A stretch of DNA of 64,000 bases from Actinomyces oris. GTDB lineage: Bacteria; Actinomycetota; Actinomycetes; Actinomycetales; Actinomycetaceae. The translations under genes and the position numbers were made by a program. A model generated the notes under the pieces. That model was given only the letters and a program-made list of their open reading frames with translations, made no database searches and was not told where the DNA came from. The DNA lies in assembly GCF_001937445.1 (NCBI RefSeq), contig NZ_MSKS01000050.1, forward strand, positions 1 to 64,000, read 5' to 3'. How positions within the stretch are numbered: position 1 is the first letter of the stretch; every line of letters starts with the position of its first letter. Shown in pieces: positions 1-64,000 of this stretch.

Positions 1-152
1 AGGTTGTGCCTCAGGTAGGTCAGGGTCAGGCGCACACACAGGAACAGCCCCAACACCCTCGCCCCGAACACCGGCAGGGGGCCGGAAGCGTGAATGGCCT
101 CGCACAGGTCCAGGACCTCACTGAGAGAGATTCTCGTGCTACTATTCGCCAT
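1..152 (-). mobile_element. IS transposase, N-terminal fragment (cut by window edge)
   Basis: An open minus-strand frame starts with ATG at 152 and runs off the left edge (50 codons visible). It reads MANSSTRISLSEVLDL and then continues to a helical segment ending LTLTYLRHN. The pattern of a hydrophobic helix followed by TYLRHN is typical of the N-terminal helix-turn-helix of DDE transposases of the IS5-like group (HTH_Tnp_4), where the next residues are usually 'LSQ..LA..'. The DDE catalytic domain would lie outside the window, so intactness cannot be judged. The right end of the element should lie between about 153 and 275; I could not define its terminal repeat. The element sits next to a 5'-truncated gene at 276-827 and may have caused that truncation. 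Confidence 0.6.
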
Positions 153-275
153 AGCGGTTTGCTTCTTGGTTGAGCTGGCTTAGTCACCAAAACTCTCTCA
201 AGAGCAAGCCGCCACCCTATCTAACGACACACCCCCTTTTAAACACCCTAAACACCCCTATGAATAAGCCTCAAA

Positions 276-827
276 GTGTGGAGACAGGACTGCAACAGGG
301 TAGTTTTGCTAACTACAAGCGTGCTGAACGGATGGGAATTCGGGTTGGTGTTGTTACTTAGTCTCCCCTTCGTGGCTGGCATTATCCTGCTTACTTTCGA
401 ACACCAAGCAGCACGGCTGGTACCCGTCCTCCTCATCGTTGTGGGCACATTTGGTCTCCTACACCTCATACCAATCCTTAAAACAGGCGGCCTCACTCGA
501 CGCAGAATTTCCTTGAGTAAGGATTCCGTTGAGTTCACCCGGATCGATGGACACACTCACTCTATCCCATGGAAGGCCCACCCAACTTTGATCGGAATCC
601 GCCAAGGATACGCAATCATCATCCTCGAGAACCACCGCGGGCTACGCTACCCCATCGGCTACCTGCCCCTGAGCATGCGCCAGCTCGAGCGTCTCCTGAG
701 CACTTTCTCCAGAAGTACCCGCCTGCGTGCCAAGCTCTCGGGACCCGAGGCCCTCAGCACCGTCCTCACCATTCTGGAACCCACCGAGGAAGAACGGACC
801 GACGGCTCCTGGACCTGGAGCCACTAG
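276..827 (+). CDS. truncated paralogue of the downstream membrane protein
   Basis: A 183-residue frame from a GTG at 276 with no convincing ribosome-binding site; an in-frame stop lies at 261-263. It has two hydrophobic segments (about residues 22-40 and 46-66) and a C-terminal soluble part. From about residue 8 it aligns with the C-terminal two thirds of the next gene: both contain RYPIGYLPLSMRQLERLL and LEPTEE..TDGSWTWS, and the DNA itself is nearly identical over that end. Relative to that paralogue about 90 N-terminal residues, including two further membrane segments, are missing. This looks like a tandem duplicate that lost its 5' end, perhaps through the adjacent IS. The charged C-terminal part (RRISLSKDSVEFT, then IPWK.HP.LIGI) resembles a bacterial PH-like fold, but that is a guess. 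Function unknown. Confidence 0.5.
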   Translation: MWRQDCNRVVLLTTSVLNGWEFGLVLLLSLPFVAGIILLTFEHQAARLVPVLLIVVGTFGLLHLIPILKTGGLTRRRISLSKDSVEFTRIDGHTHSIPWKAHPTLIGIRQGYAIIILENHRGLRYPIGYLPLSMRQLERLLSTFSRSTRLRAKLSGPEALSTVLTILEPTEEERTDGSWTWSH

Positions 828-859
828 ACAGCACAAACGCCAACGCAAGGATGACCACC

Positions 860-1663
860 ATGAGTTTCCTGATGGGCAAGGCAGCCCAGCCCATCATCAC
901 GCCGGAACGCATCGATAAGAACCGGTATCGGGCACCTCTGTTCTTCGGAGCGATCGCTGTGGCCGCAGCCATGTTCAGCATCCCCATGTTTCTCACAGGA
1001 AGCACCACCACAGCACTAGCCATGATCTACCTCGCTGTCTTCATCGTCAGCTACGCAGTTTCAGCCTGGCGCCTCAAGTACTTCCTTTCAGCCGGCCGAG
1101 AATACTGGAGTCATGACAGCCATCAAGTCGTCATGACGACCCCAACCGGCATGCTTCTGTTTGAAGTCAGTGTTCCACTGCTGGGCGTTCTGGGAGTACC
1201 GCTCGCTGCAGTCGCTTGGTTGCTGCACCGCCAGGGTGACTGGATCGGATCAGCAGCCTTAGCGGCACTGGGAGCACTGAGCCTCCCCTATCTCTTACAG
1301 GTCCTTCATGGCTTCCACCCCGTGAGGCGTCGTATCACGGTCAGCAAGAGCGGTATCGAGCTGACTCAGTCCAACGGACACAGCCTCGAGATTCCATGGA
1401 AGGAGCATCCGCATCTCATCGGAGTCCGCCAGGCCGACGCCGTCATCGTTCTCAAGAATCATCTAGAGACCCGCTACCCCATCGGCTACCTGCCCCTGAG
1501 CATGCGCCAGCTCGAACGCCTCCTGAGCACTTTCTCCACCGACGGCCGGCTGCGCGCCAGGCTCTCGGGACCAGAGGCCCTCAACACCGTCCTCGCCGTC
1601 CTGGAACCCACCGAGGAAGAACTGACCGACGGCTCCTGGACCTGGAGCCGTCGGTCTCGGTAG
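860..1663 (+). CDS. hypothetical membrane protein with PH-like C-terminus
   Basis: 267 residues. The start at 860 is chosen because AAGG (847-850) lies 9 nt upstream; ATG 851 is in frame but touches the same AAGG. Four hydrophobic segments are visible: two near the N-terminus (around FFGAIAVAAAMFSIPMF and TALAMIYLAVFIVSYAV) and two in the middle (around VSVPLLGVLGVPLAAVAWLL and AALAALGALSLPYLL). A soluble C-terminal region of about 110 residues follows with RRRITVSKSGIEL and IPWKEHPHLIGV, reminiscent of bacterial PH-type domains. It is the intact member of a tandem pair, 32 nt after the truncated copy. No catalytic motif is apparent and I do not recognise the family. Confidence 0.6.
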   Translation: MSFLMGKAAQPIITPERIDKNRYRAPLFFGAIAVAAAMFSIPMFLTGSTTTALAMIYLAVFIVSYAVSAWRLKYFLSAGREYWSHDSHQVVMTTPTGMLLFEVSVPLLGVLGVPLAAVAWLLHRQGDWIGSAALAALGALSLPYLLQVLHGFHPVRRRITVSKSGIELTQSNGHSLEIPWKEHPHLIGVRQADAVIVLKNHLETRYPIGYLPLSMRQLERLLSTFSTDGRLRARLSGPEALNTVLAVLEPTEEELTDGSWTWSRRSR

Positions 1664-1684
1664 GACAGGCAGGAGCCTCCCCGG

Positions 1685-3424
1685 TCAGGAGTCCTTGCGC
1701 TCGGCCAGGGTTACGTCGATGTCCTGCTTCTTGGAGTCGCGGATGACCGTGAGCTTGACCTTGTCGTTGGCGGAGTACTGGCGCACGTAACCGGTCAGCG
1801 CCGAGCCCTGGGCGGTGGTCTTCCCATCGATGGCGATGACGACGTCATCCTTCTTCAGACCGGCCTTGTCAGCCGGCGAGCCGCCTTCGACCGAGGTGAT
1901 CTTGGCGCCGGCGCGCTTCTCGCCGTCGGCCGTGGCGCCATCAGTGTCGAGGGTGACTCCCAGGTAGGCGTGAGTGGCCGTACCGGACTTGATGAGCTGC
2001 TTGGCAACCTTGTCCGCCAGCTTGACGGGGATGGCGAAGCCGATGCCGATGCTTCCCGAGCCTCCCTCGCCATCACTGGAGCGCCCCATGGTGGCGATGG
2101 AGCTGGTGATCCCGATCACCCGCCCCTTTTCGTCGAAGAGCGGCCCACCGGAGTTACCGGGGTTGATGGCGGCGTCGATCTGGATGGCGTTGGTGTAGAC
2201 CGCCGAAGAGGCGGAACCGCCCGAGCCGTCCTCACTCTGGGAGTTGACGACGGGCCGGTTGAGGGCGGAGATGATGCCGGTGGTGACGGTCGAGGACAGG
2301 CCCAGCGGGTTACCGATCGCCATGACGTCCTGACCGGTAGCAAGCTGGTCGGAGTCACCGAGCTGGGCGACGGTGAGGTTGTCGGGGGCGTCCTTGAGCT
2401 GGATGACCGCCAGGTCAGTGGCGGGGTCGGTACCGGTGGCCTCAGCGTCATAGACACGGCCGTCGGCCAGCGTCACCTGGATCTTGGAGGCCCCCGCCAC
2501 CACGTGGTTGTTCGTGATGATGTGCCCCTCCTTGTCGAAGATGACTCCGGAGCCCAGCGCGGTGCCCTTGTCCGTGACGACGCCGATGGAGACGACGGCG
2601 TTGGACACGGCGGCCGAGACGGCCTCCCAGTCGGGGGCCTGGCCAGTGCTGTTGACGGTCTGGGTCGTGCTTCCGGTGGCGATGGCAGTGGGCGCCGTCG
2701 AGGGGCGCGATGAGGTGTCCCCACCGTGAACATCCATGTACCTGACCGCGCCCACAGCCCCACCGGCACCCAGCAGGGAGGCGACCACCACGGAGGCGAC
2801 CAGGGCGAACCAGCCCGGCCCCCGGCGCCTTGTGGCGCCGTTCTCAGTGCCTGCGGACTTCGAGGCCGCGTAGAAGGACTCCCCGGTGGGGGCGCCGGCC
2901 GGCGCGTAACCACCGGGCGTCGTCGGGACGCTCGTGTAGGGCGAGCCGAAGTGCGACTGCTGCCCCTGGTAGGGCTGCTGGGGGGATGAGTAGCTGGACG
3001 GCGCCGCCTGCTGCGTCTGAGGGGCGGAGTACTGACCCTGCGGCTGCTGGTAGGACTGCTGCTGAGACTGCTGGTACTGCTCCTGAGCGGACTGCGCGTA
3101 GAGCGACGTGGACTGCTCGGTGGGCAGCTGCGAGGTCGGCGGCTCGGCGGGCAGCTGCCGGGTCTCATCCCAGCGCTGCGCGCCTGCCCCCTGAGGCAGG
3201 ACCGGCTCGGAGTCGGAGGCGTCGGCGGCATAGGCCTGGGAGAGATCCTCGTAGCCCCCGCGGTTGTCGGCCGCAGTCGGGCCCTCGCCGCTGGAGACCG
3301 CCGTTGCCGGGTCGGCCTGGCCGCTGGCGGACCAGGAGTCGACACCGGAGTGACCGCCGTCTGTCACCGCTCCGGGCTCAGTGGGCCGGTATGCCTCCGG
3401 GTTCGTCTCGTCGTATCCGCTCAT
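1685..3424 (-). CDS. HtrA/DegP-like membrane-anchored serine protease with PDZ domain
   Basis: 579 residues. An S1C trypsin-like protease acting at the outer face of the membrane on misfolded or damaged exported proteins. The first ~195 residues are low-complexity and Gln/Ser/Tyr/Pro-rich (cytoplasmic); one transmembrane helix follows (around PGWFALVASVVVASLLGAGG, ~200-225). The protease domain carries the triad H307 (NNHVV), D337 (ATDLAV) and S425 (NPGNSGGPL), and a PDZ domain occupies about 480-575 (starting AYLGVTLD). The start at 3424 has GAGGAGGAG about 5 nt upstream. The frame stays open to an ATG at 3640 that overlaps the menD stop, but that extension has no protease-like features and the Shine-Dalgarno favours 3424. 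Architecture matches actinobacterial HtrA proteins. It lies downstream of menD on the same strand. Confidence 0.93.
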   Translation of the reverse strand: MSGYDETNPEAYRPTEPGAVTDGGHSGVDSWSASGQADPATAVSSGEGPTAADNRGGYEDLSQAYAADASDSEPVLPQGAGAQRWDETRQLPAEPPTSQLPTEQSTSLYAQSAQEQYQQSQQQSYQQPQGQYSAPQTQQAAPSSYSSPQQPYQGQQSHFGSPYTSVPTTPGGYAPAGAPTGESFYAASKSAGTENGATRRRGPGWFALVASVVVASLLGAGGAVGAVRYMDVHGGDTSSRPSTAPTAIATGSTTQTVNSTGQAPDWEAVSAAVSNAVVSIGVVTDKGTALGSGVIFDKEGHIITNNHVVAGASKIQVTLADGRVYDAEATGTDPATDLAVIQLKDAPDNLTVAQLGDSDQLATGQDVMAIGNPLGLSSTVTTGIISALNRPVVNSQSEDGSGGSASSAVYTNAIQIDAAINPGNSGGPLFDEKGRVIGITSSIATMGRSSDGEGGSGSIGIGFAIPVKLADKVAKQLIKSGTATHAYLGVTLDTDGATADGEKRAGAKITSVEGGSPADKAGLKKDDVVIAIDGKTTAQGSALTGYVRQYSANDKVKLTVIRDSKKQDIDVTLAERKDS

Positions 3425-3636
3425 GTGTGCTCCTCCTCGGGCATCTCGCCCTCTCAGATCCACGGGTAGACAACACCAGGGCTCTGTACCGTTTCCGATG
3501 GTTCCCTGAGGCTGCGCTGTGGATCGTGTAACCGTTGTATCGCAGCGGGCTGAGAGTCCTGCAGTGGGCTTCAGGGTGAGCCGGGTCCACTGGCGCGGGT
3601 CCTCTCCCGCCGGCTGCCGTCTATCTCTATCGTCGT

Positions 3637-5421
3637 TCATGTTGTCACGGTGTGAGGATCGTGCCTCGTGGTCTCCCAGATGACGACACTCATACCGTCG
3701 ACCGGCTCGGCCAGGATCCTGCGGAGGGCCGCGACGTTATCGGGGACATGGACCCGGGCCCCCAGGGCTGCCGCCAGTGCGGCGATATCCGCATGCTGGG
3801 GGGTGGTGAAGATCCGTTCGAACCGGGCAGGTGGGGTGGTGTGGGCGTACTCGAGGTGGGAGAAAATCGCGCCCCCACCGTCGTCGACGACGATCACCTG
3901 CAGGTCGGCCTCCTCCTCATGCACGCCTCGGTTCAAGGACATGGCGTCGTGGAGGAAGGCGAGGTCACCCATCACGGCGCGAACCGGTCCGCCCGAGGCC
4001 ATCCACAGTCCGACTCCGGTGGCAATGGTGCCGTCGATTCCCGCCAGGCCGCGGTTCGCAACCGCCTTCGGGGCTGTGGCGCCGGGCTGGGCGAGTCGGT
4101 CCAGGCGCCGCACCGTCATGGACGAGCCCAGCAGGAGGGTGGGGGCGCCGGGGGCCTGGCTCGCCTCCCACACGGCCCGGGCCACGGCGTCGGCGCTGCT
4201 GGAACAGTCCGGTTCGGGAAGATCCGACGCCGCCCGGCGCCAGGAGTCGACCCAGGAGGCGTCGGCCCTCTCCAGGCCGAGCCGGGTTGCGAGCCGGGCC
4301 GAGCGGAGGGCGTCGTCGTCGGACTCGCGATCGGGGCCGTCAATGGGGACGGCCCGTCGAGCTCGCCCGGAGACATCGGTCCACCGGGCGCGCTCGGTCA
4401 GGACGGTGATGTCGAGGTTCTCGCGTCCCAGGAGCGCGGTGACGGAGCGGCTGAGGCTGGGGTGGCCCAGGACGAGGAGGTGCTCGGCCTGCTCCGCGAG
4501 CGCGCGGCCCACCGGGGTGCCCAGCAGCTCGGCGTAGCGGGTCAGGGCCTGGGGGCCGCTGCGGGCATGGGAAGTGGGTTCGGCCAGGAGTGGCCAGTTG
4601 AGGTGCTCGGCCAGAGACCTGGCCAGGGCGCCGGCGGCCGGGTGAGCGGTGTCTCCGGCGACGACGAGCCCCCGCCCCTGCGTGGAGGAACCGCAGCCGA
4701 CCTGCTGGCCAGCACCGGCCGCCTGGGCTCCGGCCGGCACCGCTGCCCGGGCAACGGTGGCCGACGGCGGGGCGGGCGGCGCCGGGGCGGAGGGTACTGC
4801 GCCCTCCACTGTGCCTTCCACCGTCAGGGGCGGACGGAAGCGGGCGTTGATCTGGACCGGCCCGGGATCCCGGCTGAGGGTCCCGGTGGCCGCGACGACG
4901 GCGCGGCGCACCTGCCCGGCGATGGCGGCATCGGCCGCGCTGCCTCCGAGGTCGGCGGCCAGGTCGGCGGGCAGGTCCACGCCCAGGCGCAGGGCCGGGG
5001 CGAAGAGCCCGGTCTGCTCGGTGGTCTGGCTGGCGCCGGTGCTAACCAGCTCGTGGGGCCGGTCGGCGCTGATGACGAGCAGGGGGATGCCGGCGGCGTC
5101 GGCCTCACTGACGGCCGGGTGAAGGTTGGAGACTGCCGTGCCCGAGGTGGTCACGACGGCGGCGCAGCGGCTGTGCCCGCTCAGGGCGTGGGCGCGGGCG
5201 GCCCCCAGGGCGACGAAACCGGCGCTGCGCTCATCCAGGACGACACGCAGACGCATGCGTCCGGCGTCGGCGGCATCAGCCAGGGCGTCCGCCAGCGGGG
5301 CGCTGCGCGATCCCGGGCACAGGACCACCTCGCGCACGCCCTCGGCCAGGAGGGCCGCCACGAGGCTGCGCGCGTCGGCCATGGCGGGCGGGAGCTGCGG
5401 GGGCTCCGGGGAGTCGGTCAC
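3637..5421 (-). CDS. menD: 2-succinyl-5-enolpyruvyl-6-hydroxy-3-cyclohexene-1-carboxylate synthase
   Basis: 594 residues, the usual MenD length. It condenses isochorismate with 2-oxoglutarate using thiamine diphosphate in menaquinone biosynthesis. Visible hallmarks are the N-terminal CPGSRSAPL motif, the catalytic glutamate in DERSAGFVALG (about E64), the TTSGTAV and TSG segments of the PYR domain, and the ThDP/Mg site GDLAFLHDAMSLNRG near the C-terminus. The start at GTG 5421 is preferred because TATCCT stands 7 nt upstream with no Shine-Dalgarno, the leaderless arrangement seen repeatedly here. GTG 5472 and ATG 5382 are in-frame alternatives. menC lies immediately upstream on the same strand. 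The other men genes of the window are 22-31 kb away. Confidence 0.93.
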   Translation of the reverse strand: MTDSPEPPQLPPAMADARSLVAALLAEGVREVVLCPGSRSAPLADALADAADAGRMRLRVVLDERSAGFVALGAARAHALSGHSRCAAVVTTSGTAVSNLHPAVSEADAAGIPLLVISADRPHELVSTGASQTTEQTGLFAPALRLGVDLPADLAADLGGSAADAAIAGQVRRAVVAATGTLSRDPGPVQINARFRPPLTVEGTVEGAVPSAPAPPAPPSATVARAAVPAGAQAAGAGQQVGCGSSTQGRGLVVAGDTAHPAAGALARSLAEHLNWPLLAEPTSHARSGPQALTRYAELLGTPVGRALAEQAEHLLVLGHPSLSRSVTALLGRENLDITVLTERARWTDVSGRARRAVPIDGPDRESDDDALRSARLATRLGLERADASWVDSWRRAASDLPEPDCSSSADAVARAVWEASQAPGAPTLLLGSSMTVRRLDRLAQPGATAPKAVANRGLAGIDGTIATGVGLWMASGGPVRAVMGDLAFLHDAMSLNRGVHEEEADLQVIVVDDGGGAIFSHLEYAHTTPPARFERIFTTPQHADIAALAAALGARVHVPDNVAALRRILAEPVDGMSVVIWETTRHDPHTVTT

Positions 5422-5428
5422 AAGAGCG

Positions 5429-5434
5429 AGGATA
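5429..5434 (-). promoter_or_regulatory. menD: -10 element TATCCT for leaderless menD
   Basis: On the minus strand TATCCT is followed by 7 nt and then GTG 5421. There is no purine-rich ribosome-binding site between them, so transcription would start at or next to the start codon. No clear -35 element. Confidence 0.45.
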
Positions 5435-5514
5435 CGAGAGCGGCCCGCCTGCGCCGGGCTGCGATTGATCACAGTAGGGACAGCCCAGTGAGCCCACCGC
5501 GCGGTTGGGGCGGG

Positions 5515-6609
5515 CTACAGCGGCAGCCCGGCCACGGCCCGGCTCGGGTCGCGGGCCTCGCGCTGGCGGCGGGCGTGCAGGGCGCCGGCCAGGTGCAGCA
5601 GCCGCGTCTGCCAGTGCTTGGTGAGGTAGGGGCCCGCCTTGACCTCATCCAGGAGACGTTCGGAGACGGGGGCGGCGGCGTCCAGACGCAGGGTCCCGTT
5701 GCTGGGACGAACGCTGGGGTCGGCGACGTCCTGGGTCAGCAGGTACGTGGTCCCCAGGCCGCAGGCGTGGTTGAGGGAGGGCAGGCTGAAGGCGAGGGTG
5801 GCGCCGGCCATGATGCCCACGGAGGTGTCCAGGGCGGAGGAGACGACCGTGGGCAGTCCGAGGCGCTCGGCCATGTCCATGGCCCGGTGCACCCCGCCCA
5901 GCGGGGCCACCTTGAGGATGGCGACGTCGGCGGCGCGCCGGTGGACGATCTCCAGGGGGTTGGCCGACAGCCGGATCGACTCGTCGGCGGCGATGGGCAC
6001 GTCGACGGCGCGGCGCAGGTCAGCCAGGTCGTAGACGGTGGCGCAGGGCTGTTCGGCATACTCCAGTCCTCCGGCGGCCCGGTCCATGAGGGGCAGGTTC
6101 TCACGGGCGGTATCGAGGTCCCAGGCGCCGTTGACGTCGATGCGCACCTTCCCGGAGCGCCCCAGGGCCGAGCGGACCGCCTCGAGGCGCTCCAGGTCCG
6201 CCGAGCGCTTGGAGCTGCTGCCGCTGACCTTGACCTTGGCGGTCCTGGCTCCGGAGGCCCGCACCAGCTCGGCGGCCTCCTGGGTGCCGACCTCGGGGAC
6301 GGTCACGTTGACGGAGATGGTCTCCCGGTAGCGGGGAAGGAAAGAGTTCCCCAGGGCCTGGCTCAGCCCGGAGGCGAGCCAGGGGGCGCTGGCCTCCAAC
6401 CCGTAGTCCCAGAAGGGCGCGACCTCGCCCCAGCCCCCGGGGCCGTGGAGCAGGACGCCGTCGCGACGGGTGATGCCGCGAAACGGCGTCGTCAGGGGAA
6501 TGTCCCAGACGACGGCGCGGTCGATGCGATCCAGCAGACCGGTGGAGTCCTGAGCATGAAGAGAGGCGATGTCGATCTCGCCGCTGGCATGCTGATGGTC
6601 CGGACTCAC
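5515..6609 (-). CDS. menC: o-succinylbenzoate synthase
   Basis: 364 residues from GTG 6609. An enolase-superfamily dehydratase that converts SHCHC (the MenD/MenH product) to o-succinylbenzoate. The superfamily pattern is present: lysine motif KVKVSG (about residue 125), first metal ligand in DVNGAWDLD (about 158), Glu in EYAEQP (about 186), third ligand in ADESI (about 210) and the second lysine in ILKVAPLGG (about 231). The frame stays open to 6741, but GTG 6609 is preceded by TATTCT at the leaderless distance of 6 nt, and recognisable homology begins only at LLDRIDRAVVWDIPL. It is followed 93 nt later by menD, so the two are probably co-transcribed while each also has its own -10. Confidence 0.9.
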   Translation of the reverse strand: MSPDHQHASGEIDIASLHAQDSTGLLDRIDRAVVWDIPLTTPFRGITRRDGVLLHGPGGWGEVAPFWDYGLEASAPWLASGLSQALGNSFLPRYRETISVNVTVPEVGTQEAAELVRASGARTAKVKVSGSSSKRSADLERLEAVRSALGRSGKVRIDVNGAWDLDTARENLPLMDRAAGGLEYAEQPCATVYDLADLRRAVDVPIAADESIRLSANPLEIVHRRAADVAILKVAPLGGVHRAMDMAERLGLPTVVSSALDTSVGIMAGATLAFSLPSLNHACGLGTTYLLTQDVADPSVRPSNGTLRLDAAAPVSERLLDEVKAGPYLTKHWQTRLLHLAGALHARRQREARDPSRAVAGLPL

Positions 6610-6615
6610 GGGCAC

Positions 6616-6621
6616 AGAATA
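6616..6621 (-). promoter_or_regulatory. menC: -10 element TATTCT for leaderless menC
   Basis: Minus-strand TATTCT, 6 nt (GTGCCC), then GTG 6609. The same GTGCCC spacer and geometry precede arcA (TACGCT-GTGCCC-ATG). No Shine-Dalgarno is present. Confidence 0.45.
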
Positions 6622-6783
6622 CGCACGATCTTCAATCACGACGACGAAACCGGGACAAGGGTGGCGGGGCCCACCTCGGCAAACACCCACGGGGCTGCGC
6701 AGCGGGCTGTCCGGCACCGTCGTCCGCCCCGGCTCCAGCACCGAGCGCGGCCGTGAGCGCAGGCCACTGTCCGCGGACCTTTG

Positions 6784-6789
6784 TAGAAT
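6784..6789 (+). promoter_or_regulatory. candidate -10 element TAGAAT
   Basis: TAGAAT lies 41 nt upstream of ATG 6831 in the divergent menC/6831 spacer. The expected -35 position is GC-rich and not convincing, so the call rests on the -10 alone. Confidence 0.35.
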
Positions 6790-6830
6790 GGCCTACGCGG
6801 TTGAATTCGCGATCACACCGAGGGGACGTC

Positions 6831-7403
6831 ATGAACGAGGGCAGCACAAGGTCGGGAGGCTCAGGGCGTCATCATTGGAGGCCCGTCACGCCCGTCTCCG
6901 CGATGGTCGTGGGCCGCCTGGTCCTCGGACTGCCCGGCGTATTCGGTCTGACGGTCATCGTGCTGGCCTGGTCGGCGCTGACCCGTGCCGGGCTGGGACT
7001 CGGCAGGGCGTGCTTGTTCTCCCTGGTGGCGGTGGCGATTCGCGAGCTCATTGACGCCTCGGCCCACCGACTCATCATGCGGGCCTGGCGCTCGGGGGAT
7101 CCTCACGGCCTGCTGCTGACGTTCATCGCCGTGACCTGCCCCGCGGTCGCGGGATTCCTGGCCGCCCGCCTCATCGCCCCGGCCTCGACGACGGCGCTGA
7201 CGGTTCTCACGTGGCTGCCGTTCATGGCCTTCGTCGCCCTCATTGAGAGGCCGTGGGACACCTCACTCGGATACGACGCCCTCCACAAACGCGTCCATCA
7301 GCCCCAACCGATCCCACCGGAGTACGTCACCGCCGACTTCCGCGACGCCCGCAAGTACCTGCCCGAGCTCCACCGCATCGCACTGACCCACGCGGCGCTG
7401 TAG
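6831..7403 (+). CDS. small membrane protein, paralogue of 8579-9163
   Basis: 190 residues; start ATG 6831 has GAGGGG about 7 nt upstream. Four hydrophobic segments are predicted by eye, followed by a charged C-terminal tail of about 45 residues. It is clearly related to the protein at 8579-9163: both have HW.P..P.SA.. at the N-terminus, WSALTRAGL after the first helix, DAS..RL.MR, CPA..G.LAA, LTLLTW-like helix and RPW.T.. before the tail. No known domain is recognised. The two paralogues point the same way and flank an opposite-strand DUF3800 gene, so an ancestral tandem pair was probably split by insertion. Function unknown, presumably at the cytoplasmic membrane. Confidence 0.7.
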   Translation: MNEGSTRSGGSGRHHWRPVTPVSAMVVGRLVLGLPGVFGLTVIVLAWSALTRAGLGLGRACLFSLVAVAIRELIDASAHRLIMRAWRSGDPHGLLLTFIAVTCPAVAGFLAARLIAPASTTALTVLTWLPFMAFVALIERPWDTSLGYDALHKRVHQPQPIPPEYVTADFRDARKYLPELHRIALTHAAL

Positions 7404-7429
7404 CCGGCGAGTTTCAGTCGCGGACGAGG

Positions 7430-8347
7430 TCAGCGATCGGATGATCGACGCTGCCGAGATTCCGCAATCCCCCTCATTTTGCGCGCGACATCAGGATCAA
7501 TACTACTTCCCAAGAGTTGCCCATCGGGCTGAGGATGGAGCGGCCTGCTCCGATCAAAAAGGCGAGAGTGGTGAATATCATTCAGAGAGCGGTTGTGGAG
7601 ACGCAGTTTTGACTCGAAGGTAAAGGCTCCACCCAGGTTAGGAAAGAGCCTACCATCAGTAACCCATTGATGACGGGACGTCCTCACTAACTGATAATCG
7701 ATAGCGCGAGTCACACACGCAGCAATCCAGTCCGCAAACTGAATATTTGCACTGAGTTTGGAATCGATATGCATGGGCGGTTCCACAATCCTACGCATCT
7801 CGGGATGATCGGCCGCACGACTGAAGATGTGACCGTACATGCTCGAAAGTCGTTCAATACGAGTCTTCTCGTTGATCTGATCGATCATAACAAGAAGATG
7901 TTCATCTCTCCCGTCTGCATAGCGCGCCAAACGATTGAGAGTCTCAGCCATCGCCTGAGACTCTCGGACAGCAGGGTCGAGCCTTGTTTGCTTCGGAGTA
8001 CCAACAGGTTTTTCATCCGCATAATAGAAGAGCCTCCCACCTCTTCTTCTTAGATAGCCAACAAGCCCGTTGAATACGCGAAGCTGCTGCGGAAACGACT
8101 CCAGTGTTTTCGGACGAAATATACTGGCTCCCTTCCGCTCCCACCTCCCAGGATGCTCCAGGTCACCGATTTCCGTACTGAAGAGAGTTAATTTTTCACA
8201 CTGAAAGCGGGCTCCAACATCCCTGACCACCGCCTCAGGGACCACGAATCCCGCGTAACCAAATGCAGCACTGGTCTTATACCGCGGGTGATTAGGCCCA
8301 ACATAAGCTCCCGGTTCTCCAGTTTCATCGATATACGCTAAAATCAC
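7430..8347 (-). CDS. DUF3800 domain-containing protein
   Basis: 305 residues from GTG 8347, with AAGGAG 7 nt upstream. The N-terminus MILAYIDETGEPG matches the diagnostic YIDESG-type start of DUF3800, a family predicted to have an RNase H-like fold and often found near mobile elements and defence genes; no activity is firmly established that I know of. Other acidic and basic clusters (YADGRDEHLLVMIDQ, and D....QFADWIAACV near the C-terminus) fit the conserved metal-ligand positions of such folds. Base composition is visibly lower in GC than the flanking genes and codon use includes many A/T-ending codons, suggesting transfer. The leader contains an intrinsic terminator (8368-8392), so expression is probably attenuated. 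Confidence 0.8.
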   Translation of the reverse strand: MILAYIDETGEPGAYVGPNHPRYKTSAAFGYAGFVVPEAVVRDVGARFQCEKLTLFSTEIGDLEHPGRWERKGASIFRPKTLESFPQQLRVFNGLVGYLRRRGGRLFYYADEKPVGTPKQTRLDPAVRESQAMAETLNRLARYADGRDEHLLVMIDQINEKTRIERLSSMYGHIFSRAADHPEMRRIVEPPMHIDSKLSANIQFADWIAACVTRAIDYQLVRTSRHQWVTDGRLFPNLGGAFTFESKLRLHNRSLNDIHHSRLFDRSRPLHPQPDGQLLGSSIDPDVARKMRGIAESRQRRSSDR

Positions 8348-8365
8348 TACGCCACTCCTTGTCCA

Positions 8366-8435
8366 CGAAAAAACCCCGCCCGTGGCGGGGTTCTTCGAAT
8401 CGGCGCTCGGGGAACTGTCTCATCCCTAGCTACCT
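8366..8435 (-). ncRNA. structured leader / attenuator upstream of DUF3800 gene
   Basis: From a promoter at 8442-8470 the minus-strand transcript would begin near 8435 and first read a short GGGA/UUCCC pairing, then a GC-rich intrinsic terminator followed by six U. Only after that come AAGGAG and the GTG start of the DUF3800 gene. A terminator inside a 5' leader implies conditional readthrough or a free ~65-70 nt RNA. I recall that comparative-genomic RNA surveys named several 'DUF3800' RNA motifs upstream of genes of this family; whether this leader belongs to one of them needs a covariance search. Confidence 0.5.
8368..8392 (-). terminator. intrinsic terminator in DUF3800 leader
   Basis: Minus strand: AACCCCGCC, a three-base loop, GGCGGGGTT, then a run of T (six in total including the last stem bases). 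The perfect 9-bp GC-rich stem with a U-tract is a textbook Rho-independent terminator, pointing toward the DUF3800 start codon only about 20 nt away. Confidence 0.8.
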
Positions 8436-8470
8436 CTGATAAAGGTAGCGACTCTCCCGCCGGCCGTCAA
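8429..8470 (-). promoter_or_regulatory. promoter with overlapping dyad for DUF3800 leader
   Basis: Minus strand TTGACG (8470-8465), 17 nt, TACCTT (8447-8442): a good sigma-70-type promoter. A perfect 7-bp inverted repeat, GCTACCT...AGGTAGC (8449-8443 and 8435-8429, 7-nt loop), overlaps the -10 and the start point. It could be an operator, or an RNA hairpin if transcription begins further upstream. Confidence 0.5.
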
Positions 8471-8578
8471 GACGACAAGCACCCTCCACCTCGACAGACC
8501 TCAACTGCGATGACGGTCACAGTCTTGCTAGGATGAGAGGGCGTCATCTGTGAGCTTGGAGCGTCAGGGGAAGGGCAT

Positions 8579-9163
8579 ATGAGCACACGCGACGTCACCC
8601 ACACACCAGGTCGGCACTGGAAGCCGGACGTTCCCCTGTCAGCGGTGGCTGCGGGAAGGGTCTTCCTGGGAGTCTTCGACGCACTCGCGGTCGGAGTCGT
8701 GCTGGCCCTCTGGTCCGCCCTCACGCGCGCCGGGCTCACCTACGACCAGATCACAGGATTCGCCATCCTGGCGACCGCCGTGCACGAGACCCTGGATGCG
8801 GCATCCATGCGCCTGACCATGCGCATCCAACGCACCAACGACATGAGTACCGCGCAGCGGATCCTGTCCGCCCTCATCTGCCCGGCCATTGGCGGAGCAC
8901 TGGCGGCCATGGTCTTCGCACCGCACCGCCTCACTCACCTGACGCTTCTCACGTGGGCAACCTTCCTGGTCATCTTCTGCGCAGTGGATCGGCCGTGGAA
9001 GACACCGATGTCCTACGAGGAGATGAAGGAACGCGGGCGCCAGACCCGGCTGATGACCCGGGAGCACTTCGCCGAGGAGATCGCCGACGGCCGGATGACC
9101 TTCCGCCCCATCGACGACGAGGGCTACTACCTCGACGAGGACGGCAACCGCATCGAGGACTGA
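8579..9163 (+). CDS. small membrane protein, paralogue of 6831-7403
   Basis: 194 residues; AGGGGAAGGG ends 3 nt before ATG 8579. Four hydrophobic segments precede an acidic tail ending YYLDEDGNRIED. It shares with the protein at 6831-7403 the WSALTRAGL block, the DAAS.RL.MR block, the CPA.GG.LAAM segment and a RPWKTPMSYEEM motif. The tail differs in sequence and is richer in acidic residues than in the paralogue. No family is recognised. It is convergent with the ABC transporter operon that ends at 9223, with 59 nt between them and no obvious terminator. Confidence 0.7.
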   Translation: MSTRDVTHTPGRHWKPDVPLSAVAAGRVFLGVFDALAVGVVLALWSALTRAGLTYDQITGFAILATAVHETLDAASMRLTMRIQRTNDMSTAQRILSALICPAIGGALAAMVFAPHRLTHLTLLTWATFLVIFCAVDRPWKTPMSYEEMKERGRQTRLMTREHFAEEIADGRMTFRPIDDEGYYLDEDGNRIED

Positions 9164-9222
9164 CAGGCCCCGTCGCCATGTGCGCCCGGCGCGGGTCCCA
9201 CCCAAGCCGTGGCCGTCCGGCG

Positions 9223-10101
9223 TCAGGACTTCTTGAAATCGTACTGCGGGTACTTCTTGGCCCAGGCGATGGCGGCCTCATCCTCCCGGCCCTCACCGTA
9301 GGTGTTGACGACGAGGTCCTCGAGGCTGCCGTAGGTGGCTTCATCCATCTTGATGGAGCCGAGCCACGTCGCGATCTCCGGGTAGTCCTGCGCGAAGCCC
9401 TCTCGCCCCAGGAAGTGAAGCCCTTCTCCCTTACCGAGCGCCCCCTTGGGATCCTTCAGGTCCCGCATGCCATAGGTGGTGTTCGCCCAGAAGGGGTGCC
9501 ACAGGGTCACGACGATCTCCTGCTTGGCATCGACCGCTTTCTTGAGCTCGGCCAGCATCCCGGTGGTGGAGGAGGTCAGGAACTTCATGTCCCCCAAACC
9601 GTAGGCGGGGATCACGTCCTCCTGCGACACCTTGGTCAGTCCTGCACCCGGCTCAATACCAATGATCTTGTTGCCGATCTGCGAGGCGTGGGGCTTGATA
9701 TCCTCGATCGATGTCATTGAGGAGTAGTCCGGGACGGACCAGCACAGCTTGGCCGCGTCGTAGTAGGTCCCCAGGTCCTCGATGAAGGTGCGGTACTTGT
9801 CCATGTACTCCTTGTGAGTGACGTCCGGCCACGCCGAGGGATACAGGTCGACCGCCCCCTGGCTGAGCCCGGCGTAGAGAGGCCCCGCTTCACTCAGGTC
9901 GGTCAGCTTGATCCGGTACCCGGCCTTCTCCAGCTGGGTCTTGAGCAGGTGGGTCATGGACAGGCCGTCGCTCCAGGAGGGGATGAAGCCCAGGCGGAGT
10001 CGCTTGCCCCCGCCGCCGGAACCCTTACCGCAGGCGGACAGGGCGCCCGCCGCCGCCAAGGAGGCCAGAGCAGCGGTGAAGGTGCGGCGGGAGGTCTGCA
10101 T
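9223..10101 (-). CDS. glycine betaine/proline-type ABC transporter, substrate-binding lipoprotein
   Basis: 292 residues. Start ATG 10101 has AAGGAAC just upstream and gives a clean signal: MQTSRRTFTAALASL with a twin-arginine-like SRRTF, a hydrophobic core and the lipobox LSAC (Cys ~24). Without the signal it matches OpuAC/ProX proteins: RLRLGFIPSWSDG, LSQGAVDLYPSAWPD, GIEPGAG and VVTLWHPFWAN, which carry the aromatic residues that cage quaternary amines. The role is capture of glycine betaine, proline betaine or a related compatible solute outside the membrane for delivery to the permease encoded just upstream. It is the last gene of a three-gene operon; the spacing to the permease stop is 66 nt. 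Confidence 0.9.
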   Translation of the reverse strand: MQTSRRTFTAALASLAAAGALSACGKGSGGGGKRLRLGFIPSWSDGLSMTHLLKTQLEKAGYRIKLTDLSEAGPLYAGLSQGAVDLYPSAWPDVTHKEYMDKYRTFIEDLGTYYDAAKLCWSVPDYSSMTSIEDIKPHASQIGNKIIGIEPGAGLTKVSQEDVIPAYGLGDMKFLTSSTTGMLAELKKAVDAKQEIVVTLWHPFWANTTYGMRDLKDPKGALGKGEGLHFLGREGFAQDYPEIATWLGSIKMDEATYGSLEDLVVNTYGEGREDEAAIAWAKKYPQYDFKKS

Positions 10102-10167
10102 GGTGTTCCTTCGATACGTGCCCGACGCCGGTGAGGGCGAAGTGGAAAAGCGTCGTCGAGTCATGGG

Positions 10168-11046
10168 TCACCGCTTCTTGATGAGTGAGAGCAGCGAGCC
10201 CTTCTCCCGCGGCGCCCCGAGGGCCGCGGTCACCCGGTCCAGGTAGATCGCCAGGAACACGATGGACAGCCCCGCCTCGGTGCCCTTGGCGATGTCGATC
10301 GTCGCGAGTGCCTTGACGACCTCCTTCCCCAGGCCGTCCGCACCGACCATGCCCGCGATGACGGCCATCGACAGGGCCAGCATGATGACCTGGTTGACGC
10401 CCGCCATGATGGTGGGGACGGCCAGGGGCAGCTGGATGCCCCGCAGGATCTGCCAGTCGGTGGCGCCGAAGGAACGCCCCGCCTCGACGGTCTCCTTGTC
10501 CACCTGCTTGATGCCCAGCTCGGTCATGCGCACCCCGGGGGGCATCGCGAAGATGAGCGTGGCGAACATCCCGGGCACCACCCCGATGGAGAAGAACAGC
10601 ACCGAGGGGATGAGGTAGACGAAGGCCGGCATCGTCTGCATGAGATCGAGGACCGGGCGGACGAGGATACTGACGTACTTGTTGCGGGCGGCCCATATCC
10701 CCAGGGGGATGGCGAAGACGAGGGCGGTCAGGGTCGCCAGGGTGACCAGGACCAGCGTCTCCATCGCATTGACCCACTGCCCCAGGGAGATGATGATGAG
10801 GAAGGTGATGGCGGTACCCACCGCCAGCCTCCACGACTTCGCCATCCAGGCGATAAGGACGAAGACCACCACCATGAGCAACGGGGGCACGGCCAGGAGC
10901 AGGTCCACGAGGTTGTCGTTGACCAGGGTGCCGACCCGTGAGATCGCGCTGAGGAAGCCGTGGAGGTGGACCTGGATCCACTCAATGAGGACCTCGACCG
11001 CCGTGCCCAGGGGAATCTTGGGAAGAGGAGTCTGTACGGGAATCAT
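10168..11046 (-). CDS. glycine betaine/proline-type ABC transporter, permease
   Basis: 292 residues with six to seven hydrophobic segments. It has the binding-protein-dependent permease loop: EAGRSFGATDWQILRGIQLP followed by a further hydrophobic segment, the site where the ATPase couples. Close to ProW/OpuAB. Its ATG overlaps the stop of the ATPase gene (ATGA at 11044-11048 read on the minus strand), so translation is coupled. The N-terminal ~45 residues form an amphipathic or membrane-associated stretch before the core. The C-terminus is short and basic. Works in the cytoplasmic membrane with the ATPase (11046-12323) and the lipoprotein (9223-10101). Confidence 0.9.
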   Translation of the reverse strand: MIPVQTPLPKIPLGTAVEVLIEWIQVHLHGFLSAISRVGTLVNDNLVDLLLAVPPLLMVVVFVLIAWMAKSWRLAVGTAITFLIIISLGQWVNAMETLVLVTLATLTALVFAIPLGIWAARNKYVSILVRPVLDLMQTMPAFVYLIPSVLFFSIGVVPGMFATLIFAMPPGVRMTELGIKQVDKETVEAGRSFGATDWQILRGIQLPLAVPTIMAGVNQVIMLALSMAVIAGMVGADGLGKEVVKALATIDIAKGTEAGLSIVFLAIYLDRVTAALGAPREKGSLLSLIKKR

Positions 11047-12323
11047 CAGGCGTCGGCTCCTTCGGCCTCGGTGGTCTCACTGGCCTTGCCGGCCTGTGCA
11101 TCGGTCCGCTCCACGGCCGGCTCGGCGCTGGAGGCGCTGGCCTCCTGGTTCTGCTCACTGATGGCGGCCAACAGGGTGACGCGCGGAATGACGCCGGAGA
11201 TCCGTCCGTCATCGTCGACGACGACGATGGGGGCCGCGTGCTGCGCGGCGTAGGCGAACAGCTCGTTGACCGGGGTCGAGTGCGGCACGACCGGCATCTC
11301 GTGGATCGTGGACAACGGCAGCGCGTCGGAGCCCTCCTTGACCGCCCGGGCGACGTCGTCCTCCCAGACGTAGCCGAAGGGGGTGCGGTCGCGGTTCTGG
11401 ACGAGCAGCCACGGCGGCTGGTTCTCGCGCAGGAGCTTGTGGGCGGCGTGGGGGCTGCGGTCCGAGCCCAGGACCGCGTACGGGGGTTCCGCGATGGAGC
11501 CGGCCGTCAGGACCCGGGTGCGGTCGACGTCGGCCACGAACCGTGAGACGTAGTCGGAGGCCGGGTCGCGCAGGATCTCCTCGGCGGTGCCGACCTGCTC
11601 GACGCGTCCGTCGCGCATCATGGCGATGCGGTCCCCCAGGCGCATGGCCTCGTTGAGGTCGTGGGTGATGAACAGGATCGTCTTGCCGAGCTTGCCCTGC
11701 AGGTCGATGAGCTGGTCCTGCATCTCCCGACGGATGAGCGGGTCGAGCGCGGAGAAGGCCTCGTCCATGAGAAGGATGTCGGTCTCGGCCGCCAGGGCGC
11801 GGGCCAGGCCGACCCGCTGACGCATACCGCCCGAGAGCTCCCCGGGCTTGTAGCCGCCCCACCCCTTCAGGCCGACCAGGGCCAGGGCCTCGGTGGCCCG
11901 GCGCTCGCGCTCGGAGCGATTCACACCCTGGATCTCCAGGCCGTAGGCGGCGTTCTCCCCCACCGTCCGGTGCGGCAGGAGGGCGAAGTTCTGGAAGACC
12001 ATGGAGACGCGCTTGCGGCGCAGCTCGCGCAGCTTTGACTTCGAGACGTGCGCCAGGTCCTCACCGTAGAGGGTCATGCTGCCGGCCGTGATGGGCAGCA
12101 GGCCGTTGACCATGCGGATGAGGGTGGACTTCCCGGAGCCCGACAGGCCCATGACCACAAAGATCTCGCCCTTGTCGACGTCGAAGGAGGTGTCGATGAC
12201 GGCCGCGGTCTGTCCCGACTTCCTCAGCTGGTCCCGCGTCCTGCCGGCCTTGAGCTTCTTGACGCCGTCGGACGGTCGACGCCCGAAGACCTTGTAGACA
12301 TGGTTGGCCTCAATGACTTTCAC
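11046..12323 (-). CDS. glycine betaine/proline-type ABC transporter, ATP-binding protein with CBS domains
   Basis: 425 residues from GTG 12323, with GAGGAG 5 nt upstream. It has Walker A GLSGSGKST, Q-loop VFQNFALLPHRTV, signature LSGGMRQRVGLARAL, Walker B ILLMDEAFSALDP and the switch His in FITHDLNEA. A C-terminal region of ~130 residues resembles the paired CBS domains that sense ionic strength in OpuA/ProV. The N-terminal extension (RRPSDGVKKLKAGRTRDQL) before the nucleotide-binding fold is typical of ProV. The last ~35 residues are Glu/Ala-rich. First gene of the operon; a possible but poorly spaced promoter (TTGACC at 12451-12446, TAAAAT at 12423-12418, 22 nt apart) lies upstream. Confidence 0.92.
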   Translation of the reverse strand: MKVIEANHVYKVFGRRPSDGVKKLKAGRTRDQLRKSGQTAAVIDTSFDVDKGEIFVVMGLSGSGKSTLIRMVNGLLPITAGSMTLYGEDLAHVSKSKLRELRRKRVSMVFQNFALLPHRTVGENAAYGLEIQGVNRSERERRATEALALVGLKGWGGYKPGELSGGMRQRVGLARALAAETDILLMDEAFSALDPLIRREMQDQLIDLQGKLGKTILFITHDLNEAMRLGDRIAMMRDGRVEQVGTAEEILRDPASDYVSRFVADVDRTRVLTAGSIAEPPYAVLGSDRSPHAAHKLLRENQPPWLLVQNRDRTPFGYVWEDDVARAVKEGSDALPLSTIHEMPVVPHSTPVNELFAYAAQHAAPIVVVDDDGRISGVIPRVTLLAAISEQNQEASASSAEPAVERTDAQAGKASETTEAEGADA

Positions 12324-12874
12324 TGCACTCCTCGCGATCTAGCTCCTGGCCTGGCCGCGAGGGTCCGGAAAACGAGTTGTGAGAGTCGCGTCCGGACCCC
12401 ATGACGGCTGCAGACCCATTTTATGGTGCTGCGGAGTGTTCACGCGGTCAATTTGAGTAGGCGCAGAATCCCGCGAATTCAGGGGACTTCAGGCCTTGAC
12501 ACGCCTGCGAGCGTGTCCGGCGCCACGCCCGTAGGACGGGGCGGGGCTCGCCTGGCGCGCACGGTCAGGCACGACCATCCATCAGCACCGAGAATGCTTG
12601 AAATGACCACGATCATCGCGGCTCCCCCGCGGTCTCGCGCCGCACGCGCATGAGCGCGGCGCATAACTAACAACGCTCACACCCGCAACCGGAGTTCCCT
12701 AGCACCTCAGGATGTGTTGATAATCACATTTGCTTCGTTGATGCCCTCCGCTCCGTATCGGAACGACATGGCGCGCACCCGAACCCCCTCCCCTCTCACG
12801 TGGAATCACTACGCTGAGGGACACGCCCGCGGTCCGCGGGACCAACCGGGGCGCTGATGGAGGAGGAGACTGTC
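12324..12874. other. 550-nt divergent intergenic region, no gene seen
   Basis: Separates the betaine transporter operon from the ROK regulator gene. Short frames here lack a ribosome-binding site and coding character. Besides a weak promoter candidate on the minus strand near 12418-12451 it contains the CRP-like palindrome at 12713-12728. Confidence 0.6.
12713..12728. promoter_or_regulatory. CRP/GlxR-like operator candidate
   Basis: TGTGT-TGATAA-TCACA, flanked by A and T so that the palindrome extends to ATGTG...CACAT. It differs by one base from the TGTGA-N6-TCACA consensus of CRP and of the actinobacterial CRP-family regulator GlxR. It lies about 150 nt upstream of the ROK regulator and the glycan operon, a plausible place for carbon-source control. 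Confidence 0.5.
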
Positions 12875-14179
12875 GTGCCGGCTGCAGGATGGATCCCGGC
12901 GGGCGGTCCGGACCCCTGGGGATCCCTCGGAGGCCCGGGCGCGCACAGACCCAAGGCTCATGCCGACGTGCGCATCTCGAACATGTCGCTCATCCTGCGC
13001 CACCTCCAGACGAGTCCCGCACTGTCGCGCACGCGCCTGGCCCGCGAGACGGGGCTGTCCAAGGCAACGGTCTCGACCCTCGTGGCCGAGCTGTGCTCCC
13101 GGGGGCTGCTCATCGAGGAGGAACCGGACCTGTCGGGCAGCGTCGGCAGGCCGAGCACGGGCCTGCGCACGGCTCCGCGCACAGCGGCCGGCATCGGCCT
13201 GGAGATCAGTGGCGCCTCGCTGCTCCTGTCCATCGCGGACCTGACCGGAGACGTCATCGCGCGCCGCTGCGAGCTCGTCGACGACGCCGCGCACCACCCC
13301 GACACGATGATCGAGCATGTGGCGGCCATGCTGTCCCAGGCCCTGGAGCAGCTGACGCAGCAGGGGACGACGGTTCCGGGAATCGTCCTGGCCCAGCCCG
13401 GGATCATCGACTACACCGACAATACCGTGCACTACTCCTCCACCCTGGAGTGGCACGACGTCGCCGTGGCGGACAGGGTCCGCGACGCCGTCGCCCGCCG
13501 TATCGACCCCGGCAGGAGCGTCCCCGCCATCACGCTGGAGAACGACGCCAAGCTCGCCGCACTGGCCACCTATGAGCGCTACGCGCAGGACGGGGTGCAC
13601 AACCTGCTCTACCTGTCGGGCGGCGAGGGGATCGGCGCCGGCATCATCGCCGACGGCCACCTCCTGCGCGGCTGGCTGGGCCTGACCGGCGAGGTCGGCC
13701 ACATGCCCGTGGAGCCCGAGGGCCTGGCGTGCCGCTGCGGGCGGCGCGGCTGTTGGGAGACCCGCTCGGGCCTGCAGGCCCTGACCTCGGCGTACCCGCC
13801 TGGCGACGCGGTGCGCGACGAGACCACCTCCTTGGATGAGCGCATCGAGATCCTGCGCCGGCGCTTCGACGCCGGGGATACCGAGCTCGCGCGCAGGCTG
13901 AGGCTCTCCCAGCAGGCACTGGCACGCGCCCTGGCGATCCTGGCGGACGTCCTCAACCCTCAGGTGATCGTGCTGTCGGGATACCTGGCCGCCTTCGCCG
14001 ACGTGTTCATCTCCCCCACCGCTTCCATCCTGAAGGACCGGCTGCTGGACCAGCGCGCCGCCGTGAGGCTGGAGACCTCCCACCTGGGCCAGTGGGCCTC
14101 GTCACACGGGGCGGCCCTGGTCGCGCTGGAGTCCGTGCTCGACAACCCCACCCTGGTGGACATCAGGCCCACCTACTAG
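12875..14179 (+). CDS. ROK-family transcriptional regulator
   Basis: 434 residues from GTG 12875, which has GGAGGAGGAG 6 nt upstream; ATG 12857 is in frame but precedes that site. The N-terminal winged helix-turn-helix lies at about 25-90 (SRTRLARETGLSKATVSTLV). It is followed by the ROK sugar-kinase-like domain with the zinc-binding signature CRCGRRGCWE and GEVGHMP, and NDAKLAA. Proteins of this NagC/XylR type bind DNA in the absence of a sugar or sugar-phosphate inducer. The phosphorylase operon begins 97 nt downstream on the same strand, so this is its likely regulator, with free GlcNAc, GalNAc or a phosphate as the probable effector (inference). Confidence 0.9.
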   Translation: MPAAGWIPAGGPDPWGSLGGPGAHRPKAHADVRISNMSLILRHLQTSPALSRTRLARETGLSKATVSTLVAELCSRGLLIEEEPDLSGSVGRPSTGLRTAPRTAAGIGLEISGASLLLSIADLTGDVIARRCELVDDAAHHPDTMIEHVAAMLSQALEQLTQQGTTVPGIVLAQPGIIDYTDNTVHYSSTLEWHDVAVADRVRDAVARRIDPGRSVPAITLENDAKLAALATYERYAQDGVHNLLYLSGGEGIGAGIIADGHLLRGWLGLTGEVGHMPVEPEGLACRCGRRGCWETRSGLQALTSAYPPGDAVRDETTSLDERIEILRRRFDAGDTELARRLRLSQQALARALAILADVLNPQVIVLSGYLAAFADVFISPTASILKDRLLDQRAAVRLETSHLGQWASSHGAALVALESVLDNPTLVDIRPTY

Positions 14180-14276
14180 GCGCCACCCGGCTTATCGACC
14201 GCCTCGCCAGTAGCCAAGGGGCACCACATGCTGTAGTTTGTTCGGAGTTCAGACTATTCAGCCCGAAGGAGTGCTG

Positions 14277-16487
14277 ATGTCTCTCCAGACCCAGCCCACG
14301 GCGCCGCTTCCCTCTCAGGCGGGGGGACGCCTCACCCTGCCGATCCAGACCGGCATGGATGAGGAGGTCCGCCGCCTCATCGCCCGTCTGGGCGCCGACG
14401 CCGTGCGGAACTCCGACGGCACCGAGCTGCCCAGCATCGTCTCGGAGCTGGCCACCAAGGTCTACTCCACCTACTTCGTGGGCCGCGGCGACAACGTCTG
14501 GGCCGATGCCCATCCGCAGGAGGCCACCCGGATCTTCCTCATGTCCGACCGGGTCGCCGCCACCGCCGACGGCTCCGTGAGCATCGACCTGCTGGCCTCC
14601 TGGTTCGCCGACCAGGTCCGCCCCGACACCGGCTGCGACGTGACGCGCTGGTGGCAGGCCCACGACCGCACCACCGGTCAGGAGCTGCCCGCCACCGCGT
14701 GGAGCATCGAGGCCGACGGGCGCACCGTCACCGTGCACGAGGCCCTCGCCGGGCACGTCTACACCGTCAGCTTCCTGGCGAACCAGACCTGGGACCCCAC
14801 CCAGATGTACAACTACCTCACCAACGGCTGGGACGAGGACCCCACGCGCGTCAAGGAGAAACCCTTCGACGTGCGCCACGAGGCCACGTGGTCCCACGTG
14901 CGCGCCCACCTGAGCGCCTGGCTCACGGAGCACCCCGAGGTGGACGTGGTCCGCTTCACCACCTTCTTCTACCACTTCACCCTCGTCTATGGCGCCGACG
15001 CCACCGAGCGCTTCGTCGACTGGTTCGGCTACTCCGCCTCGGTGAGCGTCCCGGCCCTGGAGGCCTTCGAGGAGGAGTACGGCTACCGCCTGACCGCCGA
15101 GGACTTCATCGACGCCGGCTACTACAACTCCCCCTTCAGGGTTCCCACCCGCGCCTTCCGCGACTGGATCGACTTCCAGCAGCGCTTCGTGTGCTCCCGG
15201 GTGCGCGAGCTGACCGACGCCGTTCACGCCCAGGGCAAGGAGGCGATGATGTTCCTGGGCGACAACTGGATCGGCACCGAGCCCTACGGCGAGCACTTCG
15301 CCACCACCGGCCTGGACGCCGTCGTCGGCTCGGTCGGATCGGGGGCGACCTGCCGGATGATCGCCGACATCCCGCACGTGCGCTACACCGAGGGCCGCTT
15401 CCTGCCGTACTTCTTCCCCGATGTCTTCCACCCGGGGGGCGATCCCGTCACCGAGGCCAACCGCAGCTGGCTGGAGGCCCGGCGCGCCATCGTGCGCTCC
15501 CCCCTGGACCGGATCGGCTACGGAGGCTACCTGTCCCTGGCCGTGGAGCACCCTGACTTCATCGACCGCGTCGAGCAGATCGTCGCGGAGTTCCGTGCCA
15601 TCCACGAGCGCTCCGCGGGGCTGCGTCCGCTGACCCCCGGCTTCAAGGTCGCGGTCGTCAACTCCTGGGGCCGCCTGCGCTCCTGGATGACGCATATGGT
15701 CGCGCACGCGCTGTGGTACCGCCAGACCTACACCTACCTGGGGGTCCTCGAGGCGCTGTCGGGCCTGCCGGTGGACGTGGAGTTCCTGTCCTTCGACGAC
15801 GTGCGCGCCGGCCTGGCCCCGGAGGTGAAGGTCCTCATCTGCGCCGGCGCCGAGGGCACCGCCTTCTCCGGGGGCGAGCAGTGGGCGGACTCAGAGCTGG
15901 TGGCCCAGGTCAGCTCCTTCGTGGCCGCCGGCGGCGGCCTCATCGGGGTGGGGGCTCCCAGCGCCCACCCCGCCCACGGAGTCACCTTCCAGCTCGCCGA
16001 CGTCCTGGGCGTGGACCGGGAGATCGGCTGGGGCCTGAGCACGCGCCGTCGTCCGCCCGAGGCAGAGGAGCACTTCATCACCCGGGACCTGACCGGCGGC
16101 CTCGACGACGGCGAGGGCACCCCCGACATCGTCGTCACCAGTCCCGCCACCCGGGTGCTCGACGCCGCGCACGGCCAGGTCCGCCTCGCGGTCCACGAGC
16201 TGGGTCGGGGCCGGGCGGTGTACGCCACGGGACTGCCCTACAGCGCCCAGAACTCCCGGTTGCTGCACCGGGCCATCTTCTGGGCCGCGGGGTGCCAGGA
16301 GGAGTTCTCCGCCTGGGCGGCCCTCGACCCCAGGGTGGAGGTGGCCGCCTACCCCGACGGGCGCACCACCCTCGTCATCAACAACTCCCTGGAGCCCGTC
16401 ACCACGACGGTGCCGACTCCCCAGGGCCCCCGGACGGTCCGTCTGGAGGAAGGAGGCCACCAGTGGCTCACCGCTGCCTCGCAGTGA
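14277..16487 (+). CDS. gnpA: 1,3-beta-galactosyl-N-acetylhexosamine phosphorylase (GH112)
   Basis: 736 residues, normal for GH112; AAGGAG ends 5 nt before ATG 14277. It phosphorolyses galacto-N-biose (Galβ1-3GalNAc) and/or lacto-N-biose (Galβ1-3GlcNAc) to galactose 1-phosphate and the free N-acetylhexosamine. The sequence shows the TIM-barrel core with MFLGDNWIGTEPYGEHF; by position and context D329 in GDNW should be the general acid of the family. Also visible are FYHFTLVYG, EEYGYRLTAEDFIDAGYYN and a C-terminal GATase-like β-domain (GGGLIGVGAPSAHP). No signal peptide, so the disaccharide is cleaved in the cytoplasm after import by the transporter encoded next. First gene of a same-strand run to 23437. 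Confidence 0.95.
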   Translation: MSLQTQPTAPLPSQAGGRLTLPIQTGMDEEVRRLIARLGADAVRNSDGTELPSIVSELATKVYSTYFVGRGDNVWADAHPQEATRIFLMSDRVAATADGSVSIDLLASWFADQVRPDTGCDVTRWWQAHDRTTGQELPATAWSIEADGRTVTVHEALAGHVYTVSFLANQTWDPTQMYNYLTNGWDEDPTRVKEKPFDVRHEATWSHVRAHLSAWLTEHPEVDVVRFTTFFYHFTLVYGADATERFVDWFGYSASVSVPALEAFEEEYGYRLTAEDFIDAGYYNSPFRVPTRAFRDWIDFQQRFVCSRVRELTDAVHAQGKEAMMFLGDNWIGTEPYGEHFATTGLDAVVGSVGSGATCRMIADIPHVRYTEGRFLPYFFPDVFHPGGDPVTEANRSWLEARRAIVRSPLDRIGYGGYLSLAVEHPDFIDRVEQIVAEFRAIHERSAGLRPLTPGFKVAVVNSWGRLRSWMTHMVAHALWYRQTYTYLGVLEALSGLPVDVEFLSFDDVRAGLAPEVKVLICAGAEGTAFSGGEQWADSELVAQVSSFVAAGGGLIGVGAPSAHPAHGVTFQLADVLGVDREIGWGLSTRRRPPEAEEHFITRDLTGGLDDGEGTPDIVVTSPATRVLDAAHGQVRLAVHELGRGRAVYATGLPYSAQNSRLLHRAIFWAAGCQEEFSAWAALDPRVEVAAYPDGRTTLVINNSLEPVTTTVPTPQGPRTVRLEEGGHQWLTAASQ

Positions 16488-16632
16488 GCACCCCCGTTCC
16501 ATATCCACGCTCCGCTCACGGGCGCGCACCCACAACACCGACAGCACCGACAGCTCCCTGTCACCGCCCCGCCGCGCCCCCGCTCCTTCCGGCAGACGCC
16601 GGGCCTTTTCAATGACGAAGAAGGAAACTCCC

Positions 16633-17925
16633 ATGAAGAAACATGCACTGGCCGCCTCGCTGCTCGCCTTCGCGATGCTCACCGCCGGCTGCTCGGCCAC
16701 GACCGGCTCATCCGGCTCGGCCTCCTCCGGCGGCGTCATCCGCTACCTGCACCGCCTGCCCGACGGCGAGGGGATGACGAAGGTCAACGACATCGTGGCC
16801 CGCTGGAACGCCGCGCACCCCGACATGAAGGTCGAGGCCACCAAGTTCGACGGCAAGGCCGCGGACATGAACGTCAAGCTGGAGAACGACGTCAAGGCCG
16901 GAACCGGCCCCTGCCTGGCCCAGGTCGGCTACGCCGAGATCCCCAAGCTCTACACCTCCGGCATGCTCACCGACGTCTCCGCCCAGGCCGAGAAGTACAA
17001 GGACCACTTCTCCGAGGGGTCGATGTCGCTGATGACCGTGGGCAAGACCGTCGTCGGCCTGCCGCAGGACTCCGGCCCGCTGGTCTACTTCTACAACAAG
17101 GCCGCCTTCGACCAGCTCGGGCTGAAGGTGCCCACGACGAGCGCCGAGCTGGCCGAGGTCGCCAAGAAGGCGGCCGAGCAGGGCAAGTACGCCCTGGCCT
17201 TCGAGCCCGACGAGGCCCCCAACACCCTGGCGGGACAGGCGGCCGCGGCCGGCGCCCAGTGGTACAGCGCTGAGAACGACAAGTGGAAGGTCAACGTCTC
17301 CAGCCCCGAGACCGCCAAGGTCTCCTCCTTCTGGCAGGGGGTCCTGGACTCCAAGACGGCCCTCGTGGCCAACCGCTGGGACGACTCCTTCGGCAAGGCA
17401 CTGGTCGACCAGCAGCTCATCGGCACCATCGGGGCCGCCTGGGAGGGCGCGCTCCTGGCCGACACCATGAAGGACTCCCCCAATGCCGGGTCCTGGGCGG
17501 TCGCCCAGCTGCCCGCCTTCGGTGACAAGGCCATGTCCGGTCCCGACGGGGGCTCCGGCGTGGCCGTCCTCAAGGGCTGCTCCAACCCCGAGGGGGCCAT
17601 GGCCTTCAACGACTGGTTCAACACCCAGGTCGATGACCTGGCCACCCAGGGACTGGTCCTGACCGCGAAGGCCCCGGTGAAGACCCCGCAGACCATCTCC
17701 ACCTTCTTCGGAGGCCAGGACGTCTACGCCGAGTTCACCAAGGCCAACGCGGCCGTGAACTCCACGTTCGGCTTCATGCCGACCTGGCCCTCCCTGGCCG
17801 ACCCCATGACCAAGGCCGCTGAGGCGGCCGGGAAGGGGACCGGCAAGGTCGATGACATCTTCCAGGCGGCCCAGAAGACCTCCGTCAGCTCCCTGAAGGA
17901 CGCCAACCTGCCCGTCGCCGAGTAG
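16633..17925 (+). CDS. sugar ABC transporter substrate-binding lipoprotein (CUT1 type)
   Basis: 430 residues. Start ATG 16633 has AAGGAAAC upstream; an in-frame ATG at 16612 lies before that site. Lipoprotein signal: MKKHALAASLLAFAMLTAGC with Cys 20. The mature protein has the extracellular solute-binding family 1 pattern: ...VARWNAAHPDMKVEA, VGYAEIPKLYTSGMLTDV, FYNKAAFDQLGLKVPTTSAE and a conserved LPAFGDKAMSGPDGGSG region. Placed between the GH112 phosphorylase and two CUT1 permeases, its ligand is most likely galacto-N-biose/lacto-N-biose. No ATPase gene is present in the operon, so a shared MsiK-like ATPase from elsewhere is expected (inference from CUT1 systems). Confidence 0.9.
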   Translation: MKKHALAASLLAFAMLTAGCSATTGSSGSASSGGVIRYLHRLPDGEGMTKVNDIVARWNAAHPDMKVEATKFDGKAADMNVKLENDVKAGTGPCLAQVGYAEIPKLYTSGMLTDVSAQAEKYKDHFSEGSMSLMTVGKTVVGLPQDSGPLVYFYNKAAFDQLGLKVPTTSAELAEVAKKAAEQGKYALAFEPDEAPNTLAGQAAAAGAQWYSAENDKWKVNVSSPETAKVSSFWQGVLDSKTALVANRWDDSFGKALVDQQLIGTIGAAWEGALLADTMKDSPNAGSWAVAQLPAFGDKAMSGPDGGSGVAVLKGCSNPEGAMAFNDWFNTQVDDLATQGLVLTAKAPVKTPQTISTFFGGQDVYAEFTKANAAVNSTFGFMPTWPSLADPMTKAAEAAGKGTGKVDDIFQAAQKTSVSSLKDANLPVAE

Positions 17926-17989
17926 GCGATCGCACAGCCCACCGGCAGACACAGGCAGCCACCGGCACCACGATCGAAGTGAGAGCATC

Positions 17990-18943
17990 ATGAGCACGAC
18001 GACAACGACTCCGGGCGCATCCGCCATCCGCACCACCTCGCTGCGAAGGCGCAGGGAGGCCCGGGCGGGCATCGGGTTCGTGGCCCCGTTCCTGGCCATG
18101 TTCGCCGTCGTCTTCCTCATTCCGATCGTGGTGTCGGTCTACCGCTCCTTCTTCCGCGACGTCGCCTCCGGAACGGACCTCTACGGCGGCGGGGAGAAGG
18201 TGAGCACCTTCGTGGGCCTGGACAACTACGTCCAGGCGGCGGGTCAGCCCGCCTTCTGGAAGGGGCTGGGCCGGGTCCTGCTGTTCGGAGTGGTCCAGGT
18301 CCCGGTCATGATCCTGGCGGCCCTCGCCCTGGCGCTGGTGCTCGACTCCCTCCTGGTCAAGCGGGTGACGGTCTTCCGCCTGGGCTTCTTCCTGCCCTAC
18401 GCGATCCCCGGGATCGTGGCCGCGATCATGTGGCTCTACATGTACAACCCCAGCTTCTCCCCCATCAATGAGCTGCTGGGACTGGTGGGCCTCAAGGTGG
18501 ACTTCTTCGGCCGCAACATCATCTTGTGGTCCATGGCCAACATCACGACGTGGACCTTCACCGGCTACAACATGCTCATCTTCCTGGCGGCGCTGCAGTC
18601 CGTGCCCCGTGAGCTCTACGAGGCCGCCCGCATCGACGGGGCCAGCGGGTGGCAGATCGTCCGGCGCATCAAGATCCCCATGGTCCGCTCCGCCTCGCTG
18701 CTGGCGGTCCTGCTCTCCATCATCGGGACGGTGCAGCTGTTCAACGAGCCCACCGTCCTGTACAGCCAGAACCAGTGGATGGGGCTGGACTACACGCCGA
18801 TGATGATGGCCTACAACTCGATGACCGGTGCGCTCTCACCCTCCGGCTCGGGCCCGGCCTCGGCGATCTCCGTCCTCATCGCCCTGGTGGCCGGCGTCCT
18901 GGCCGCCCTCTACGCCCTCGTGCAGAACAGGATCGACAAGTGA
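17990..18943 (+). CDS. sugar ABC transporter permease (MalF type)
   Basis: 317 residues, six hydrophobic segments, basic N-terminus (SLRRRREARAG). The coupling loop is clear: EAARIDGASGWQIVRRIKIP. It is followed by the second permease with a GTGA overlap (18940-18943), so the two are translationally coupled. Belongs to the CUT1 carbohydrate importer with the lipoprotein at 16633-17925. The start at 17990 is supported by GAAGTGAGAG a few nt upstream. Confidence 0.92.
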   Translation: MSTTTTTPGASAIRTTSLRRRREARAGIGFVAPFLAMFAVVFLIPIVVSVYRSFFRDVASGTDLYGGGEKVSTFVGLDNYVQAAGQPAFWKGLGRVLLFGVVQVPVMILAALALALVLDSLLVKRVTVFRLGFFLPYAIPGIVAAIMWLYMYNPSFSPINELLGLVGLKVDFFGRNIILWSMANITTWTFTGYNMLIFLAALQSVPRELYEAARIDGASGWQIVRRIKIPMVRSASLLAVLLSIIGTVQLFNEPTVLYSQNQWMGLDYTPMMMAYNSMTGALSPSGSGPASAISVLIALVAGVLAALYALVQNRIDK

Positions 18944-19803
18944 AGCCCACCGACACTCCTCGTTCGCTGCGCCCGTCAATCCCCGCACGGACCCTGACCA
19001 TCGCGGTCCTGGTCATCGTCCTGGCCTACATGCTCGGCCCGGTCTACTGGCTCATCGTCTCCTCCACCAAGTCCAACTCCGACCTGCTGACCACCTCCGG
19101 GTGGTGGTTCTCCGGACGCAACAGCTTCTCCACCAACTACAGCGCGCTCATGAGCTGGACCCAGGGGCTCTTCTGGCGCTGGATCCTCAACTCCCTGCTC
19201 TACTCGAGCGTCGCCGGGGTGCTGGGCACGCTCCTGTCGGTGTCCGCCGGCTACGGCCTGGCGAAGTTCGAGTTCGCGGGCCGGGGCGCCGTCCAGGTCA
19301 TCATCCTCTCCGGCCTGCTCATGCCCATCGCGCTGCTGACCATCCCGCTGTACCTGGTCCTCGACGCCGTACACCTGACCAACACCGTCTGGTCGATCAT
19401 CCTGCCGTGCTCGGTGAGCCCCTTCGGGGTCTTCCTGGGCCGCGTCTACGCCGACTCCTCGGTGCCCAACGAGATCATCGACTCCGCCCGCATCGACGGG
19501 GCCAGCGAGATCCGCATCTTCTTCACCATCGTGCTGCGGCTGCTCGCACCGGCGATGGTGACCATCTTCCTGTTCATCTTCGTGGCCACCTGGAACAACT
19601 TCTTCCTGCCGCTGATGACCATCAACTCCGCCGAGCTCAAGCCCGTCACCCTGGGGCTCTACGGCATGTCGACCTACTTCAACCCCCAGTACGGGGCGCT
19701 CCTCCAGGGCGCTCTCCTGGGCGTCATCCCCCTGATCGGGCTGTTCCTGGGCCTGCAGCGCTTCTGGCAGTCCGGCCTGGCCGCCGGCGCCGTCAAGGGC
19801 TGA
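18940..19803 (+). CDS. sugar ABC transporter permease (MalG type)
   Basis: 287 residues from GTG 18940, which overlaps the previous stop (GTGA). Six hydrophobic segments, with the coupling loop DSARIDGASEIRIFFTIVLR and the C-terminal half ending LGLQRFWQSGLAAGAVKG, the characteristic end of MalG-type permeases. Partner of the permease at 17990-18943 in the disaccharide importer. A longer open frame upstream overlaps the first permease and is not the gene. Confidence 0.92.
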   Translation: MKPTDTPRSLRPSIPARTLTIAVLVIVLAYMLGPVYWLIVSSTKSNSDLLTTSGWWFSGRNSFSTNYSALMSWTQGLFWRWILNSLLYSSVAGVLGTLLSVSAGYGLAKFEFAGRGAVQVIILSGLLMPIALLTIPLYLVLDAVHLTNTVWSIILPCSVSPFGVFLGRVYADSSVPNEIIDSARIDGASEIRIFFTIVLRLLAPAMVTIFLFIFVATWNNFFLPLMTINSAELKPVTLGLYGMSTYFNPQYGALLQGALLGVIPLIGLFLGLQRFWQSGLAAGAVKG

Positions 19804-19891
19804 GCCCCTCCCACCCAGCACCCTCCCTCACCACCCCCTATCCACCTCGCCGCCCCGTCCCGGGCAACGGCACCTCAGCAGAGGAACCACC

Positions 19892-21310
19892 ATGATCCAC
19901 TTCGGCACCGGCGGCTGGAGAGCCGTGATCGGCGACGAGTTCACCCGCGCCAACGTCAGGCTCCTGACCCAGGGGCTGGCCCACCGCATCCTGAAGGAGG
20001 GCACGTCCGAGCAGGGCGTCGTCATCGGCTACGACCGCCGCTTCCTGTCCGACACCGCCGCCTGGTGGGCCATCGAGGTGCTCGTCGGCAACGGCATCCG
20101 GGTCACCCTCATCGACCGCCCCTCCCCGACCCCCACCACCATGTGGACGGTGCGCCGCCTGGGGGCCGCGTACGGGATGGCCGTGACCGCCTCCCACAAC
20201 CCGGCCCTGTACAACGGCATCAAGATCTTCCTGCCCGGCGGCCGCGACGCCGACCTGAAGGTCACCGACGAGCTCACCGCCTCCCTGCAGGGCCTGACGG
20301 ATGCGGACGTGCGCAGCGTCGAGCCCCATGAGGCCCGATCCAGCGAGCTGGTCACCGTCCAGCGCTCCATCAACTGGTACCTGGACGCCATCATCGACAA
20401 GCTCGACACCGAGACCATCCGCCACGCCCACATGCACATCGTGCTGGACCCCATGTTCGGGGTCTCCGAGACGAGCCTGCAGACGATCCTGCTGACCGCC
20501 CGCTGCCAGGTCGACGTCATCCACGACCGCCACGACCCCCTGTTCGGGGGCCGCATGCCCTCACCCACCGAGGGGACGGTCACCACCCTGCGCAACGCCG
20601 TCGTCGAGTCCGGCGCGGACCTGGGCATCGCCACCGACGGGGACGCGGACCGCCTGGGCATCATTGACGACACCGGCGCCTACCTCACCCCCAACCAGGT
20701 CCTGGTCCTGCTCTACGACTACCTGCTGACCCGCAAGGGCTGGTCGGGGCCGGCCGTGCGCAACATGTCCACCACCCACCTGCTGGACCGGGTCGCGGCC
20801 GCCCACGGGCAGGTCTGCTACGAGGTGCCCGTCGGCTTCAAGTGGATCAGCGCCAAGATGGCCGAGACCGGGGCCGTCATCGGGGGCGAGTCCTCCGGGG
20901 GCCTGACCGTGCGCGGCCACATCCCCGGCAAGGACGGGATCTACGCCGGCTCCCTGCTGGTCGAGGCGGTGGCGGCCTCGGGCAAGCGGCTCTCCGAGCT
21001 CTACGCCGACATCGTGGCCCGGTACGGTGAGCTCGTCATGGTGGAGAACGCCTACGGCTTCACCTCCGAACGGCGCGCCGAGCTTGAGGAGCGCATCTTC
21101 AGCGCCCACGACCTGCCCGCCTTCACCCACGACATCGAGCGCGTCTCCTGGCAGGACGGCTGCAAGGTCTACTTCACCTGCGGCGGCTGGGTGACGATCC
21201 GCTTCTCGGGCACCGAGCCGCTCCTGCGGGTCTTCGCCGAGATGCCCACCGGTGACGAGGCCCGGGCCACCGCGGCCGCCGTCGCGAGCCACTACGGCCT
21301 GGACGCCTGA
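19892..21310 (+). CDS. phosphohexomutase (alpha-D-phosphohexomutase superfamily)
   Basis: 472 residues; GAGGAACC lies just before ATG 19892. All four superfamily motifs are visible: N-terminal FGTGGWRAVIGDEF, active-site serine loop TASHNP, metal-binding DGDADRLG, sugar-binding GGESSGG and the phosphate-binding RFSGTEPLLRV near the C-terminus. It interconverts hexose (or N-acetylhexosamine) 1- and 6-phosphates. Its position in the phosphorylase operon suggests it handles GlcNAc-1-P/GalNAc-1-P or the galactose 1-phosphate derived glucose 1-phosphate; sequence alone does not settle which. A short spacer of 88 nt separates it from the permease. Confidence 0.88.
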   Translation: MIHFGTGGWRAVIGDEFTRANVRLLTQGLAHRILKEGTSEQGVVIGYDRRFLSDTAAWWAIEVLVGNGIRVTLIDRPSPTPTTMWTVRRLGAAYGMAVTASHNPALYNGIKIFLPGGRDADLKVTDELTASLQGLTDADVRSVEPHEARSSELVTVQRSINWYLDAIIDKLDTETIRHAHMHIVLDPMFGVSETSLQTILLTARCQVDVIHDRHDPLFGGRMPSPTEGTVTTLRNAVVESGADLGIATDGDADRLGIIDDTGAYLTPNQVLVLLYDYLLTRKGWSGPAVRNMSTTHLLDRVAAAHGQVCYEVPVGFKWISAKMAETGAVIGGESSGGLTVRGHIPGKDGIYAGSLLVEAVAASGKRLSELYADIVARYGELVMVENAYGFTSERRAELEERIFSAHDLPAFTHDIERVSWQDGCKVYFTCGGWVTIRFSGTEPLLRVFAEMPTGDEARATAAAVASHYGLDA

Positions 21311-21332
21311 GACGGGCAGGAGGAAGGAACCC

Positions 21333-22175
21333 ATGACAGACGCGATCACTGAGACGGTGAGCGGCGCGGCGGAGCGCACCCGTGTCGCCGTCGTCCTGGC
21401 CCGGGGCCTGGGCACACGCATGCGGGCGAGCAGCGCGGCCGGCTCCGGCCTGACCTCCCAGCAGGCCACGGCCGCGGCCAGCGGCTACAAGGCCCTCATG
21501 CCCATCGGCGAGCACCGGCTCATCGACTACAGCCTCTCGGCCCTGGTCGACGCCGGGATCGAGCGGGCCGTCCTGGTCGTGGGGCCCGAGCACGAGGACT
21601 TCCGCCGCCACGTCGACTCCCTGGAGCTCAGCCGGCTCACGATCGACCTGGCCGTCCAGGTCAACCCCTTGGGGACGGCCGACGCCGTCCTGTCCGCCGA
21701 GGCCGCCGTGGGCGGGGAGCCCTTCCTCATGGTCAACGGGGACAACTACTACCCCCGTCAGGTGCTGCGCGACCTGGCCCGCCACCGGGGCAACGCCCTG
21801 GCCGGTTTCGACCGTGCCGCCCTGGTGGCCGAGTCCAACATCCCCGCCGAGCGGATCGCCGCCTTCGCCCTCGTGCGCGCCCGCGACGGGGCGCTGGAGG
21901 AGATCGTGGAGAAGCCCTCAGCGGAGGTGGTTCGGGCCGCCGGTCCCCACGCCCCGGTGTCGATGAACGCCTTCCGGTTCACCCCGGAGATCTTCGCCGC
22001 CTGCCGCCGCATCACCCCCTCGCCGCGCGGCGAGCTGGAGATCGTCGACGCCGTGCGCGCCCTGCCCGGCCCGGTCTCGGTCCTCTCTGCGACCGGCGGG
22101 GTCCTGGACCTGTCGCGGCGTGAGGACATCGCCGAGGTCGAGGCCCGCCTGTCCAGGACGGAGGTGTCGCTGTGA
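21333..22175 (+). CDS. sugar-1-phosphate nucleotidyltransferase
   Basis: 280 residues; GGAGGAAGG ends about 4 nt before ATG 21333. A nucleotidyl-transferase fold with the NTP-binding loop LARGLGTRMRAS (usual form LAxGxGTRMxP), lysine in GYKALMPIGEHRLIDYSL, the metal-site VNGDNYYP (usual xxGDxxx) and EIVEKPS. The loop is followed by an unusual Ser/Ala/Gln-rich insertion of about 20 residues before GYKALMP. It should activate a sugar 1-phosphate with UTP or dTTP. In this operon the candidates are galactose 1-phosphate released by the phosphorylase or a HexNAc 1-phosphate; it may replace the GalT step of the bifidobacterial pathway (inference). Overlaps the next gene by GTGA. Confidence 0.8.
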   Translation: MTDAITETVSGAAERTRVAVVLARGLGTRMRASSAAGSGLTSQQATAAASGYKALMPIGEHRLIDYSLSALVDAGIERAVLVVGPEHEDFRRHVDSLELSRLTIDLAVQVNPLGTADAVLSAEAAVGGEPFLMVNGDNYYPRQVLRDLARHRGNALAGFDRAALVAESNIPAERIAAFALVRARDGALEEIVEKPSAEVVRAAGPHAPVSMNAFRFTPEIFAACRRITPSPRGELEIVDAVRALPGPVSVLSATGGVLDLSRREDIAEVEARLSRTEVSL

Positions 22176-23437
22176 GCCGGGAGACGCACGGGGCGTTGAG
22201 TGAGGCGCCCGAGGAGACCGCCTGGCGGGTGCCCGGGCGCGTCGAGGTGCTGGGCAAGCACACCGACTACGCCGGCGGCTCGGTCCTGGTCGGCGCCGTC
22301 GACCGGGCGATCACGGCGCGGGCGCGTCGCGTGGCGGGGCCGCCGGGGTCCCTGACCGCCACCACGGACGGCGGTGATCCGGTCACCCTGCGCGCCGGGG
22401 TGGACCCGGGTCTGGAGCCGGGCCACTGGGGCCGCTACCTTCAGACGGTGCTGGACCGCCTCACCCTCAACTTCGGGGCGGGAGCCGCGGCCCACCTGTC
22501 CGTCTCCTCGGACCTGCCGCCGGCCTCCGGGATGAGCTCGTCCTCCGCGCTGGTGTGCGCCACGGCCCTGGCCCTGGCCTCCCTCAACGGCTGGGACGAG
22601 GATCCCCGGTGGATCGATTCGATGCCCGACCGACTGTCCCTGGCCGGCTACCTCGCCGCCGTGGAGGGTGGACGGGCGTGGCGGGACCTGCCGGGGACCA
22701 GCGGGGTGGGCACTCGCGGCGGGAGCGAGGACCACACCGGCATGCTGTGCGGTGCCCAGGACCGGCTGCTCCTGGCCGGGTTCGACCCGATACGCATCGA
22801 TCAGACCATCTCCTTCCCCGCCCAGTGGGCGCTCGTCGTCGGCGTGAGCGGGGTGCTGGCCCACAAGACCGGTGCGGCCCTGGAGGACTACAACCGCGGG
22901 CCGAGTACCGTCCAGGCGGTGCTGGCCAGGTGGAATGAGTCCACCGGACGCACTGACGCCTCCCTGGCCGGTGCGGTCAGGCACCTGGTCGGGGAGGCCA
23001 CCGGCGAGCAGGCGGCCGGTGACCCGGCCCTGAAGGACCTGCTGGGGCTGTGCGAGCCCGGCTACGAGAGGCAGCGGATCGAGCAGTTCCTCATCGAGTC
23101 CCTCGTCCTGGTTCCCACCGGTGCCCGGATGATCGCCGCGGCCGACCCGGGGGTGGGTGAGGTCCTCCACCGCTCCCAGGAGCTGGCCGACCGCGGCCTG
23201 TGCAACCAGGTGCCGCAGACTCGGCTCATGGTGTCGCTGGCCCGTCAGGCGGGCGCCATCGGTGCCTCCTCCTTCGGCGCCGGGTGGGGCGGGTCGGTGT
23301 ACGCCCTGGTGCGGGCCGACGACGCTGAGGCCTTCGCCGAGCAGTGGATCGGGGCCTACCGGGACCGTGAGCCGGGCGCCGAGCAGGCCGCGGTGATCGT
23401 CACCAGGCCGGGGCCGGGGGCCTGCCGGCTGCTCTGA
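22172..23437 (+). CDS. GHMP kinase, galactokinase-like with GKHTDY variant
   Basis: 421 residues from GTG 22172, coupled to the previous stop (GTGA) with GGAGGTG upstream. Three GHMP motifs are present: motif 1 PGRVEVLGKHTDYAGG (~18-33), motif 2 LPPASGMSSSSALVCA (~113-128) and motif 3 GASSFGAGWGGSVYAL near the C-terminus. In true galactokinases motif 1 reads GxxNLIGEHTDYN; here Glu is Lys and Asn is Glu. That glutamate contacts the sugar, so the acceptor is probably not plain galactose. Given the phosphorylase products, N-acetylgalactosamine or N-acetylglucosamine is a reasonable guess, making it a non-homologous substitute for NahK. Last gene of the operon; convergent with arcA 19 nt on. Confidence 0.82.
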   Translation: MSRETHGALSEAPEETAWRVPGRVEVLGKHTDYAGGSVLVGAVDRAITARARRVAGPPGSLTATTDGGDPVTLRAGVDPGLEPGHWGRYLQTVLDRLTLNFGAGAAAHLSVSSDLPPASGMSSSSALVCATALALASLNGWDEDPRWIDSMPDRLSLAGYLAAVEGGRAWRDLPGTSGVGTRGGSEDHTGMLCGAQDRLLLAGFDPIRIDQTISFPAQWALVVGVSGVLAHKTGAALEDYNRGPSTVQAVLARWNESTGRTDASLAGAVRHLVGEATGEQAAGDPALKDLLGLCEPGYERQRIEQFLIESLVLVPTGARMIAAADPGVGEVLHRSQELADRGLCNQVPQTRLMVSLARQAGAIGASSFGAGWGGSVYALVRADDAEAFAEQWIGAYRDREPGAEQAAVIVTRPGPGACRLL

Positions 23438-23456
23438 GCGCCCCGACCGGCCGGGT

Positions 23457-24800
23457 TCACACCGCGTCGCGGGTGACGGGGCAGGTCATGCAGTGCGAGC
23501 CGCCGCGGCCGCGCACGAGCTCGACGCCGGGGGTCTCGACGACCTCGATGCCGGCCTTGCGCAGGGCGTCGTTGGCGCGCTGGTTGTGGGCGTAGCCGAT
23601 GACACGCCCGGGGGCCAGGGCCACGACGTTGCAGGAGTCCCGGGCGAGCTCGCGCAGGGCCTCGGCCTCGTCGGAGGCGCCGGGGCTGATGACGCGGAAG
23701 GAGTCGATGCCGGCGGCGCGGGCGAGGACCGCGTCCATCTGAGAGCCGTCGTGGACCGTCACCTGGAGGGACCGCCCGGTGGCTGCGGGCTCGATCTCCA
23801 CGGTGGTGACCTCGGTGAAGCCGGGGAAGCGCAGGTAGGTGTCGGGGCTGACCATCGTCATGAGGGTGTCCAGGTGCATGACGGCCTCGAGCTGGGTGTA
23901 GAAGGCGGCGTCGGGCATGTGGACGCCGATGACCCGGTCGGCCACGCCGGAGGCGAAGAGCTGGGAGGCCAGGCGCTCCACGCCCGCGGCGGTGGAGCGG
24001 TGGGTCAGGCCCATGACGAGGGTCCGGTTACCCAGGATCTGGAAGTCGCCGCCCTCGATGGTCGAGGCGGCCGAGACCCGCCCCACCTCGCGCCACAGGC
24101 GGGCGTCCGGGCCGTCGGAGCCGGCGAGCTCGGCCAGGCGCGGGCCGAAGGCCGGGTGGTGGCGGTAGACGGCCTCGTAGCCGATGGCCTCACGACGGCG
24201 CGGCTCCAGGGCCATGGAGTTGACCGAGACCCCGCCGTAGAGCCAGGCCGACGCGTCGCGGGTGAAGAGCAGGTTGGGCAGCGGGGTGACGACGAACGGC
24301 CCCTCCAGGGTGGACAGGTAGGTGGAGGAGAACAGGTCGCACCCCTCGGAGGAGCTGAGGCGCTCGCGCAGTTCGGTGCGGGTGATGCCGCCCAGGAGCA
24401 CCTCGGCGAGGTCGGCGTCGGGCAGGGACTGGAAGTAGTCGATGAGCAGCTCGGAGGCGGAGACGCCGACGACGTCGGGACCGATGGCCTCGTCCAGGAC
24501 CAGCCGGCGGGCCTCGGGGACGGCCAGGACCTCGGTGAACAGCTCGCGGAAGTCGTGGACGATGACGCCCTCGGAGCGCAGGATCGCGGTGAAGGCGTCG
24601 TGCTCGGCCTGGGCCCGGGGGACGTTGAGGGCGTCGTCGAAGAGCAGGGAGTCGGCGTTGATGGGGGTCAGGCGGGCGATCTCCCCGCCGGGACGGTGGA
24701 CGATCACCTCGCGCAGGGCACCGGTCTCGGAGTCGATTCGCCCCCCGCCCTCGGCCACGGGAACGAAGGGACGGCTGGCGGTCGCACCGGTCTGTGTCAT
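23457..24800 (-). CDS. arcA: arginine deiminase
   Basis: 447 residues. Hydrolyses arginine to citrulline and ammonia. Motifs: GALREVIVHRPGGE at the N-terminus, NLLFTRDASAWLYGGV, EGGDFQILGNRTLVMGLTHR, the catalytic-site region HLDTLMTMVSPD, and the active-site cysteine in GRGGSHCMTCP at the very C-terminus. Start ATG 24800 is chosen because TACGCT sits 6 nt upstream with no Shine-Dalgarno; the frame remains open for about 400 nt more but without homology. No ornithine carbamoyltransferase, carbamate kinase or antiporter gene is adjacent, so this is a solitary arcA, perhaps used for acid protection by ammonia or for citrulline production. Confidence 0.95.
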   Translation of the reverse strand: MTQTGATASRPFVPVAEGGGRIDSETGALREVIVHRPGGEIARLTPINADSLLFDDALNVPRAQAEHDAFTAILRSEGVIVHDFRELFTEVLAVPEARRLVLDEAIGPDVVGVSASELLIDYFQSLPDADLAEVLLGGITRTELRERLSSSEGCDLFSSTYLSTLEGPFVVTPLPNLLFTRDASAWLYGGVSVNSMALEPRRREAIGYEAVYRHHPAFGPRLAELAGSDGPDARLWREVGRVSAASTIEGGDFQILGNRTLVMGLTHRSTAAGVERLASQLFASGVADRVIGVHMPDAAFYTQLEAVMHLDTLMTMVSPDTYLRFPGFTEVTTVEIEPAATGRSLQVTVHDGSQMDAVLARAAGIDSFRVISPGASDEAEALRELARDSCNVVALAPGRVIGYAHNQRANDALRKAGIEVVETPGVELVRGRGGSHCMTCPVTRDAV

Positions 24801-24806
24801 GGGCAC

Positions 24807-24812
24807 AGCGTA
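24807..24812 (-). promoter_or_regulatory. arcA: -10 element TACGCT for leaderless arcA
   Basis: Minus strand TACGCT-GTGCCC-ATG. Same geometry and almost the same bases as menC and menB. No ribosome-binding site. Confidence 0.45.
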
Positions 24813-24931
24813 GTCGGAGGTCAGGGGTGTCTCCGCCCGGTCGCCGGCAGGAATGGTCCGCACCACCGCCGTCGCCCGCCATCGACAGGTTTTGTTGAGC
24901 GAAGAATCAACCGGGACGGCGAAGAACGCAG

Positions 24932-24959
24932 TTGTCGCAAACCACAGGAATGGTAAGAT
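24932..24959 (+). promoter_or_regulatory. sigma-70-type promoter of the small secreted peptide gene
   Basis: TTGTCG (24932-24937), 16 nt, TAAGAT (24954-24959) in a locally AT-rich stretch. Expected start near 24966, leaving a ~30-nt leader with GGAG before ATG 24998. Confidence 0.55.
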
Positions 24960-24997
24960 AAATTGTTCATAACACCCCCGAGACAGGAGTTCCCTCC

Positions 24998-25192
24998 ATG
25001 AAATCTGTCGTCCGCATCTCCCTTGTCGCCCTGCTCCTGGCGGGCTTCGCCGCGCCGGCCAGCGCCGCGCCGGCCACCGCCCCCGCACGACACGACGACT
25101 CAGCAAGCTTCTTCGGGAAGCCCTACTACGACTTCTGCGTCTTCCCGCCCTCCATGTTGTGCGACTGGTCGAAGAACCGCTGGTACTCCTGA
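24998..25192 (+). CDS. small secreted two-cysteine peptide
   Basis: 64 residues; CAGGAG about 9 nt upstream of ATG 24998, its own promoter and a strong terminator directly downstream, so this is a genuine monocistronic gene. A classical Sec signal peptide (MKSVVRISLVALLLAGFAAP, then ASA|AP) would release a ~41-residue peptide. The mature part starts Ala/Pro-rich, then FFGKPYYDF, CVFPPSMLC and DWSKNRWYS: very aromatic, with two cysteines eight apart that could form a disulfide loop. I recognise no family. A two-component system follows 110 nt later. Candidates: bacteriocin-like peptide, peptide pheromone, or a small cell-surface factor. None is proven. Confidence 0.75.
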   Translation: MKSVVRISLVALLLAGFAAPASAAPATAPARHDDSASFFGKPYYDFCVFPPSMLCDWSKNRWYS

Positions 25193-25200
25193 GAAATGTC

Positions 25201-25243
25201 GCCGCCATCCCTAAGCCCGCCCCTTAGGGATGGCGGCATTTTT
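25201..25243 (+). terminator. strong intrinsic terminator after the peptide gene
   Basis: A perfect 15-bp stem (GCCGCCATCCCTAAG at 25201-25215 with its complement at 25223-25237), a 7-nt loop and then ATTTTT. It starts 8 nt after the peptide stop codon and separates it from the histidine kinase gene. Confidence 0.9.
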
Positions 25244-25302
25244 CCGCCACCAAATACCCAAGATAAGCCTCAATCACAACATCGGCACCCACCTCAAGGA
25301 CC

Positions 25303-26517
25303 ATGCAGAACGATAGTTTCCTATCACGACTCTGGATGCGACACCAGAGGTTTTTGCCACGCCTGAGGCGAGCCACTCTCATTTCATTCATCATCCCCCT
25401 CATCCTTTTGGATGCCTTCACCTACCTCACTCTCAAAGATAACATAAATAATGCAATAGTTATTGGAGAAATATTTCAGATACTCTCGTTCCTCCCGTAT
25501 GTCTACACAAAAGATCGACGAGTCGGGATGGCCACCTTTTCCATCGCACTCCTCATCATCTTTTCCGTTGCAGGATCACGCCTGGCGTGGGCATGGGTTC
25601 TTGTATACATTATAGTCGCCGACCTCACGGCAGCAAAGAAATCCAAACTCGCCCTTATCCAGCTCTCCGTGTTCTTTCTGGCGCAGCTCATTGCAGGGAT
25701 CCCTTTCCTTCCCGTGACAGTCTGGACAGTATTCTGGGGAACCCTGTTCGCCTCCCTCGGGCTCCTGATCCGCAATACCAAAGACCGTTTGGAGGAGATG
25801 CAGCGGGAGGCGGAGCGTTCCAAGGAGATTGCTGCCGAGCTCATTCAGCAGCTGCGCCGCGATATCGCCGACAGCCTCCATGACGACCTGGCAGCCGACC
25901 TCACCCGCATGCTCATCATCTCCCGCTCCATCAGGCTCCCCCTCGGCGATGACCGCGACCGCGTCCTCGACCTGCAGGACCGGACCCAGCAGGCCCTCGC
26001 CCACCTGCGCCTGCTCATCCACAACCTCGCCGTCTCCCAGGGGCCGCCCAAGGAGGAGCCCACCCTTCAGGAGATCGTCGACTCCAGCGTCTCCACGCTG
26101 GCCCAGCGCGAGATCGTTCTGGACGCCGACCTCGACGGCATCGAGAGGATTCCGGCGCTGCACCGCTCCGAGCTCGGCCGGCTCCTGGTCGCCTTCATCC
26201 GCGAGAACACCCTCAACGCCCTCAAGTACAACTTCCCCCGCGACCTTGTCTCCCTCTTCGTGGAGCAGGAGCAGGACACCCTTTTCATCAGCTTCAGCTC
26301 ACCCTGGCATGATCAGAAGGTGCCCGAGGAGATGCACGGGGGGTACGGTTTATGGGCCCTCCAAGACCGGTTCGAGAATGCCGGGGGTTCCTTGAGCTCG
26401 AACCGGATCGGAGCCTCCTGGACCGTTCTCGCCAGTCTTCCCTGGAACGAGATCGCCACACCAACCACTAATGCGAGATCCCTCATGTCGCCACCGGACG
26501 GAGCCGCTTATGCCTAG
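25303..26517 (+). CDS. sensor histidine kinase (HisKA_3/NarL-DesK type)
   Basis: 404 residues; AAGGA lies 4 nt upstream of ATG 25303. Five to six hydrophobic segments span about 25-165, with almost no extracytoplasmic domain. A coiled stretch (NTKDRLEEMQREAERSKEIAAEL) leads to the dimerisation helix with phospho-acceptor H193 in DSLHDDLAADL. The ATPase domain has ENTLNALKY as N-box and GGYGLWALQDRFENAGG as G-box. Partner of the LuxR-type response regulator, whose ATG overlaps the 3' end. The membrane part is encoded by DNA of roughly 42% GC (25381-25560 counted by eye), whereas the kinase domain is about 65-70%, suggesting a swapped sensor domain. The signal is unknown; an intramembrane or peptide cue is plausible. 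Confidence 0.88.
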   Translation: MQNDSFLSRLWMRHQRFLPRLRRATLISFIIPLILLDAFTYLTLKDNINNAIVIGEIFQILSFLPYVYTKDRRVGMATFSIALLIIFSVAGSRLAWAWVLVYIIVADLTAAKKSKLALIQLSVFFLAQLIAGIPFLPVTVWTVFWGTLFASLGLLIRNTKDRLEEMQREAERSKEIAAELIQQLRRDIADSLHDDLAADLTRMLIISRSIRLPLGDDRDRVLDLQDRTQQALAHLRLLIHNLAVSQGPPKEEPTLQEIVDSSVSTLAQREIVLDADLDGIERIPALHRSELGRLLVAFIRENTLNALKYNFPRDLVSLFVEQEQDTLFISFSSPWHDQKVPEEMHGGYGLWALQDRFENAGGSLSSNRIGASWTVLASLPWNEIATPTTNARSLMSPPDGAAYA

Positions 26518-27181
26518 TCACACCCTGCGTTCCCTGCGAGTCCTCATCGTTGATGACGACCCGCTCATTCGCACCACCTTCGCCGAACAGCTCGATTCGC
26601 AGCGGGCCATTACCGTCGTCGCCGCCGCCTCCGGCGGACGGCAGGCCATCAGTCTGCTCATGACCGGGCAGCAGCCGATCGACGTCGTCCTGCTGGACAG
26701 CGACATGCCGGAGATGGATGGTGCCCAGACCGCCAGAGCGATCTATGAGCGCTTCCCCAGGATGCCCATTGTCATGTTCACCGTCTTCAGCCGTGACGAG
26801 ATGCTCGCCGAGGCCCTGGCCGAGGGCGTCAACGGCTTCATCACCAAGGACGAGAGCACCGAGAACGTCGCTGCGGCGCTGCTGCGCGCCAGCCGTGGCG
26901 AGCCCGTCATGTCCTCACGCCCCACGAAGATGCTCGTCAACGCCTACCAGTCCGAGCAGAAGCGCGCCACCGCGGAGGCCCGCATCCAGGAGCTGGTCAA
27001 CGAGCTGCCGCCCCGCCTCCGAGACATCTACACCTGCCTCCTGGAGGGGCTGACCAACCGGCGCATCGCCCGCAAGCTCGGCATCTCTGAGAACACCGTG
27101 CGCATCTACGTCTCCGAGGTCCTCCACCGCCTCGGCCACACCTCGCGCACCGAGCTCATCGCCGCGGCCCTGGGGAACTAG
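26510..27181 (+). CDS. LuxR/NarL-family response regulator
   Basis: 223 residues; ATG 26510 overlaps the kinase stop by 8 nt. Receiver domain with acidic pair DDD (about 15-17), phospho-acceptor D63 in VVLLDSDMPEMDG, switch Thr in MFTVFSRDE and Lys in FITKDES. The C-terminal LuxR helix-turn-helix is LTNRRIARKLGISENTVRIY. Forms a two-component system with the kinase upstream. Targets are not shown by the sequence; the peptide gene at 24998 and menB downstream (66 nt later, separate leaderless promoter) are the nearest candidates. Confidence 0.93.
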   Translation: MPSHTLRSLRVLIVDDDPLIRTTFAEQLDSQRAITVVAAASGGRQAISLLMTGQQPIDVVLLDSDMPEMDGAQTARAIYERFPRMPIVMFTVFSRDEMLAEALAEGVNGFITKDESTENVAAALLRASRGEPVMSSRPTKMLVNAYQSEQKRATAEARIQELVNELPPRLRDIYTCLLEGLTNRRIARKLGISENTVRIYVSEVLHRLGHTSRTELIAAALGN

Positions 27182-27234
27182 GGGCCACGGCCACCGCACC
27201 GGCACCCAGGGGTGGGGTCGAGCCCCGGTGGCCC

Positions 27235-27240
27235 TACGCT
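27235..27240 (+). promoter_or_regulatory. menB: -10 element TACGCT for leaderless menB
   Basis: TACGCT-GAGGCC-ATG 27247. The hexamer is identical to that of arcA and equally spaced. Confidence 0.45.
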
Positions 27241-27246
27241 GAGGCC

Positions 27247-28326
27247 ATGAACACCACCTCCGTTCACCCGTTGCCGCGCCGAGTCTCAGAGATCTTCTCC
27301 CCCGCCCGCTGGCGGGAGGTGTCCGGTTTCCCCCATGCCGAGGCCGGCACGGACCCCTCCCAGCAGCGGGCGCAGGCTCTCACGGATATCACCTACCACA
27401 GGGGCTGCGTCCGGGGCGAGAACGGCGCTTGGCTCCGGGACCTGCCGGTAGTCCGGGTGGCTTTCAACCGGCCCGAGGTGCGTAACGCCTTCCGCCCCCG
27501 CACCGTCGACGAGCTCTACCGGGTCCTGGACCACGCGCGCATGAGCGGCGACGTCGGCGCCGTCATCCTCACCGGCAACGGCCCCTCCCCGCGCGACGGC
27601 GGCTGGGCCTTCTCCTCCGGCGGCGACCAGCGCATCCGCGGTCGGGACGGCTACCGCTACGAGCAGGAGGACTCGCCACAGTCCCCGACGGCCGCAGGCG
27701 AGTCTGAGGACCGCGCCTACAGCCACGAGGCCGACGTCGCCGCCGCCCAGGCCCGCCTCGACACCGCACGGGCCGGCCGGCTCCACATCCTGGAGGTTCA
27801 GCGCCTCATCCGCACCATGCCCAAGGCGGTCATCGCCGCCGTCCCGGGCTGGGCCGCCGGTGGCGGTCACAGTCTCAACGTCGTGTGCGACCTGTCGCTG
27901 GCCTCGATCGAGCACGCGCGCTTCAAGCAGACCGACGCCGATGTCGGCAGCTTCGACGCCGGCTACGGCTCCGCGCTCCTGGCCCGGCAGGTCGGGGACA
28001 AGCGGGCCCGCGAGATCTTCTTCCTGGCCCGCACCTACGACGCCGTCACCGCCGAGCGCTGGGGCGTCGTCAATGAGGCGGTCCCCCACGCCGAGCTCGA
28101 GGAACGGGCCCTGGAGTACGCGGCCACGGTGGCGGGCAAGTCCCCGCAGGCCATCCGCATGCTCAAGCTCGCCTTCAACCTGGCCGACGACGGCTTGGCC
28201 GGCCAGCAGGTCTTCGCCGGCGAGGCCACGCGCCTGGCCTACATGACTGACGAGGCCGTGGAGGGGCGCGATGCATTCCTTCAGCGCCGTACCCCCGACT
28301 GGTCATCCTTCCCGTACTACTTCTGA
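27247..28326 (+). CDS. menB: 1,4-dihydroxy-2-naphthoyl-CoA synthase
   Basis: 359 residues, longer than the ~290 of enteric MenB, as common in actinobacteria. A crotonase-fold enzyme closing the naphthoate ring in menaquinone synthesis. Visible: VAFNRPEVRNAFRPRTVDEL, AVILTGNGPSP, oxyanion-hole SGGDQRIRG, VPGWAAGGGHSLNVVCDLS and the MenB-specific DADVGSFDAGYGSALLARQVG. A C-terminal swap-helix ends DEAVEGRDAFLQRR.PDW. The extra length comes from an N-terminal extension (~45 residues) and an insertion after GRDGYRYEQEDS. It stands apart from menD/menC, with menA about 3.3 kb downstream. Confidence 0.95.
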   Translation: MNTTSVHPLPRRVSEIFSPARWREVSGFPHAEAGTDPSQQRAQALTDITYHRGCVRGENGAWLRDLPVVRVAFNRPEVRNAFRPRTVDELYRVLDHARMSGDVGAVILTGNGPSPRDGGWAFSSGGDQRIRGRDGYRYEQEDSPQSPTAAGESEDRAYSHEADVAAAQARLDTARAGRLHILEVQRLIRTMPKAVIAAVPGWAAGGGHSLNVVCDLSLASIEHARFKQTDADVGSFDAGYGSALLARQVGDKRAREIFFLARTYDAVTAERWGVVNEAVPHAELEERALEYAATVAGKSPQAIRMLKLAFNLADDGLAGQQVFAGEATRLAYMTDEAVEGRDAFLQRRTPDWSSFPYYF

Positions 28327-28879
28327 CCATTTCTGACTATGAGCCGTCAGCGCGACCGCCTATGAGGACTCCGGGGCGATATCCCAAGAGCATTCAGAAT
28401 TGTGGCGAGGACCGGAATGAAGAGAATATTCCGAAAGGAACTCGCACCCTCGACATTCCCCTCCGATTCCCGCCGGAGTCGGAAATAGAAGTGCACATTG
28501 TTGCCCGCTCATCGCGACGATGACCGCCCTCGTCACCCGCCACGTCCGCCCAGCCTCAGAAAACCGCGGAATGACAGGAAAACGCCTCAGAGGCACTGAC
28601 ATCCATCAGCATCGAGGCCGGCCTCTTCGAAGCGACTTTACTGTTATCTACATCACGATTTGGGTGCTCATGTCACCCCGCGCCACCACACCCCGCCCCT
28701 CGGTTCGCCGCCAGGTGGAGTCCCCGGTGAGGTCGGCCGAGGGTGTGGGGCTCGGCGAGCCGGTCATGGTGCCGGCCTGGCCGGCACCCTCGTGAGTCTC
28801 GTCGCGAAGGCGCACTCCGGGGCGGGCGCCGATCACCTGCAGGCCGGAGGCGGTGTAGTCGGGCAGATGGCACTGGAGC
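28327..28879. other. intergenic region without convincing gene
   Basis: About 550 nt after menB. Short frames lack ribosome-binding sites. A small dyad CGGAAT/ATTCCG lies at 28413-28433. The composition of 28400-28660 is less GC-rich than the surroundings, consistent with decayed or accessory DNA. Confidence 0.4.
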
Positions 28880-29130
28880 GCGGCCGGGACGTCCAGGATC
28901 AGCTCCACGCCCAGCCCGAGCATGACGATGCCGATCCAGCGGATGAGGTCCTGCGGCAGGTGGAGCAGGCTCAGCAGGATAGACCCCAGGAGCGCCAAGA
29001 GCGTGAAACCGACCACAAAGTAGGTGACCGCGAGGCGGGGGTGGAAGCGGGAGGCGAAGCCGCCGTCGGCCCCCTTGTCACCACCGCGTGCGCCCCGCGC
29101 TTCTGCGGAGAGGAGGATGACGGGGAGCAC
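28880..29130 (-). pseudogene. remnant of a CcdA/DipZ-type cytochrome c biogenesis membrane protein
   Basis: The minus-strand frame contains [11 protein letters not shown], then a hydrophobic segment [40 protein letters not shown] and ILDVP. This order (LPV...GFTL..LLGS.LL..LGLPQDLLR..GI..L...G) is that of the second and third membrane helices of the CcdA/DsbD-like domain in DipZ. The N-terminal helix with the PCVLP motif and everything after the third helix are missing, and the frame then runs on into unrelated sequence. I read it as a decayed fragment, not a gene. Homology is by eye only. Confidence 0.45.
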
Positions 29131-29431
29131 GGGAGGAACGCGCGGGAGATACCCGCGATGAGCTCTCCAGTAGCCCGATGGCCACGAGACTCGAGACGGT
29201 TGTCACGATACTTCACCCATTCGGTCAGTTTCTTGTTGCTAGTCTCGAAAGAGGTTCGGAGCCACCGGCAACGGGGATTGTCGAACAACCGCATAGCCGT
29301 CTATGACGATCATCACTCGTGACGGGCGTCGTCAAGCTCTTCCTCGAGCTCCATGGACGACGTCGTCTCCGGACCCGCAAGAGCGGGCCATCCCGCACTG
29401 ATACTGCACCAGCAAGCGCATAGGAGATCTC

Positions 29432-29926
29432 ATGCGATTCACCGCTACACGTGCCAAGACCCTCGCCACCTCGCTCCTCATCGTCACCGCCGGACTCGGT
29501 CTGGCGGCCTGCTCGGGCTCCGGTTCGAGCGACTCGACCACTCCCGCCACCAACCAGACCGCGGGCAAGACCAGCGACGGTGGGGCCGCCACGCCCAGCG
29601 CTGACAGCAAGACGACCGGTGGCACCAACGGCGGAAGCGCTCACCCCACCGTCTCTCAGGGCCAGCAGCCCGGCGGCGACCACCAGCAGGGTGGTGCGGA
29701 CAGCAGCGCCGGCACCCAGCAGGGTGGCCAGCAGCCTGGCGGCGACAACCAGCCCGGTGGCCAGCAGGGCGGCCAGCAGCAGGGTGGCTCCATTCAGGGC
29801 GACAACCAGCCCGGCGGCCAGCACCAGGAAGGACAGCAGCCCGGACAGCAGGGTGGCCAGCAGCAGGGCGGTGCGGACAGCAGCGCCGGCACCCAGCAGG
29901 GTGGCCAGCAGGGCGGCGGCAACTGA
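29432..29926 (+). CDS. Gln/Gly-rich repeat lipoprotein
   Basis: 164 residues; ATAGGAG 5 nt upstream of ATG 29432. The signal has a lipobox, ending GLGLAAC (Cys ~27). The mature part is low complexity: a Ser/Thr-rich stalk, then GGQQ/PGGDNQ repeats. A 15-residue unit (GGADSSAGTQQGGQQ) occurs twice, encoded by two 51-bp repeats with one mismatch. No catalytic domain. Probably a surface-exposed, intrinsically disordered lipoprotein anchored in the membrane. A strong hairpin terminator follows. Repeat number is likely to vary between strains. Confidence 0.75.
   Translation: MRFTATRAKTLATSLLIVTAGLGLAACSGSGSSDSTTPATNQTAGKTSDGGAATPSADSKTTGGTNGGSAHPTVSQGQQPGGDHQQGGADSSAGTQQGGQQPGGDNQPGGQQGGQQQGGSIQGDNQPGGQHQEGQQPGQQGGQQQGGADSSAGTQQGGQQGGGN
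29684..29734 (+). repeat. 51-bp coding repeat, copy 1
   Basis: Identical to 29861-29911 except for one base; encodes the GGADSSAGTQQGGQQ unit of the lipoprotein. Confidence 0.85.
29861..29911 (+). repeat. 51-bp coding repeat, copy 2
   Basis: Second copy of the unit at 29684-29734, 177 nt (59 codons) apart, in frame. Confidence 0.85.
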
Positions 29927-29951
29927 GCCGGCAGACCTGCACGACCCGTCT

Positions 29952-30003
29952 GGCGAGGGCCTCGCGGCAGCACCGACTGCGGCGAGGCCCTCGCCGGCTT
30001 TTC
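29952..30003 (+). terminator. intrinsic terminator after the repeat lipoprotein
   Basis: A perfect 14-bp stem, GGCGAGGGCCTCGC (29952-29965) with its complement at 29982-29995, followed by GGCTTTTC. The 16-nt loop itself can form a small GCAG/CTGC hairpin. Starts 26 nt after the stop codon. Confidence 0.75.
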
Positions 30004-30205
30004 TCCACGGTTCGGCGCCTCGGCCGCGCCTCGGCGCAGCGGAGGGGACCGGAGGGGATGATGGCAACGTTGCGGCCCGGCTGCCTCCCATGCCAGGCTT
30101 CCGGGAGGCCGGGTCGGTGGACAACGGACGACTAAGACACCGTTCGATCTGCAAGCCGTCCACCGACCCGGTTCCCGTGCATGTTCCCAACCTCTGGAGA
30201 CACCC

Positions 30206-30787
30206 ATGCTGTCCACCCTGCTGAGGAGGACCGACCCAACGCGGCGTCGAGTCGGAACCGCGATCGTCGTCGGCATCATCGGAGGCCTCTTCTCCGCCAT
30301 CGTCAAGTTCGGCTGGGAGGTCCCCTTCCCGCCCCGCACCCCGGAGCGCAACGCCACCAACCCGCCCCAGCAGCTCCTGGAGCAGCTGGGGATGAGCCCG
30401 GAGCAGTCCCACACCGGCGTCACCTTCAACGGCAACGAGGGGCTGCCGATCTACTCCTTCATCATCCACTTCAGCTTCGCGATCGTCTTCGCCGTCTTCT
30501 ACTGCGTCATGGCGGAGTACTACAAGTCGATCACGCTGTGGCAGGGGGCCGCCTTCGGTCTGCTCGTGTGGGTGGGGGCGCACCTGGTGCTCATGCCGCT
30601 GACGGGCACGGTCCCCTCGCCCTTCCCGTGGGTCGACGGTGGGCAGACCTGGGCGGAGCACTTCTCCGAGGCGCTGGGGCACGTCATCTGGTTGTGGTCG
30701 ATTGAGCTCGTGCGCCGGGACGTGCGCAACCGCATCACCCACCAGCCCGACCCGTGGGTTCCGCTCGACGCCGAACCGGCCCGCTGA
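30206..30787 (+). CDS. YagU-family (DUF1440) inner membrane protein
   Basis: 193 residues; TGGAG about 7 nt upstream of ATG 30206. Family pattern: an N-terminal helix GIIGGLFSAIVKFGWEVPFP, then PPRTPERNATNPP, HFSFAIVFAVFYCVMAEYY, a helix GLLVWVGAHLVLMPLTG, PSPFPW and a C-terminal EALGHVIWLWSIELVRRD. These are the hallmarks of YagU-type proteins, which in Escherichia coli are linked to acid resistance. Three or four transmembrane helices. Stand-alone gene between the lipoprotein and a palindromic repeat. Confidence 0.85.
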   Translation: MLSTLLRRTDPTRRRVGTAIVVGIIGGLFSAIVKFGWEVPFPPRTPERNATNPPQQLLEQLGMSPEQSHTGVTFNGNEGLPIYSFIIHFSFAIVFAVFYCVMAEYYKSITLWQGAAFGLLVWVGAHLVLMPLTGTVPSPFPWVDGGQTWAEHFSEALGHVIWLWSIELVRRDVRNRITHQPDPWVPLDAEPAR

Positions 30788-30978
30788 GCCCGCAGGGCTT
30801 GGTGGTTCTCTCATAGGTGCGGCGGTCGGCATCCGCCAGTACTCCACGAGGGTCGGGGGCTCTGTGCTGTCTCCTCACTTCTGAGACATGTGACTGACAT
30901 GGCTTCTGAGGCGCTCGTTCGGGCGGGAACCCTGGGCAGGCTGCGGTCCTGGAGGCGGGGCCGGGTGCGTAGGCCGCC

Positions 30979-31050
30979 GTCGCGTTCGTACCTTAGGTCT
31001 CGCGTTCGGGGGTTAAGGGTACGAACCGGAGGCCTACCCTACGAACGCGA
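30979..31050 (-). repeat. dispersed intergenic palindromic repeat, copy A
   Basis: Read on the minus strand this ~72-nt stretch matches the plus strand at 43119-43192 at roughly 90% identity, including TTCGTAGGGTAGG, CCGGTTCGTACCCT, AACCCCCGAACGCGAG and TAAGGTACGA. Its second half is itself an imperfect hairpin (GTTCGTACCCTTA with TAAGGTACGAAC). It provides the last codons and the stop of the pseudogene at 31039-31650. Confidence 0.75.
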
Positions 31051-31650
31051 GGCGAGAAGGCGCGGCCAGGAGTCGTGCTGCTCCTCGAAGGCCTCGGCCA
31101 GCGCCAGACGGTCCGCGAGTGGGAGGCCCGCCACCGGAACAGAGCGATCGCCCTGAACCACCCCGGCCTCGACGAATCCGGCCCACTCCTCCATGGCCGT
31201 CAGATGCAGCGCCAAGTTGTGGGTGTCGGGAGGTGTGAAGCCGTGGATGTCATAGGGCGCCTCCTGGAGGTCCACACGCGCCGTCTCGCGAAAGGCCACC
31301 CAGGGATGTCCTTGCGCCACCACCAGCATCCGATGAACCGGAAGCTGTGCACGCCCGAGGCGTTGAACACGGTGAAGCTCAGCAGTCGGTAGGCCATGAG
31401 AGAGGCCACAACCAGGCCACCGAGGACATAGGCACCCGTCATGGTCTCACTGGAGGCCCCTGTCAGTACCAGAAGGACTCCAGCGGCGATTCCTGCGGTG
31501 GCAGCCAGGAGCGGGAACATGACGAGATGAAGGAGGATGTATCCCGGGTTGCGCAGCGCCCGTGAAGACAAGGAAGCGCCGCTCGATCCAGCGGGATGGA
31601 ACCATCGCCCAGTCGATGTACTTCGTTGACGCCCTGAGAGCTCCCCGCAT
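31039..31650 (-). pseudogene. membrane protein pseudogene with two frameshifts
   Basis: Three overlapping minus-strand frames form one protein when joined. The start MRGALRASTKYIDWAMVPSR at 31650 has GGGAGAG upstream. After RRFLVFTG (~31557) the hydrophobic sequence continues in another frame as LRNPGYILLHLVMFPLLAA and VLGGLVVASLMAYRLLSFTV. At about 31322, after SFRFI, it returns to the first frame as MLVVAQGHPWVAFRETARVD and ends at 31039. Both shifts are single-base and compensate each other, but the first one alone leads to a stop. The joined product would be ~200 residues with two to three membrane helices. I do not recognise the family. Sequencing error is the alternative. Confidence 0.65.
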
Positions 31651-31677
31651 GAGATTGACGCTCTCCCGAGCCCGGGC

Positions 31678-32658
31678 TCACAGGGTGATGATGATGGTGG
31701 CTGCAGCGAAGACGACACCGTAGGCCAGCTCCAGCAGGCCCGCATCACGCAGGGAGGCGATGAGATCACGCCCCCGGGCGCCGGAGCGCACTGGCGCGGT
31801 GGCCCGCCGCACCAGCGGCAGGAGCAGGAGCGGCGCCGCCAACGCGATGACCAGGGTCAGCAGCGGGCTGATGTGTCCCCCGCCGTCGACGGGGCTGGCT
31901 GATCCGGTCTCGCGCGCCCACACCAGGGCGACGGCCCCCAGCAGCAGGGGCACGTGAAGCATGAGGGAGAAGGCGCGTCGGGCGCCCCCCTCCCCCAGGC
32001 GGACCGCCAGGGTCATCTTGCCGTGGGCGGGGTCGGTGTCGATGTCGCGCAGGTTGTTGACCATGAGCAGGGAGCAGGCGAGCAGGCCGATCCCGCAGGC
32101 CGAGGGCCACAGCCACCCCGGCAGCGAGCCGGTCTGGACGTAGGTGGTGCCCACCGTGGCCACCAGGCCGAAGAAGATGAAGACGAAGACCTCCCCCAGG
32201 CCGGCGTAGCCGTAGGGGTGGGAGCCTCCGGTGTAGAACCATGCGGCCGCGATCGCTGCGGCTCCGACGACCAGCAGCCACCACTGGCCGCTGAGGACCA
32301 CGAGGGCCAGCCCCAGGAGGGCTCCGAGCCCGAAGCAGCCGAAGGCGGCGAGCTTGACGGCACGGGGGGCGACCTGCCCGGAGGCGGTCAGGCGCGGCGG
32401 CCCGGTGCGATCGTCGTCGGTGCCGCGCACGCCGTCGGAGTAGTCATTGGCCAGGTTGCAGCCGATCTGCAGCGCCAAGGCCACGCCCGCGGCCAGCAGG
32501 CTCCGCACCACTGAGAGCTCCCCCATCGCGGCGGCCGCCCCGGCGCCCAGGATGACGGGGGCGACGGCGGCCGGCAGGGTGCGCAGACGCACCACCTCCC
32601 CCCAGCTGGTGGCGCGGGGACCGCTGTCCTGCGCGTGCTCGCCGTTCTCGCCGCTCAC
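31678..32658 (-). CDS. menA: 1,4-dihydroxy-2-naphthoate polyprenyltransferase
   Basis: 326 residues from GTG 32658, with GGAGGAAG 4 nt upstream. A UbiA-superfamily integral membrane enzyme that attaches the polyprenyl chain to DHNA. The first Asp-rich motif is NDYSDGVRGTDDDR (Mg-diphosphate binding), followed by PPRLTASGQV; the second Asp-rich region is NNLRDIDTDPAHGKMTLAVR. Eight to nine hydrophobic segments. Divergent from the ADP-ribosylglycohydrolase gene; TACCCT on the minus strand at about 32691-32696 and TAGGGT on the plus strand are the same bases read both ways, a possible shared promoter core. Confidence 0.95.
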   Translation of the reverse strand: MSGENGEHAQDSGPRATSWGEVVRLRTLPAAVAPVILGAGAAAAMGELSVVRSLLAAGVALALQIGCNLANDYSDGVRGTDDDRTGPPRLTASGQVAPRAVKLAAFGCFGLGALLGLALVVLSGQWWLLVVGAAAIAAAWFYTGGSHPYGYAGLGEVFVFIFFGLVATVGTTYVQTGSLPGWLWPSACGIGLLACSLLMVNNLRDIDTDPAHGKMTLAVRLGEGGARRAFSLMLHVPLLLGAVALVWARETGSASPVDGGGHISPLLTLVIALAAPLLLLPLVRRATAPVRSGARGRDLIASLRDAGLLELAYGVVFAAATIIITL

Positions 32659-32796
32659 GGCTTCCTCCGATCCTCTCGCAGTCCTCTAGGGTAGGCGGCA
32701 GTGACCCTACCAGCGCCGTGGCCGACCCGCGTCGGGCGCCTGAGCCACACCTCGGCCGGTGAGGCAGCCGGCATCGTGATCGCCAGAAGGACCTCC

Positions 32797-33897
32797 GTGA
32801 GACACCCCGATCCCCGCCCTCGCACTCCTTCATCCATGTCTGGGCCCGCGGCGGCTGAGCCCCCGGCACGCGAACGCGCCCTCGGAGCGCTGACCGGGCT
32901 GGCCCTTGGCGACGCGCTGGGGATGCCCACCCAGTCGATGAGCCCAACACAGATCCGCCGGTACTACGGCGAGATCACTGGGCTGCGCGACGCCGTCGCC
33001 GAGCAGCCCATCGCCCCCTCAGTGCCTGCCGGCAGCATCACGGACGACACTGAGCAGGCTCTCATCCTGGCCGGTCTCCTCATCGACGGTGGCGGCCGCA
33101 TCGACCCCCACCAGCTCGCCGAAGCCCTCCTGCGCTGGGAGGACGATATGCGCGCCCGCGGGTCCCTGGACCTGCTGGGACCTTCCACCAAGCTCGCCCT
33201 GGAGCAGGTGCGCGCCGGGGCGGACCCGCACTGCACCGGCAGACAGGGCACCACCAACGGCGCCGCGATGCGGGTGGCTCCAGTCGGCATCGCTTTCTCC
33301 GTGAGCGCCGACGGCGACGCGCTGGCCCGGGCCGTTCAGGCCTCCTGCCTGGTCACCCACGACACCCGGCAGGGCTTCGAGGCCGCAGGTCTCCTCGCCG
33401 CAGCGGTCAGCGCTGCCATCGACGGCGTCGACGCGGCGGGTGCGTTGGGGGCGGCGCTGGACTTCGTGGCCGCCCACCCCGAGGCGGGCCACTGGACGGA
33501 GAAGGCCTCCGTTGCCGCCCGCACCCGCCTGGCCCTGGAGACGAGTCGCGACCTGCACGGGGAGGCCCTGGCCGAGCATCTGCGCACCTACGTCGGAACC
33601 TCGGTGGAGTCGGCCGAGTCGGTCCCCTGCGCGCTGGTGATCATGCGGGAGTTCGCGCAGCGGCCCCTGGACGGGCTGTGCTTCGCCGCCGAGCTCGGGG
33701 GAGATACTGACACCATTGCCGCGATGGCCGGTGCGGTCCTGGGTGCGAGCGCGCCCCGTCTTCTTCCAGTCGAGCTGGTCGATCGGGTGCTGGAGCGCTC
33801 CGGCCTGAGGCTCGAGCCGGTCTGTGAGGCGCTGCTGGCGCTGCGCGGCGGCAGCGGGCACTGTCAGCAAGACGCTCCGGAGCAGAGGCGACCATGA
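32797..33897 (+). CDS. ADP-ribosylglycohydrolase (DraG/ARH family)
   Basis: 366 residues from GTG 32797, chosen for AAGGA 5 nt upstream; the frame is open back to GTG 32701 and an internal ATG at 32836 lacks a site. Dinuclear-metal motifs are present: GLALGDALGMPTQ near the N-terminus, SITDDTEQALILAG (metal-binding TDDT), the TTNGAAMRVAPVG block and the C-terminal GGDTDTIAAMAGAVLGA. It removes ADP-ribose from a protein or small-molecule substrate. The next gene, a PfkB-type sugar kinase, overlaps by ATGA. The same pairing occurs in E. coli yegU-yegV, suggesting a nucleoside or ADP-ribose salvage pathway rather than control of nitrogenase. Confidence 0.88.
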   Translation: MRHPDPRPRTPSSMSGPAAAEPPARERALGALTGLALGDALGMPTQSMSPTQIRRYYGEITGLRDAVAEQPIAPSVPAGSITDDTEQALILAGLLIDGGGRIDPHQLAEALLRWEDDMRARGSLDLLGPSTKLALEQVRAGADPHCTGRQGTTNGAAMRVAPVGIAFSVSADGDALARAVQASCLVTHDTRQGFEAAGLLAAAVSAAIDGVDAAGALGAALDFVAAHPEAGHWTEKASVAARTRLALETSRDLHGEALAEHLRTYVGTSVESAESVPCALVIMREFAQRPLDGLCFAAELGGDTDTIAAMAGAVLGASAPRLLPVELVDRVLERSGLRLEPVCEALLALRGGSGHCQQDAPEQRRP

Positions 33898-34826
33898 CGG
33901 GACGGGTCATTCACACCGGCCAGGTCGTCATTGACCTGACCTTGCGCATCGAGGCGATTCCCGAGCCCGGCGGTGACGTGTTCGCCGACGAGTCCTCCAT
34001 GGCCGTCGGCGGTGGATTCAACGTGCTGGCCGCCGCCCGCCGGATGGGGGTCGAGACCCTGTACGCCGGGCCGCTGGGCGAGGGGCCCTTCGCTGAGGCG
34101 GCCCGGCGGGCCCTGGAGGAGATCGGGGTGGACCATGTCGGCCCGGTCGCACCCGGCGACCAGGGCTACTGCGTGGCCATGACCGATGCGAGGGCCGAGC
34201 GCACCTTCATCTCCACCTGCGGGGCCGAGACTCGTGGCCCGGTGGATGCCTTCGACCATCTGGAGGTGAGCGGCGACGACGTCGTCTACCTCTCCGGCTA
34301 CTCCCTGGCCGATCCTGCCTCCAGGGTGGCGCTGGAGCGGTTGGCCGGGAGACTGACCAAGGCCCGGGCGGGGTGCACGGCACTGTTCGACGTCTCCCCC
34401 ATGGTTGGTTCGGTCCCCATGAGCTCGCTGGAGCACCTTGGTGCGCTGGGGCCTGTCTGGTCGCTCAATGAGCGTGAGGCCGGGCTTCTCGCCGACCGCC
34501 TGGAGCTGCGGGTGGAGGCCGGTGACCACGCCGGAGTCTGCGAGGCGCTATCGGGTCGGCTCGGCACGGTACTGGTGCGGGCCGGGGAGCAGGGCTCCTG
34601 GTTCTCCGACGGCGGCGAGGCGTGCCATACCCCAAGCATCCCGGTGACGCCGGTGGACACCAACGGGGCCGGTGACGCGCACTCCGGTGTCCTGGCGGCG
34701 GCCCTGGCCCGGGGCGTCGACCTGACGACGGCGCTGCGCTGGGCGAATGTGGCCGGCGCCTTGACCACGACGCGCTTCGGCCCGGCCACCTGCCCGAGTG
34801 AGGCGGAGATCAGAGCTCTGGCGTAA
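33894..34826 (+). CDS. PfkB/ribokinase-family sugar or nucleoside kinase
   Basis: 310 residues; ATG 33894 overlaps the upstream stop (ATGA). N-terminal signature GGGFNVLAAARRMG (usually GG.A.N.A..L..LG), and C-terminal catalytic DTNGAGDAHSGVLAAAL with the anion hole GAGD and base D. It phosphorylates a ribose-like sugar or a nucleoside. Coupling to the ADP-ribosylglycohydrolase suggests it acts on the released (ADP-)ribosyl product or a ribosylated metabolite (inference). Its 3' end overlaps the convergent menE by 17 nt. Confidence 0.88.
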   Translation: MTGRVIHTGQVVIDLTLRIEAIPEPGGDVFADESSMAVGGGFNVLAAARRMGVETLYAGPLGEGPFAEAARRALEEIGVDHVGPVAPGDQGYCVAMTDARAERTFISTCGAETRGPVDAFDHLEVSGDDVVYLSGYSLADPASRVALERLAGRLTKARAGCTALFDVSPMVGSVPMSSLEHLGALGPVWSLNEREAGLLADRLELRVEAGDHAGVCEALSGRLGTVLVRAGEQGSWFSDGGEACHTPSIPVTPVDTNGAGDAHSGVLAAALARGVDLTTALRWANVAGALTTTRFGPATCPSEAEIRALA

Positions 34827-36198
34827 GGAGCTCCGAGGTCACATCTGTCGCGGTCGCGGCCAGGAGCCGGGCGACCTCGCGCCGGTCGACCTTCCCGCTG
34901 GGGCGCAGCGGCAGGGCCTCCAGGACGACGACCCGTTTGGGGGCGTGGGCGCCATCCAGCCGGGCGCGGACCGCCTCACGCAGGGCGGTGCCGTCCCAAC
35001 GCTTCAAGCGGCCCGGCTGCCCAACCGGTTCGAGCACGACGGCGGCGACGACGCGGCTTCCCCACTGCTCGTCGGGCAGGCCGACGACGCAGGCCTCGGC
35101 AACGCCGTCGATACCGGTGAGGGCCTCCTCCACGTGGCGGGGCTCAACCTTGACGCCCCCGGTGATGATGACGTCGTCCAGGCGGCCCAGGACCTCCAGA
35201 CGCCCGTCGGGGTGCAGCCGGCCGCGGTCGGAGGTGGCCAGGACGCGCCTGGCGCCGCTGCGGTGAAAGCCCCCGCCGTCACCGGATCTGCCGCCGGGGC
35301 TGTCTGCGGGACTGTCTGCGGGACTGTGGCTGGGGGGCTGGAGGTAGTCCTCGGCCAGGACCGGACCGGAGATGAGGATGCGGCCGGAGCCCTCGGCGTC
35401 GGGGGCCTGGATGGTGACCTCGACCCCCTCCAGGGGGCGGCCGTTGTAGACGCAGCCCCCGCCGGTCTCGCTCATGCCGTAGGTGGTGACCACGGTGATG
35501 CCCACCCCGCGGGCCCGGTCCAGCAGCGCGGGGTCTGCGGCGGCGCCGCCCAGGAGGACGGCGTCGGCTTCTGCCAGGGCCCGGCGGGCCTGCGGATCCT
35601 GTAGGACGCGCACCAGCTGGGTGGGGACCAGGGAGACGTAGAGCCGGGAGGCGGCCGCCCCGGTGGACGGGCGCGCCGAGCTGAGGGCCTCCGCGAGCGC
35701 CGTCGGGCTGAAGCCTGCGCTCGTGTCGACCACGACGGGCTCGGTTCCGGCCTCCAGGGAGCGGGTGAGGATCTGCAGGCCGGCGACGTGGTGGGTGGGC
35801 AGGGTCAGGAGCCAGGTTCCCGGGCCGCCGAGGCGCGCATGGGTGGCACGGGCGGAGGCCATGAGGGCGGCAGCGCTCATGGCGATGAGCCGTCCGGTGC
35901 CGGTGGTGGAGCCGGAGGTGCGCAGGATGAGGTCGGTGCGTGCGGGGACGCGGGTGATGCGGCGGGCCAGGTCGGCGCGGACCCGGCCCTCGTCCTCCCC
36001 AGGGCCGATGGGGACGAGCAGCGGAGGAGGCGCGTCGGTCCGGTCTGCTTCTCCCACGGCTGCGGGGGCGGGCCGGCCGTCGGGACTGGTGAGCAGGCCG
36101 CGCAGGGCCAGGCGCTCGGCGAGGGCTGCGCGCAGGGCGGCGACGTCGTCGGGGGCGGTTCCACCGGTCATGAGGCGGAGGGAGGGCGGGTCGGGCAC
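34810..36198 (-). CDS. menE: o-succinylbenzoate-CoA ligase
   Basis: 462 residues from GTG 36198. Acyl-adenylate enzyme: P-loop LILRTSGSTTGTGRLIAMS, the adenine-binding VTTYGMSETGGGCVYNG, YL..., ATSDRGRLHPDGRLEVLGR with the hinge aspartate, DDVIITGGVKV, and the C-terminal catalytic lysine in RPSGKVDRREV. It activates o-succinylbenzoate (the MenC product) for MenB. The start is uncertain: the frame is open to 36798, but homology begins only near MTGGTAPDDVAALR; CACGAT precedes GTG 36198 by 6 nt, a degenerate form of the leaderless motif. A second ATG at about 36171 is possible. Confidence 0.9.
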   Translation of the reverse strand: MPDPPSLRLMTGGTAPDDVAALRAALAERLALRGLLTSPDGRPAPAAVGEADRTDAPPPLLVPIGPGEDEGRVRADLARRITRVPARTDLILRTSGSTTGTGRLIAMSAAALMASARATHARLGGPGTWLLTLPTHHVAGLQILTRSLEAGTEPVVVDTSAGFSPTALAEALSSARPSTGAAASRLYVSLVPTQLVRVLQDPQARRALAEADAVLLGGAAADPALLDRARGVGITVVTTYGMSETGGGCVYNGRPLEGVEVTIQAPDAEGSGRILISGPVLAEDYLQPPSHSPADSPADSPGGRSGDGGGFHRSGARRVLATSDRGRLHPDGRLEVLGRLDDVIITGGVKVEPRHVEEALTGIDGVAEACVVGLPDEQWGSRVVAAVVLEPVGQPGRLKRWDGTALREAVRARLDGAHAPKRVVVLEALPLRPSGKVDRREVARLLAATATDVTSELLTPEL

Positions 36199-36297
36199 CC
36201 CATGATCGTGCCACGGCCCGGGCCCAATGGGGATGGGCAGACGGCTGGGTGGCAGGTCCCGGGCAGGTGCGGGGCCTGCGGGACCGTGCGGCTCGGT

Positions 36298-36303
36298 TAG
36301 GGT
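36298..36303 (+). promoter_or_regulatory. -10 element TAGGGT, leaderless start at 36310
   Basis: TAGGGT-TGGCGC-ATG. Same spacing as the other leaderless candidates; no Shine-Dalgarno. Confidence 0.45.
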
Positions 36304-36309
36304 TGGCGC

Positions 36310-36801
36310 ATGCGTATCGTCCTCATCGTCCTGGTGTTCGCTCTGACGCTGTACGCCCTGTTGGACTGCGCACGCACGCCGGATGAGAGCATGCCGGCGC
36401 GGATGCCGAAGTACCTGTGGATCACCCTGGTCGTCCTGTTCCCGACCATCGGCCCGATCGCCTGGATCATCGTCTCGCGGGTCAAGGCCGCTGAGGAGCG
36501 CGGTGGCTACGTCGAGCCCACCGTGTGGTCCTCCCGGGAGGGCACGACCTTCCGTCGCCCGCAGCGCGCCCGCCCCATGGCGCCCGACGACGACCCGGAG
36601 TTCCTCAGGGATCTGGAGCAGGACATCCGCCGTCGCAAGCACCACCCTCAAGAGCCCACCGGCGGTCACGACGCCAGCGACAACGATGAGGGCGCGGACG
36701 CGGGCGGGGCCGGCGGGGCCGACCGGACCAACCGGGCCAACAAGGACACTGACGCCGGCGAGACGGGCGGGACCGACCGCTCCGGAACCGACTCGCACTG
36801 A
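36310..36801 (+). CDS. PLD-nuclease N-terminal-type small membrane protein
   Basis: 163 residues. Two transmembrane helices (MRIVLIVLVFALTLYALLD and KYLWITLVVLFPTIGPIAWI) form the PLDc_N/cardiolipin-synthase-N-terminal-like domain, which often occurs alone in actinobacteria. A soluble, low-complexity tail follows, rich in Asp, Gly, Arg and Thr (ending TDRSGTDSH) with repeated 'GADRTNRANK'-like segments. No HKD catalytic motif is present, so it is not a phospholipase. Divergent from menE, leaderless by pattern. Confidence 0.7.
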   Translation: MRIVLIVLVFALTLYALLDCARTPDESMPARMPKYLWITLVVLFPTIGPIAWIIVSRVKAAEERGGYVEPTVWSSREGTTFRRPQRARPMAPDDDPEFLRDLEQDIRRRKHHPQEPTGGHDASDNDEGADAGGAGGADRTNRANKDTDAGETGGTDRSGTDSH

Positions 36802-36867
36802 TCAGCACCAACCAGCACTGACCCACGCTGACCGGAAGCGCGCCGGCCCGGCCTCGGCGCCCCGGAC

Positions 36868-37638
36868 TCAGGGCAGGGCGGGGCGGGCCTGGGGCCAGGT
36901 GGTGGTGTCGACGTCGTAGCCGTGGGCGGCGGCGTGGATGAGCCAGTCGCCGGGGATCCAGGTGCGCCCGACGAGCTGGGGGTGCTCGGGCATGTAGCGC
37001 ACCGCCCACAGGATGAGGACGAGCTCGGCCCACTGGGCCCGGATCTTGAGGCGCACCGAGCCGGAGGCGTTGGCGGCGGCGATGACGATCTCGCCGGTGG
37101 CGGTGAGCTGGACCTCCTGGATGTCGGCGTAGGAGATGGGCATGACGCCCTCCCCCGTGCCCAGGTAGATGCCGTGGGTGGACACGCTCAGGCGGGCGCC
37201 GGCCAGGTGGCGCCACTTCTCGACGGCGTCGGCCTCGGCGGCGCGGCGGCGCCGGTGGTTGAGGTAGGCCTGGCCGCCGAAGAAGGCGGCCGTCAGGGCC
37301 AGGCCGACGGGGCCGCCTGCCAGGAAGAAGCCCCGGGAGGGGTTGTAGGTGGCGTCCCCGCGCCGCCACAGGAGCAGCTCGGCGTCGCAGGTGGCCAACA
37401 TGACCTCCCCGGATCCCAGGGCGGGGCGCACGGGGTCGATGGTCGGTGAGACCGGGTTGGGGCGGCGGCCCTGGCGGGTGGCGGTCAGGACGGCGGCCGT
37501 GTGCCACCACACGAAGTCCTGCCCGGTCCAGGGGCGGCGCGGGGTGGGGCGCGCACGGCCGGGACGGATGACCTCACCGGGCGGGCCGGTGCGCACGACC
37601 TCGCCGCCGACCGGGCGCGAGGGCGGCTGCTGGGTCAC
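36868..37638 (-). CDS. hypothetical protein with one hydrophobic segment
   Basis: 256 residues from GTG 37638, which overlaps the stop of the histidine phosphatase gene (GTGA). A Pro/Gly/Arg-rich N-terminus is followed by DFVWWHTAAVL, a hydrophobic stretch FFLAGGPVGLALTAAFFGGQ (~135-155), and a β-rich region (ARLSVSTHGIYLGTGEG, IQEVQLTATGEIVIAAA) that recalls bacterial PH-like folds. A longer open frame upstream runs antisense-like through the phosphatase gene and is not real. Function unknown; coupling suggests co-expression with the phosphatase. Confidence 0.65.
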   Translation of the reverse strand: MTQQPPSRPVGGEVVRTGPPGEVIRPGRARPTPRRPWTGQDFVWWHTAAVLTATRQGRRPNPVSPTIDPVRPALGSGEVMLATCDAELLLWRRGDATYNPSRGFFLAGGPVGLALTAAFFGGQAYLNHRRRRAAEADAVEKWRHLAGARLSVSTHGIYLGTGEGVMPISYADIQEVQLTATGEIVIAAANASGSVRLKIRAQWAELVLILWAVRYMPEHPQLVGRTWIPGDWLIHAAAHGYDVDTTTWPQARPALP

Positions 37639-38375
37639 CGGGCCGCCTCGGCGTGCCCGTCGGGGCTGACGGGGCTGGCAGGGACGACAGGGCTGCCGGG
37701 GCTGGCACTGCCCGCGGTCTGGGCGGAGGAGGTGCCGGGCACCATGTCGCGGGCCTGGCGCAGCAAGTCGCCGGCCGGCTCCCAGTAGGCCAGCCCCACC
37801 AGGGTGCGGTCCTCGAAGGTCAGGGAGGTCAGGGAGGCCAGGGCGCACTGGCGGCGGCGCGGGTCGTGGGCCAGGGGGCGGCCCTCCAGGAAGAGGCGCA
37901 GCGACCAGACGGGCAGCTGGTGGGAGACGAGGAGCGCCTCGTGGCCCTCGGCGAGGTCGAGCGCGGAGACGACGGCGCCGCGCATGCGCTCGACGATCTC
38001 CCGGTAGGGCTCGCCCCAGGAGGGGCGCAGCGGGTTGATGTAGCTGGACCAGTAGGTGGGGTGGGCCAGGATCCAGCGGTTGCGGTTGACGGCCACGCCC
38101 TCGAAGGAGTTGCCGGCCTCGATGAGTCGGGGATCCGTCGTCGGCACCAGGCCGAAGGCGGCGGCGGTGGGGGCGCCGGTCTCCCGGGCCCGTTCCAGGG
38201 GTGAGGTGATGACCCGGGTGATGTCGTGCCCGGATGCGGACAGGACGTCGGCGACCTGCTGGGCCATCTGGTGGCCCAGGGCCGACAGGTGGTACCCGGG
38301 CAGGCGGCCGTAGAGGATGCCGCCTGGGTTGTGCACCTCGCCGTGCCGCATGAGGTGGATCGTCGTGCGCGCCAT
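37635..38375 (-). CDS. histidine phosphatase family protein (phosphoglycerate-mutase-like)
   Basis: 246 residues from ATG 38375. N-terminal catalytic motif LMRHGEVHNP with the phospho-accepting His (RHG), SPLERARETG, EAGNSFEG and the second His in LLVSHQLPVWSLR. The C-terminal ~25 residues are Pro/Ser/Ala-rich and probably disordered. Substrate not determinable from sequence. GAGAAT lies 6 nt before the ATG, a weak match to the leaderless -10 pattern. Divergent from dapD with about 60 nt between starts. Confidence 0.85.
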   Translation of the reverse strand: MARTTIHLMRHGEVHNPGGILYGRLPGYHLSALGHQMAQQVADVLSASGHDITRVITSPLERARETGAPTAAAFGLVPTTDPRLIEAGNSFEGVAVNRNRWILAHPTYWSSYINPLRPSWGEPYREIVERMRGAVVSALDLAEGHEALLVSHQLPVWSLRLFLEGRPLAHDPRRRQCALASLTSLTFEDRTLVGLAYWEPAGDLLRQARDMVPGTSSAQTAGSASPGSPVVPASPVSPDGHAEAAR

Positions 38376-38423
38376 GCGGTGATTCTCGCACGCCCACCGG
38401 CAACGGTCAGCCACCGGGGACCG

Positions 38424-38429
38424 TAGGGT
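38424..38429 (+). promoter_or_regulatory. dapD: -10 element TAGGGT for leaderless dapD
   Basis: TAGGGT-GTTCCC-ATG 38436, identical hexamer and spacing to the gene at 36310. Confidence 0.45.
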
Positions 38430-38435
38430 GTTCCC

Positions 38436-39419
38436 ATGACGACTCGCAGCGCATGGGGTCTCGGTCTGGCGACCGTGACTGACGACGGCAACACCCTCGA
38501 CGTGTGGTACCCCCGCCCGGTTCTCGGTGACGAGCCCGAGGACGGGCACGCCGACCTCCTGGCCTCCCTGAGCGCCATGGAGCGCCGTGATGAGGCCCGT
38601 GGCGTCCACACCACCGTGGTGCGCACCTGGGCCGACCTCGACGACGCCCCCCAGACCGTGGCCGGCGCCTACCTGCGCCTGCACACGCTGTCCCACCGCC
38701 TGGTCCGGCCCAACACCGTCAACCTGGACGGGATCTTCTCCCGCCTGCCCAACGTGGTGTGGACCTCCGCCGGCCCCTGCCGCGCCGAGGACTTCGAGAC
38801 CACCCGCATGCGGCTGCGCGCCGCCGTGGGACGCCCCGTCCAGGTGCACTCGGTGGACAAGTTCCCCCGCATGACCGACTACGTGCTGCCCTCGGGGGTG
38901 CGCATCGGCAACGGCGCGAACGTGCGCCTGGGCGCCTACCTGTCCGAGGGCACCACGGTCATGCACGCCGGCTTCGTCAACTACAACGCCGGGACGCTGG
39001 GGCGCTCCATGGTCGAGGGCCGCATCTCCCAGGGGGTCGTCATCGGTGACGGCTCCGACGTCGGCGGCGGCGCCTCCACGATGGGCATGCTCTCGGGCGG
39101 CCGGCGCCAGCGCGTGGCCCTGGGCGAGCGCTGCCTGCTGGGGGCGAACTCGGGGCTCGGGATCCCGCTGGGTGACGACTGCGTCGTCGAGGCCGGCCTG
39201 TACCTGACGGCCGGCACGAAGGTCTCCCTCATGCCGCAGGGCGGCGTGGTGCCCGGCAACCACGGCCTGTTCAAGGAGCCGCGCGTGGTCCCGGCCCGCG
39301 AGCTGGCCGGCGCCTCCAACGTCCTGTTCCGCCGCAACTCCCAGTCCGGCGCCGTCGAGGCCCTGGCCCGCGGCGGCAAGAGCATCGAGCTGGGCCCGCC
39401 CCAGCACGCCGGCCAGTAG
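38436..39419 (+). CDS. dapD: 2,3,4,5-tetrahydropyridine-2,6-dicarboxylate N-succinyltransferase
   Basis: 327 residues, the actinobacterial DapD size. It succinylates tetrahydrodipicolinate in lysine and meso-diaminopimelate synthesis. The left-handed β-helix is recognisable from [21 protein letters not shown] through [14 protein letters not shown], including [11 protein letters not shown], the actinobacterial active-site loop, and [19 protein letters not shown]. The C-terminus ends with the variable GPPQHAGQ. The next pathway step, the aminotransferase dapC, is encoded at 49806-51014. Confidence 0.95.
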
Positions 39420-39545
39420 GGCTCTCCTCCTCCGACTCCCCCGCCGCCGCGTTTCTCGTTCCGGCCGTCTTCCGCCTCAGCCGCGGGAGGCGGCCGGTCG
39501 CGTTGGACGACCCGCCGAAACACAGGGTTCACACTCTATGCCAGT

Positions 39546-39571
39546 ATCACTGTGTTCGTTATCATAGTGAT
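39546..39571. promoter_or_regulatory. promoter with inverted repeat upstream of sdhC
   Basis: TATCAT (39560-39565) is a good -10 sitting inside an inverted repeat ATCACT-N14-AGTGAT (39546-39551/39566-39571). No convincing -35 is present, which fits an activator- or repressor-controlled promoter. The start codon of sdhC is 31 nt downstream. Confidence 0.4.
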
Positions 39572-39602
39572 GGGTTGTTCTGCGCAAAGGAGGGTGGGTC
39601 AG

Positions 39603-40382
39603 ATGGCTGCGACGTCCACGATCGCCCGCGCCCCTGAGGCTGCTCAGCCCGTTGGTGACGCGCTTCCTCCCCGGCGCAGGCGCCGCACCCCCGTGTGGGC
39701 CTCGCAGCGCGTCCTCAAGGTGACGATGGCGGTCACCGGCACAATCATGGCCCTGTTCGTCGTGGTCCACATGGTCGGCAACCTCAAGGTTCTCGCGGGC
39801 CCGCAGGCCTTCAACGGCTACGCCGCCTGGCTGCGGCGGGTCGCCTACCCGCTCCTGCCGCACGAGGGGCTCCTGTGGGCGATGCGCCTGGCCCTGGGGA
39901 CCTGCGTCGCGGCGCACGTGGCGGCGGGGATCACGCTGTGGCGACGGGCGAGGAGCGCTCGCGGGGCCTTCCGGCGCCGGGCCCTGCCCGCCCGCACCAT
40001 CGGTGCCCGCTCCATGCTGGTGACCGGCGCCCTCATCGGGGTCTTCGTCCTCATCCACCTTCTCGACCTGACCGTCGGCCGCCTCATCGCCCCTGAGGGC
40101 TTTCAGGCGCCGACGACGTCGAACGGCGAGCTGCAGGTCAGCGCCTACCACAACCTCGTGGCGAGCCTGTCGCGTCCCGGCATGGCGGTCTTCTACAGCC
40201 TGGTCATGCTGGCGCTCTCCCTCCACCTGGCGCAGGGCCTGTGGAACGTGGTCATCGACCTGGGCGGCACCGGCCCCAGGCTGCGCAAGGCCTGCCGCGC
40301 CCTCGCCCTGGCCGTGGCCCTGTCCATCGCCGTCGTCAACGGCCTGCTGCCCGTCCTCATCTGCACGGGGGTGATCGGATGA
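39603..40382 (+). CDS. sdhC: succinate dehydrogenase/fumarate reductase, cytochrome b subunit
   Basis: 259 residues; AAGGAGGG lies 7 nt upstream of ATG 39603. Five hydrophobic segments with histidines suited to bind two haems b: LFVVVHMVGNLKVL, CVAAHVAAGI, VFVLIHLLDLTVGR and SLHLAQGLWNV. The single-subunit five-helix anchor matches the Bacillus/Corynebacterium-type menaquinone-dependent enzyme (type B). It transfers electrons between quinone pool and the iron-sulfur subunit. Followed by the flavoprotein gene with an ATGA overlap. Confidence 0.9.
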   Translation: MAATSTIARAPEAAQPVGDALPPRRRRRTPVWASQRVLKVTMAVTGTIMALFVVVHMVGNLKVLAGPQAFNGYAAWLRRVAYPLLPHEGLLWAMRLALGTCVAAHVAAGITLWRRARSARGAFRRRALPARTIGARSMLVTGALIGVFVLIHLLDLTVGRLIAPEGFQAPTTSNGELQVSAYHNLVASLSRPGMAVFYSLVMLALSLHLAQGLWNVVIDLGGTGPRLRKACRALALAVALSIAVVNGLLPVLICTGVIG

Positions 40383-42340
40383 GCGCGAGTACGCCGGGGG
40401 CCGTCGGCGGCCTGTACGACGTCGGCGAGGACCTTGATGCGCATCTGCCGGACTGTCCGCCCGAGCAGGCCTGGGAACGCCGGCGCGACGAGTACCGCCT
40501 GGTCAATCCCGCCAACCGCCGCAAGCTGACCGTCATCGTGGTGGGCACCGGACTGGCCGGCGCCGGCGCGGCCGCGACCCTGGGGCGCCTGGGTTACCGG
40601 GTGGAGTGCTTCAGCCTGCACGACGCCCCGCGCCGCGCCCACTCGGTGGCCGCACAGGGTGGGGTCAACGCCGCCCGGGCCCGCAAGGTCGACGGCGACT
40701 CCCTGGCGCGCTTCGTCAAGGACACCGTCAAGGGCGGGGACTACCGGGGACGGGAGGCCGACGTCGTGCGCCTGGGGCTGGAGTCCGGCCGGGTCATCGA
40801 CCACATGGAGGCGATCGGGGCGCCCTTCGCCCGCGAGTACGGCGGCCAGCTCGCCACCCGCTCCTTCGGCGGGGTGCAGGTCTCGCGCACCTACTACACG
40901 CGCGGACAGACCGGCCAGCAGCTGGAGATCGCCTGCGCCCAGGCCCTCCAGGAGCAGGTCGCCGCCGGGAGCGTCCGCATGCACACCCGCACCGAGATGC
41001 TCGACCTCATCGTGGCCGACTCCCGCGCGCAGGGCATCGTCACCCGGGACCTGCTCTCCGGCGAGGTGCGCGCCCACACCGCGCACGCCGTCGTGCTGGC
41101 CACCGGCGGCTACGGCAGCGTCTACCACTACTCGACCCTGGCCATAGCCTCCAACGCCACCGCCACCTGGCGCGCCCACCGGCGCGGGGCGGCCTTCGCC
41201 TCGGCCTGCATGGTGCAGTTCCACCCCACGGCGCTGCCGGTGAGCTCCCACTGGCAGTCCAAGACGACGCTCATGAGCGAGTCCCTGCGCAACGACGGGC
41301 GCATCTGGGTGCCCGCGAGCCCCGGGGACGAGCGGGCCCCGAACGAGATCCCCGAGGACGAGCGCGACTACTACCTGGAGCGCAAGTACCCGGCCTTCGG
41401 CAACCTCACTCCGCGTGACGTGGCCTCGCGCAACGCCCGCGAGCAGATCGAGTCCGGCCGCGGCGTCGGGCCACTGCGCAACTCGGTCTACCTCGACTTC
41501 CGCGACGCGCTGGAGCGGCTGGGCAGGCAGACCATCGCCTCGCGCTACGGCAACCTGTTCGAGATGTACCTCGACGCCACCGGGGAGGACCCCTACGAGG
41601 TGCCCATGCGCATCGCCCCGGGGGCCCACTTCACGATGGGCGGCCTGTGGGTGGACTTCGACCAGATGTCCACCATCCCGGGGCTGTTCGTGGGCGGGGA
41701 GGCCTCGAACAACTACCACGGCGCCAACCGCCTGGGGGCGAACTCGCTGCTGAGCGCCAGCGTGGACGGCTGGTTCGTGCTGCCGCTGGCCGTGCCGAAC
41801 TACCTGGCCGGGCTGGTGGGCAGTAGGCCCCTGAGCCCCGACGCGCCGGAGGCGCTCCAGGCCGTGGCCGATACCCGCGAGCGCATTGAGGCGCTCATGG
41901 CGGTGGGCGGGACCCACCGTCCGGTGTGGTTCCACCGCCGGCTGGGCGAGGTCCTCTACGCCGGCTGCGGGGTCAGCCGCTCCGAGGCGGGACTGCTGCG
42001 CGCCCTGGAGGAGGTGCGCGCCCTGCGTGAGGAGTTCTGGGCCGACGTCACCGTGGTCGGCGGCCAGGCGCGACTCAACCAGGAGCTGGAGAAGGCGCTG
42101 CGGGTCGCCGACTTCCTGGAGCTGGCGGAGGTCATGGTCCTCGACGCCCTGGACCGGCGCGAGTCCGCCGGCGCCCACTTCCGTGAGGAGTATGCGACCC
42201 AGGGCGGCGAGGCCCGGCGCAATGACGAGACGTGGTGCTCGGTGTCGGCCTGGCAGACGGGGGACGATGGCGGGCACACGCGCCGCACGGAGCCGCTGAG
42301 CTTCTCGCTGGTGCCCATGCAGGTGAGGGACTACCGATGA
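40379..42340 (+). CDS. sdhA: succinate dehydrogenase/fumarate reductase, flavoprotein subunit
   Basis: 653 residues. FAD-binding VIVVGTGLAGAGAAATL, the FAD-linking histidine in RRAHSVAAQGGVNAA, substrate-site HPTALPV, RNDGRIWVP, catalytic Arg in PRDVASRNAREQ, and MGGLWVDFDQMSTIPGLFVG followed by ANRLGANSLLSAS. ATG 40379 overlaps the sdhC stop; the gene end overlaps sdhB in the same way (ATGA), so the three subunits are translationally coupled. It catalyses succinate/fumarate interconversion on the cytoplasmic face. With menaquinone as partner it may run as fumarate reductase under anaerobic conditions. Confidence 0.95.
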   Translation: MSASTPGAVGGLYDVGEDLDAHLPDCPPEQAWERRRDEYRLVNPANRRKLTVIVVGTGLAGAGAAATLGRLGYRVECFSLHDAPRRAHSVAAQGGVNAARARKVDGDSLARFVKDTVKGGDYRGREADVVRLGLESGRVIDHMEAIGAPFAREYGGQLATRSFGGVQVSRTYYTRGQTGQQLEIACAQALQEQVAAGSVRMHTRTEMLDLIVADSRAQGIVTRDLLSGEVRAHTAHAVVLATGGYGSVYHYSTLAIASNATATWRAHRRGAAFASACMVQFHPTALPVSSHWQSKTTLMSESLRNDGRIWVPASPGDERAPNEIPEDERDYYLERKYPAFGNLTPRDVASRNAREQIESGRGVGPLRNSVYLDFRDALERLGRQTIASRYGNLFEMYLDATGEDPYEVPMRIAPGAHFTMGGLWVDFDQMSTIPGLFVGGEASNNYHGANRLGANSLLSASVDGWFVLPLAVPNYLAGLVGSRPLSPDAPEALQAVADTRERIEALMAVGGTHRPVWFHRRLGEVLYAGCGVSRSEAGLLRALEEVRALREEFWADVTVVGGQARLNQELEKALRVADFLELAEVMVLDALDRRESAGAHFREEYATQGGEARRNDETWCSVSAWQTGDDGGHTRRTEPLSFSLVPMQVRDYR

Positions 42341-43092
42341 GGATCGAGCTGGAGATCTGGCGGCAGGACGGGCCGCGGGCACGGGGCTTCTTCGAGAGTC
42401 ACGTGGTAGAGGACGCCGAGCCGCAGATGAGTCTGCTCGAGCTGCTCGACCGTCTCAACGACCAGATCATCGAGGCCGGTGGCGAGCCGGTGGTCTTCGA
42501 GTCGGACTGCCGGGAGGGGGTGTGCGGGGCCTGTGGCTTCCTCGTCAACGGGGTGCCGCACGGGCCGCTGGATACGACCCCGGCCTGCCGTCAGCACCTG
42601 CGGGCCTTCCCGGGGGTGACGCGCTTCCGGCTGGAGCCGTGGAGGTCTGCGGCCTTCCCGGTCATCAGGGACCTGGTGGTGGACCGCACGGCACTCGACG
42701 AGCTCATCCGGGCGGGCGGGACCGTGGACGTGGCCGCGGGGACCGCGCCGGACGCCGACGACGTCGCCCAGGGGCACCTGCAGGCGGAGCGGGCGCTGGA
42801 TTTCGCGGCCTGCATCGGCTGCGGGGCCTGCGTGGCGGCCTGCCCGAACGGGGCGGCGGCGCTCTTCGCGGGGGCGAAGCTGGCGCACCTGTCGCTCATG
42901 CCGCAGGGGCGCATCGAACGGGGGCGCCGGGCCCGGGCGATGACGCGGGAGCTCGATGAGCTCTTCGGGCCGTGCTCGGTGTACGGCGAGTGCGTGCCGG
43001 CGTGCCCGGCGGGGATCCCGATCGAGGCGATCGCGCTGCTCAACCGGGAGGTGCTGCGCGCCGGCCTGCGCGGGGCGACCCACGACGACTAG
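42337..43092 (+). CDS. sdhB: succinate dehydrogenase/fumarate reductase, iron-sulfur subunit
   Basis: 251 residues; ATG 42337 overlaps the sdhA stop. Three clusters: [2Fe-2S] with CREGVCGACGF plus a later TPAC; [4Fe-4S] with CIGCGACVAACP; and the [3Fe-4S]/C-terminal set CSVYGECVPACP. It carries electrons from FAD to the haem/quinone subunit. Last gene of the operon. A palindromic repeat follows 27 nt after the stop and may act as a transcript end. Confidence 0.95.
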   Translation: MRIELEIWRQDGPRARGFFESHVVEDAEPQMSLLELLDRLNDQIIEAGGEPVVFESDCREGVCGACGFLVNGVPHGPLDTTPACRQHLRAFPGVTRFRLEPWRSAAFPVIRDLVVDRTALDELIRAGGTVDVAAGTAPDADDVAQGHLQAERALDFAACIGCGACVAACPNGAAALFAGAKLAHLSLMPQGRIERGRRARAMTRELDELFGPCSVYGECVPACPAGIPIEAIALLNREVLRAGLRGATHDD

Positions 43093-43118
43093 GGACCGTT
43101 GCACAAGTAGGGACGCAT

Positions 43119-43192
43119 CCGCGAGTTCGTAGGGTAGGTCGCCGGTTCGTACCCTGAACCCCCGAACGCGAGGCATAAGGTACGACCGCGAC
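43119..43192 (+). repeat. dispersed intergenic palindromic repeat, copy B
   Basis: Matches the minus strand of 30979-31050 at about 90%. It contains AGTTCGTAGGGTAGG, CCGGTTCGTACCCT, AACCCCCGAACGCGAGG and ATAAGGTACGACCG. GTTCGTACCCT can pair with AAGGTACGAC. It lies between the convergent sdhB and methyltransferase genes. Confidence 0.75.
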
Positions 43193-43216
43193 GTCGACGA
43201 CCGGCGAGAATCGAGC

Positions 43217-44035
43217 TCAGGCAGCGGGCTTGTGGGCGACGAGGGCGATGCCGACCATGTCCTTCTCGTAGCGCTTGAAGATGGCGGCCATCTCCTGGAC
43301 GCGCTGGCGCAGCGCCTTGTCGGCGGCGACGTTGCGCGCGATCCGCAGGAAGCCGCCCAGCCCCTCGTCGTGAATGTTGCGCCCGACCTTGAGCAGGGCC
43401 ATGGGGGCGGTGTCGGCCCAGTCGACGACGAGTCCGGCGTCCTCCATGAGCTCCTTCCAGGCGGCGGCGGTCATGGGGCGGGCGTTGACGTGGATGGAGC
43501 GGGCCAGATCGCGGCGCAACCGGGTGTAGTAGTCCTTGTCGATGTCGTCGGGGGTGACGCCGAGCTCGTGGATGGCGTAGCGCCCGCCGGGGCGCAGGAC
43601 GCGGGCGGCCTCGGCGACGATGGCGGCCTTGCCCTTGTCCCCCTGCATGGTGAGCATGGCCTCGCCGACGACGACGTCGGCGCTGCCCTCGTCCAGGCCG
43701 GTGTCGGCGGCCTCGCCCTGGCGGACGGTGCCGAGGTCCCCGACGACGACGGCCACACGCCGGGCGGCGTCGGGGTCGCGGTCGATGGCCGTGTAGGAGG
43801 CGGGGTGGGCCTTGATGATCTCGGCGGCGGTGCGCCCCAGGCCCGGGGCGAGCTCGACGACGTCGGCACCCGCGAGGCCGGCATGGTTGAGCATGGCGGC
43901 GGACAGGGCGGCGCCGCCAGGTCGCAGGACGCGTTTGCCGGCGCGGGCCAGGACCCAGTGGCCGGGTGCGGAGGCGATGGGGCGGTCGGCGTGAGGCAGA
44001 GGCAGGTCGGTCGAGGCGGCAGGCTTCTTGCTCAT
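43217..44035 (-). CDS. SAM-dependent methyltransferase (class I)
   Basis: 272 residues. Rossmann motifs: motif I VVELAPGLGRTAAEI, acidic motif II YTAIDRDPDAAR, and post-I VVVGEAMLTMQGDKGK; then RVLRPGGRYAIHEL. The last third (WKELMEDAGLVVDWADTAPM and the C-terminal helix ending LVAHKPAA) is typical of small-molecule methyltransferases. An iron-box-like operator overlaps the start codon, so expression is probably iron-repressed. It could modify a siderophore-like or quinone-like metabolite, but it does not carry clear MenG/UbiE signatures, so I do not call it menG. Confidence 0.8.
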   Translation of the reverse strand: MSKKPAASTDLPLPHADRPIASAPGHWVLARAGKRVLRPGGAALSAAMLNHAGLAGADVVELAPGLGRTAAEIIKAHPASYTAIDRDPDAARRVAVVVGDLGTVRQGEAADTGLDEGSADVVVGEAMLTMQGDKGKAAIVAEAARVLRPGGRYAIHELGVTPDDIDKDYYTRLRRDLARSIHVNARPMTAAAWKELMEDAGLVVDWADTAPMALLKVGRNIHDEGLGGFLRIARNVAADKALRQRVQEMAAIFKRYEKDMVGIALVAHKPAA

Positions 44036-44053
44036 AAGGCAAGCCTAACCGTA
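44035..44053. promoter_or_regulatory. DtxR/IdeR-type iron-box candidate
   Basis: TAAGGCAAGCCTAACCGTA matches the actinobacterial iron-box consensus TTAGGTTAGGCTAACCTAA at 13 of 19 positions, including AGG and GCCTAACC. It overlaps the methyltransferase start codon (44035) and lies just after a TACGGT -10 (minus strand), an ideal blocking position. Confidence 0.5.
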
Positions 44054-44211
44054 GCGGATCTGCCACGGACAGAGCCTGACATCGATGACTCTACGACGCG
44101 AGCAGGGCTCCCGGACGGCTCCGGCCTCAGAAGACAAACGCCAGCGTGGCAGCCAAGTTCGGCTCGCGCCCGCCGACGAGTAGGACACCAGCACCACAGC
44201 TATAAGGCGGA

Positions 44212-44571
44212 CTATGCAGATGCGACGTCTTGAAGGTTGTCGAGGAAGCTCCTGATGACCTCGGCACCGCTCGCGAGCGCGTCAATCTGTTCCTCGACGT
44301 CGCGGAGCCGACGGCGCAGCTCGGGTGCAACGGAGGGGCAGGCTCTCAGCGCACCGCTTTCCGTGGCGCAGGGCAGCACCGTCCTGACAAGTGAGAGCGG
44401 AAATCCGGCATGGGACAGCGCAACGATCTGGCGGGCGACTAGAACCTCTCCAGCGTCGTAGTCACGATAGCCATTGTCACGGCGCGCGGGCGCCAGCAGC
44501 CCCTCAGCCTCGTAGTAGCGCAGCATCCGCGGGCTAGTGCCAGCGCGTCGGGCAGCTTCGGTGATGCGCAT
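44212..44571 (-). CDS. MerR-family transcriptional regulator
   Basis: 119 residues from ATG 44571, with GAGGAGGGG 4 nt upstream. The N-terminal helix-turn-helix is MRITEAARRAGTSPRMLRYY, with the wing EGLLAP.R..NGYRDYD. A coiled-coil dimerisation helix (RRRLRDVEEQIDALASGAEV) follows. The short C-terminus has two cysteines (VLPCATES, RACPSV), possibly a metal or thiol sensor. Divergent from an MFS transporter across a perfect 10-bp palindrome, so it should control both. Part of a lower-GC block. Confidence 0.88.
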   Translation of the reverse strand: MRITEAARRAGTSPRMLRYYEAEGLLAPARRDNGYRDYDAGEVLVARQIVALSHAGFPLSLVRTVLPCATESGALRACPSVAPELRRRLRDVEEQIDALASGAEVIRSFLDNLQDVASA

Positions 44572-44612
44572 ACGCCCCTCCTCGATCAATTTACTGGACC
44601 ACGTCAGCATCT

Positions 44613-44636
44613 CTTGACATTGACAGCAATGTCAAG
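44613..44636. promoter_or_regulatory. MerR operator in divergent promoter
   Basis: CTTGACATTG-ACAG-CAATGTCAAG is a perfect 10-bp inverted repeat. It contains TTGACA (44614-44619) as a -35 for the MFS gene; a spacing of 19 nt, the length favoured by MerR activators, leads to TTAGCG. The mirrored TTGACA serves the merR direction. Confidence 0.7.
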
Positions 44637-44675
44637 GCTTAGCGTTGAGGCGCTCTCAACAGACTGGAGGACGCT

Positions 44676-45830
44676 ATGGACCGAAAACTTTCACTACTCG
44701 GGTTCGCGGTCATGTTCCTAATCGGCTCCGACACCTTCGTCGTCGCACCACTGCTGCCATCGCTGGCCAAGGCATACGACGTGTCGACGACGCAAAGTGG
44801 CTGGCTGGTCAGCATCTATGCAATCGGATACGCACTCACCGGCCTGGTGTCCGGGCCGATCTCAGACCGAGGTAATCGCCGGATCATCCTTACGCTTGGG
44901 ATGGTGGTCTTCGCATTGGCAACAGCAGGCTGCGCAGTTTCCCCGGGATTCTGGACAATGTTCACCTTCCGTTTTATCACTGGCGGCGCTGCAGCCGTAG
45001 CTGCACCACAAGTATGGGCTATGATTCCCTCCCTAGTCGGCCCGGATCAGAAGCACATTTTGCGCGTCATGGGATATACAACTGCCGGACTATCAATCGC
45101 TCAGGTTGTCGGAGTCCCTCTCGGAAGTCTCCTCGCGATCATAGACTGGCGCATCATCTTCCCCATTATCGGGATATGCTCGTTGGCGCTAACAGTCACA
45201 CTCTGGTACCAAATCCCTGATATCCATCCCGCCACGACAACTAAAAAAGTGCCGTACCTGACCCTACTCCACGTGCCACAAGCATTCACACGATTCCTGT
45301 CCTACCTCCTGTACACCCTGGCATTCTTCACCGTGTTCACCTACGCACCGACCTGGTTGGAAGACGGTCTGGGCACCTCGAAAGTCACAGTGGCGCTCAT
45401 CGTCCTGGCTGGCGGGATCGGTAACACGATCGGCAGCCTTTTCGGTGTCCGACTAACCGGCCGCATGACCCCCGTGCGAGCCATATACTTGAGCGCCACA
45501 GTGATGGGCATTGCTTATCTGGCGCTCGCCGTATCTCCGCCTCCGATCGTTGTCGGACTGGTATTCCTGCCTCTCTTCGCCTGCGGAGGCGCGATGCTCA
45601 GCGTCCGCATGCTCCACCTGCAGCAACTTGACAGCACAGCACGCGGTACCATCTCCACCCTCACTAGCGCGGTGATGTACCTCGGCACAACAGTGGCAGG
45701 GTTAATCGGCGGCCCACTGCTCACTCTCACCAACAACTTCGCCGCTATCGGCATCACCGCATTCATACTGAGCACCGTCAGCGCACTGATGATCCGTCCA
45801 AGCAGCCTCGGAGAAGAGATCAATCAGTAA
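44676..45830 (+). CDS. MFS transporter (drug efflux type)
   Basis: 384 residues; TGGAGG about 6 nt upstream of ATG 44676. Twelve hydrophobic segments expected; the loop-2 motif A is present as GPISDRGNRRIIL (GxxxDRxGRR/K), and helix 5 has the antiporter-like GLSIAQVVGVPLGS. Members of this group export drugs or sugars. Control by the adjacent divergent MerR regulator suggests an inducible efflux pump. The composition is lower in GC than the chromosome around it, with more A/T-ending codons, consistent with acquisition. Followed after one nucleotide by an acyltransferase fragment. Confidence 0.88.
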   Translation: MDRKLSLLGFAVMFLIGSDTFVVAPLLPSLAKAYDVSTTQSGWLVSIYAIGYALTGLVSGPISDRGNRRIILTLGMVVFALATAGCAVSPGFWTMFTFRFITGGAAAVAAPQVWAMIPSLVGPDQKHILRVMGYTTAGLSIAQVVGVPLGSLLAIIDWRIIFPIIGICSLALTVTLWYQIPDIHPATTTKKVPYLTLLHVPQAFTRFLSYLLYTLAFFTVFTYAPTWLEDGLGTSKVTVALIVLAGGIGNTIGSLFGVRLTGRMTPVRAIYLSATVMGIAYLALAVSPPPIVVGLVFLPLFACGGAMLSVRMLHLQQLDSTARGTISTLTSAVMYLGTTVAGLIGGPLLTLTNNFAAIGITAFILSTVSALMIRPSSLGEEINQ

Positions 45831-45831
45831 A

Positions 45832-46086
45832 ATGGAAAACACACTGAAGCAGTCACCATCTGTCATCGAAGGTGGACAACAATCGCCAACATATGTCAGC
45901 GAAACCCGTGCCGGATTCGCCCCGTTCATGGAAGATAAAGTTCTAGCCGACCAGGATACAAAAATCGGCGACAGTACGTGGATCCGGTACGGTTCGGAGC
46001 TCCGTAACGCAGTGGTCTCCCGGCACGTCTTCATCGGACCCCTGCACCCAGTGGAGGCTCGACCCTACTCCTGCCGTCGCCACTGA
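45832..46086 (+). pseudogene. truncated hexapeptide-repeat acyltransferase
   Basis: 84 residues starting 1 nt after the MFS stop. The segment YVSETRAGFAPFMEDKVLAD followed by IGDSTWIRYGSELRNAVVSR and HVFIG resembles the start of a left-handed β-helix acyltransferase of the LbH/xenobiotic type. After HVFIGP the sequence changes into GC-rich DNA that in another frame encodes the tail of an LPXTG protein. The gene is therefore cut at a junction near 46040. The family call is by eye. Confidence 0.5.
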
Positions 46087-46243
46087 GCCCACCAAGGTAC
46101 CCACGGCCGCCCCGACCAGTACCGCTTCAAAGCGGCCCCTCCCCAACACAGGGATCAACGCGAGCAGGTTGACGGCCCTGGCGATCCTCGGACTGCTCAC
46201 CGGCGCGGCAGTTCTCCACCACCGCCGCAGGGTCACCTCGTAG
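46049..46243 (+). pseudogene. C-terminal remnant of an LPXTG sortase-anchored protein
   Basis: An open frame of 65 codons without a start reads ...PAVATEPTKVPTAAPTSTA (Pro/Thr-rich wall-spanning type), then RPLPNTG at 46133-46153, a hydrophobic segment LTALAILGLLTGAAVL and the basic tail HHRRRVTS before the stop at 46241. This is a complete cell-wall sorting signal. The rest of the surface protein is missing; its place is taken by the MerR/MFS/acyltransferase block. A GC-rich hairpin follows. Confidence 0.75.
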
Positions 46244-46283
46244 CCGGTGATACCCGGACACGACCAGGCTCGCCGATCACAGT

Positions 46284-46317
46284 GTTGGGGCCGTTCCTCT
46301 CCTGGAGCGGCCCCAAC
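46284..46317 (+). terminator. hairpin after the LPXTG remnant
   Basis: GTTGGGGCCG (46284-46293) pairs perfectly with CGGCCCCAAC (46308-46317) around a 14-nt loop. There is no T-run, so it is a terminator-like structure rather than a classical intrinsic terminator. Confidence 0.45.
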
Positions 46318-46328
46318 GCATGTCACGC

Positions 46329-46334
46329 TACGGT
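46329..46334 (+). promoter_or_regulatory. -10 element TACGGT for leaderless VOC gene
   Basis: TACGGT-GGCCAC-ATG 46341. The hexamer is only 12 nt after the hairpin of the preceding gene remnant. Confidence 0.45.
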
Positions 46335-46340
46335 GGCCAC

Positions 46341-47189
46341 ATGGACCAGCTCATCACTCCCGCCATCCGGTGCAACGGCAACGCCGACGAGGCGGCCCGG
46401 TTCTACGCCGACGTCTTCCGCGAGGGCTCCGTCGTCGAGCAGGTGCCCGGGTACGCGGCCACGGTCAGCATTCACGGATTCCAGCTCTCGCTCATCAACG
46501 GCGGCGACCAGGACGCCCCGAACCCGTCAATCAGCTGCATCCTGAGCTTCGATCCGCTCCTGTTCGGTGGCGAGGAGCAGGCCCGGGCCTACCTCGATGA
46601 GCTCTACGAGCGTCTGTCCACCGGCGGTGTGCTCATGGAGCTGGGCGAGTACCCCTTCTCTCCGCGCTACGCCTGGGTTCGCGACCGCTTCGGCATGACC
46701 TGGCAGCTCATGCTCACCGACCCGGCCGGCGAGCCGCGCCCCTTCATCCTGCCCTCCTTCATGTTCGGCGGCCCCAACCACGCCAACGCCGAGGAGGCCA
46801 CCGAGGCCTGGATCACCCTGTTCGACGACGCCCGCCGCGGGGCCCTGCGCCGCTACGAGGAGGGCGGGCCGATGGAGGCGGGGACCGTCATGTTCACCGA
46901 CTTCACGCTGCGCGGCACCTGGGTGGCGGCCATGGACTCGGGGGCCTTCCACGACTTCACCTTCACACCCGGAGTCTCCATGATCGTCTCCTGCCGGGAC
47001 CAGGAGGAGATCGACCGCTACTGGGCGGGGCTGTCGGCCATGCCCGAGGCCGAGCGCTGCGGCTGGTGCGTCGACCGCTGGGGCGTCTCCTGGCAGGTCG
47101 TCCCCCACAACATCGCAGACCTCATGGCCGACGCCGCCACGCGCGAGAAGCTCCTGCACATGGGCAAGATCGACCTGGCCGGCCTGTAG
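46341..47189 (+). CDS. two-domain VOC/PhnB-like protein
   Basis: 282 residues. Two consecutive PhnB-type (3-demethylubiquinone-9 3-methyltransferase-like) vicinal-oxygen-chelate domains: the first starts ITPAIRCNGNADEAARFYAD and ends RYAWVRDRFGMTWQLML, the second begins near PSFMFGG and ends RCGWCVDRWGVSWQVVP. The DR.G..WQ end motif of each domain is the family hallmark. Usually annotated as a VOC family metalloenzyme of unknown substrate; despite the old name it is not a ubiquinone methyltransferase. The ATG at 46320 lies upstream in frame, but 46341 carries the leaderless promoter pattern. Confidence 0.88.
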   Translation: MDQLITPAIRCNGNADEAARFYADVFREGSVVEQVPGYAATVSIHGFQLSLINGGDQDAPNPSISCILSFDPLLFGGEEQARAYLDELYERLSTGGVLMELGEYPFSPRYAWVRDRFGMTWQLMLTDPAGEPRPFILPSFMFGGPNHANAEEATEAWITLFDDARRGALRRYEEGGPMEAGTVMFTDFTLRGTWVAAMDSGAFHDFTFTPGVSMIVSCRDQEEIDRYWAGLSAMPEAERCGWCVDRWGVSWQVVPHNIADLMADAATREKLLHMGKIDLAGL

Positions 47190-47242
47190 GCCACCGAGCT
47201 CACCACGACGGTCTCGGCGACGTTCAGGCAGGTATTTCGTAT

Positions 47243-47248
47243 TACACT
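47243..47248 (+). promoter_or_regulatory. -10 element TACACT for leaderless antitoxin gene
   Basis: TACACT-TGTCGT-ATG 47255. A short degenerate dyad (CGTATTACACTTGTCGTATG) overlaps it and may be the autoregulatory site of the antitoxin. Confidence 0.45.
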
Positions 47249-47254
47249 TGTCGT

Positions 47255-47503
47255 ATGGAGACCATTGATGGCGTGCCAGTCACCGACGAGACCATCCAGG
47301 AGTGGGCTGACGAAGCGGAACGTGGATACGACGTCGAAGTGCTGAAGAAGCGAGGACGCCGCCCCATCGGGGATGGTGCGGCGCGAGTCGTCCCAGTCCG
47401 CATGGACGACAGTCTGGTGGCCGCGGTCGACCAGCGTGCTGAGAAGGACGGCACCAGCCGCTCCGAGATCATTCGCTCAGCCGTACGAGCCTTCGTCGCG
47501 TGA
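47255..47503 (+). CDS. ribbon-helix-helix antitoxin
   Basis: 82 residues. The C-terminal half is a ribbon-helix-helix fold: ARVVPVRMDDSLVAAVDQ, then RAEKDGTSRSEIIRSAVRAF, typical of CopG/VapB-type antitoxins. The N-terminal part (VPVTDETIQEWADEAERGYD followed by a basic RGRRPIGDG) is also common in actinobacterial antitoxins. It overlaps the toxin gene by GTGA and would neutralise the toxin and repress the operon. Confidence 0.85.
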   Translation: METIDGVPVTDETIQEWADEAERGYDVEVLKKRGRRPIGDGAARVVPVRMDDSLVAAVDQRAEKDGTSRSEIIRSAVRAFVA

Positions 47504-47739
47504 AAGTCCACAACTCAGCGCTCAAGCATGGCATCAGCGCTGCGGATGCCCTCTACGCCGCCAACCACCGGATCTACGAGAGCTGGCCGGACGACGATGT
47601 ACCAGCCAAGCAGTTCGTCATGGGTTTCGACAGCCAAGGACGGCTTCTGGAACTCGTCATTCTCACCTTCGACAGTGGTCACCAGCTGCCCATCCATGCG
47701 ATGAAGGCGCGTCGCCATCTCCTGGATCTGATCGACTGA
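47500..47739 (+). CDS. toxin partner of the RHH antitoxin (BrnT/RelE-like fold suspected)
   Basis: 79 residues from GTG 47500, which overlaps the antitoxin stop. MKVHNSALKHGISAADALYA, then QFVMGFDSQGRLLELVILTF and LPIHAMKARRHLLDL. The order of an N-terminal helix, a β-sheet with GFD..GRLLE, and a final HAM.AR motif resembles small toxins annotated next to RHH antitoxins in actinobacteria, reminiscent of BrnT/DUF4258 ribonuclease-like proteins. The substrate would be mRNA if the fold is right. Identity is based on pattern and pairing. Confidence 0.75.
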   Translation: MKVHNSALKHGISAADALYAANHRIYESWPDDDVPAKQFVMGFDSQGRLLELVILTFDSGHQLPIHAMKARRHLLDLID

Positions 47740-47945
47740 TGCCCAGCAGACCAGAGGCCCACCTCGACTCTGCAACGAGACATCCTGATTCGATGGAGGG
47801 CCAGGCAGCCCCTCGTGATGCGGTCGAGTACTGCCCGGTGGTGGCCTTCGTGCCGACCGGGATCCCTGTTCACTCGGTTACAGCCGCCCGATCTACGAGC
47901 AACTGGCGGCACCCCACAAGCGGATGATCGACGACGTACTTCTGC

Positions 47946-48037
47946 GTCGGGGACGTACTTCTCCCCCAAACCACTGCGGGCGGACCTCAGTGGTTTGGGG
48001 GAGAACGCAGTCCTCGTCGGGAAAGTACGTCCCCGAC
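47946..48037. repeat. nested inverted repeat (92 nt)
   Basis: Outer arms GTCGGGGACGTACTT (47946-47960) and AAGTACGTCCCCGAC (48023-48037) are perfect complements. Inner arms of 18 bp, TTCTCCCCCAAACCACTG (47959-47976) and its complement (47988-48005), enclose an 11-nt loop. A 17-nt bulge (48006-48022) lies on one side only. An extra direct copy of GACGTACTTCT occurs just upstream (47933-47943). No T-run. Lies downstream of gltA and of the toxin gene. Confidence 0.85.
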
Positions 48038-48136
48038 CCGCACCGCCCGGCCACAGAAACCGGCCACAAACAACCAGCCACAGACAACCGACCCTGGGCG
48101 ACCGGCGTGAGCCCGTGAGCCTCAGACCCTCGCGAT

Positions 48137-49558
<1,422 letters not shown>

Positions 49559-49752
49559 CATGCCTCCTGGGGCTCGGGGCCGCACGCATCGCGACGGCGA
49601 GACCTGGGCCCACGGGGGTTCCGGCGGGCCCAGCGTCCACTGTACGGGGTGCGCCGTCACGACGTCGTCTCATGGGCTCACCGTGGGCCACCGGATCAGC
49701 CTGATCAGCCCGGATGAGCCCGCGGTGGGCACCAGCCGAGCACCCACCCGCG

Positions 49753-49770
49753 CTTGATAAACTTATCAAG
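49753..49770. promoter_or_regulatory. gltA: perfect palindrome, candidate operator of gltA
   Basis: CTTGATAA-AC-TTATCAAG, an 8-bp perfect inverted repeat in an otherwise GC-rich 247-nt spacer between dapC (stop) and gltA (start). AT-rich palindromes of this kind are typical of transcription-factor sites; it is about 195 nt upstream of the gltA start codon. Regulator unknown. Confidence 0.5.
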
Positions 49771-49805
49771 CCCAGCAGCGGCTGATCCGACTGGCTGTTC
49801 CAGCC

Positions 49806-51014
49806 TCAGCCGGCGAAGAGGGCGGCGGCCTCAGGCGAGCGCAGGCGCGCGGCGGCGGCGGCCACTCGCTCGTCGGTGTCGGTCAGGCTCATGCGCACCC
49901 GCCCGGCCCCGGCCTCGCCGTAGAAGTCGCCGGGGGCCACGACGATCCCGAGCTCGGCGAAGGCCCCCACGAGCTCGTAGGCGCTCATCGACTCGGGTCC
50001 CCGGAGCCACAGGTACAGGCCGGCCACGGAGGCCGGGTCGTTGACGAGACCGGCGGCAGCGGTCGCCTCGACGAGCACCTCGCGGCGCTCCCGGTAGACC
50101 TCCTTCTGCACCTCCATGTGTGCCTCGTCGCCGAGGGCGGCCACGAGGGCGGCCTGCACCGGAGTCGGCATGAGCATGCCGGTGTGCTTGCGCACCTCGG
50201 TGACGGCGCCCACGAGCCGCGCGTCACCGGCGAGGAAGGCCGCCCGGTAGCCGGCCAGGTTGGACTGCTTGGACAGGGAGTACAGGGCGAGCAGGCCGCT
50301 TCGGCCCGCCTCTCCTCCGACCCGGGGGTCCAGGAGACTCGGGATCGGCTGGGTGTCCCACGGCGACTCCCAGCCGAGCTCGGCGTAGCACTCGTCGGAG
50401 ATGACGACGGCGCCCCGTGCCCTGGCCCAGGCGACGATCCGGGCCATCTGCTCAACGCTCAGGACGTGCCCGTCGGGGTTGCCGGGGCTGTTGAGCCAGA
50501 CGACGGCCACGGGCGCGTCCTCGGCGATGCCCCAGGTGACGGGGTCGGCGTCGGTGTCCACGGGGACCGGGGTGGCCCCCACGAGGCGAGCGCCAACGTC
50601 GTAGGTGGGGTAGGCGGCTCTCGGGTGCAGGACGAGGTCGCCGGGGCGCACCCCCAGGTGCAGCGGCAGGAGAGCCACGGACTCCTTGGAGCCGATGGTG
50701 GGGATGACCTCGCCGTCACCCAGGCCGGCCACGCCCCGACGTCGTTCCATCCACTCGGCGATGGCGGCTCGCACCACGGGGGCGCCGACCGCCGTCGGGT
50801 AGCCGGGGGCGTTGGCGGCCGCGAACAGGGCGTTGCGGGCGATCTCGGGGGTGGGGTCGACGGGTGTCCCCACCGCCAGGTCGACGACGCCGTCCGAGTG
50901 CTGGGCGGCCCGCTCCCGGTAGGGGCTCAGCGAGTCCCAGGGGAAGTCGGGCAGGGCGAGGCGGCGGGGCAGGTGGGGGCTGGGGGAGGTCTCAGGAGTC
51001 GCGCTGGTGGTCAC
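49806..51014 (-). CDS. dapC: succinyldiaminopimelate transaminase
   Basis: 402 residues from GTG 51014, with AGGACCC upstream; the frame is open to GTG 51053. PLP-dependent class I aminotransferase: N-terminal VDLAVGTPVDPTPE, SKESVALLPLHLGV, VVWLNSPGNPDGHV, VISDECYAELGWE, the PLP lysine in LYSLSKQSNLAGYRAAF and substrate-binding Arg in GAGRVRMSL. Actinobacterial DapC is commonly encoded next to fdxA, exactly as here (fdxA 60 nt upstream, same strand). It aminates N-succinyl-2-amino-6-oxopimelate after DapD. Confidence 0.92.
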   Translation of the reverse strand: MTTSATPETSPSPHLPRRLALPDFPWDSLSPYRERAAQHSDGVVDLAVGTPVDPTPEIARNALFAAANAPGYPTAVGAPVVRAAIAEWMERRRGVAGLGDGEVIPTIGSKESVALLPLHLGVRPGDLVLHPRAAYPTYDVGARLVGATPVPVDTDADPVTWGIAEDAPVAVVWLNSPGNPDGHVLSVEQMARIVAWARARGAVVISDECYAELGWESPWDTQPIPSLLDPRVGGEAGRSGLLALYSLSKQSNLAGYRAAFLAGDARLVGAVTEVRKHTGMLMPTPVQAALVAALGDEAHMEVQKEVYRERREVLVEATAAAGLVNDPASVAGLYLWLRGPESMSAYELVGAFAELGIVVAPGDFYGEAGAGRVRMSLTDTDERVAAAAARLRSPEAAALFAG

Positions 51015-51074
51015 GGGTCCTGATTCTTCCTCACGAGCCGGGGACGTCTCCACCCCCAGTCCCCGCCCGCCGGC

Positions 51075-51425
51075 TCAGTAGCCGTTGGCCTCTTTCCACT
51101 CCTCGTTCTGCGGGGGCAGGGCGGCGATCATGGGGTCGTCGTAGTCCAGCGCACCGGTCCTCTGGGCCCCTCCGGGCGAGCCGAGTCCCTTGAGCTCGAA
51201 GAAGTCGATGTTGGCGCGGGTGTAGTCCTCCCACTCCTCGGGAACATCGTCCTCGTAGAAGATCGCCTCGGTGGGGCAGACGGGCTCGCAGGCACCGCAG
51301 TCGACGCACTCGTCGGCGTTGATGTAGAGGCTGCGTTCACCCTCGTAGATGCAGTCGACGGGACACTCGTCGACGCAGGCACGGTCCTTGACGTCGACGC
51401 AGGGCTGGGCAATGACATACGTCAT
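51075..51425 (-). CDS. fdxA: 7Fe/8Fe ferredoxin
   Basis: 116 residues; GAAAGGAC about 9 nt before ATG 51425. MTYVIAQPCVDVKDRACVDE, CPVDCIYEG (first cluster, with the seven-residue gap typical of a [3Fe-4S] site) and CVDCGACEPVCPTEAIFYE (the [4Fe-4S] cluster). The last ~15 residues (PPQNEEWKEANGY) extend it slightly beyond the usual 106-108. Cytoplasmic electron carrier. Probably co-transcribed with dapC. Confidence 0.95.
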   Translation of the reverse strand: MTYVIAQPCVDVKDRACVDECPVDCIYEGERSLYINADECVDCGACEPVCPTEAIFYEDDVPEEWEDYTRANIDFFELKGLGSPGGAQRTGALDYDDPMIAALPPQNEEWKEANGY

Positions 51426-51484
51426 GGCAGCAGTGTCCTTTCTTCTCTGGGGATCTGCCCACGCAGGTGAGCGGGGTCGGGCCA

Positions 51485-51514
51485 AGTATGGTCCCCCGGT
51501 GCCCGTCGGCCCAA
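51485..51514 (-). promoter_or_regulatory. fdxA: promoter candidate for fdxA-dapC
   Basis: Minus strand TTGGGC (51514-51509), 18 nt, CATACT (51490-51485). The expected start is about 50 nt before the fdxA ATG. Confidence 0.45.
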
Positions 51515-51661
51515 GAGGTGAGAGAGTGGCCGTCAGCACGCCGAAAACTCAGGGTTGCCACACCGCGATTACGTCACTGCCGCAGCGCGAATGTCACAGG
51601 TAACACCAATCTCGGGCACCGCACGCCTCAGAGCGCGATCTGCGACGATCCGACTGAAAAG

Positions 51662-51782
51662 TGTCCAGCAGGGACGACTTTGACGCGCGACGCCACGCGA
51701 TCCACTCGCGTTTGCGCAGGTCAGAGAACCGCGGTCACGCAGAAGCGTTCTACGGTGTCATCAAAGTCGTCCCGTTTGGACA
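51662..51782. repeat. long-armed inverted repeat, possible MITE
   Basis: TGTCCA-GCA-GGGACGACTTTGA (51662-51683) and TCAAAGTCGTCCC-GTT-TGGACA (51761-51782) are complementary over 19 of 22 positions, with a 77-nt GC-rich spacer. Sits alone in the 421-nt gap between fdxA and the VanW gene. No transposase. It may be a miniature inverted-repeat element or a long hairpin ending the VanW transcript. Confidence 0.7.
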
Positions 51783-51846
51783 AAAGTCTCCTCCGACACT
51801 GCTGCGTCGGCAGTCCTCTGAGCCGGGGGCGCAGACGGCGGCGCCG

Positions 51847-54435
51847 TCAGGAGCAGACGATGTCGTTGTCGGCGGCGTACTGGGTGGTGAGCACGTCGTC
51901 GGGCAGGGCCTTGCCGTCGTGCTTGCGGGTGCGGGTGACGGTGATGTCGAAGCCGGGGTTGCCGCCCGAGTAGGGCTCGCAGCCGGGGCCGGACTTGCGC
52001 TCAGTGGACACCGGGCGGAAGTTGAACCGGTCCGAGGAGGTGATCGACACGTCGTAGTACTTCGTGGACCACATGCGCACGTGAATCTGCTCGCCGTCCA
52101 GCCAGGCCTGGACCAGTACCGCGTGGGACGTGGAGTTGGTGAACTTCACGTCGAGCTTGCCGGTCCACAGGGTGGCCTCGCGCCCGGCCGGGTAGCGGTC
52201 GAAGTAGTACTGGTGGGCGTGGTGCTCGGTGTCGTCCATGCCGGCCTCGAAACCGGCGTTGAAGACGGTGGTGGCCACCTGGCTCAGCCCGCCGCCCATG
52301 GAGTCGACGTGCTGCCCGTTGGAGATGACTCCGGCGTCGGCGAACCCGTGCTCGTAGTCGACCTCGCCGAGGGTCTTCTCCAGGGAGAAGACCTCACCGG
52401 GCTTGACGACGGTGCCGTTGACGAGCTCGGCCCCGCGGGTGAGGTTCTGGGTGCGCGGCGCGTCCCCACTGTTGTACGGGGTGGCGAACTCGCCGATCGC
52501 CTCGCTGATGCCCCACTCGTTCTGCGGCGTCTTCACCGTCGGCTCGGCCACGACCATCGGCAGGGTCACGGTCCGGCCGGCGGCGTCGGTGGCGGTGGTG
52601 CCGGCCTTGAGCAGGCTTGCGGACAGAGCGGCGGTGTCGATGACCTTGCCCTGGGCGGCGGGGACGTACTGGGGGCGTGCCCCGGGTGCGCCGGTGGCGG
52701 AGCCGTCGATCTTCCAGGTCGCGTTCTGGGCGGGGGTCTCGACCTGACCGATCCTGGCGACGACGCCGTCACGCAGTGCGGTCGGGTCGAAGGTGGCGCT
52801 CAAGGTGCCGCCCTCGGAGGAGATCTTCAGCATCTCGGCTGTGTCCTGCGGTGAGAAGGCCGCGGCCGCGCCGGGGCTCTTGCTCTGCGCGCCGGTGCCC
52901 GCCGTGTTCACGGTCAGTCCGCTGGACAGCAGCGGCGTGAGCGTGCCGTCGACGAACTTGGCGGCCTCCTCGTCGGTGATGGCGGGGATCGCGGTGCCCT
53001 CGGCCATGGCGAGGGTCTTCTTGCCCAGGGGCCAGCTACCGGAGAGCTGTTTGAGAGAGGCGTCGACGTCGAGCCCGATGCCGTTGCTCGCGGGCGTGGT
53101 GACCGGCTTGGTGCCCTCCAGGGTCACGGTCGCCGAGACCGCGCCATTGGCCATCGTGTCGACCCGGTCCTCCAGGGCGCCGCGCAGCGCGGTGGAATCG
53201 ACCCGGATGACGGCCTCGGTGCGCTGGCCGCCGAGGCGCTGAGCCAGGGTGAGGGGGTTGAGGGTGAAGCCGGTGAGCTTCTTGACCGAGGCGTCGGTGT
53301 CGACCGAGACACCTGACTTGGCGGGCACGAGCTCGGAGCTGCCCTGCCCGACAGTGAGGGTGACGGGCTGGGCGAGCTGGTCGCCGATGCCCTTGCCGAC
53401 GCGGTCGCGGGCCTCCTTGGGGCTCAGACCGGAGACATCGACACCGGAGACGATGGTGCCCGAGGCGATGTGCTGGGTGGTCCACCAGGCGATGCCACCC
53501 CAGGCCAGCAGCAGGGCCGCGGCCCCGGCGGCGCAGGCGGCGGGGATGAGGCGCCGACGGCGTGAGGCGCCCGACCCGGCGGCCGTACCGTTGGTCTTCT
53601 TCGCAACGTCCTGGGCCTTGGAGGGCTTGCGCGCCTTCTTGGCCGCGGCCAGGGTCCCGGCGACGGCGGGCGTGGCCTGCGCGGGCGCTGAGGGCGACGC
53701 CCCGGACAGGCTCTTCGGTGCGATCGATGGCGGCATGTCGCCGGAGCCGGGGCTCCATACGGTGCCCCGCCGGGTCTCGTCGGCCGCGTCGGCGCCGGCC
53801 GACTCATAGGGCGAGAGGACCTCGGCAGGGGTGGCGGCCTCGTCGACGACGCGCATCGATGCCGGCGTCGCCACCGGTTCAGCGGCTTCTACAGCGGCTG
53901 ACTCAACGGGCTCGTCGCCAGGGGCGGAGGTCTTGTCGGCACCCTGGTCGGCGACCTCGCCGGTGTCCTCGGCGGCGGGAGCCTTCTCCTCCGGCTGCTC
54001 GACGACGGGAGCCTGCTCGGGCTCCTCAGGTCCCTCGGACTTCTCAGGCTGCTCGGTGGCCGGAGCCGCCTCGGACTCCTCGCTCTGACCGACCGGCTCA
54101 GCCGGCGCAGCGGCCTGGGCCGGCTCGGCAGGCTCCGCAGGCTCGTCCTGAGACTCATCCTCGAGGTTGAGGGTCGGGGTGTCGTCAGCGTCCCCGCCCT
54201 GAGTACAGGAGGTGGGCTCACCCGCACCCTGGTCGGCGACCTCGCCGGTGTCCTCGGCGACGGGAGCCTTCTCGGGCTCCTCAGGTCCCTCGGACTTCTC
54301 AGGCTGCTCGGTGGCCGGAGCCGCCTCGGACTCCTCGGCCTGACCGACCGGCTCAGTAACCTCAACGGGCTCGAGGGCGTCGGCTGCGGCCTCGGAGGCG
54401 GCGGGCTTCTCCCCGCGGTTGACGGACTGGCTCAT
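51847..54435 (-). CDS. VanW-family membrane protein with acidic repeat N-terminus
   Basis: 862 residues; GAGAGGAA about 10 nt before ATG 54435. The N-terminal ~210 residues are acidic and Pro/Glu-rich with a duplicated unit (AEDTGEVADQGA and EESEAAPATEQPEKSEGPEE). A basic stretch and one transmembrane helix follow (IPAACAAGAAALLLAWGGI, ~300), then two to three repeats of a peptidoglycan-binding-like (PG_binding_4) domain (VDVSGLSPKEARDRV, GTLTPLLSSGLTVNT). The C-terminal VanW domain has NSGDAPRTQNL, GEVFSLEKTLGEVDY, GGGLSQVATTVFNAGFE and HAHQYYFDRYPAGREATLW. Topology: cytoplasmic acidic tail, extracellular VanW domain. Probable cell-wall role; function of VanW is unproven. Follows typA by 15 nt. 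Confidence 0.88.
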   Translation of the reverse strand: MSQSVNRGEKPAASEAAADALEPVEVTEPVGQAEESEAAPATEQPEKSEGPEEPEKAPVAEDTGEVADQGAGEPTSCTQGGDADDTPTLNLEDESQDEPAEPAEPAQAAAPAEPVGQSEESEAAPATEQPEKSEGPEEPEQAPVVEQPEEKAPAAEDTGEVADQGADKTSAPGDEPVESAAVEAAEPVATPASMRVVDEAATPAEVLSPYESAGADAADETRRGTVWSPGSGDMPPSIAPKSLSGASPSAPAQATPAVAGTLAAAKKARKPSKAQDVAKKTNGTAAGSGASRRRRLIPAACAAGAAALLLAWGGIAWWTTQHIASGTIVSGVDVSGLSPKEARDRVGKGIGDQLAQPVTLTVGQGSSELVPAKSGVSVDTDASVKKLTGFTLNPLTLAQRLGGQRTEAVIRVDSTALRGALEDRVDTMANGAVSATVTLEGTKPVTTPASNGIGLDVDASLKQLSGSWPLGKKTLAMAEGTAIPAITDEEAAKFVDGTLTPLLSSGLTVNTAGTGAQSKSPGAAAAFSPQDTAEMLKISSEGGTLSATFDPTALRDGVVARIGQVETPAQNATWKIDGSATGAPGARPQYVPAAQGKVIDTAALSASLLKAGTTATDAAGRTVTLPMVVAEPTVKTPQNEWGISEAIGEFATPYNSGDAPRTQNLTRGAELVNGTVVKPGEVFSLEKTLGEVDYEHGFADAGVISNGQHVDSMGGGLSQVATTVFNAGFEAGMDDTEHHAHQYYFDRYPAGREATLWTGKLDVKFTNSTSHAVLVQAWLDGEQIHVRMWSTKYYDVSITSSDRFNFRPVSTERKSGPGCEPYSGGNPGFDITVTRTRKHDGKALPDDVLTTQYAADNDIVCS
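53942..54103 (-). repeat. coding repeat in the VanW gene, copy 2
   Basis: Encodes EPVGQSEESEAAPATEQPEK...DTGEVADQGA. Nearly identical to 54222-54358, with a short in-frame insertion (EQPEEKAPA) relative to copy 1. Confidence 0.8.
54222..54358 (-). repeat. coding repeat in the VanW gene, copy 1
   Basis: Encodes EPVGQAEESEAAPATEQPEK...AEDTGEVADQGA. Offset from copy 2 by 255 nt in the best-conserved part, i.e. in frame. Confidence 0.8.
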
Positions 54436-54450
54436 GGGCGGCGGTTCCTC

Positions 54451-56373
54451 TCAGGCCTCGGCACGACGACGGCGGGCGTTCTCGCGGAAGCGCTCCTGGG
54501 AGTTGAGGATGACCTTGCGGATGCGCACGGCCTCCGGGGTGACCTCGACGCACTCGTCGTCGGCGGCGAACTCGAGGGCCTCCTCCAGGGTGAGGCGGCG
54601 CGGCGGCACGAGGGCCTCGAAGGTGTCCGCGGTCGAGGAGCGCATGTTGGTCTGCTGCTTCTCGCGGACCACGTTGACGTCCATGTCCTCGCCGCGGGGG
54701 TTCTCCCCCACGACCTGTCCCTCGTAGGTCTCCTGGGTGGGCTCGACGAAGAAGCTGCCGCGGTCCTGGAGGCGGATGAGCGCGTAGGCGGTCACGGCTC
54801 CGGCGCGGTCGGAGACGAGGGAGCCGGTGGTGCGCGAGACGATCTTCCCGGCCCAGGGGGCGTAGCCCTCGGCGATGGAGGAGGCGATGCCGGTGCCGCG
54901 GGTCTCGGTGAGGAACTGGGTGCGGAAGCCGATGAGGCCGCGGGCCGGCACAAGGAACTCCATGCGGATCCAGCCGGTGCCGTGGTTGGTCATGGTCTCC
55001 ATCTGGCCTTTGCGGGCGGCCATGAGCTGGGTGACGGCGCCCAGGTACTCCTCGGGGACGTCAATAGTCATGCGCTCGATGGGCTCGTGGCGCTTGCCGT
55101 CGATGGTGCGGGTGACCACCTGGGGCTTGCCGACGGTCAGCTCGAATCCCTCGCGACGCATCTGCTCCACGAGGATCGCCAGCGCCAGCTCGCCGCGCCC
55201 CTGCACCTCCCAGGCGTCGGGCCGCGTGGTGGGCAGGACTCGCAGGGACACGTTGCCGATGAGCTCGCGGTCCAGGCGGTCCTTGACCTGACGGGCGGTG
55301 ACCTTGGCGCCCTTGGTGCGCCCGGCCATCGGGGAGGTGTTGATGCCGATGGTCATGGCGATGGCCGGGTCGTCCACGGTGATGAGCGGCAGGGGGCGCG
55401 GGTCCTCGGGGTCCACGAGGGACTCGCCGATGGTGATGTCCTCGATCCCGGCGACAGCGACGATGTCACCGGCGTGCGCCTCCTCGGCGGGCTTGCGGTC
55501 CAGCCCCTCGGTGACGAGGAGCTCGGAGACGCGGGCGGAGGCCAGGGAGCCGTCGTGGCGGGCCCAGGCCACCGTCTGCCCCTTGCGCAGGGTGCCGTTG
55601 TGGATGCGCAGCAGCGCCAGGCGCCCCAGGAAGGGGGAGGCGTCCAGGTTGGTGACGTGGGCCTGCAGGGGGGCGCCCTCCTCGTAGGAGGGGCCGGGGA
55701 TCCGCTCGATGATGGTGCGGAAGAGTGGCTCGAGGTTCTCGTTGGCCGGCAGCTCGCCGTCGGCCGGGGCCTCGGTGTCGGCGCGGCGGGCCTTGGCGGA
55801 GGCGTAGATGACGGGCACGTCCAGGACGGCGTCGAGGTCGATGTCGGGGTGCTCGTCGGCCAGGTCGCTGGCCAGGGACAGCAGCAGGTCGGTGGACTCG
55901 GAGACGACCTCGTCGAGCCGGGAGTCGGGGCGGTCCACCTTGTTGACCACGAGGATGACCGGCAGGTTCGCGGCCAGGGCCTTGCGCAGCACGAAGCGGG
56001 TCTGGGGCAGGGGCCCCTCGGAGGCGTCGACGAGGAGGACGACGCCGTCGACCATGGACAGCCCCCGCTCGACCTCACCGCCGAAGTCGGCGTGGCCGGG
56101 GGTGTCGATGACGTTGATGATGATGCCCTCGGGGCAGCCGGCGTCCGCGGCGGAGGGGCCCGAGTAGTGGACCGCCGTGTTCTTGGCGAGGATCGTGATG
56201 CCCTTCTCACGCTCCAGTTCGCCGGAGTCCATGACGCGCTCGCCGGTGGTCTCCTCGGTGGCCCGGGCCCCGAAGGCGCCCGCCTCCCAGAGCATGGCGT
56301 CGACAAGAGTGGTCTTGCCGTGGTCGACGTGGGCGACAATGGCGACGTTGCGCAGATCCTGGCGCACGCTCAT
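54451..56373 (-). CDS. typA: translational GTPase TypA/BipA
   Basis: 640 residues. Start ATG 56373 has GGAAGAAG upstream. GTPase motifs: G1 [15 protein letters not shown]2 region RGITI-like in [16 protein letters not shown]3 [13 protein letters not shown]4 NKVDRPDSR and G5 YASAKARR. After domain II (ATVAG..DI.IGESL) comes EF-G-like domain III/V and the BipA-specific C-terminus with [18 protein letters not shown] and [15 protein letters not shown]. It binds the ribosome and assists assembly or stress translation. Same strand as the VanW gene 15 nt later, so co-transcription is likely. Confidence 0.95.
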
Positions 56374-56581
56374 AGGGGGCACTTCTTCCGGTGGGAGGAC
56401 GCCGCGGGCCAGACACCGCTCAGGCACCGACCACAGGGCACGAAACATGGAAAGACTAGAGGACGCCGGTCGCGACCTGCCATGGCAAGGCCAACACCCG
56501 GCCTGTGCCGCCCCTCACCTCGACCATTCAGGCACCGGCAGCATCAACCGCCTTGCGGAACTGCGAACCACGAGCTGCCGG

Positions 56582-57784
56582 TCACTCCGCAGCCGATTCG
56601 ACGTCCTTCACCTCCGGAGAAGCGGCATACGCCCACAGGCACCCGAGCAGCACCACGACGCATACCCCAGCGGTCATCAGTACACCCGCATCTTGCCCCA
56701 GCCACACCGCAAGGGCAGGAACAGCCACATAGCCAAGCGGCGCGACGCCATCCCCGGCGAGGTAGTCCAAGGCGAACACAGAAGGCAGTGCATCACGCTC
56801 GACTCGAGACTGAAGAAAGGTCTCCCAAGCCACACTCGTCGCCGCAATCACGGCACTTGATGCAAAGAGGGACACCGCGACCAGCCATAGAGGCGCACCG
56901 AGCACCACGCTGACCGGAACCGGGACGAAGCTGAGAAGCGCAATCAGGCACAGCACTGGGCGCGACAGGTGGGATGGCAGACGAACCAAGGACCCCACGA
57001 TTCCACCGACCGCAAACAGGGACTCGCTGACACCGATGAACCATAACGCCTGATACTCATCGCGCAGCACGACGGGGCATAGCGTCATGTAGCTTCCCCA
57101 CACAGTAAAGTGCCACACCCCGGAGCCGACCAGCACAACGAGAACACCTCGGGAACGTGAAGCGGCCTGCAGTCCCCGCTTCAGCGCGGTCACGCGATCC
57201 GCAGCACCTGTTCTGCGCCCCTTTGGCAGGCGACTCTGGGAGAGCAGACACACGAGCATCAGCAGGGATATCAGCCACCAAGCATCCGAAACACCTCGCC
57301 ATGACTGCACCAGCGCAATAGCTCCAGGGCCGGCGACCGCGCACAGGCCGGCGACGACAGCCCTGGCAGAATTCATCCGATCCAGCAGATCCGACCGCAC
57401 CAGGTCTGCGACATAGGACCCCATCGTTGGATACATGATCGATGCGACAAACTCCAAGGCGAACGACACAGTGACGTACACGCCGAGGCCAACCGAGCCG
57501 GCACGACTCAGCATCGCGATCCCGCCACAGATGACGATCCATGCGGCTGCCGCACCGCCGAACATGGTCTTGGGGCTGACGTGGACCAGCATCTGCGGAG
57601 CCAACAACGCGCCCAGGATGCCCGGCAGCGCGCCCACACCGAGAACCAGCCCGACGCCGGAGGCACTGTAACCTTCCGACGCCACAGCCATCGCCAGCAA
57701 TACGGGAACCGCCGAATTCGCCAGGACATACAGGCCTCGCGACACAAGAAACTCAACAACATAGTCCTGCGCCATCAGCTTCAT
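56582..57784 (-). CDS. MFS transporter
   Basis: 400 residues; GGAGGGG about 8 nt before ATG 57784. Ten to twelve hydrophobic segments (e.g. [37 protein letters not shown]). It lacks a good loop-2 motif A and resembles the enterobactin-exporter-like (EntS/MFS_3) transporters in its overall pattern, but the substrate cannot be named. GC content is somewhat below that of typA and the next gene. Stand-alone gene between typA and a PH-like protein. Confidence 0.82.
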
Positions 57785-57859
57785 TCGACTACCCCTCCCG
57801 CCGCGCTCTCAATGCGCGCTCGTCCGTCTCGCCGTCCATCGGAGCAGTGGTAGGTCACG

Positions 57860-58555
57860 TCACAGGAGCACGGTCACGGCCGCGAGCGCGACGGCGAGCA
57901 GCCCTGCGGTGACGACGACCGGGCGGTTGAGGCTGCTGGTCACGCCGACGGCCGCACCGGGCGCCGTATCGTCGGCGGCCCGAGCGGGACGGCTGCGCAC
58001 CTGCTCGGCATAGGCCTCGATGAGGGCCCCGGCGTCACCGGTGTCGAGGTTGGTGTGGTAGCGCCCCTCCCCCGCCAGGTACTCCGGGCGCACCGCCGGG
58101 GCCGGCTCGGCGTCTCGCAGGCCGTCGCGCCGCTCCTGCTGCTCGCGCAGCTCCTGGCGGCGTCGGAAGGACTCGGCCATGCCGCCGCGGCGGGGAGCGG
58201 CCGAGGCCCGCACCTCGACGTCGTCGCGGGTGATGACCGACAGCCCCCAGCGGGTACGGCACATCTCGACCTCGCCCCAACCCAGCACATGAGTGCGCCA
58301 GGCGTTGCGGATGGTGAGGGCCTGCGAGGTCAGGGTGATCTGCGGGGCCCACCACAGCAGCCAGGTGAGGAAGGTGAGCAGCCCCGCCCAGGCCAGGGTG
58401 CGCAGGCCGTGGCCGGCGCCGTCGGCCAGGCCGATCGTCAGGGACATCCCCACTGCGGCCAGGCCGATGAGGGCGGTGCCCAGGCGGGCCGGCAGGGAGC
58501 GGATGACGACGGTCGGCATGACCGGGGGCACAGTGGTGGACACGTCTTCTTGCAC
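57860..58555 (-). CDS. PH-domain-type membrane protein (DUF-level)
   Basis: 231 residues from GTG 58555; CATGAT lies 6 nt upstream (a variant of the leaderless motif), while GTG 58612 is in frame but has no site. A pair of membrane helices (ARLGTALIGLAAVGMSLTIG and LRTLAWAGLLTFLTWLLWW) precedes PQITLTSQALTIRNAWRTHV and LGWGEVEMCRTRWGLSVITR, the β-rich bacterial PH-like domain (bPH6-like) common in actinobacteria. A charged coiled stretch RRRQELREQQERRDGLRDAE and a C-terminal transmembrane helix (VVVTAGLLAVALAAVTVLL) follow. Function unknown. Confidence 0.72.
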   Translation of the reverse strand: MQEDVSTTVPPVMPTVVIRSLPARLGTALIGLAAVGMSLTIGLADGAGHGLRTLAWAGLLTFLTWLLWWAPQITLTSQALTIRNAWRTHVLGWGEVEMCRTRWGLSVITRDDVEVRASAAPRRGGMAESFRRRQELREQQERRDGLRDAEPAPAVRPEYLAGEGRYHTNLDTGDAGALIEAYAEQVRSRPARAADDTAPGAAVGVTSSLNRPVVVTAGLLAVALAAVTVLL

Positions 58556-58616
58556 GGGCGCATCATGCCGCACCGGCTCTCGTCCGTCGTCATCCGCTCC
58601 GGTTGAGGGCACCGGC

Positions 58617-60284
58617 TCAGCTCTTGACGTAGCCGATGCGCTCGGGCCGGAAGGAGGCCAGCCCCTGGGCGCCGAAGTTGCGCAGCGTCTTGGGCACGGC
58701 GGTCAGTTGCATACGCTGGTAGATCGGGATGTTGAAGACGTTCTCCCACAGGATCTTGTCGAGGTCGTTGGCGAGCTTGTTGCGCTCGGCGCCGTCGGGG
58801 GTCGAGCCGATCTTGGCGACGTACTGGTCGACCTCGGGGACGGACAGTCCGGTGTAGTTGGACTGGCTGGTCGAGGCGTAGTACTGACCCACGGTGGACA
58901 GGGGGTACTGGGTCTTCTCGCTGGTGAAGGCCGTCAGTGCGTAGTTCTTCTTGTTGATGTACTCCGGGAAGTACTTGTCGATCTCGACGGTGGAGACACT
59001 GAGCTTGATGCCGACCTCGCCCAGCTGCTTCTGGAGGAGGTTGGCCTCGTTGGTGGCCACGGGGGCGTTGGAGGGAATGGTCATCACCAGCTCGAGCTTC
59101 GTGCCGTCCTTGGCGCGGACTCCATCGGATCCGGCCACCCAGCCGGCGTCGTCGAGCAGCTTCTTGGCGGCCTCGACGTCGTGGCCCCAGCTGGTGGAGT
59201 TGTCCTGGTAGCCCTCCTGGACGGGCAGGAAGAAGCGGTTGCCCAGGAGTGTCTTCTTGGCGTCCACCGGCAGGCCCGCCAGGTCGGAGGCAGCGACGGC
59301 CTCGCGGTCGCAGGCCCGGGTGATGGCCTGGCGCACGGCCTTGTCCGCCAAGGGGCCAGAGGAGGCGTTGAACATGATGTGACGCCACTGCAGGCCGGTG
59401 TTCTGGCGGACCTCGGCGTCGTCGCGGCCACTGGCCTGCTGGTAGACGTCGGCGGAGAAGATGTAGTCCAGGACGTCGATCTCCTTGTTGGCGAAGGCCT
59501 GCCCCAAGGCCGAGTCGTCCAGGACGTGCAGGGTGACGGTCTCAAGCTTGGGGGTGGCGCCCCACCACTTGTCGTTGCGCTCCAGGGTGATGACCTGCTT
59601 GGACTCGTCGTAGCCCTTGATCTTGAAGGGGCCGGCGAAGTAGTCGTTGTTGAACTTGGTGGCGCCGGCCATCGACTCGTTGAAGGTCTTGGCGTCGGCC
59701 ATGAGCTCCCTGGGGCTGATGCCGGCCAGGGGGTAGGACCAGTCGGGGTAGATCGAGTTGAAGGTGACCTTGGCGGTCTGCTTGTCCACGATCTCGACCT
59801 TCTCGACCTTGTCGAGCCCCTCGACGGTGGCCCAGGAGTAGCTGGGGTCCTTGACGTGGTCGAAGAACACCTTGATGTCCTCGGAGTCCCACTTACGCCC
59901 ATTGCCCCAGGTGGCCTTCTCGTTGACGGCCACGGTGACCACGGTCTTGCCGCCGACCTCCGCGGCCTCGAGCTTGGTGAGGAAGTCGGGGTTCGGCGTC
60001 GCCTTGCCGTCCGCGGCCCAGTCGACGGTGAAGGGGGAGACGAACTTCATGACCAGCCACACGTCGACGATGTTGCCGTCCACGGTCACGGCGTTCCAGT
60101 TCGTCGGCGCCGAGCCGATGCCGAAGCGCAGCGTACCCCCGTCCTGGAGCTCGTCGGGGGCGGCCGTGGGTACGCCGGCGGTGGAGCCCGAGGAGCCGGA
60201 GCCGTTCTTGGCGCAGGCGGCCAGGGAGGTCAGGACGGCCGCGGAGGCCGTCGTGGCGAGGAACGTGCGACGGTTGAGCTTCAT
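58617..60284 (-). CDS. peptide ABC transporter substrate-binding lipoprotein (family 5)
   Basis: 555 residues; AACGGAGAT a few nt before ATG 60284. Lipoprotein signal with twin-arginine-like start MKLNRRTFLATTASAAVLTS and LAAC lipobox (Cys 24). Family 5 solute-binding features: GGTLRFGIGSAPTNWNAVT, W.SEDIKVFFDHVKDP, the TAKVTFNSIYPDW block, GPFKIKGYDESKQVITLERN, WGATPKLETVTLHVLDD and KAVRQAITRACDREAVA. Binds oligo- or dipeptides outside the membrane for the DppBC/DF complex encoded upstream in the same operon. 94 nt after the ATPase stop. Confidence 0.92.
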   Translation of the reverse strand: MKLNRRTFLATTASAAVLTSLAACAKNGSGSSGSTAGVPTAAPDELQDGGTLRFGIGSAPTNWNAVTVDGNIVDVWLVMKFVSPFTVDWAADGKATPNPDFLTKLEAAEVGGKTVVTVAVNEKATWGNGRKWDSEDIKVFFDHVKDPSYSWATVEGLDKVEKVEIVDKQTAKVTFNSIYPDWSYPLAGISPRELMADAKTFNESMAGATKFNNDYFAGPFKIKGYDESKQVITLERNDKWWGATPKLETVTLHVLDDSALGQAFANKEIDVLDYIFSADVYQQASGRDDAEVRQNTGLQWRHIMFNASSGPLADKAVRQAITRACDREAVAASDLAGLPVDAKKTLLGNRFFLPVQEGYQDNSTSWGHDVEAAKKLLDDAGWVAGSDGVRAKDGTKLELVMTIPSNAPVATNEANLLQKQLGEVGIKLSVSTVEIDKYFPEYINKKNYALTAFTSEKTQYPLSTVGQYYASTSQSNYTGLSVPEVDQYVAKIGSTPDGAERNKLANDLDKILWENVFNIPIYQRMQLTAVPKTLRNFGAQGLASFRPERIGYVKS

Positions 60285-60378
60285 GGGAATCTCCGTTCAC
60301 TGAGGGCGCCGTCGTCGGCGCGCGGTGGTGGGCAGGATCGGTGGACAGTGCGATGGGAGGACTCGGGGGCGAGGGACG

Positions 60379-62586
60379 TCAGAAGACCGCGGTGCGCTCG
60401 GGGTAGTAGCAGGCGACGTCGTGGTCCTCGCCCTGGGAGCGGAACTCCGGCATGGCTCCCAGGCAGGCCGAGCGCTCGTCGTCGGTGAGTCCTGAGGCGA
60501 ACTTCGGGCAGCGGGTGCGGAAGCGGCAACCCGAGGGCGGGTTGGCGGGGCTGGGCAGGTCGCCCTCCAGGACGATGCGGCTGCGGCCGCGCTCCTTGGC
60601 CGGGTCCGGGATGGGGATCGCCGAGAGCAGGGCCTGAGTGTAGGGGTGGGCCGGGGCCTCGAAGATGGTGTCGACGTCGCCGATCTCCACGATCCGCCCC
60701 AGGTACATGACGGCGACGCGGTCGGCGATGTGGCGCACCACCGACAGGTCGTGGGCCACGAAGAGGTAGCTGAGCCCCATGGTGGCGCGCAGCTCGTCAA
60801 GCAGGTTGATGACGCCGGCCTGGATGGACACGTCCAGGGCGGAGACCGGCTCGTCGAGGACCAGGAGGCTGGGTTCGAGGGCCAGGGCCCGGGCGATGCC
60901 AATGCGCTGGCGCTGCCCACCGGAGAAGTTGCGCGGGTAGCGGTTGGCGTGGCTGGGCTCGAGCCCGACGAGCTCCATGAGCTCCTCGATGCGCGGCCCG
61001 ATGTCCGCCTTCTTCCACCCGTTGGCCCGCAACGGCTCGGCGATGATGTCGAAGATCGGCAGGCGCGGGTCCAGGGAGGCCATGGGGTCCTGGAAGACGA
61101 TCTGCAGGTCGCGGCGCACCTGGCGGCGCTGGGCCCGCCCCAGGTCGGCCGTGTCCTTGCCCAGGACCACGATCCGGCCCTCCTGGGGCGCCTGGAGGGA
61201 GAGGACCTCCATGAGGGTGGTGGTCTTGCCGCATCCGGACTCGCCGACCAGGGCCAGGGTCTCGCCCCGGCGGACGTCGAAGGAGACGCCGTCGACGGCG
61301 TGGACGGTACCCACGCGTCTTTTGAAGACGGCGCCCTTCATGAGGGGGAACTCCTTGACGAGGTCGGTGACGCGCAGGACCTCGGGGCGCTCGGCGTGCG
61401 GCAGGCTCATGGTCTCGGGAGTCTTGAGAGCCGGGACGGGGTAGATGTGGGAGTAGTCGAGCTGGTCCCGCTCGATCTCGTCGCGGCGGCGGCAGGCCGA
61501 GTACTGGGCGCCGGAGCCGGCATCCTCGCCGTCGGCCCCGCCGCGCTCCACGAGGGCGAGCTGCGGCTCCCCCTGGGCGCACTCGGCCTGGGCCATGGGG
61601 CAGCGGGGGATGAAGGGGCACCCTCGGGGCAGCTCCAGCAGGGAGGGCGGGTTGCCCTCCAGGGTGGCCAGGGCCGAGTCCTTGCGCGCGTCCAGACGGG
61701 GCAGGGAGCCGAGCAGGCCGATCGTGTAGGGCATGCGCGAGCGGTAGAAGATGTCGTCGACGTCGCCGGTCTCCACGATGCGCCCGGCGTACATGACGGC
61801 CACCCGGTCGGCCATGCCGGCCACGACCCCCAGGTCGTGGGTGATCATGATGACGCCGGCACCGGTCTCCTTCTGGGCGGTGCGCAGCACGTCGAGGATC
61901 TGGGCCTGGATGGTGACGTCGAGGGCCGTGGTGGGCTCGTCGGCGATGATGAGGTCGGGGTCGTTGGCGATCGCGATGGCGATGACGGCCCGCTGGCGCA
62001 TGCCGCCGGAGAACTCGTGGGGGTAGGCCTTGGCACGCACCTGCGGGTTGGGGATGCCCACCAGGTCGAGCAGCTCGACGGCGCGCTTACGGGCCGCCGC
62101 CTCGCTCATGCCGGGATGGTGGATGCGCAGGGCCTCGACGATCTGGGCGCCCACCGTGTACACGGGGGTCAGGGCGCTGAGCGGGTCCTGGAAGACCATG
62201 GCGACCTGGGAGCCGCGGATGCGGGACATGTAGCCGTCGGGCCGCCCCAGCAGCTCGGTGCCGTGGAGGCGCACCGAGCCGGTGACCTCGGCGGACTCGT
62301 CGAGCAGCCCCATGACCGCCGTGGAGGTGACGGACTTGCCCGATCCGGACTCGCCAACCAGGGCCAGCACCTCACCGCGGGCGACCGACAGGTTGACTCC
62401 GCGCACGGCGTTGACGCGCCCGTCCTCGGAGGGGAAGGAGACGTGCAGGTCGGTGACCTCCAGCAGCGGGGCGGCGCTGGAGGGGTCCGGCAGCGCGTCG
62501 TCGCCTCTGCGGGCGTCGACGGCGGGCACGGCCGCGGCGCTCTTCGCGGCCTCTGCGGACGTGCGGGAGCTGCTCGTGGGACTCAT
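60379..62586 (-). CDS. peptide ABC transporter, fused double ATP-binding protein (DppDF type)
   Basis: 735 residues containing two complete ATPase domains. First: [49 protein letters not shown], then the oligopeptide C-terminal extension with CPF..RCP. Second: [50 protein letters not shown], with CRFRTRCP at the end. The extensions each have the Cys-rich [Fe-S]-like/oligo_HPY motif. Fusion of DppD and DppF is regular in actinobacteria. Its ATG overlaps the permease stop (ATGA). The N-terminal ~40 residues are a low-complexity linker. Confidence 0.93.
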
Positions 62587-63596
62587 GCCTTGCCTCCTGA
62601 CTTGGATGAGGGGTCGATGGCGTCGCGCAGGCCGTCACCCATGACGTTGACGCACAGGAGCATGAGGACAAGCACGGCTGCCGGGGCCAGGAAGATCCAG
62701 GGGTAGGTGGTCGCGGAGCGCTGCCCCTCGGCGATGAGGGTGCCCAGGGAGGTGTTGGGCGGCTGGACCCCGAAACCGAAGTAGGACAGCGTCGTCTCGC
62801 TGATGACGGCGTAGGCCACGTTGATGGTGGCGTCCACGATGAGCAGGGAGGCGATGTTGGGCAGGATGTGCCGGGCGATGATGACGGGGCTGGGCACGTT
62901 CATGAAGCGGGCCGCGCTGACGTACTCCAGGTTCTTCACGCTCAGGGTCAGTGAGCGCACCACACGGGCCGTGAGCATCCACCCGAATCCGGCCAGGAGG
63001 ATGATGAACAGCGCGATGGAGCCCTTGGCGGCTCCGGCCCGCTGGGAGAGGATCGCGATGATGAGGAAGGAGGGCACCACCAGGAGCAGGTCGGTGGCCC
63101 ACAGGGCGATCTTCTCCCACCAGCCGCCGAAGTAGGCGGCCGAGGAGCCGATGACGGCGGCGATGCCCGTCTGGAGCAGGGCGACGAAGACGCCGATCAT
63201 CATGGACTTTCGGGTGCCCTCCACGACCATCGCGTAGACGTCGCGGCCGCCCTGGGTGGTGCCGAACCAGTGGTCGGCGCTGGGGGCCTGCAGGAAGGCG
63301 GAGGAGTCGACGTCGGTGAAGGTCCAGTGGGTCGCGGCGTCGCCGAGAAGCGCGAAGAGCACCATGAGCAGGAAGCCGATCGCGCCGACGACGGCCCCCT
63401 TGTTGCGCCAGAAGCGCCGGGTGATGATCTGCCTGCGGGTCAGACGCCGGGAGTCCCTGGGGGTCTCCTTGGTGATGTCGCCCAGGTCCTCGGGGCTCAG
63501 CGGCGCCTCCCCGCCCTGCTCGACGGCGGCGTAGCCGCCCACCGTCATCTGCTTGCCGATGGAGGCCATCCCGTTGGGTTCAGCATTGCGCGCCAT
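62583..63596 (-). CDS. peptide ABC transporter permease (DppC type)
   Basis: 337 residues. N-terminal cytoplasmic part of ~70 residues, first helix [19 protein letters not shown], an extracellular loop with [19 protein letters not shown] (the OppC-specific segment) and the coupling loop [20 protein letters not shown]. Six hydrophobic segments. Overlaps the ATPase start by ATGA and follows dppB by 3 nt. Delivers peptides captured by the family 5 lipoprotein. Confidence 0.92.
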
Positions 63597-63599
63597 GGG

Positions 63600-64000
63600 T
63601 CAGCTCACCCTCACTCTCGGGTCGACGATCGCCACGAAGACGTCGGACAGGAGCGCACCGGTGAGGGTGCACAGCCCGGAGAAGGCGACCACGGCCGTCA
63701 CCCCGTTGATGTCCATGCCGGAGATCGCGCTGATGGAGTACTCGCCCATGCCGTGCCAGCCGTAGACCCGCTCGGTGATGGCGGCACCGGTGAACAGGGT
63801 GGCCAGGGCGAAGGCGAAGTAGGTGGCCATGGGGATGAGCGCGGTGCGCAGCGCGTGGCGGGTCAGCGCCTTGCGCTTGATGAGGCCCTTGGCGCGGGCG
63901 GTGCGCACGTAGTCGGCGCCCAGGGTGTCGAGCATGAGGTTGCGCTGGAAGCGGGAGTAGGAGGCGATTCCGCCCAGCGACATCGACAGGGTGGGAAGCA
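63600..64000 (-). CDS. peptide ABC transporter permease (DppB type), 3' part
   Basis: About 133 C-terminal residues; the 5' end lies beyond the window. The coupling loop YVRTARAKGLIKRKALTRHA and the ending VAIVDPRVRVS identify a DppB/OppB permease. It is the first visible gene of the operon dppB-dppC-dppDF-substrate-binding protein, all on the minus strand. Confidence 0.92.
   Translation of the reverse strand, partial: LPTLSMSLGGIASYSRFQRNLMLDTLGADYVRTARAKGLIKRKALTRHALRTALIPMATYFAFALATLFTGAAITERVYGWHGMGEYSISAISGMDINGVTAVVAFSGLCTLTGALLSDVFVAIVDPRVRVS

Follow-up and report, generated by a model that had tools for sequence, protein, structure and literature searches.

Three adjacent genes of Actinomyces oris, encoding a short, probably exported peptide, a membrane-embedded histidine kinase and a LuxR-type response regulator, are likely, judging from their sequences and those of their relatives, to form a two-component system with a peptide pheromone for which no catalogued counterpart was found. 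The peptide and its presumptive receptor change together from genome to genome, and this points to a hitherto undescribed form of chemical signalling between Actinomyces. If such systems run as a class through the family Actinomycetaceae, they would represent a peptide quorum-sensing family outside the Firmicutes which has no dedicated processing or export gene. Because peptide and receptor change in step, matched and mismatched pairs are available ready-made, and cell-to-cell signalling in Actinomyces, which PMC5478893 describes as key colonisers of oral biofilms, is directly testable with synthetic peptides.

The three genes lie on the forward strand of the 64,000 nucleotide stretch of DNA that was analysed (the window). 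The first (24998..25192) encodes a precursor of 64 amino acids with a predicted Sec leader (residues 1-23) and a mature part (residues 24-64) that carries the loop CVFPPSMLC. The histidine kinase gene (25303..26517, 404 amino acids) begins 110 nt downstream of the stop codon of the peptide gene, and its product consists of a variable six-helix membrane sensor (residues 18-157 approximately) followed by a conserved DesK-like core with His193. The kinase stop codon overlaps the start of the regulator gene in the sequence ATGCCTAG (26510-26517); the regulator (26510..27181, 223 amino acids, start codon of our choosing) is of the NarL/LuxR type and has Response_reg and GerE domains. The arrangement reported in the initial annotation, a peptide gene with a polytopic kinase and a LuxR-type regulator 110 nt further on, was recovered with every part in its place. 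Pfam and NCBIfam identify the flanking genes in the window as arcA (arginine deiminase), which is upstream and divergent, and menB, which is downstream; beyond these neighbours is galK, labelled by eye.

The leader of 23 residues is Ala-rich and, as read by eye, of the Sec type, and it ends in PASAA in most of the 12 loci of the genus that carry the peptide gene. Cleavage after residue 23, predicted by eye from the Ala-X-Ala motif, would release a product of 41 amino acids with CVFPPSMLC, and inspection by eye revealed no second membrane anchor. The looped peptide is probably secreted via Sec, and the cysteine pair of the mature part probably forms a disulfide loop. Such a bond in an exported peptide is plausible because the thiol-disulfide oxidoreductase MdbA occurs in actinobacteria; this enzyme and the assembly of A. 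oris pili are the subjects of PMC5478893 and PMC9974433. A ribosome site, AGGAGTT, precedes the gene and is present in 12/12 aligned loci. No family in Pfam or NCBIfam matched the peptide at E <= 0.001, in line with the initial annotation, in which no known family was recognised for it. That this is a real gene and not a spurious frame, as was also held, is borne out by retention of the frame in 12 genomes, by a dN/dS of 0.06 for the leader among five of them and by the presence of an adjacent kinase gene in all 12.

Between the peptide and kinase genes stands an intrinsic terminator (25201..25237, forward strand) that has a 15-bp stem, as first described, and a run of T behind it; folding of the 110-nt spacer gives z = -4.8, and none of 200 shuffled sequences (0/200) was equally stable. 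In the aligned relatives, similar stem-loops can be made out by eye. Because this terminator stands between them, peptide and kinase genes are not a simple operon here, which counts against the pheromone reading. The claim that the peptide gene has its own promoter held in part: the positions of a promoter-like TTGTCG-N16-TAAGAT (24932..24959, forward strand) align across the 12 loci of the genus, although some bases differ, but a consensus scan made no call.

Upstream of this promoter the sequence TTTTGTTGAG is identical in 12/12 genus loci. A conserved element, TTTTGTTGAGcgaaGAATCAAC (24890..24911, forward strand), contains the inverted repeat GTTGA-N8-TCAAC, the TCAAC arm of which is exact in 8/12 loci, and is a candidate regulator box through which autoinduction may occur. 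A strict-box search of the whole genome found a single exact TTTTGTTGAGNNNNGAAYCA site, at the peptide promoter. The four other hits had three mismatches each, compared with five hits for a backwards control, and a genome-wide regulon based on the strict box was rejected; the search found no target gene in the genome, which counts against the pheromone reading. The gene arcA was likewise set aside as a target of the regulator because the box persists in loci where a full arcA was not found beside the module, namely G005, G025 and G060, and G065, which has an arcA remnant.

The kinase of the window is 88-90% identical to that of three A. oris records and 76% identical to that of A. naeslundii. 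Its AlphaFold model (36 sequences; mean pLDDT 78, pTM 0.45) has six hydrophobic helices joined by short loops, the last of which continues into the long helix of the kinase core. A core profile of the 36 homologues is closest to DesK among solved structures (7ssj, E 1.4e-17), and the Foldseek matches were to kinase cores in general, DesK included. Residues H193, N305 and K308 are invariant in the 36 homologues; with its catalytic core homologous to that of DesK and its H and N boxes conserved, the protein can be placed among the DesK-like (HPK7) kinases. HisKA_3 (PF07730) did not match the window kinase at E <= 0.001, although it does match distant members such as those of G178 and G152. The most variable stretch is the predicted first outer loop (identity 0.21), but one of the predicted inner loops varies too (0.30), and the excess of outer over inner variability in the sensor is not beyond chance (16/139 circular shifts), which counts against the pheromone reading.

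A profile built from nine peptides was searched in 49 genomes of the genus and matched 12 of them (E <= 1.2e-28), with four weak matches (E 0.001-0.004) left out of this count. The kinase was found in 18/49 at E <= 1e-20, and the 12 closest kinases (68-100% identity) are those of exactly the 12 peptide-bearing genomes; the G026 kinase matches as two pieces, of 96 and 56% identity, due to a frameshift. A peptide occurring without the kinase in most relatives had been named at the outset as an argument against the proposal; the reverse was seen, as the peptide gene precedes an adjacent kinase in 12/12 peptide-bearing genomes of the genus. Eight genomes carry a type I peptide, which mostly reads ...DWCIFPPSxWC..., three carry a type II peptide (...YPGxCLINxxVCYEPWGKxWxxW) and G060 has a third variant (CLLFPPAPAC). 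The frame of the G026 kinase (L069, G026:C1:2484000-2500000) is broken near codon 248, reflecting either a broken gene or a sequencing error, and the kinase of G011:C12 (L077) is likewise split into two frames.

Over the 12 genomes, conservation is seen in the leader, the kinase core and the regulator, but not in the mature peptide or the membrane domain of the kinase. Mean pairwise identity is 0.82 for the leader, 0.95 for the regulator and 0.89 for MenB (0.87 for GalK in 11 genomes and 0.91 for the kinase core without G026), compared to 0.43 for the mature core and 0.49 for the sensor (aa 1-167). Distances between core peptides correlate with sensor distances at r 0.86, but hardly with those of the kinase (0.29) or MenB (0.17); the kinase-core values of this comparison are lowered by a gap in G026. 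In a partial Mantel test given MenB, core peptide and sensor correlate at r 0.90 (0.88 with gaps set aside; 0/5000 permutations each), and the association persists without type II (nine genomes; 0.79, 4/5000) and in the eight type I genomes alone (0.67, 19/5000), whereas peptide and kinase core give 0.32 in 11 genomes (422/5000). This pattern, a joint divergence of mature peptide and sensor that leader and kinase core do not share, favours the pheromone or quorum function proposed in the initial annotation.

Neighbouring genes recombine jointly and membrane segments are often variable, so the pattern might also arise from coincidental neighbours, a variable secreted peptide and a membrane kinase under relaxed constraint that are co-exchanged by linkage. 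The plain correlations over all 12 genomes make this very improbable: between peptide core and the four quarters of the sensor they are flat (0.77-0.82) and do not decay, and at the border with the kinase they drop, to -0.05, 0.36, 0.00 and 0.32 in its four parts. The step argues for function because plain linkage should decay smoothly. The leader, which is nearest to the core, correlates with it less than the sensor does (0.45 over all 12 and -0.03 within type I), and the pairing of peptide and kinase recurs in other genera but is rare at other HisKA_3 kinases (1/30). The step is blurred when type II is left out, with values of 0.65-0.73 for the sensor, 0.26-0.54 for the kinase (0.54 at aa 228-287) and 0.55 for the regulator, which then correlates as well; this counts against the pheromone reading. 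Exchange of peptide and sensor as one block, without binding, could be a partial alternative to function.

Peptide and sensor are marked by raised synonymous divergence and not by dN/dS above 1. Among five type I genomes, dS is 0.28 for the mature peptide, 0.47 for the sensor and 0.19 for the leader, compared to 0.14-0.16 for kinase, regulator, MenB and GalK. The corresponding dN/dS values are 0.06 (leader), 0.61 (mature peptide), 0.24 (sensor), 0.11 (kinase), 0.06 (regulator), 0.15 (MenB) and 0.26 (GalK), and over eight type I genomes 0.33 for the mature peptide and 0.27 for the sensor against 0.33 for GalK. That both ratios are below 1, and that of the sensor is not above that of GalK, counts against the pheromone reading.

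One genome, G026, is a mosaic in which peptide and sensor are of type II, like those of G010 and G001. Over its positions 200-800, identity is 0.70-0.92 with G010 and G001, compared with 0.34-0.55 for the oris-type genomes; from approximately 1250 on it is mostly closer to the oris group, and G001 is its nearest relative upstream of the peptide. Co-divergence of peptide and sensor would also be expected if the exported peptide were a non-diffusible co-sensor that stays at the surface and sets or blocks the kinase, so that the cue sensed is the environment and not cell density. DesK senses membrane state and is nearest to the kinase core by sequence, and by this analogy a non-peptide signal for the kinase is possible. 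However, type-level diversification and a mosaic genome are typical of pherotypes, and the peptide has an Ala-X-Ala leader end and, by eye, no second anchor, so we regard a surface-bound co-sensor as unlikely and prefer a diffusible pheromone.

The pairing extends beyond the genus. A kinase profile searched against 213 genomes of the family (E <= 1e-25) matched 38, which contain 46 separate kinase loci; all were examined, and the number is a lower bound, as an order-wide search gave further members. The criterion for a peptide was an ORF of 35-130 amino acids with a hydrophobic part and C-x6-8-C with a Pro near its end, ending between -1100 and +30 of the kinase match; it was set after the first examples were known and its background was drawn from those same loci. 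Such frames lie upstream of 30/46 family kinase loci (10/12 oris-type and 20/34 others), compared with 14 in 1.54 Mb of strand elsewhere in the loci, or 0.010 expected per search window, and the short frames which the initial annotation proposed to look for upstream of related kinases thus do recur. Typical peptide ends are WLCKLHPTLPLC, WICRVFPNLPYC, WICTFFPSFPSC and PWCTLLPSSWLC. A likely peptide was seen by eye at six more loci (G026, G010, G194, the second locus of G004, G011 C2 and G084, where the frame has no visible leader). A regulator frame follows 14/18 kinases checked, and was found at two more loci. Ten of the 46 loci have no usable peptide, which counts against the pheromone reading; three of these are accounted for by a frameshifted remnant (G085), a contig edge (G177) and a truncated kinase (G004), and the others are G031, G081, G096, G088, G146, G072 and G113. 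Two or three of the 46 are close to contig ends (L124, L130, L137).

As a control, the same criterion was applied to 30 further HisKA_3 kinases, drawn from seven genomes; six of these kinases have less than 500 nt of upstream DNA. Only one kinase qualified (L188, FCYWLPQYC), and it looks like another member. The order-wide kinase search (396 genomes) matched 13 genomes, 10 of them Actinomycetaceae, and of the nine additional loci two have a peptide by eye (L147 and L155); the three loci outside the family gave no convincing peptide. Several loci have features of their own. In L122 (G085:C6:181000-200000) the peptide remnant appears to be frameshifted into the kinase frame and reads ACFYIRICHS, compared to ACFLYPDMPQC in G084. 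In L125 (G175:C6:89000-108000) two related kinases close together follow one peptide, suggesting a tandem duplication. In L152 (G276, from another family of the order) a short frame without a clear leader, at -247 to -107 from a weakly related kinase, ends in DPTWLCEVFGICD and is possibly a distant or leaderless relative.

The genes around the modules were inspected for a possible output. No candidate target beside the module was seen among the ORFs at 18000-34000 of the window, and the neighbours of the other 11 oris-type loci were checked for marker genes only. Near eight distant modules there are secreted precursors of 169-216 amino acids with hydrophobic, mostly cysteine-bearing C-termini, at offsets from the kinase of -1418 (L076), -1808 (L116), +1614 (L117), +1849 (L128), -1180 (L135), +1831 (L133), -1332 (L127) and +2506 (L136). 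They form homologous pairs in G030/G175 and in G004/G076, and both G030 and G175 have the precursor gene first, followed in turn by those for the membrane protein, the peptide, the kinase and the regulator. Six of the eight had only weak, unconvincing matches in a Pfam/NCBIfam scan; we judge all eight to be bacteriocin-like, and they possibly constitute an undescribed bacteriocin group. Of the 49 genomes of the genus, four gave a match to the G004 precursor (E <= 0.01), and all four are outside the 12 oris-type genomes.

Two paralogous membrane proteins are encoded at 6831-7403 and 8579-9163 of the window, 16-18 kb from the module. They are homologous to the membrane protein that lies between precursor and peptide in G030, and also to a gene upstream of the peptide in G013, G029 and G011. 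They were considered as targets, but the sole link is this homology to a gene beside distant modules. G060 and G025 have further homologues of the G030 protein, 5.6-7.1 kb upstream of their kinases.

These genes bear on whether the peptide is itself a bacteriocin, which kinase and regulator sense for immunity or induction. The peptide is small and aromatic, with two cysteines and its own strong terminator; precursors of that look occur with membrane proteins near several distant modules, and G030-type homologues are present near the G060 and G025 kinases and in the window. We nevertheless consider this improbable, since the variation of the peptide tracks the sensor, the window module is adjoined by arcA and menB, and the bacteriocin-like precursors, where present, are additional genes. 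Of the two functions first suggested, the evidence, all of it comparative, supports the pheromone, while the bacteriocin half is weaker, with no candidate target among the ORFs at 18000-34000.

The gene set, conservation pattern, co-divergence, mosaic genome and family-wide pairing read from the sequences are consistent with a pheromone mechanism of the following kind. The precursor would be exported via Sec and cleaved by signal peptidase, giving a short, aromatic product in which the cysteine pair probably closes a small disulfide loop. This peptide would bind the sensor domain, embedded in the membrane, of the adjacent DesK-like kinase, and the kinase would control phosphorylation of the LuxR-type regulator. 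Through the conserved box at the promoter of the peptide gene the regulator would probably exert feedback, and it would act on further genes too; peptide and sensor would diversify and move together as pherotypes. Whether this extends to a family-wide class is evenly balanced in our view: its members would be looped pheromones with a disulfide and a core of approximately W-x-C-x3-P-x4-C, exported via Sec and sensed by DesK-like receptors with six helices. Species would exchange them as pherotype cassettes, and in some lineages they would be linked to secreted proteins that resemble bacteriocins.

Among the matches listed in searches of the open-access literature (titles and the beginnings of abstracts), no peptide signal is described for Actinomyces and there is no account of this module. 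A small peptide gene, its export predicted by eye, beside genes for a membrane kinase and a regulator, together with co-variation of mature peptide and sensor over a conserved kinase core, are features of peptide-pheromone two-component systems. On the features compared, the module appears to work like a pherotype-forming system and to stand outside ComQXPA, agr and the double-glycine systems; by analogy, its conservation pattern corresponds to the pherotype signature of agr and ComQXPA. The agr systems of Staphylococcus and others have a hypervariable peptide and sensor, a conserved kinase core and specificity groups. The module shares the hypervariable peptide and sensor, the conserved core and, putatively, the specificity groups, but its regulator has Response_reg and GerE domains whereas that of agr is of the LytTR type, and no AgrB-like gene was noticed beside it (neighbours arcA and menB; wider window ORFs by eye). 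DesK/DesR resembles it in the kinase core; however, the membrane domain of the module diverges with the adjacent peptide, the gene for which belongs to the locus. PlnA, CSP and BlpC are inducing peptides with double-glycine leaders that act with a two-component system. The module likewise combines a peptide with a two-component system, but its leader is of the Sec type and no peptidase-type ABC transporter was noticed next to it in the window. It differs from ComQXPA in having no ComQ isoprenyl transferase beside it (arcA and menB being the window neighbours, with galK beyond), in a peptide with a Sec-type leader and a two-cysteine loop instead of a prenylated Trp, and in the absence of ComX (PF05952) homology in that peptide (Pfam, E <= 0.001). 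According to the census in PMC4008528, in which ComQXPA was found in Firmicutes only, that system has, like the module, a small variable peptide gene, a polytopic kinase with a variable membrane domain and a conserved cytoplasmic part, a LuxR/GerE-type regulator after the kinase, and pherotypes.
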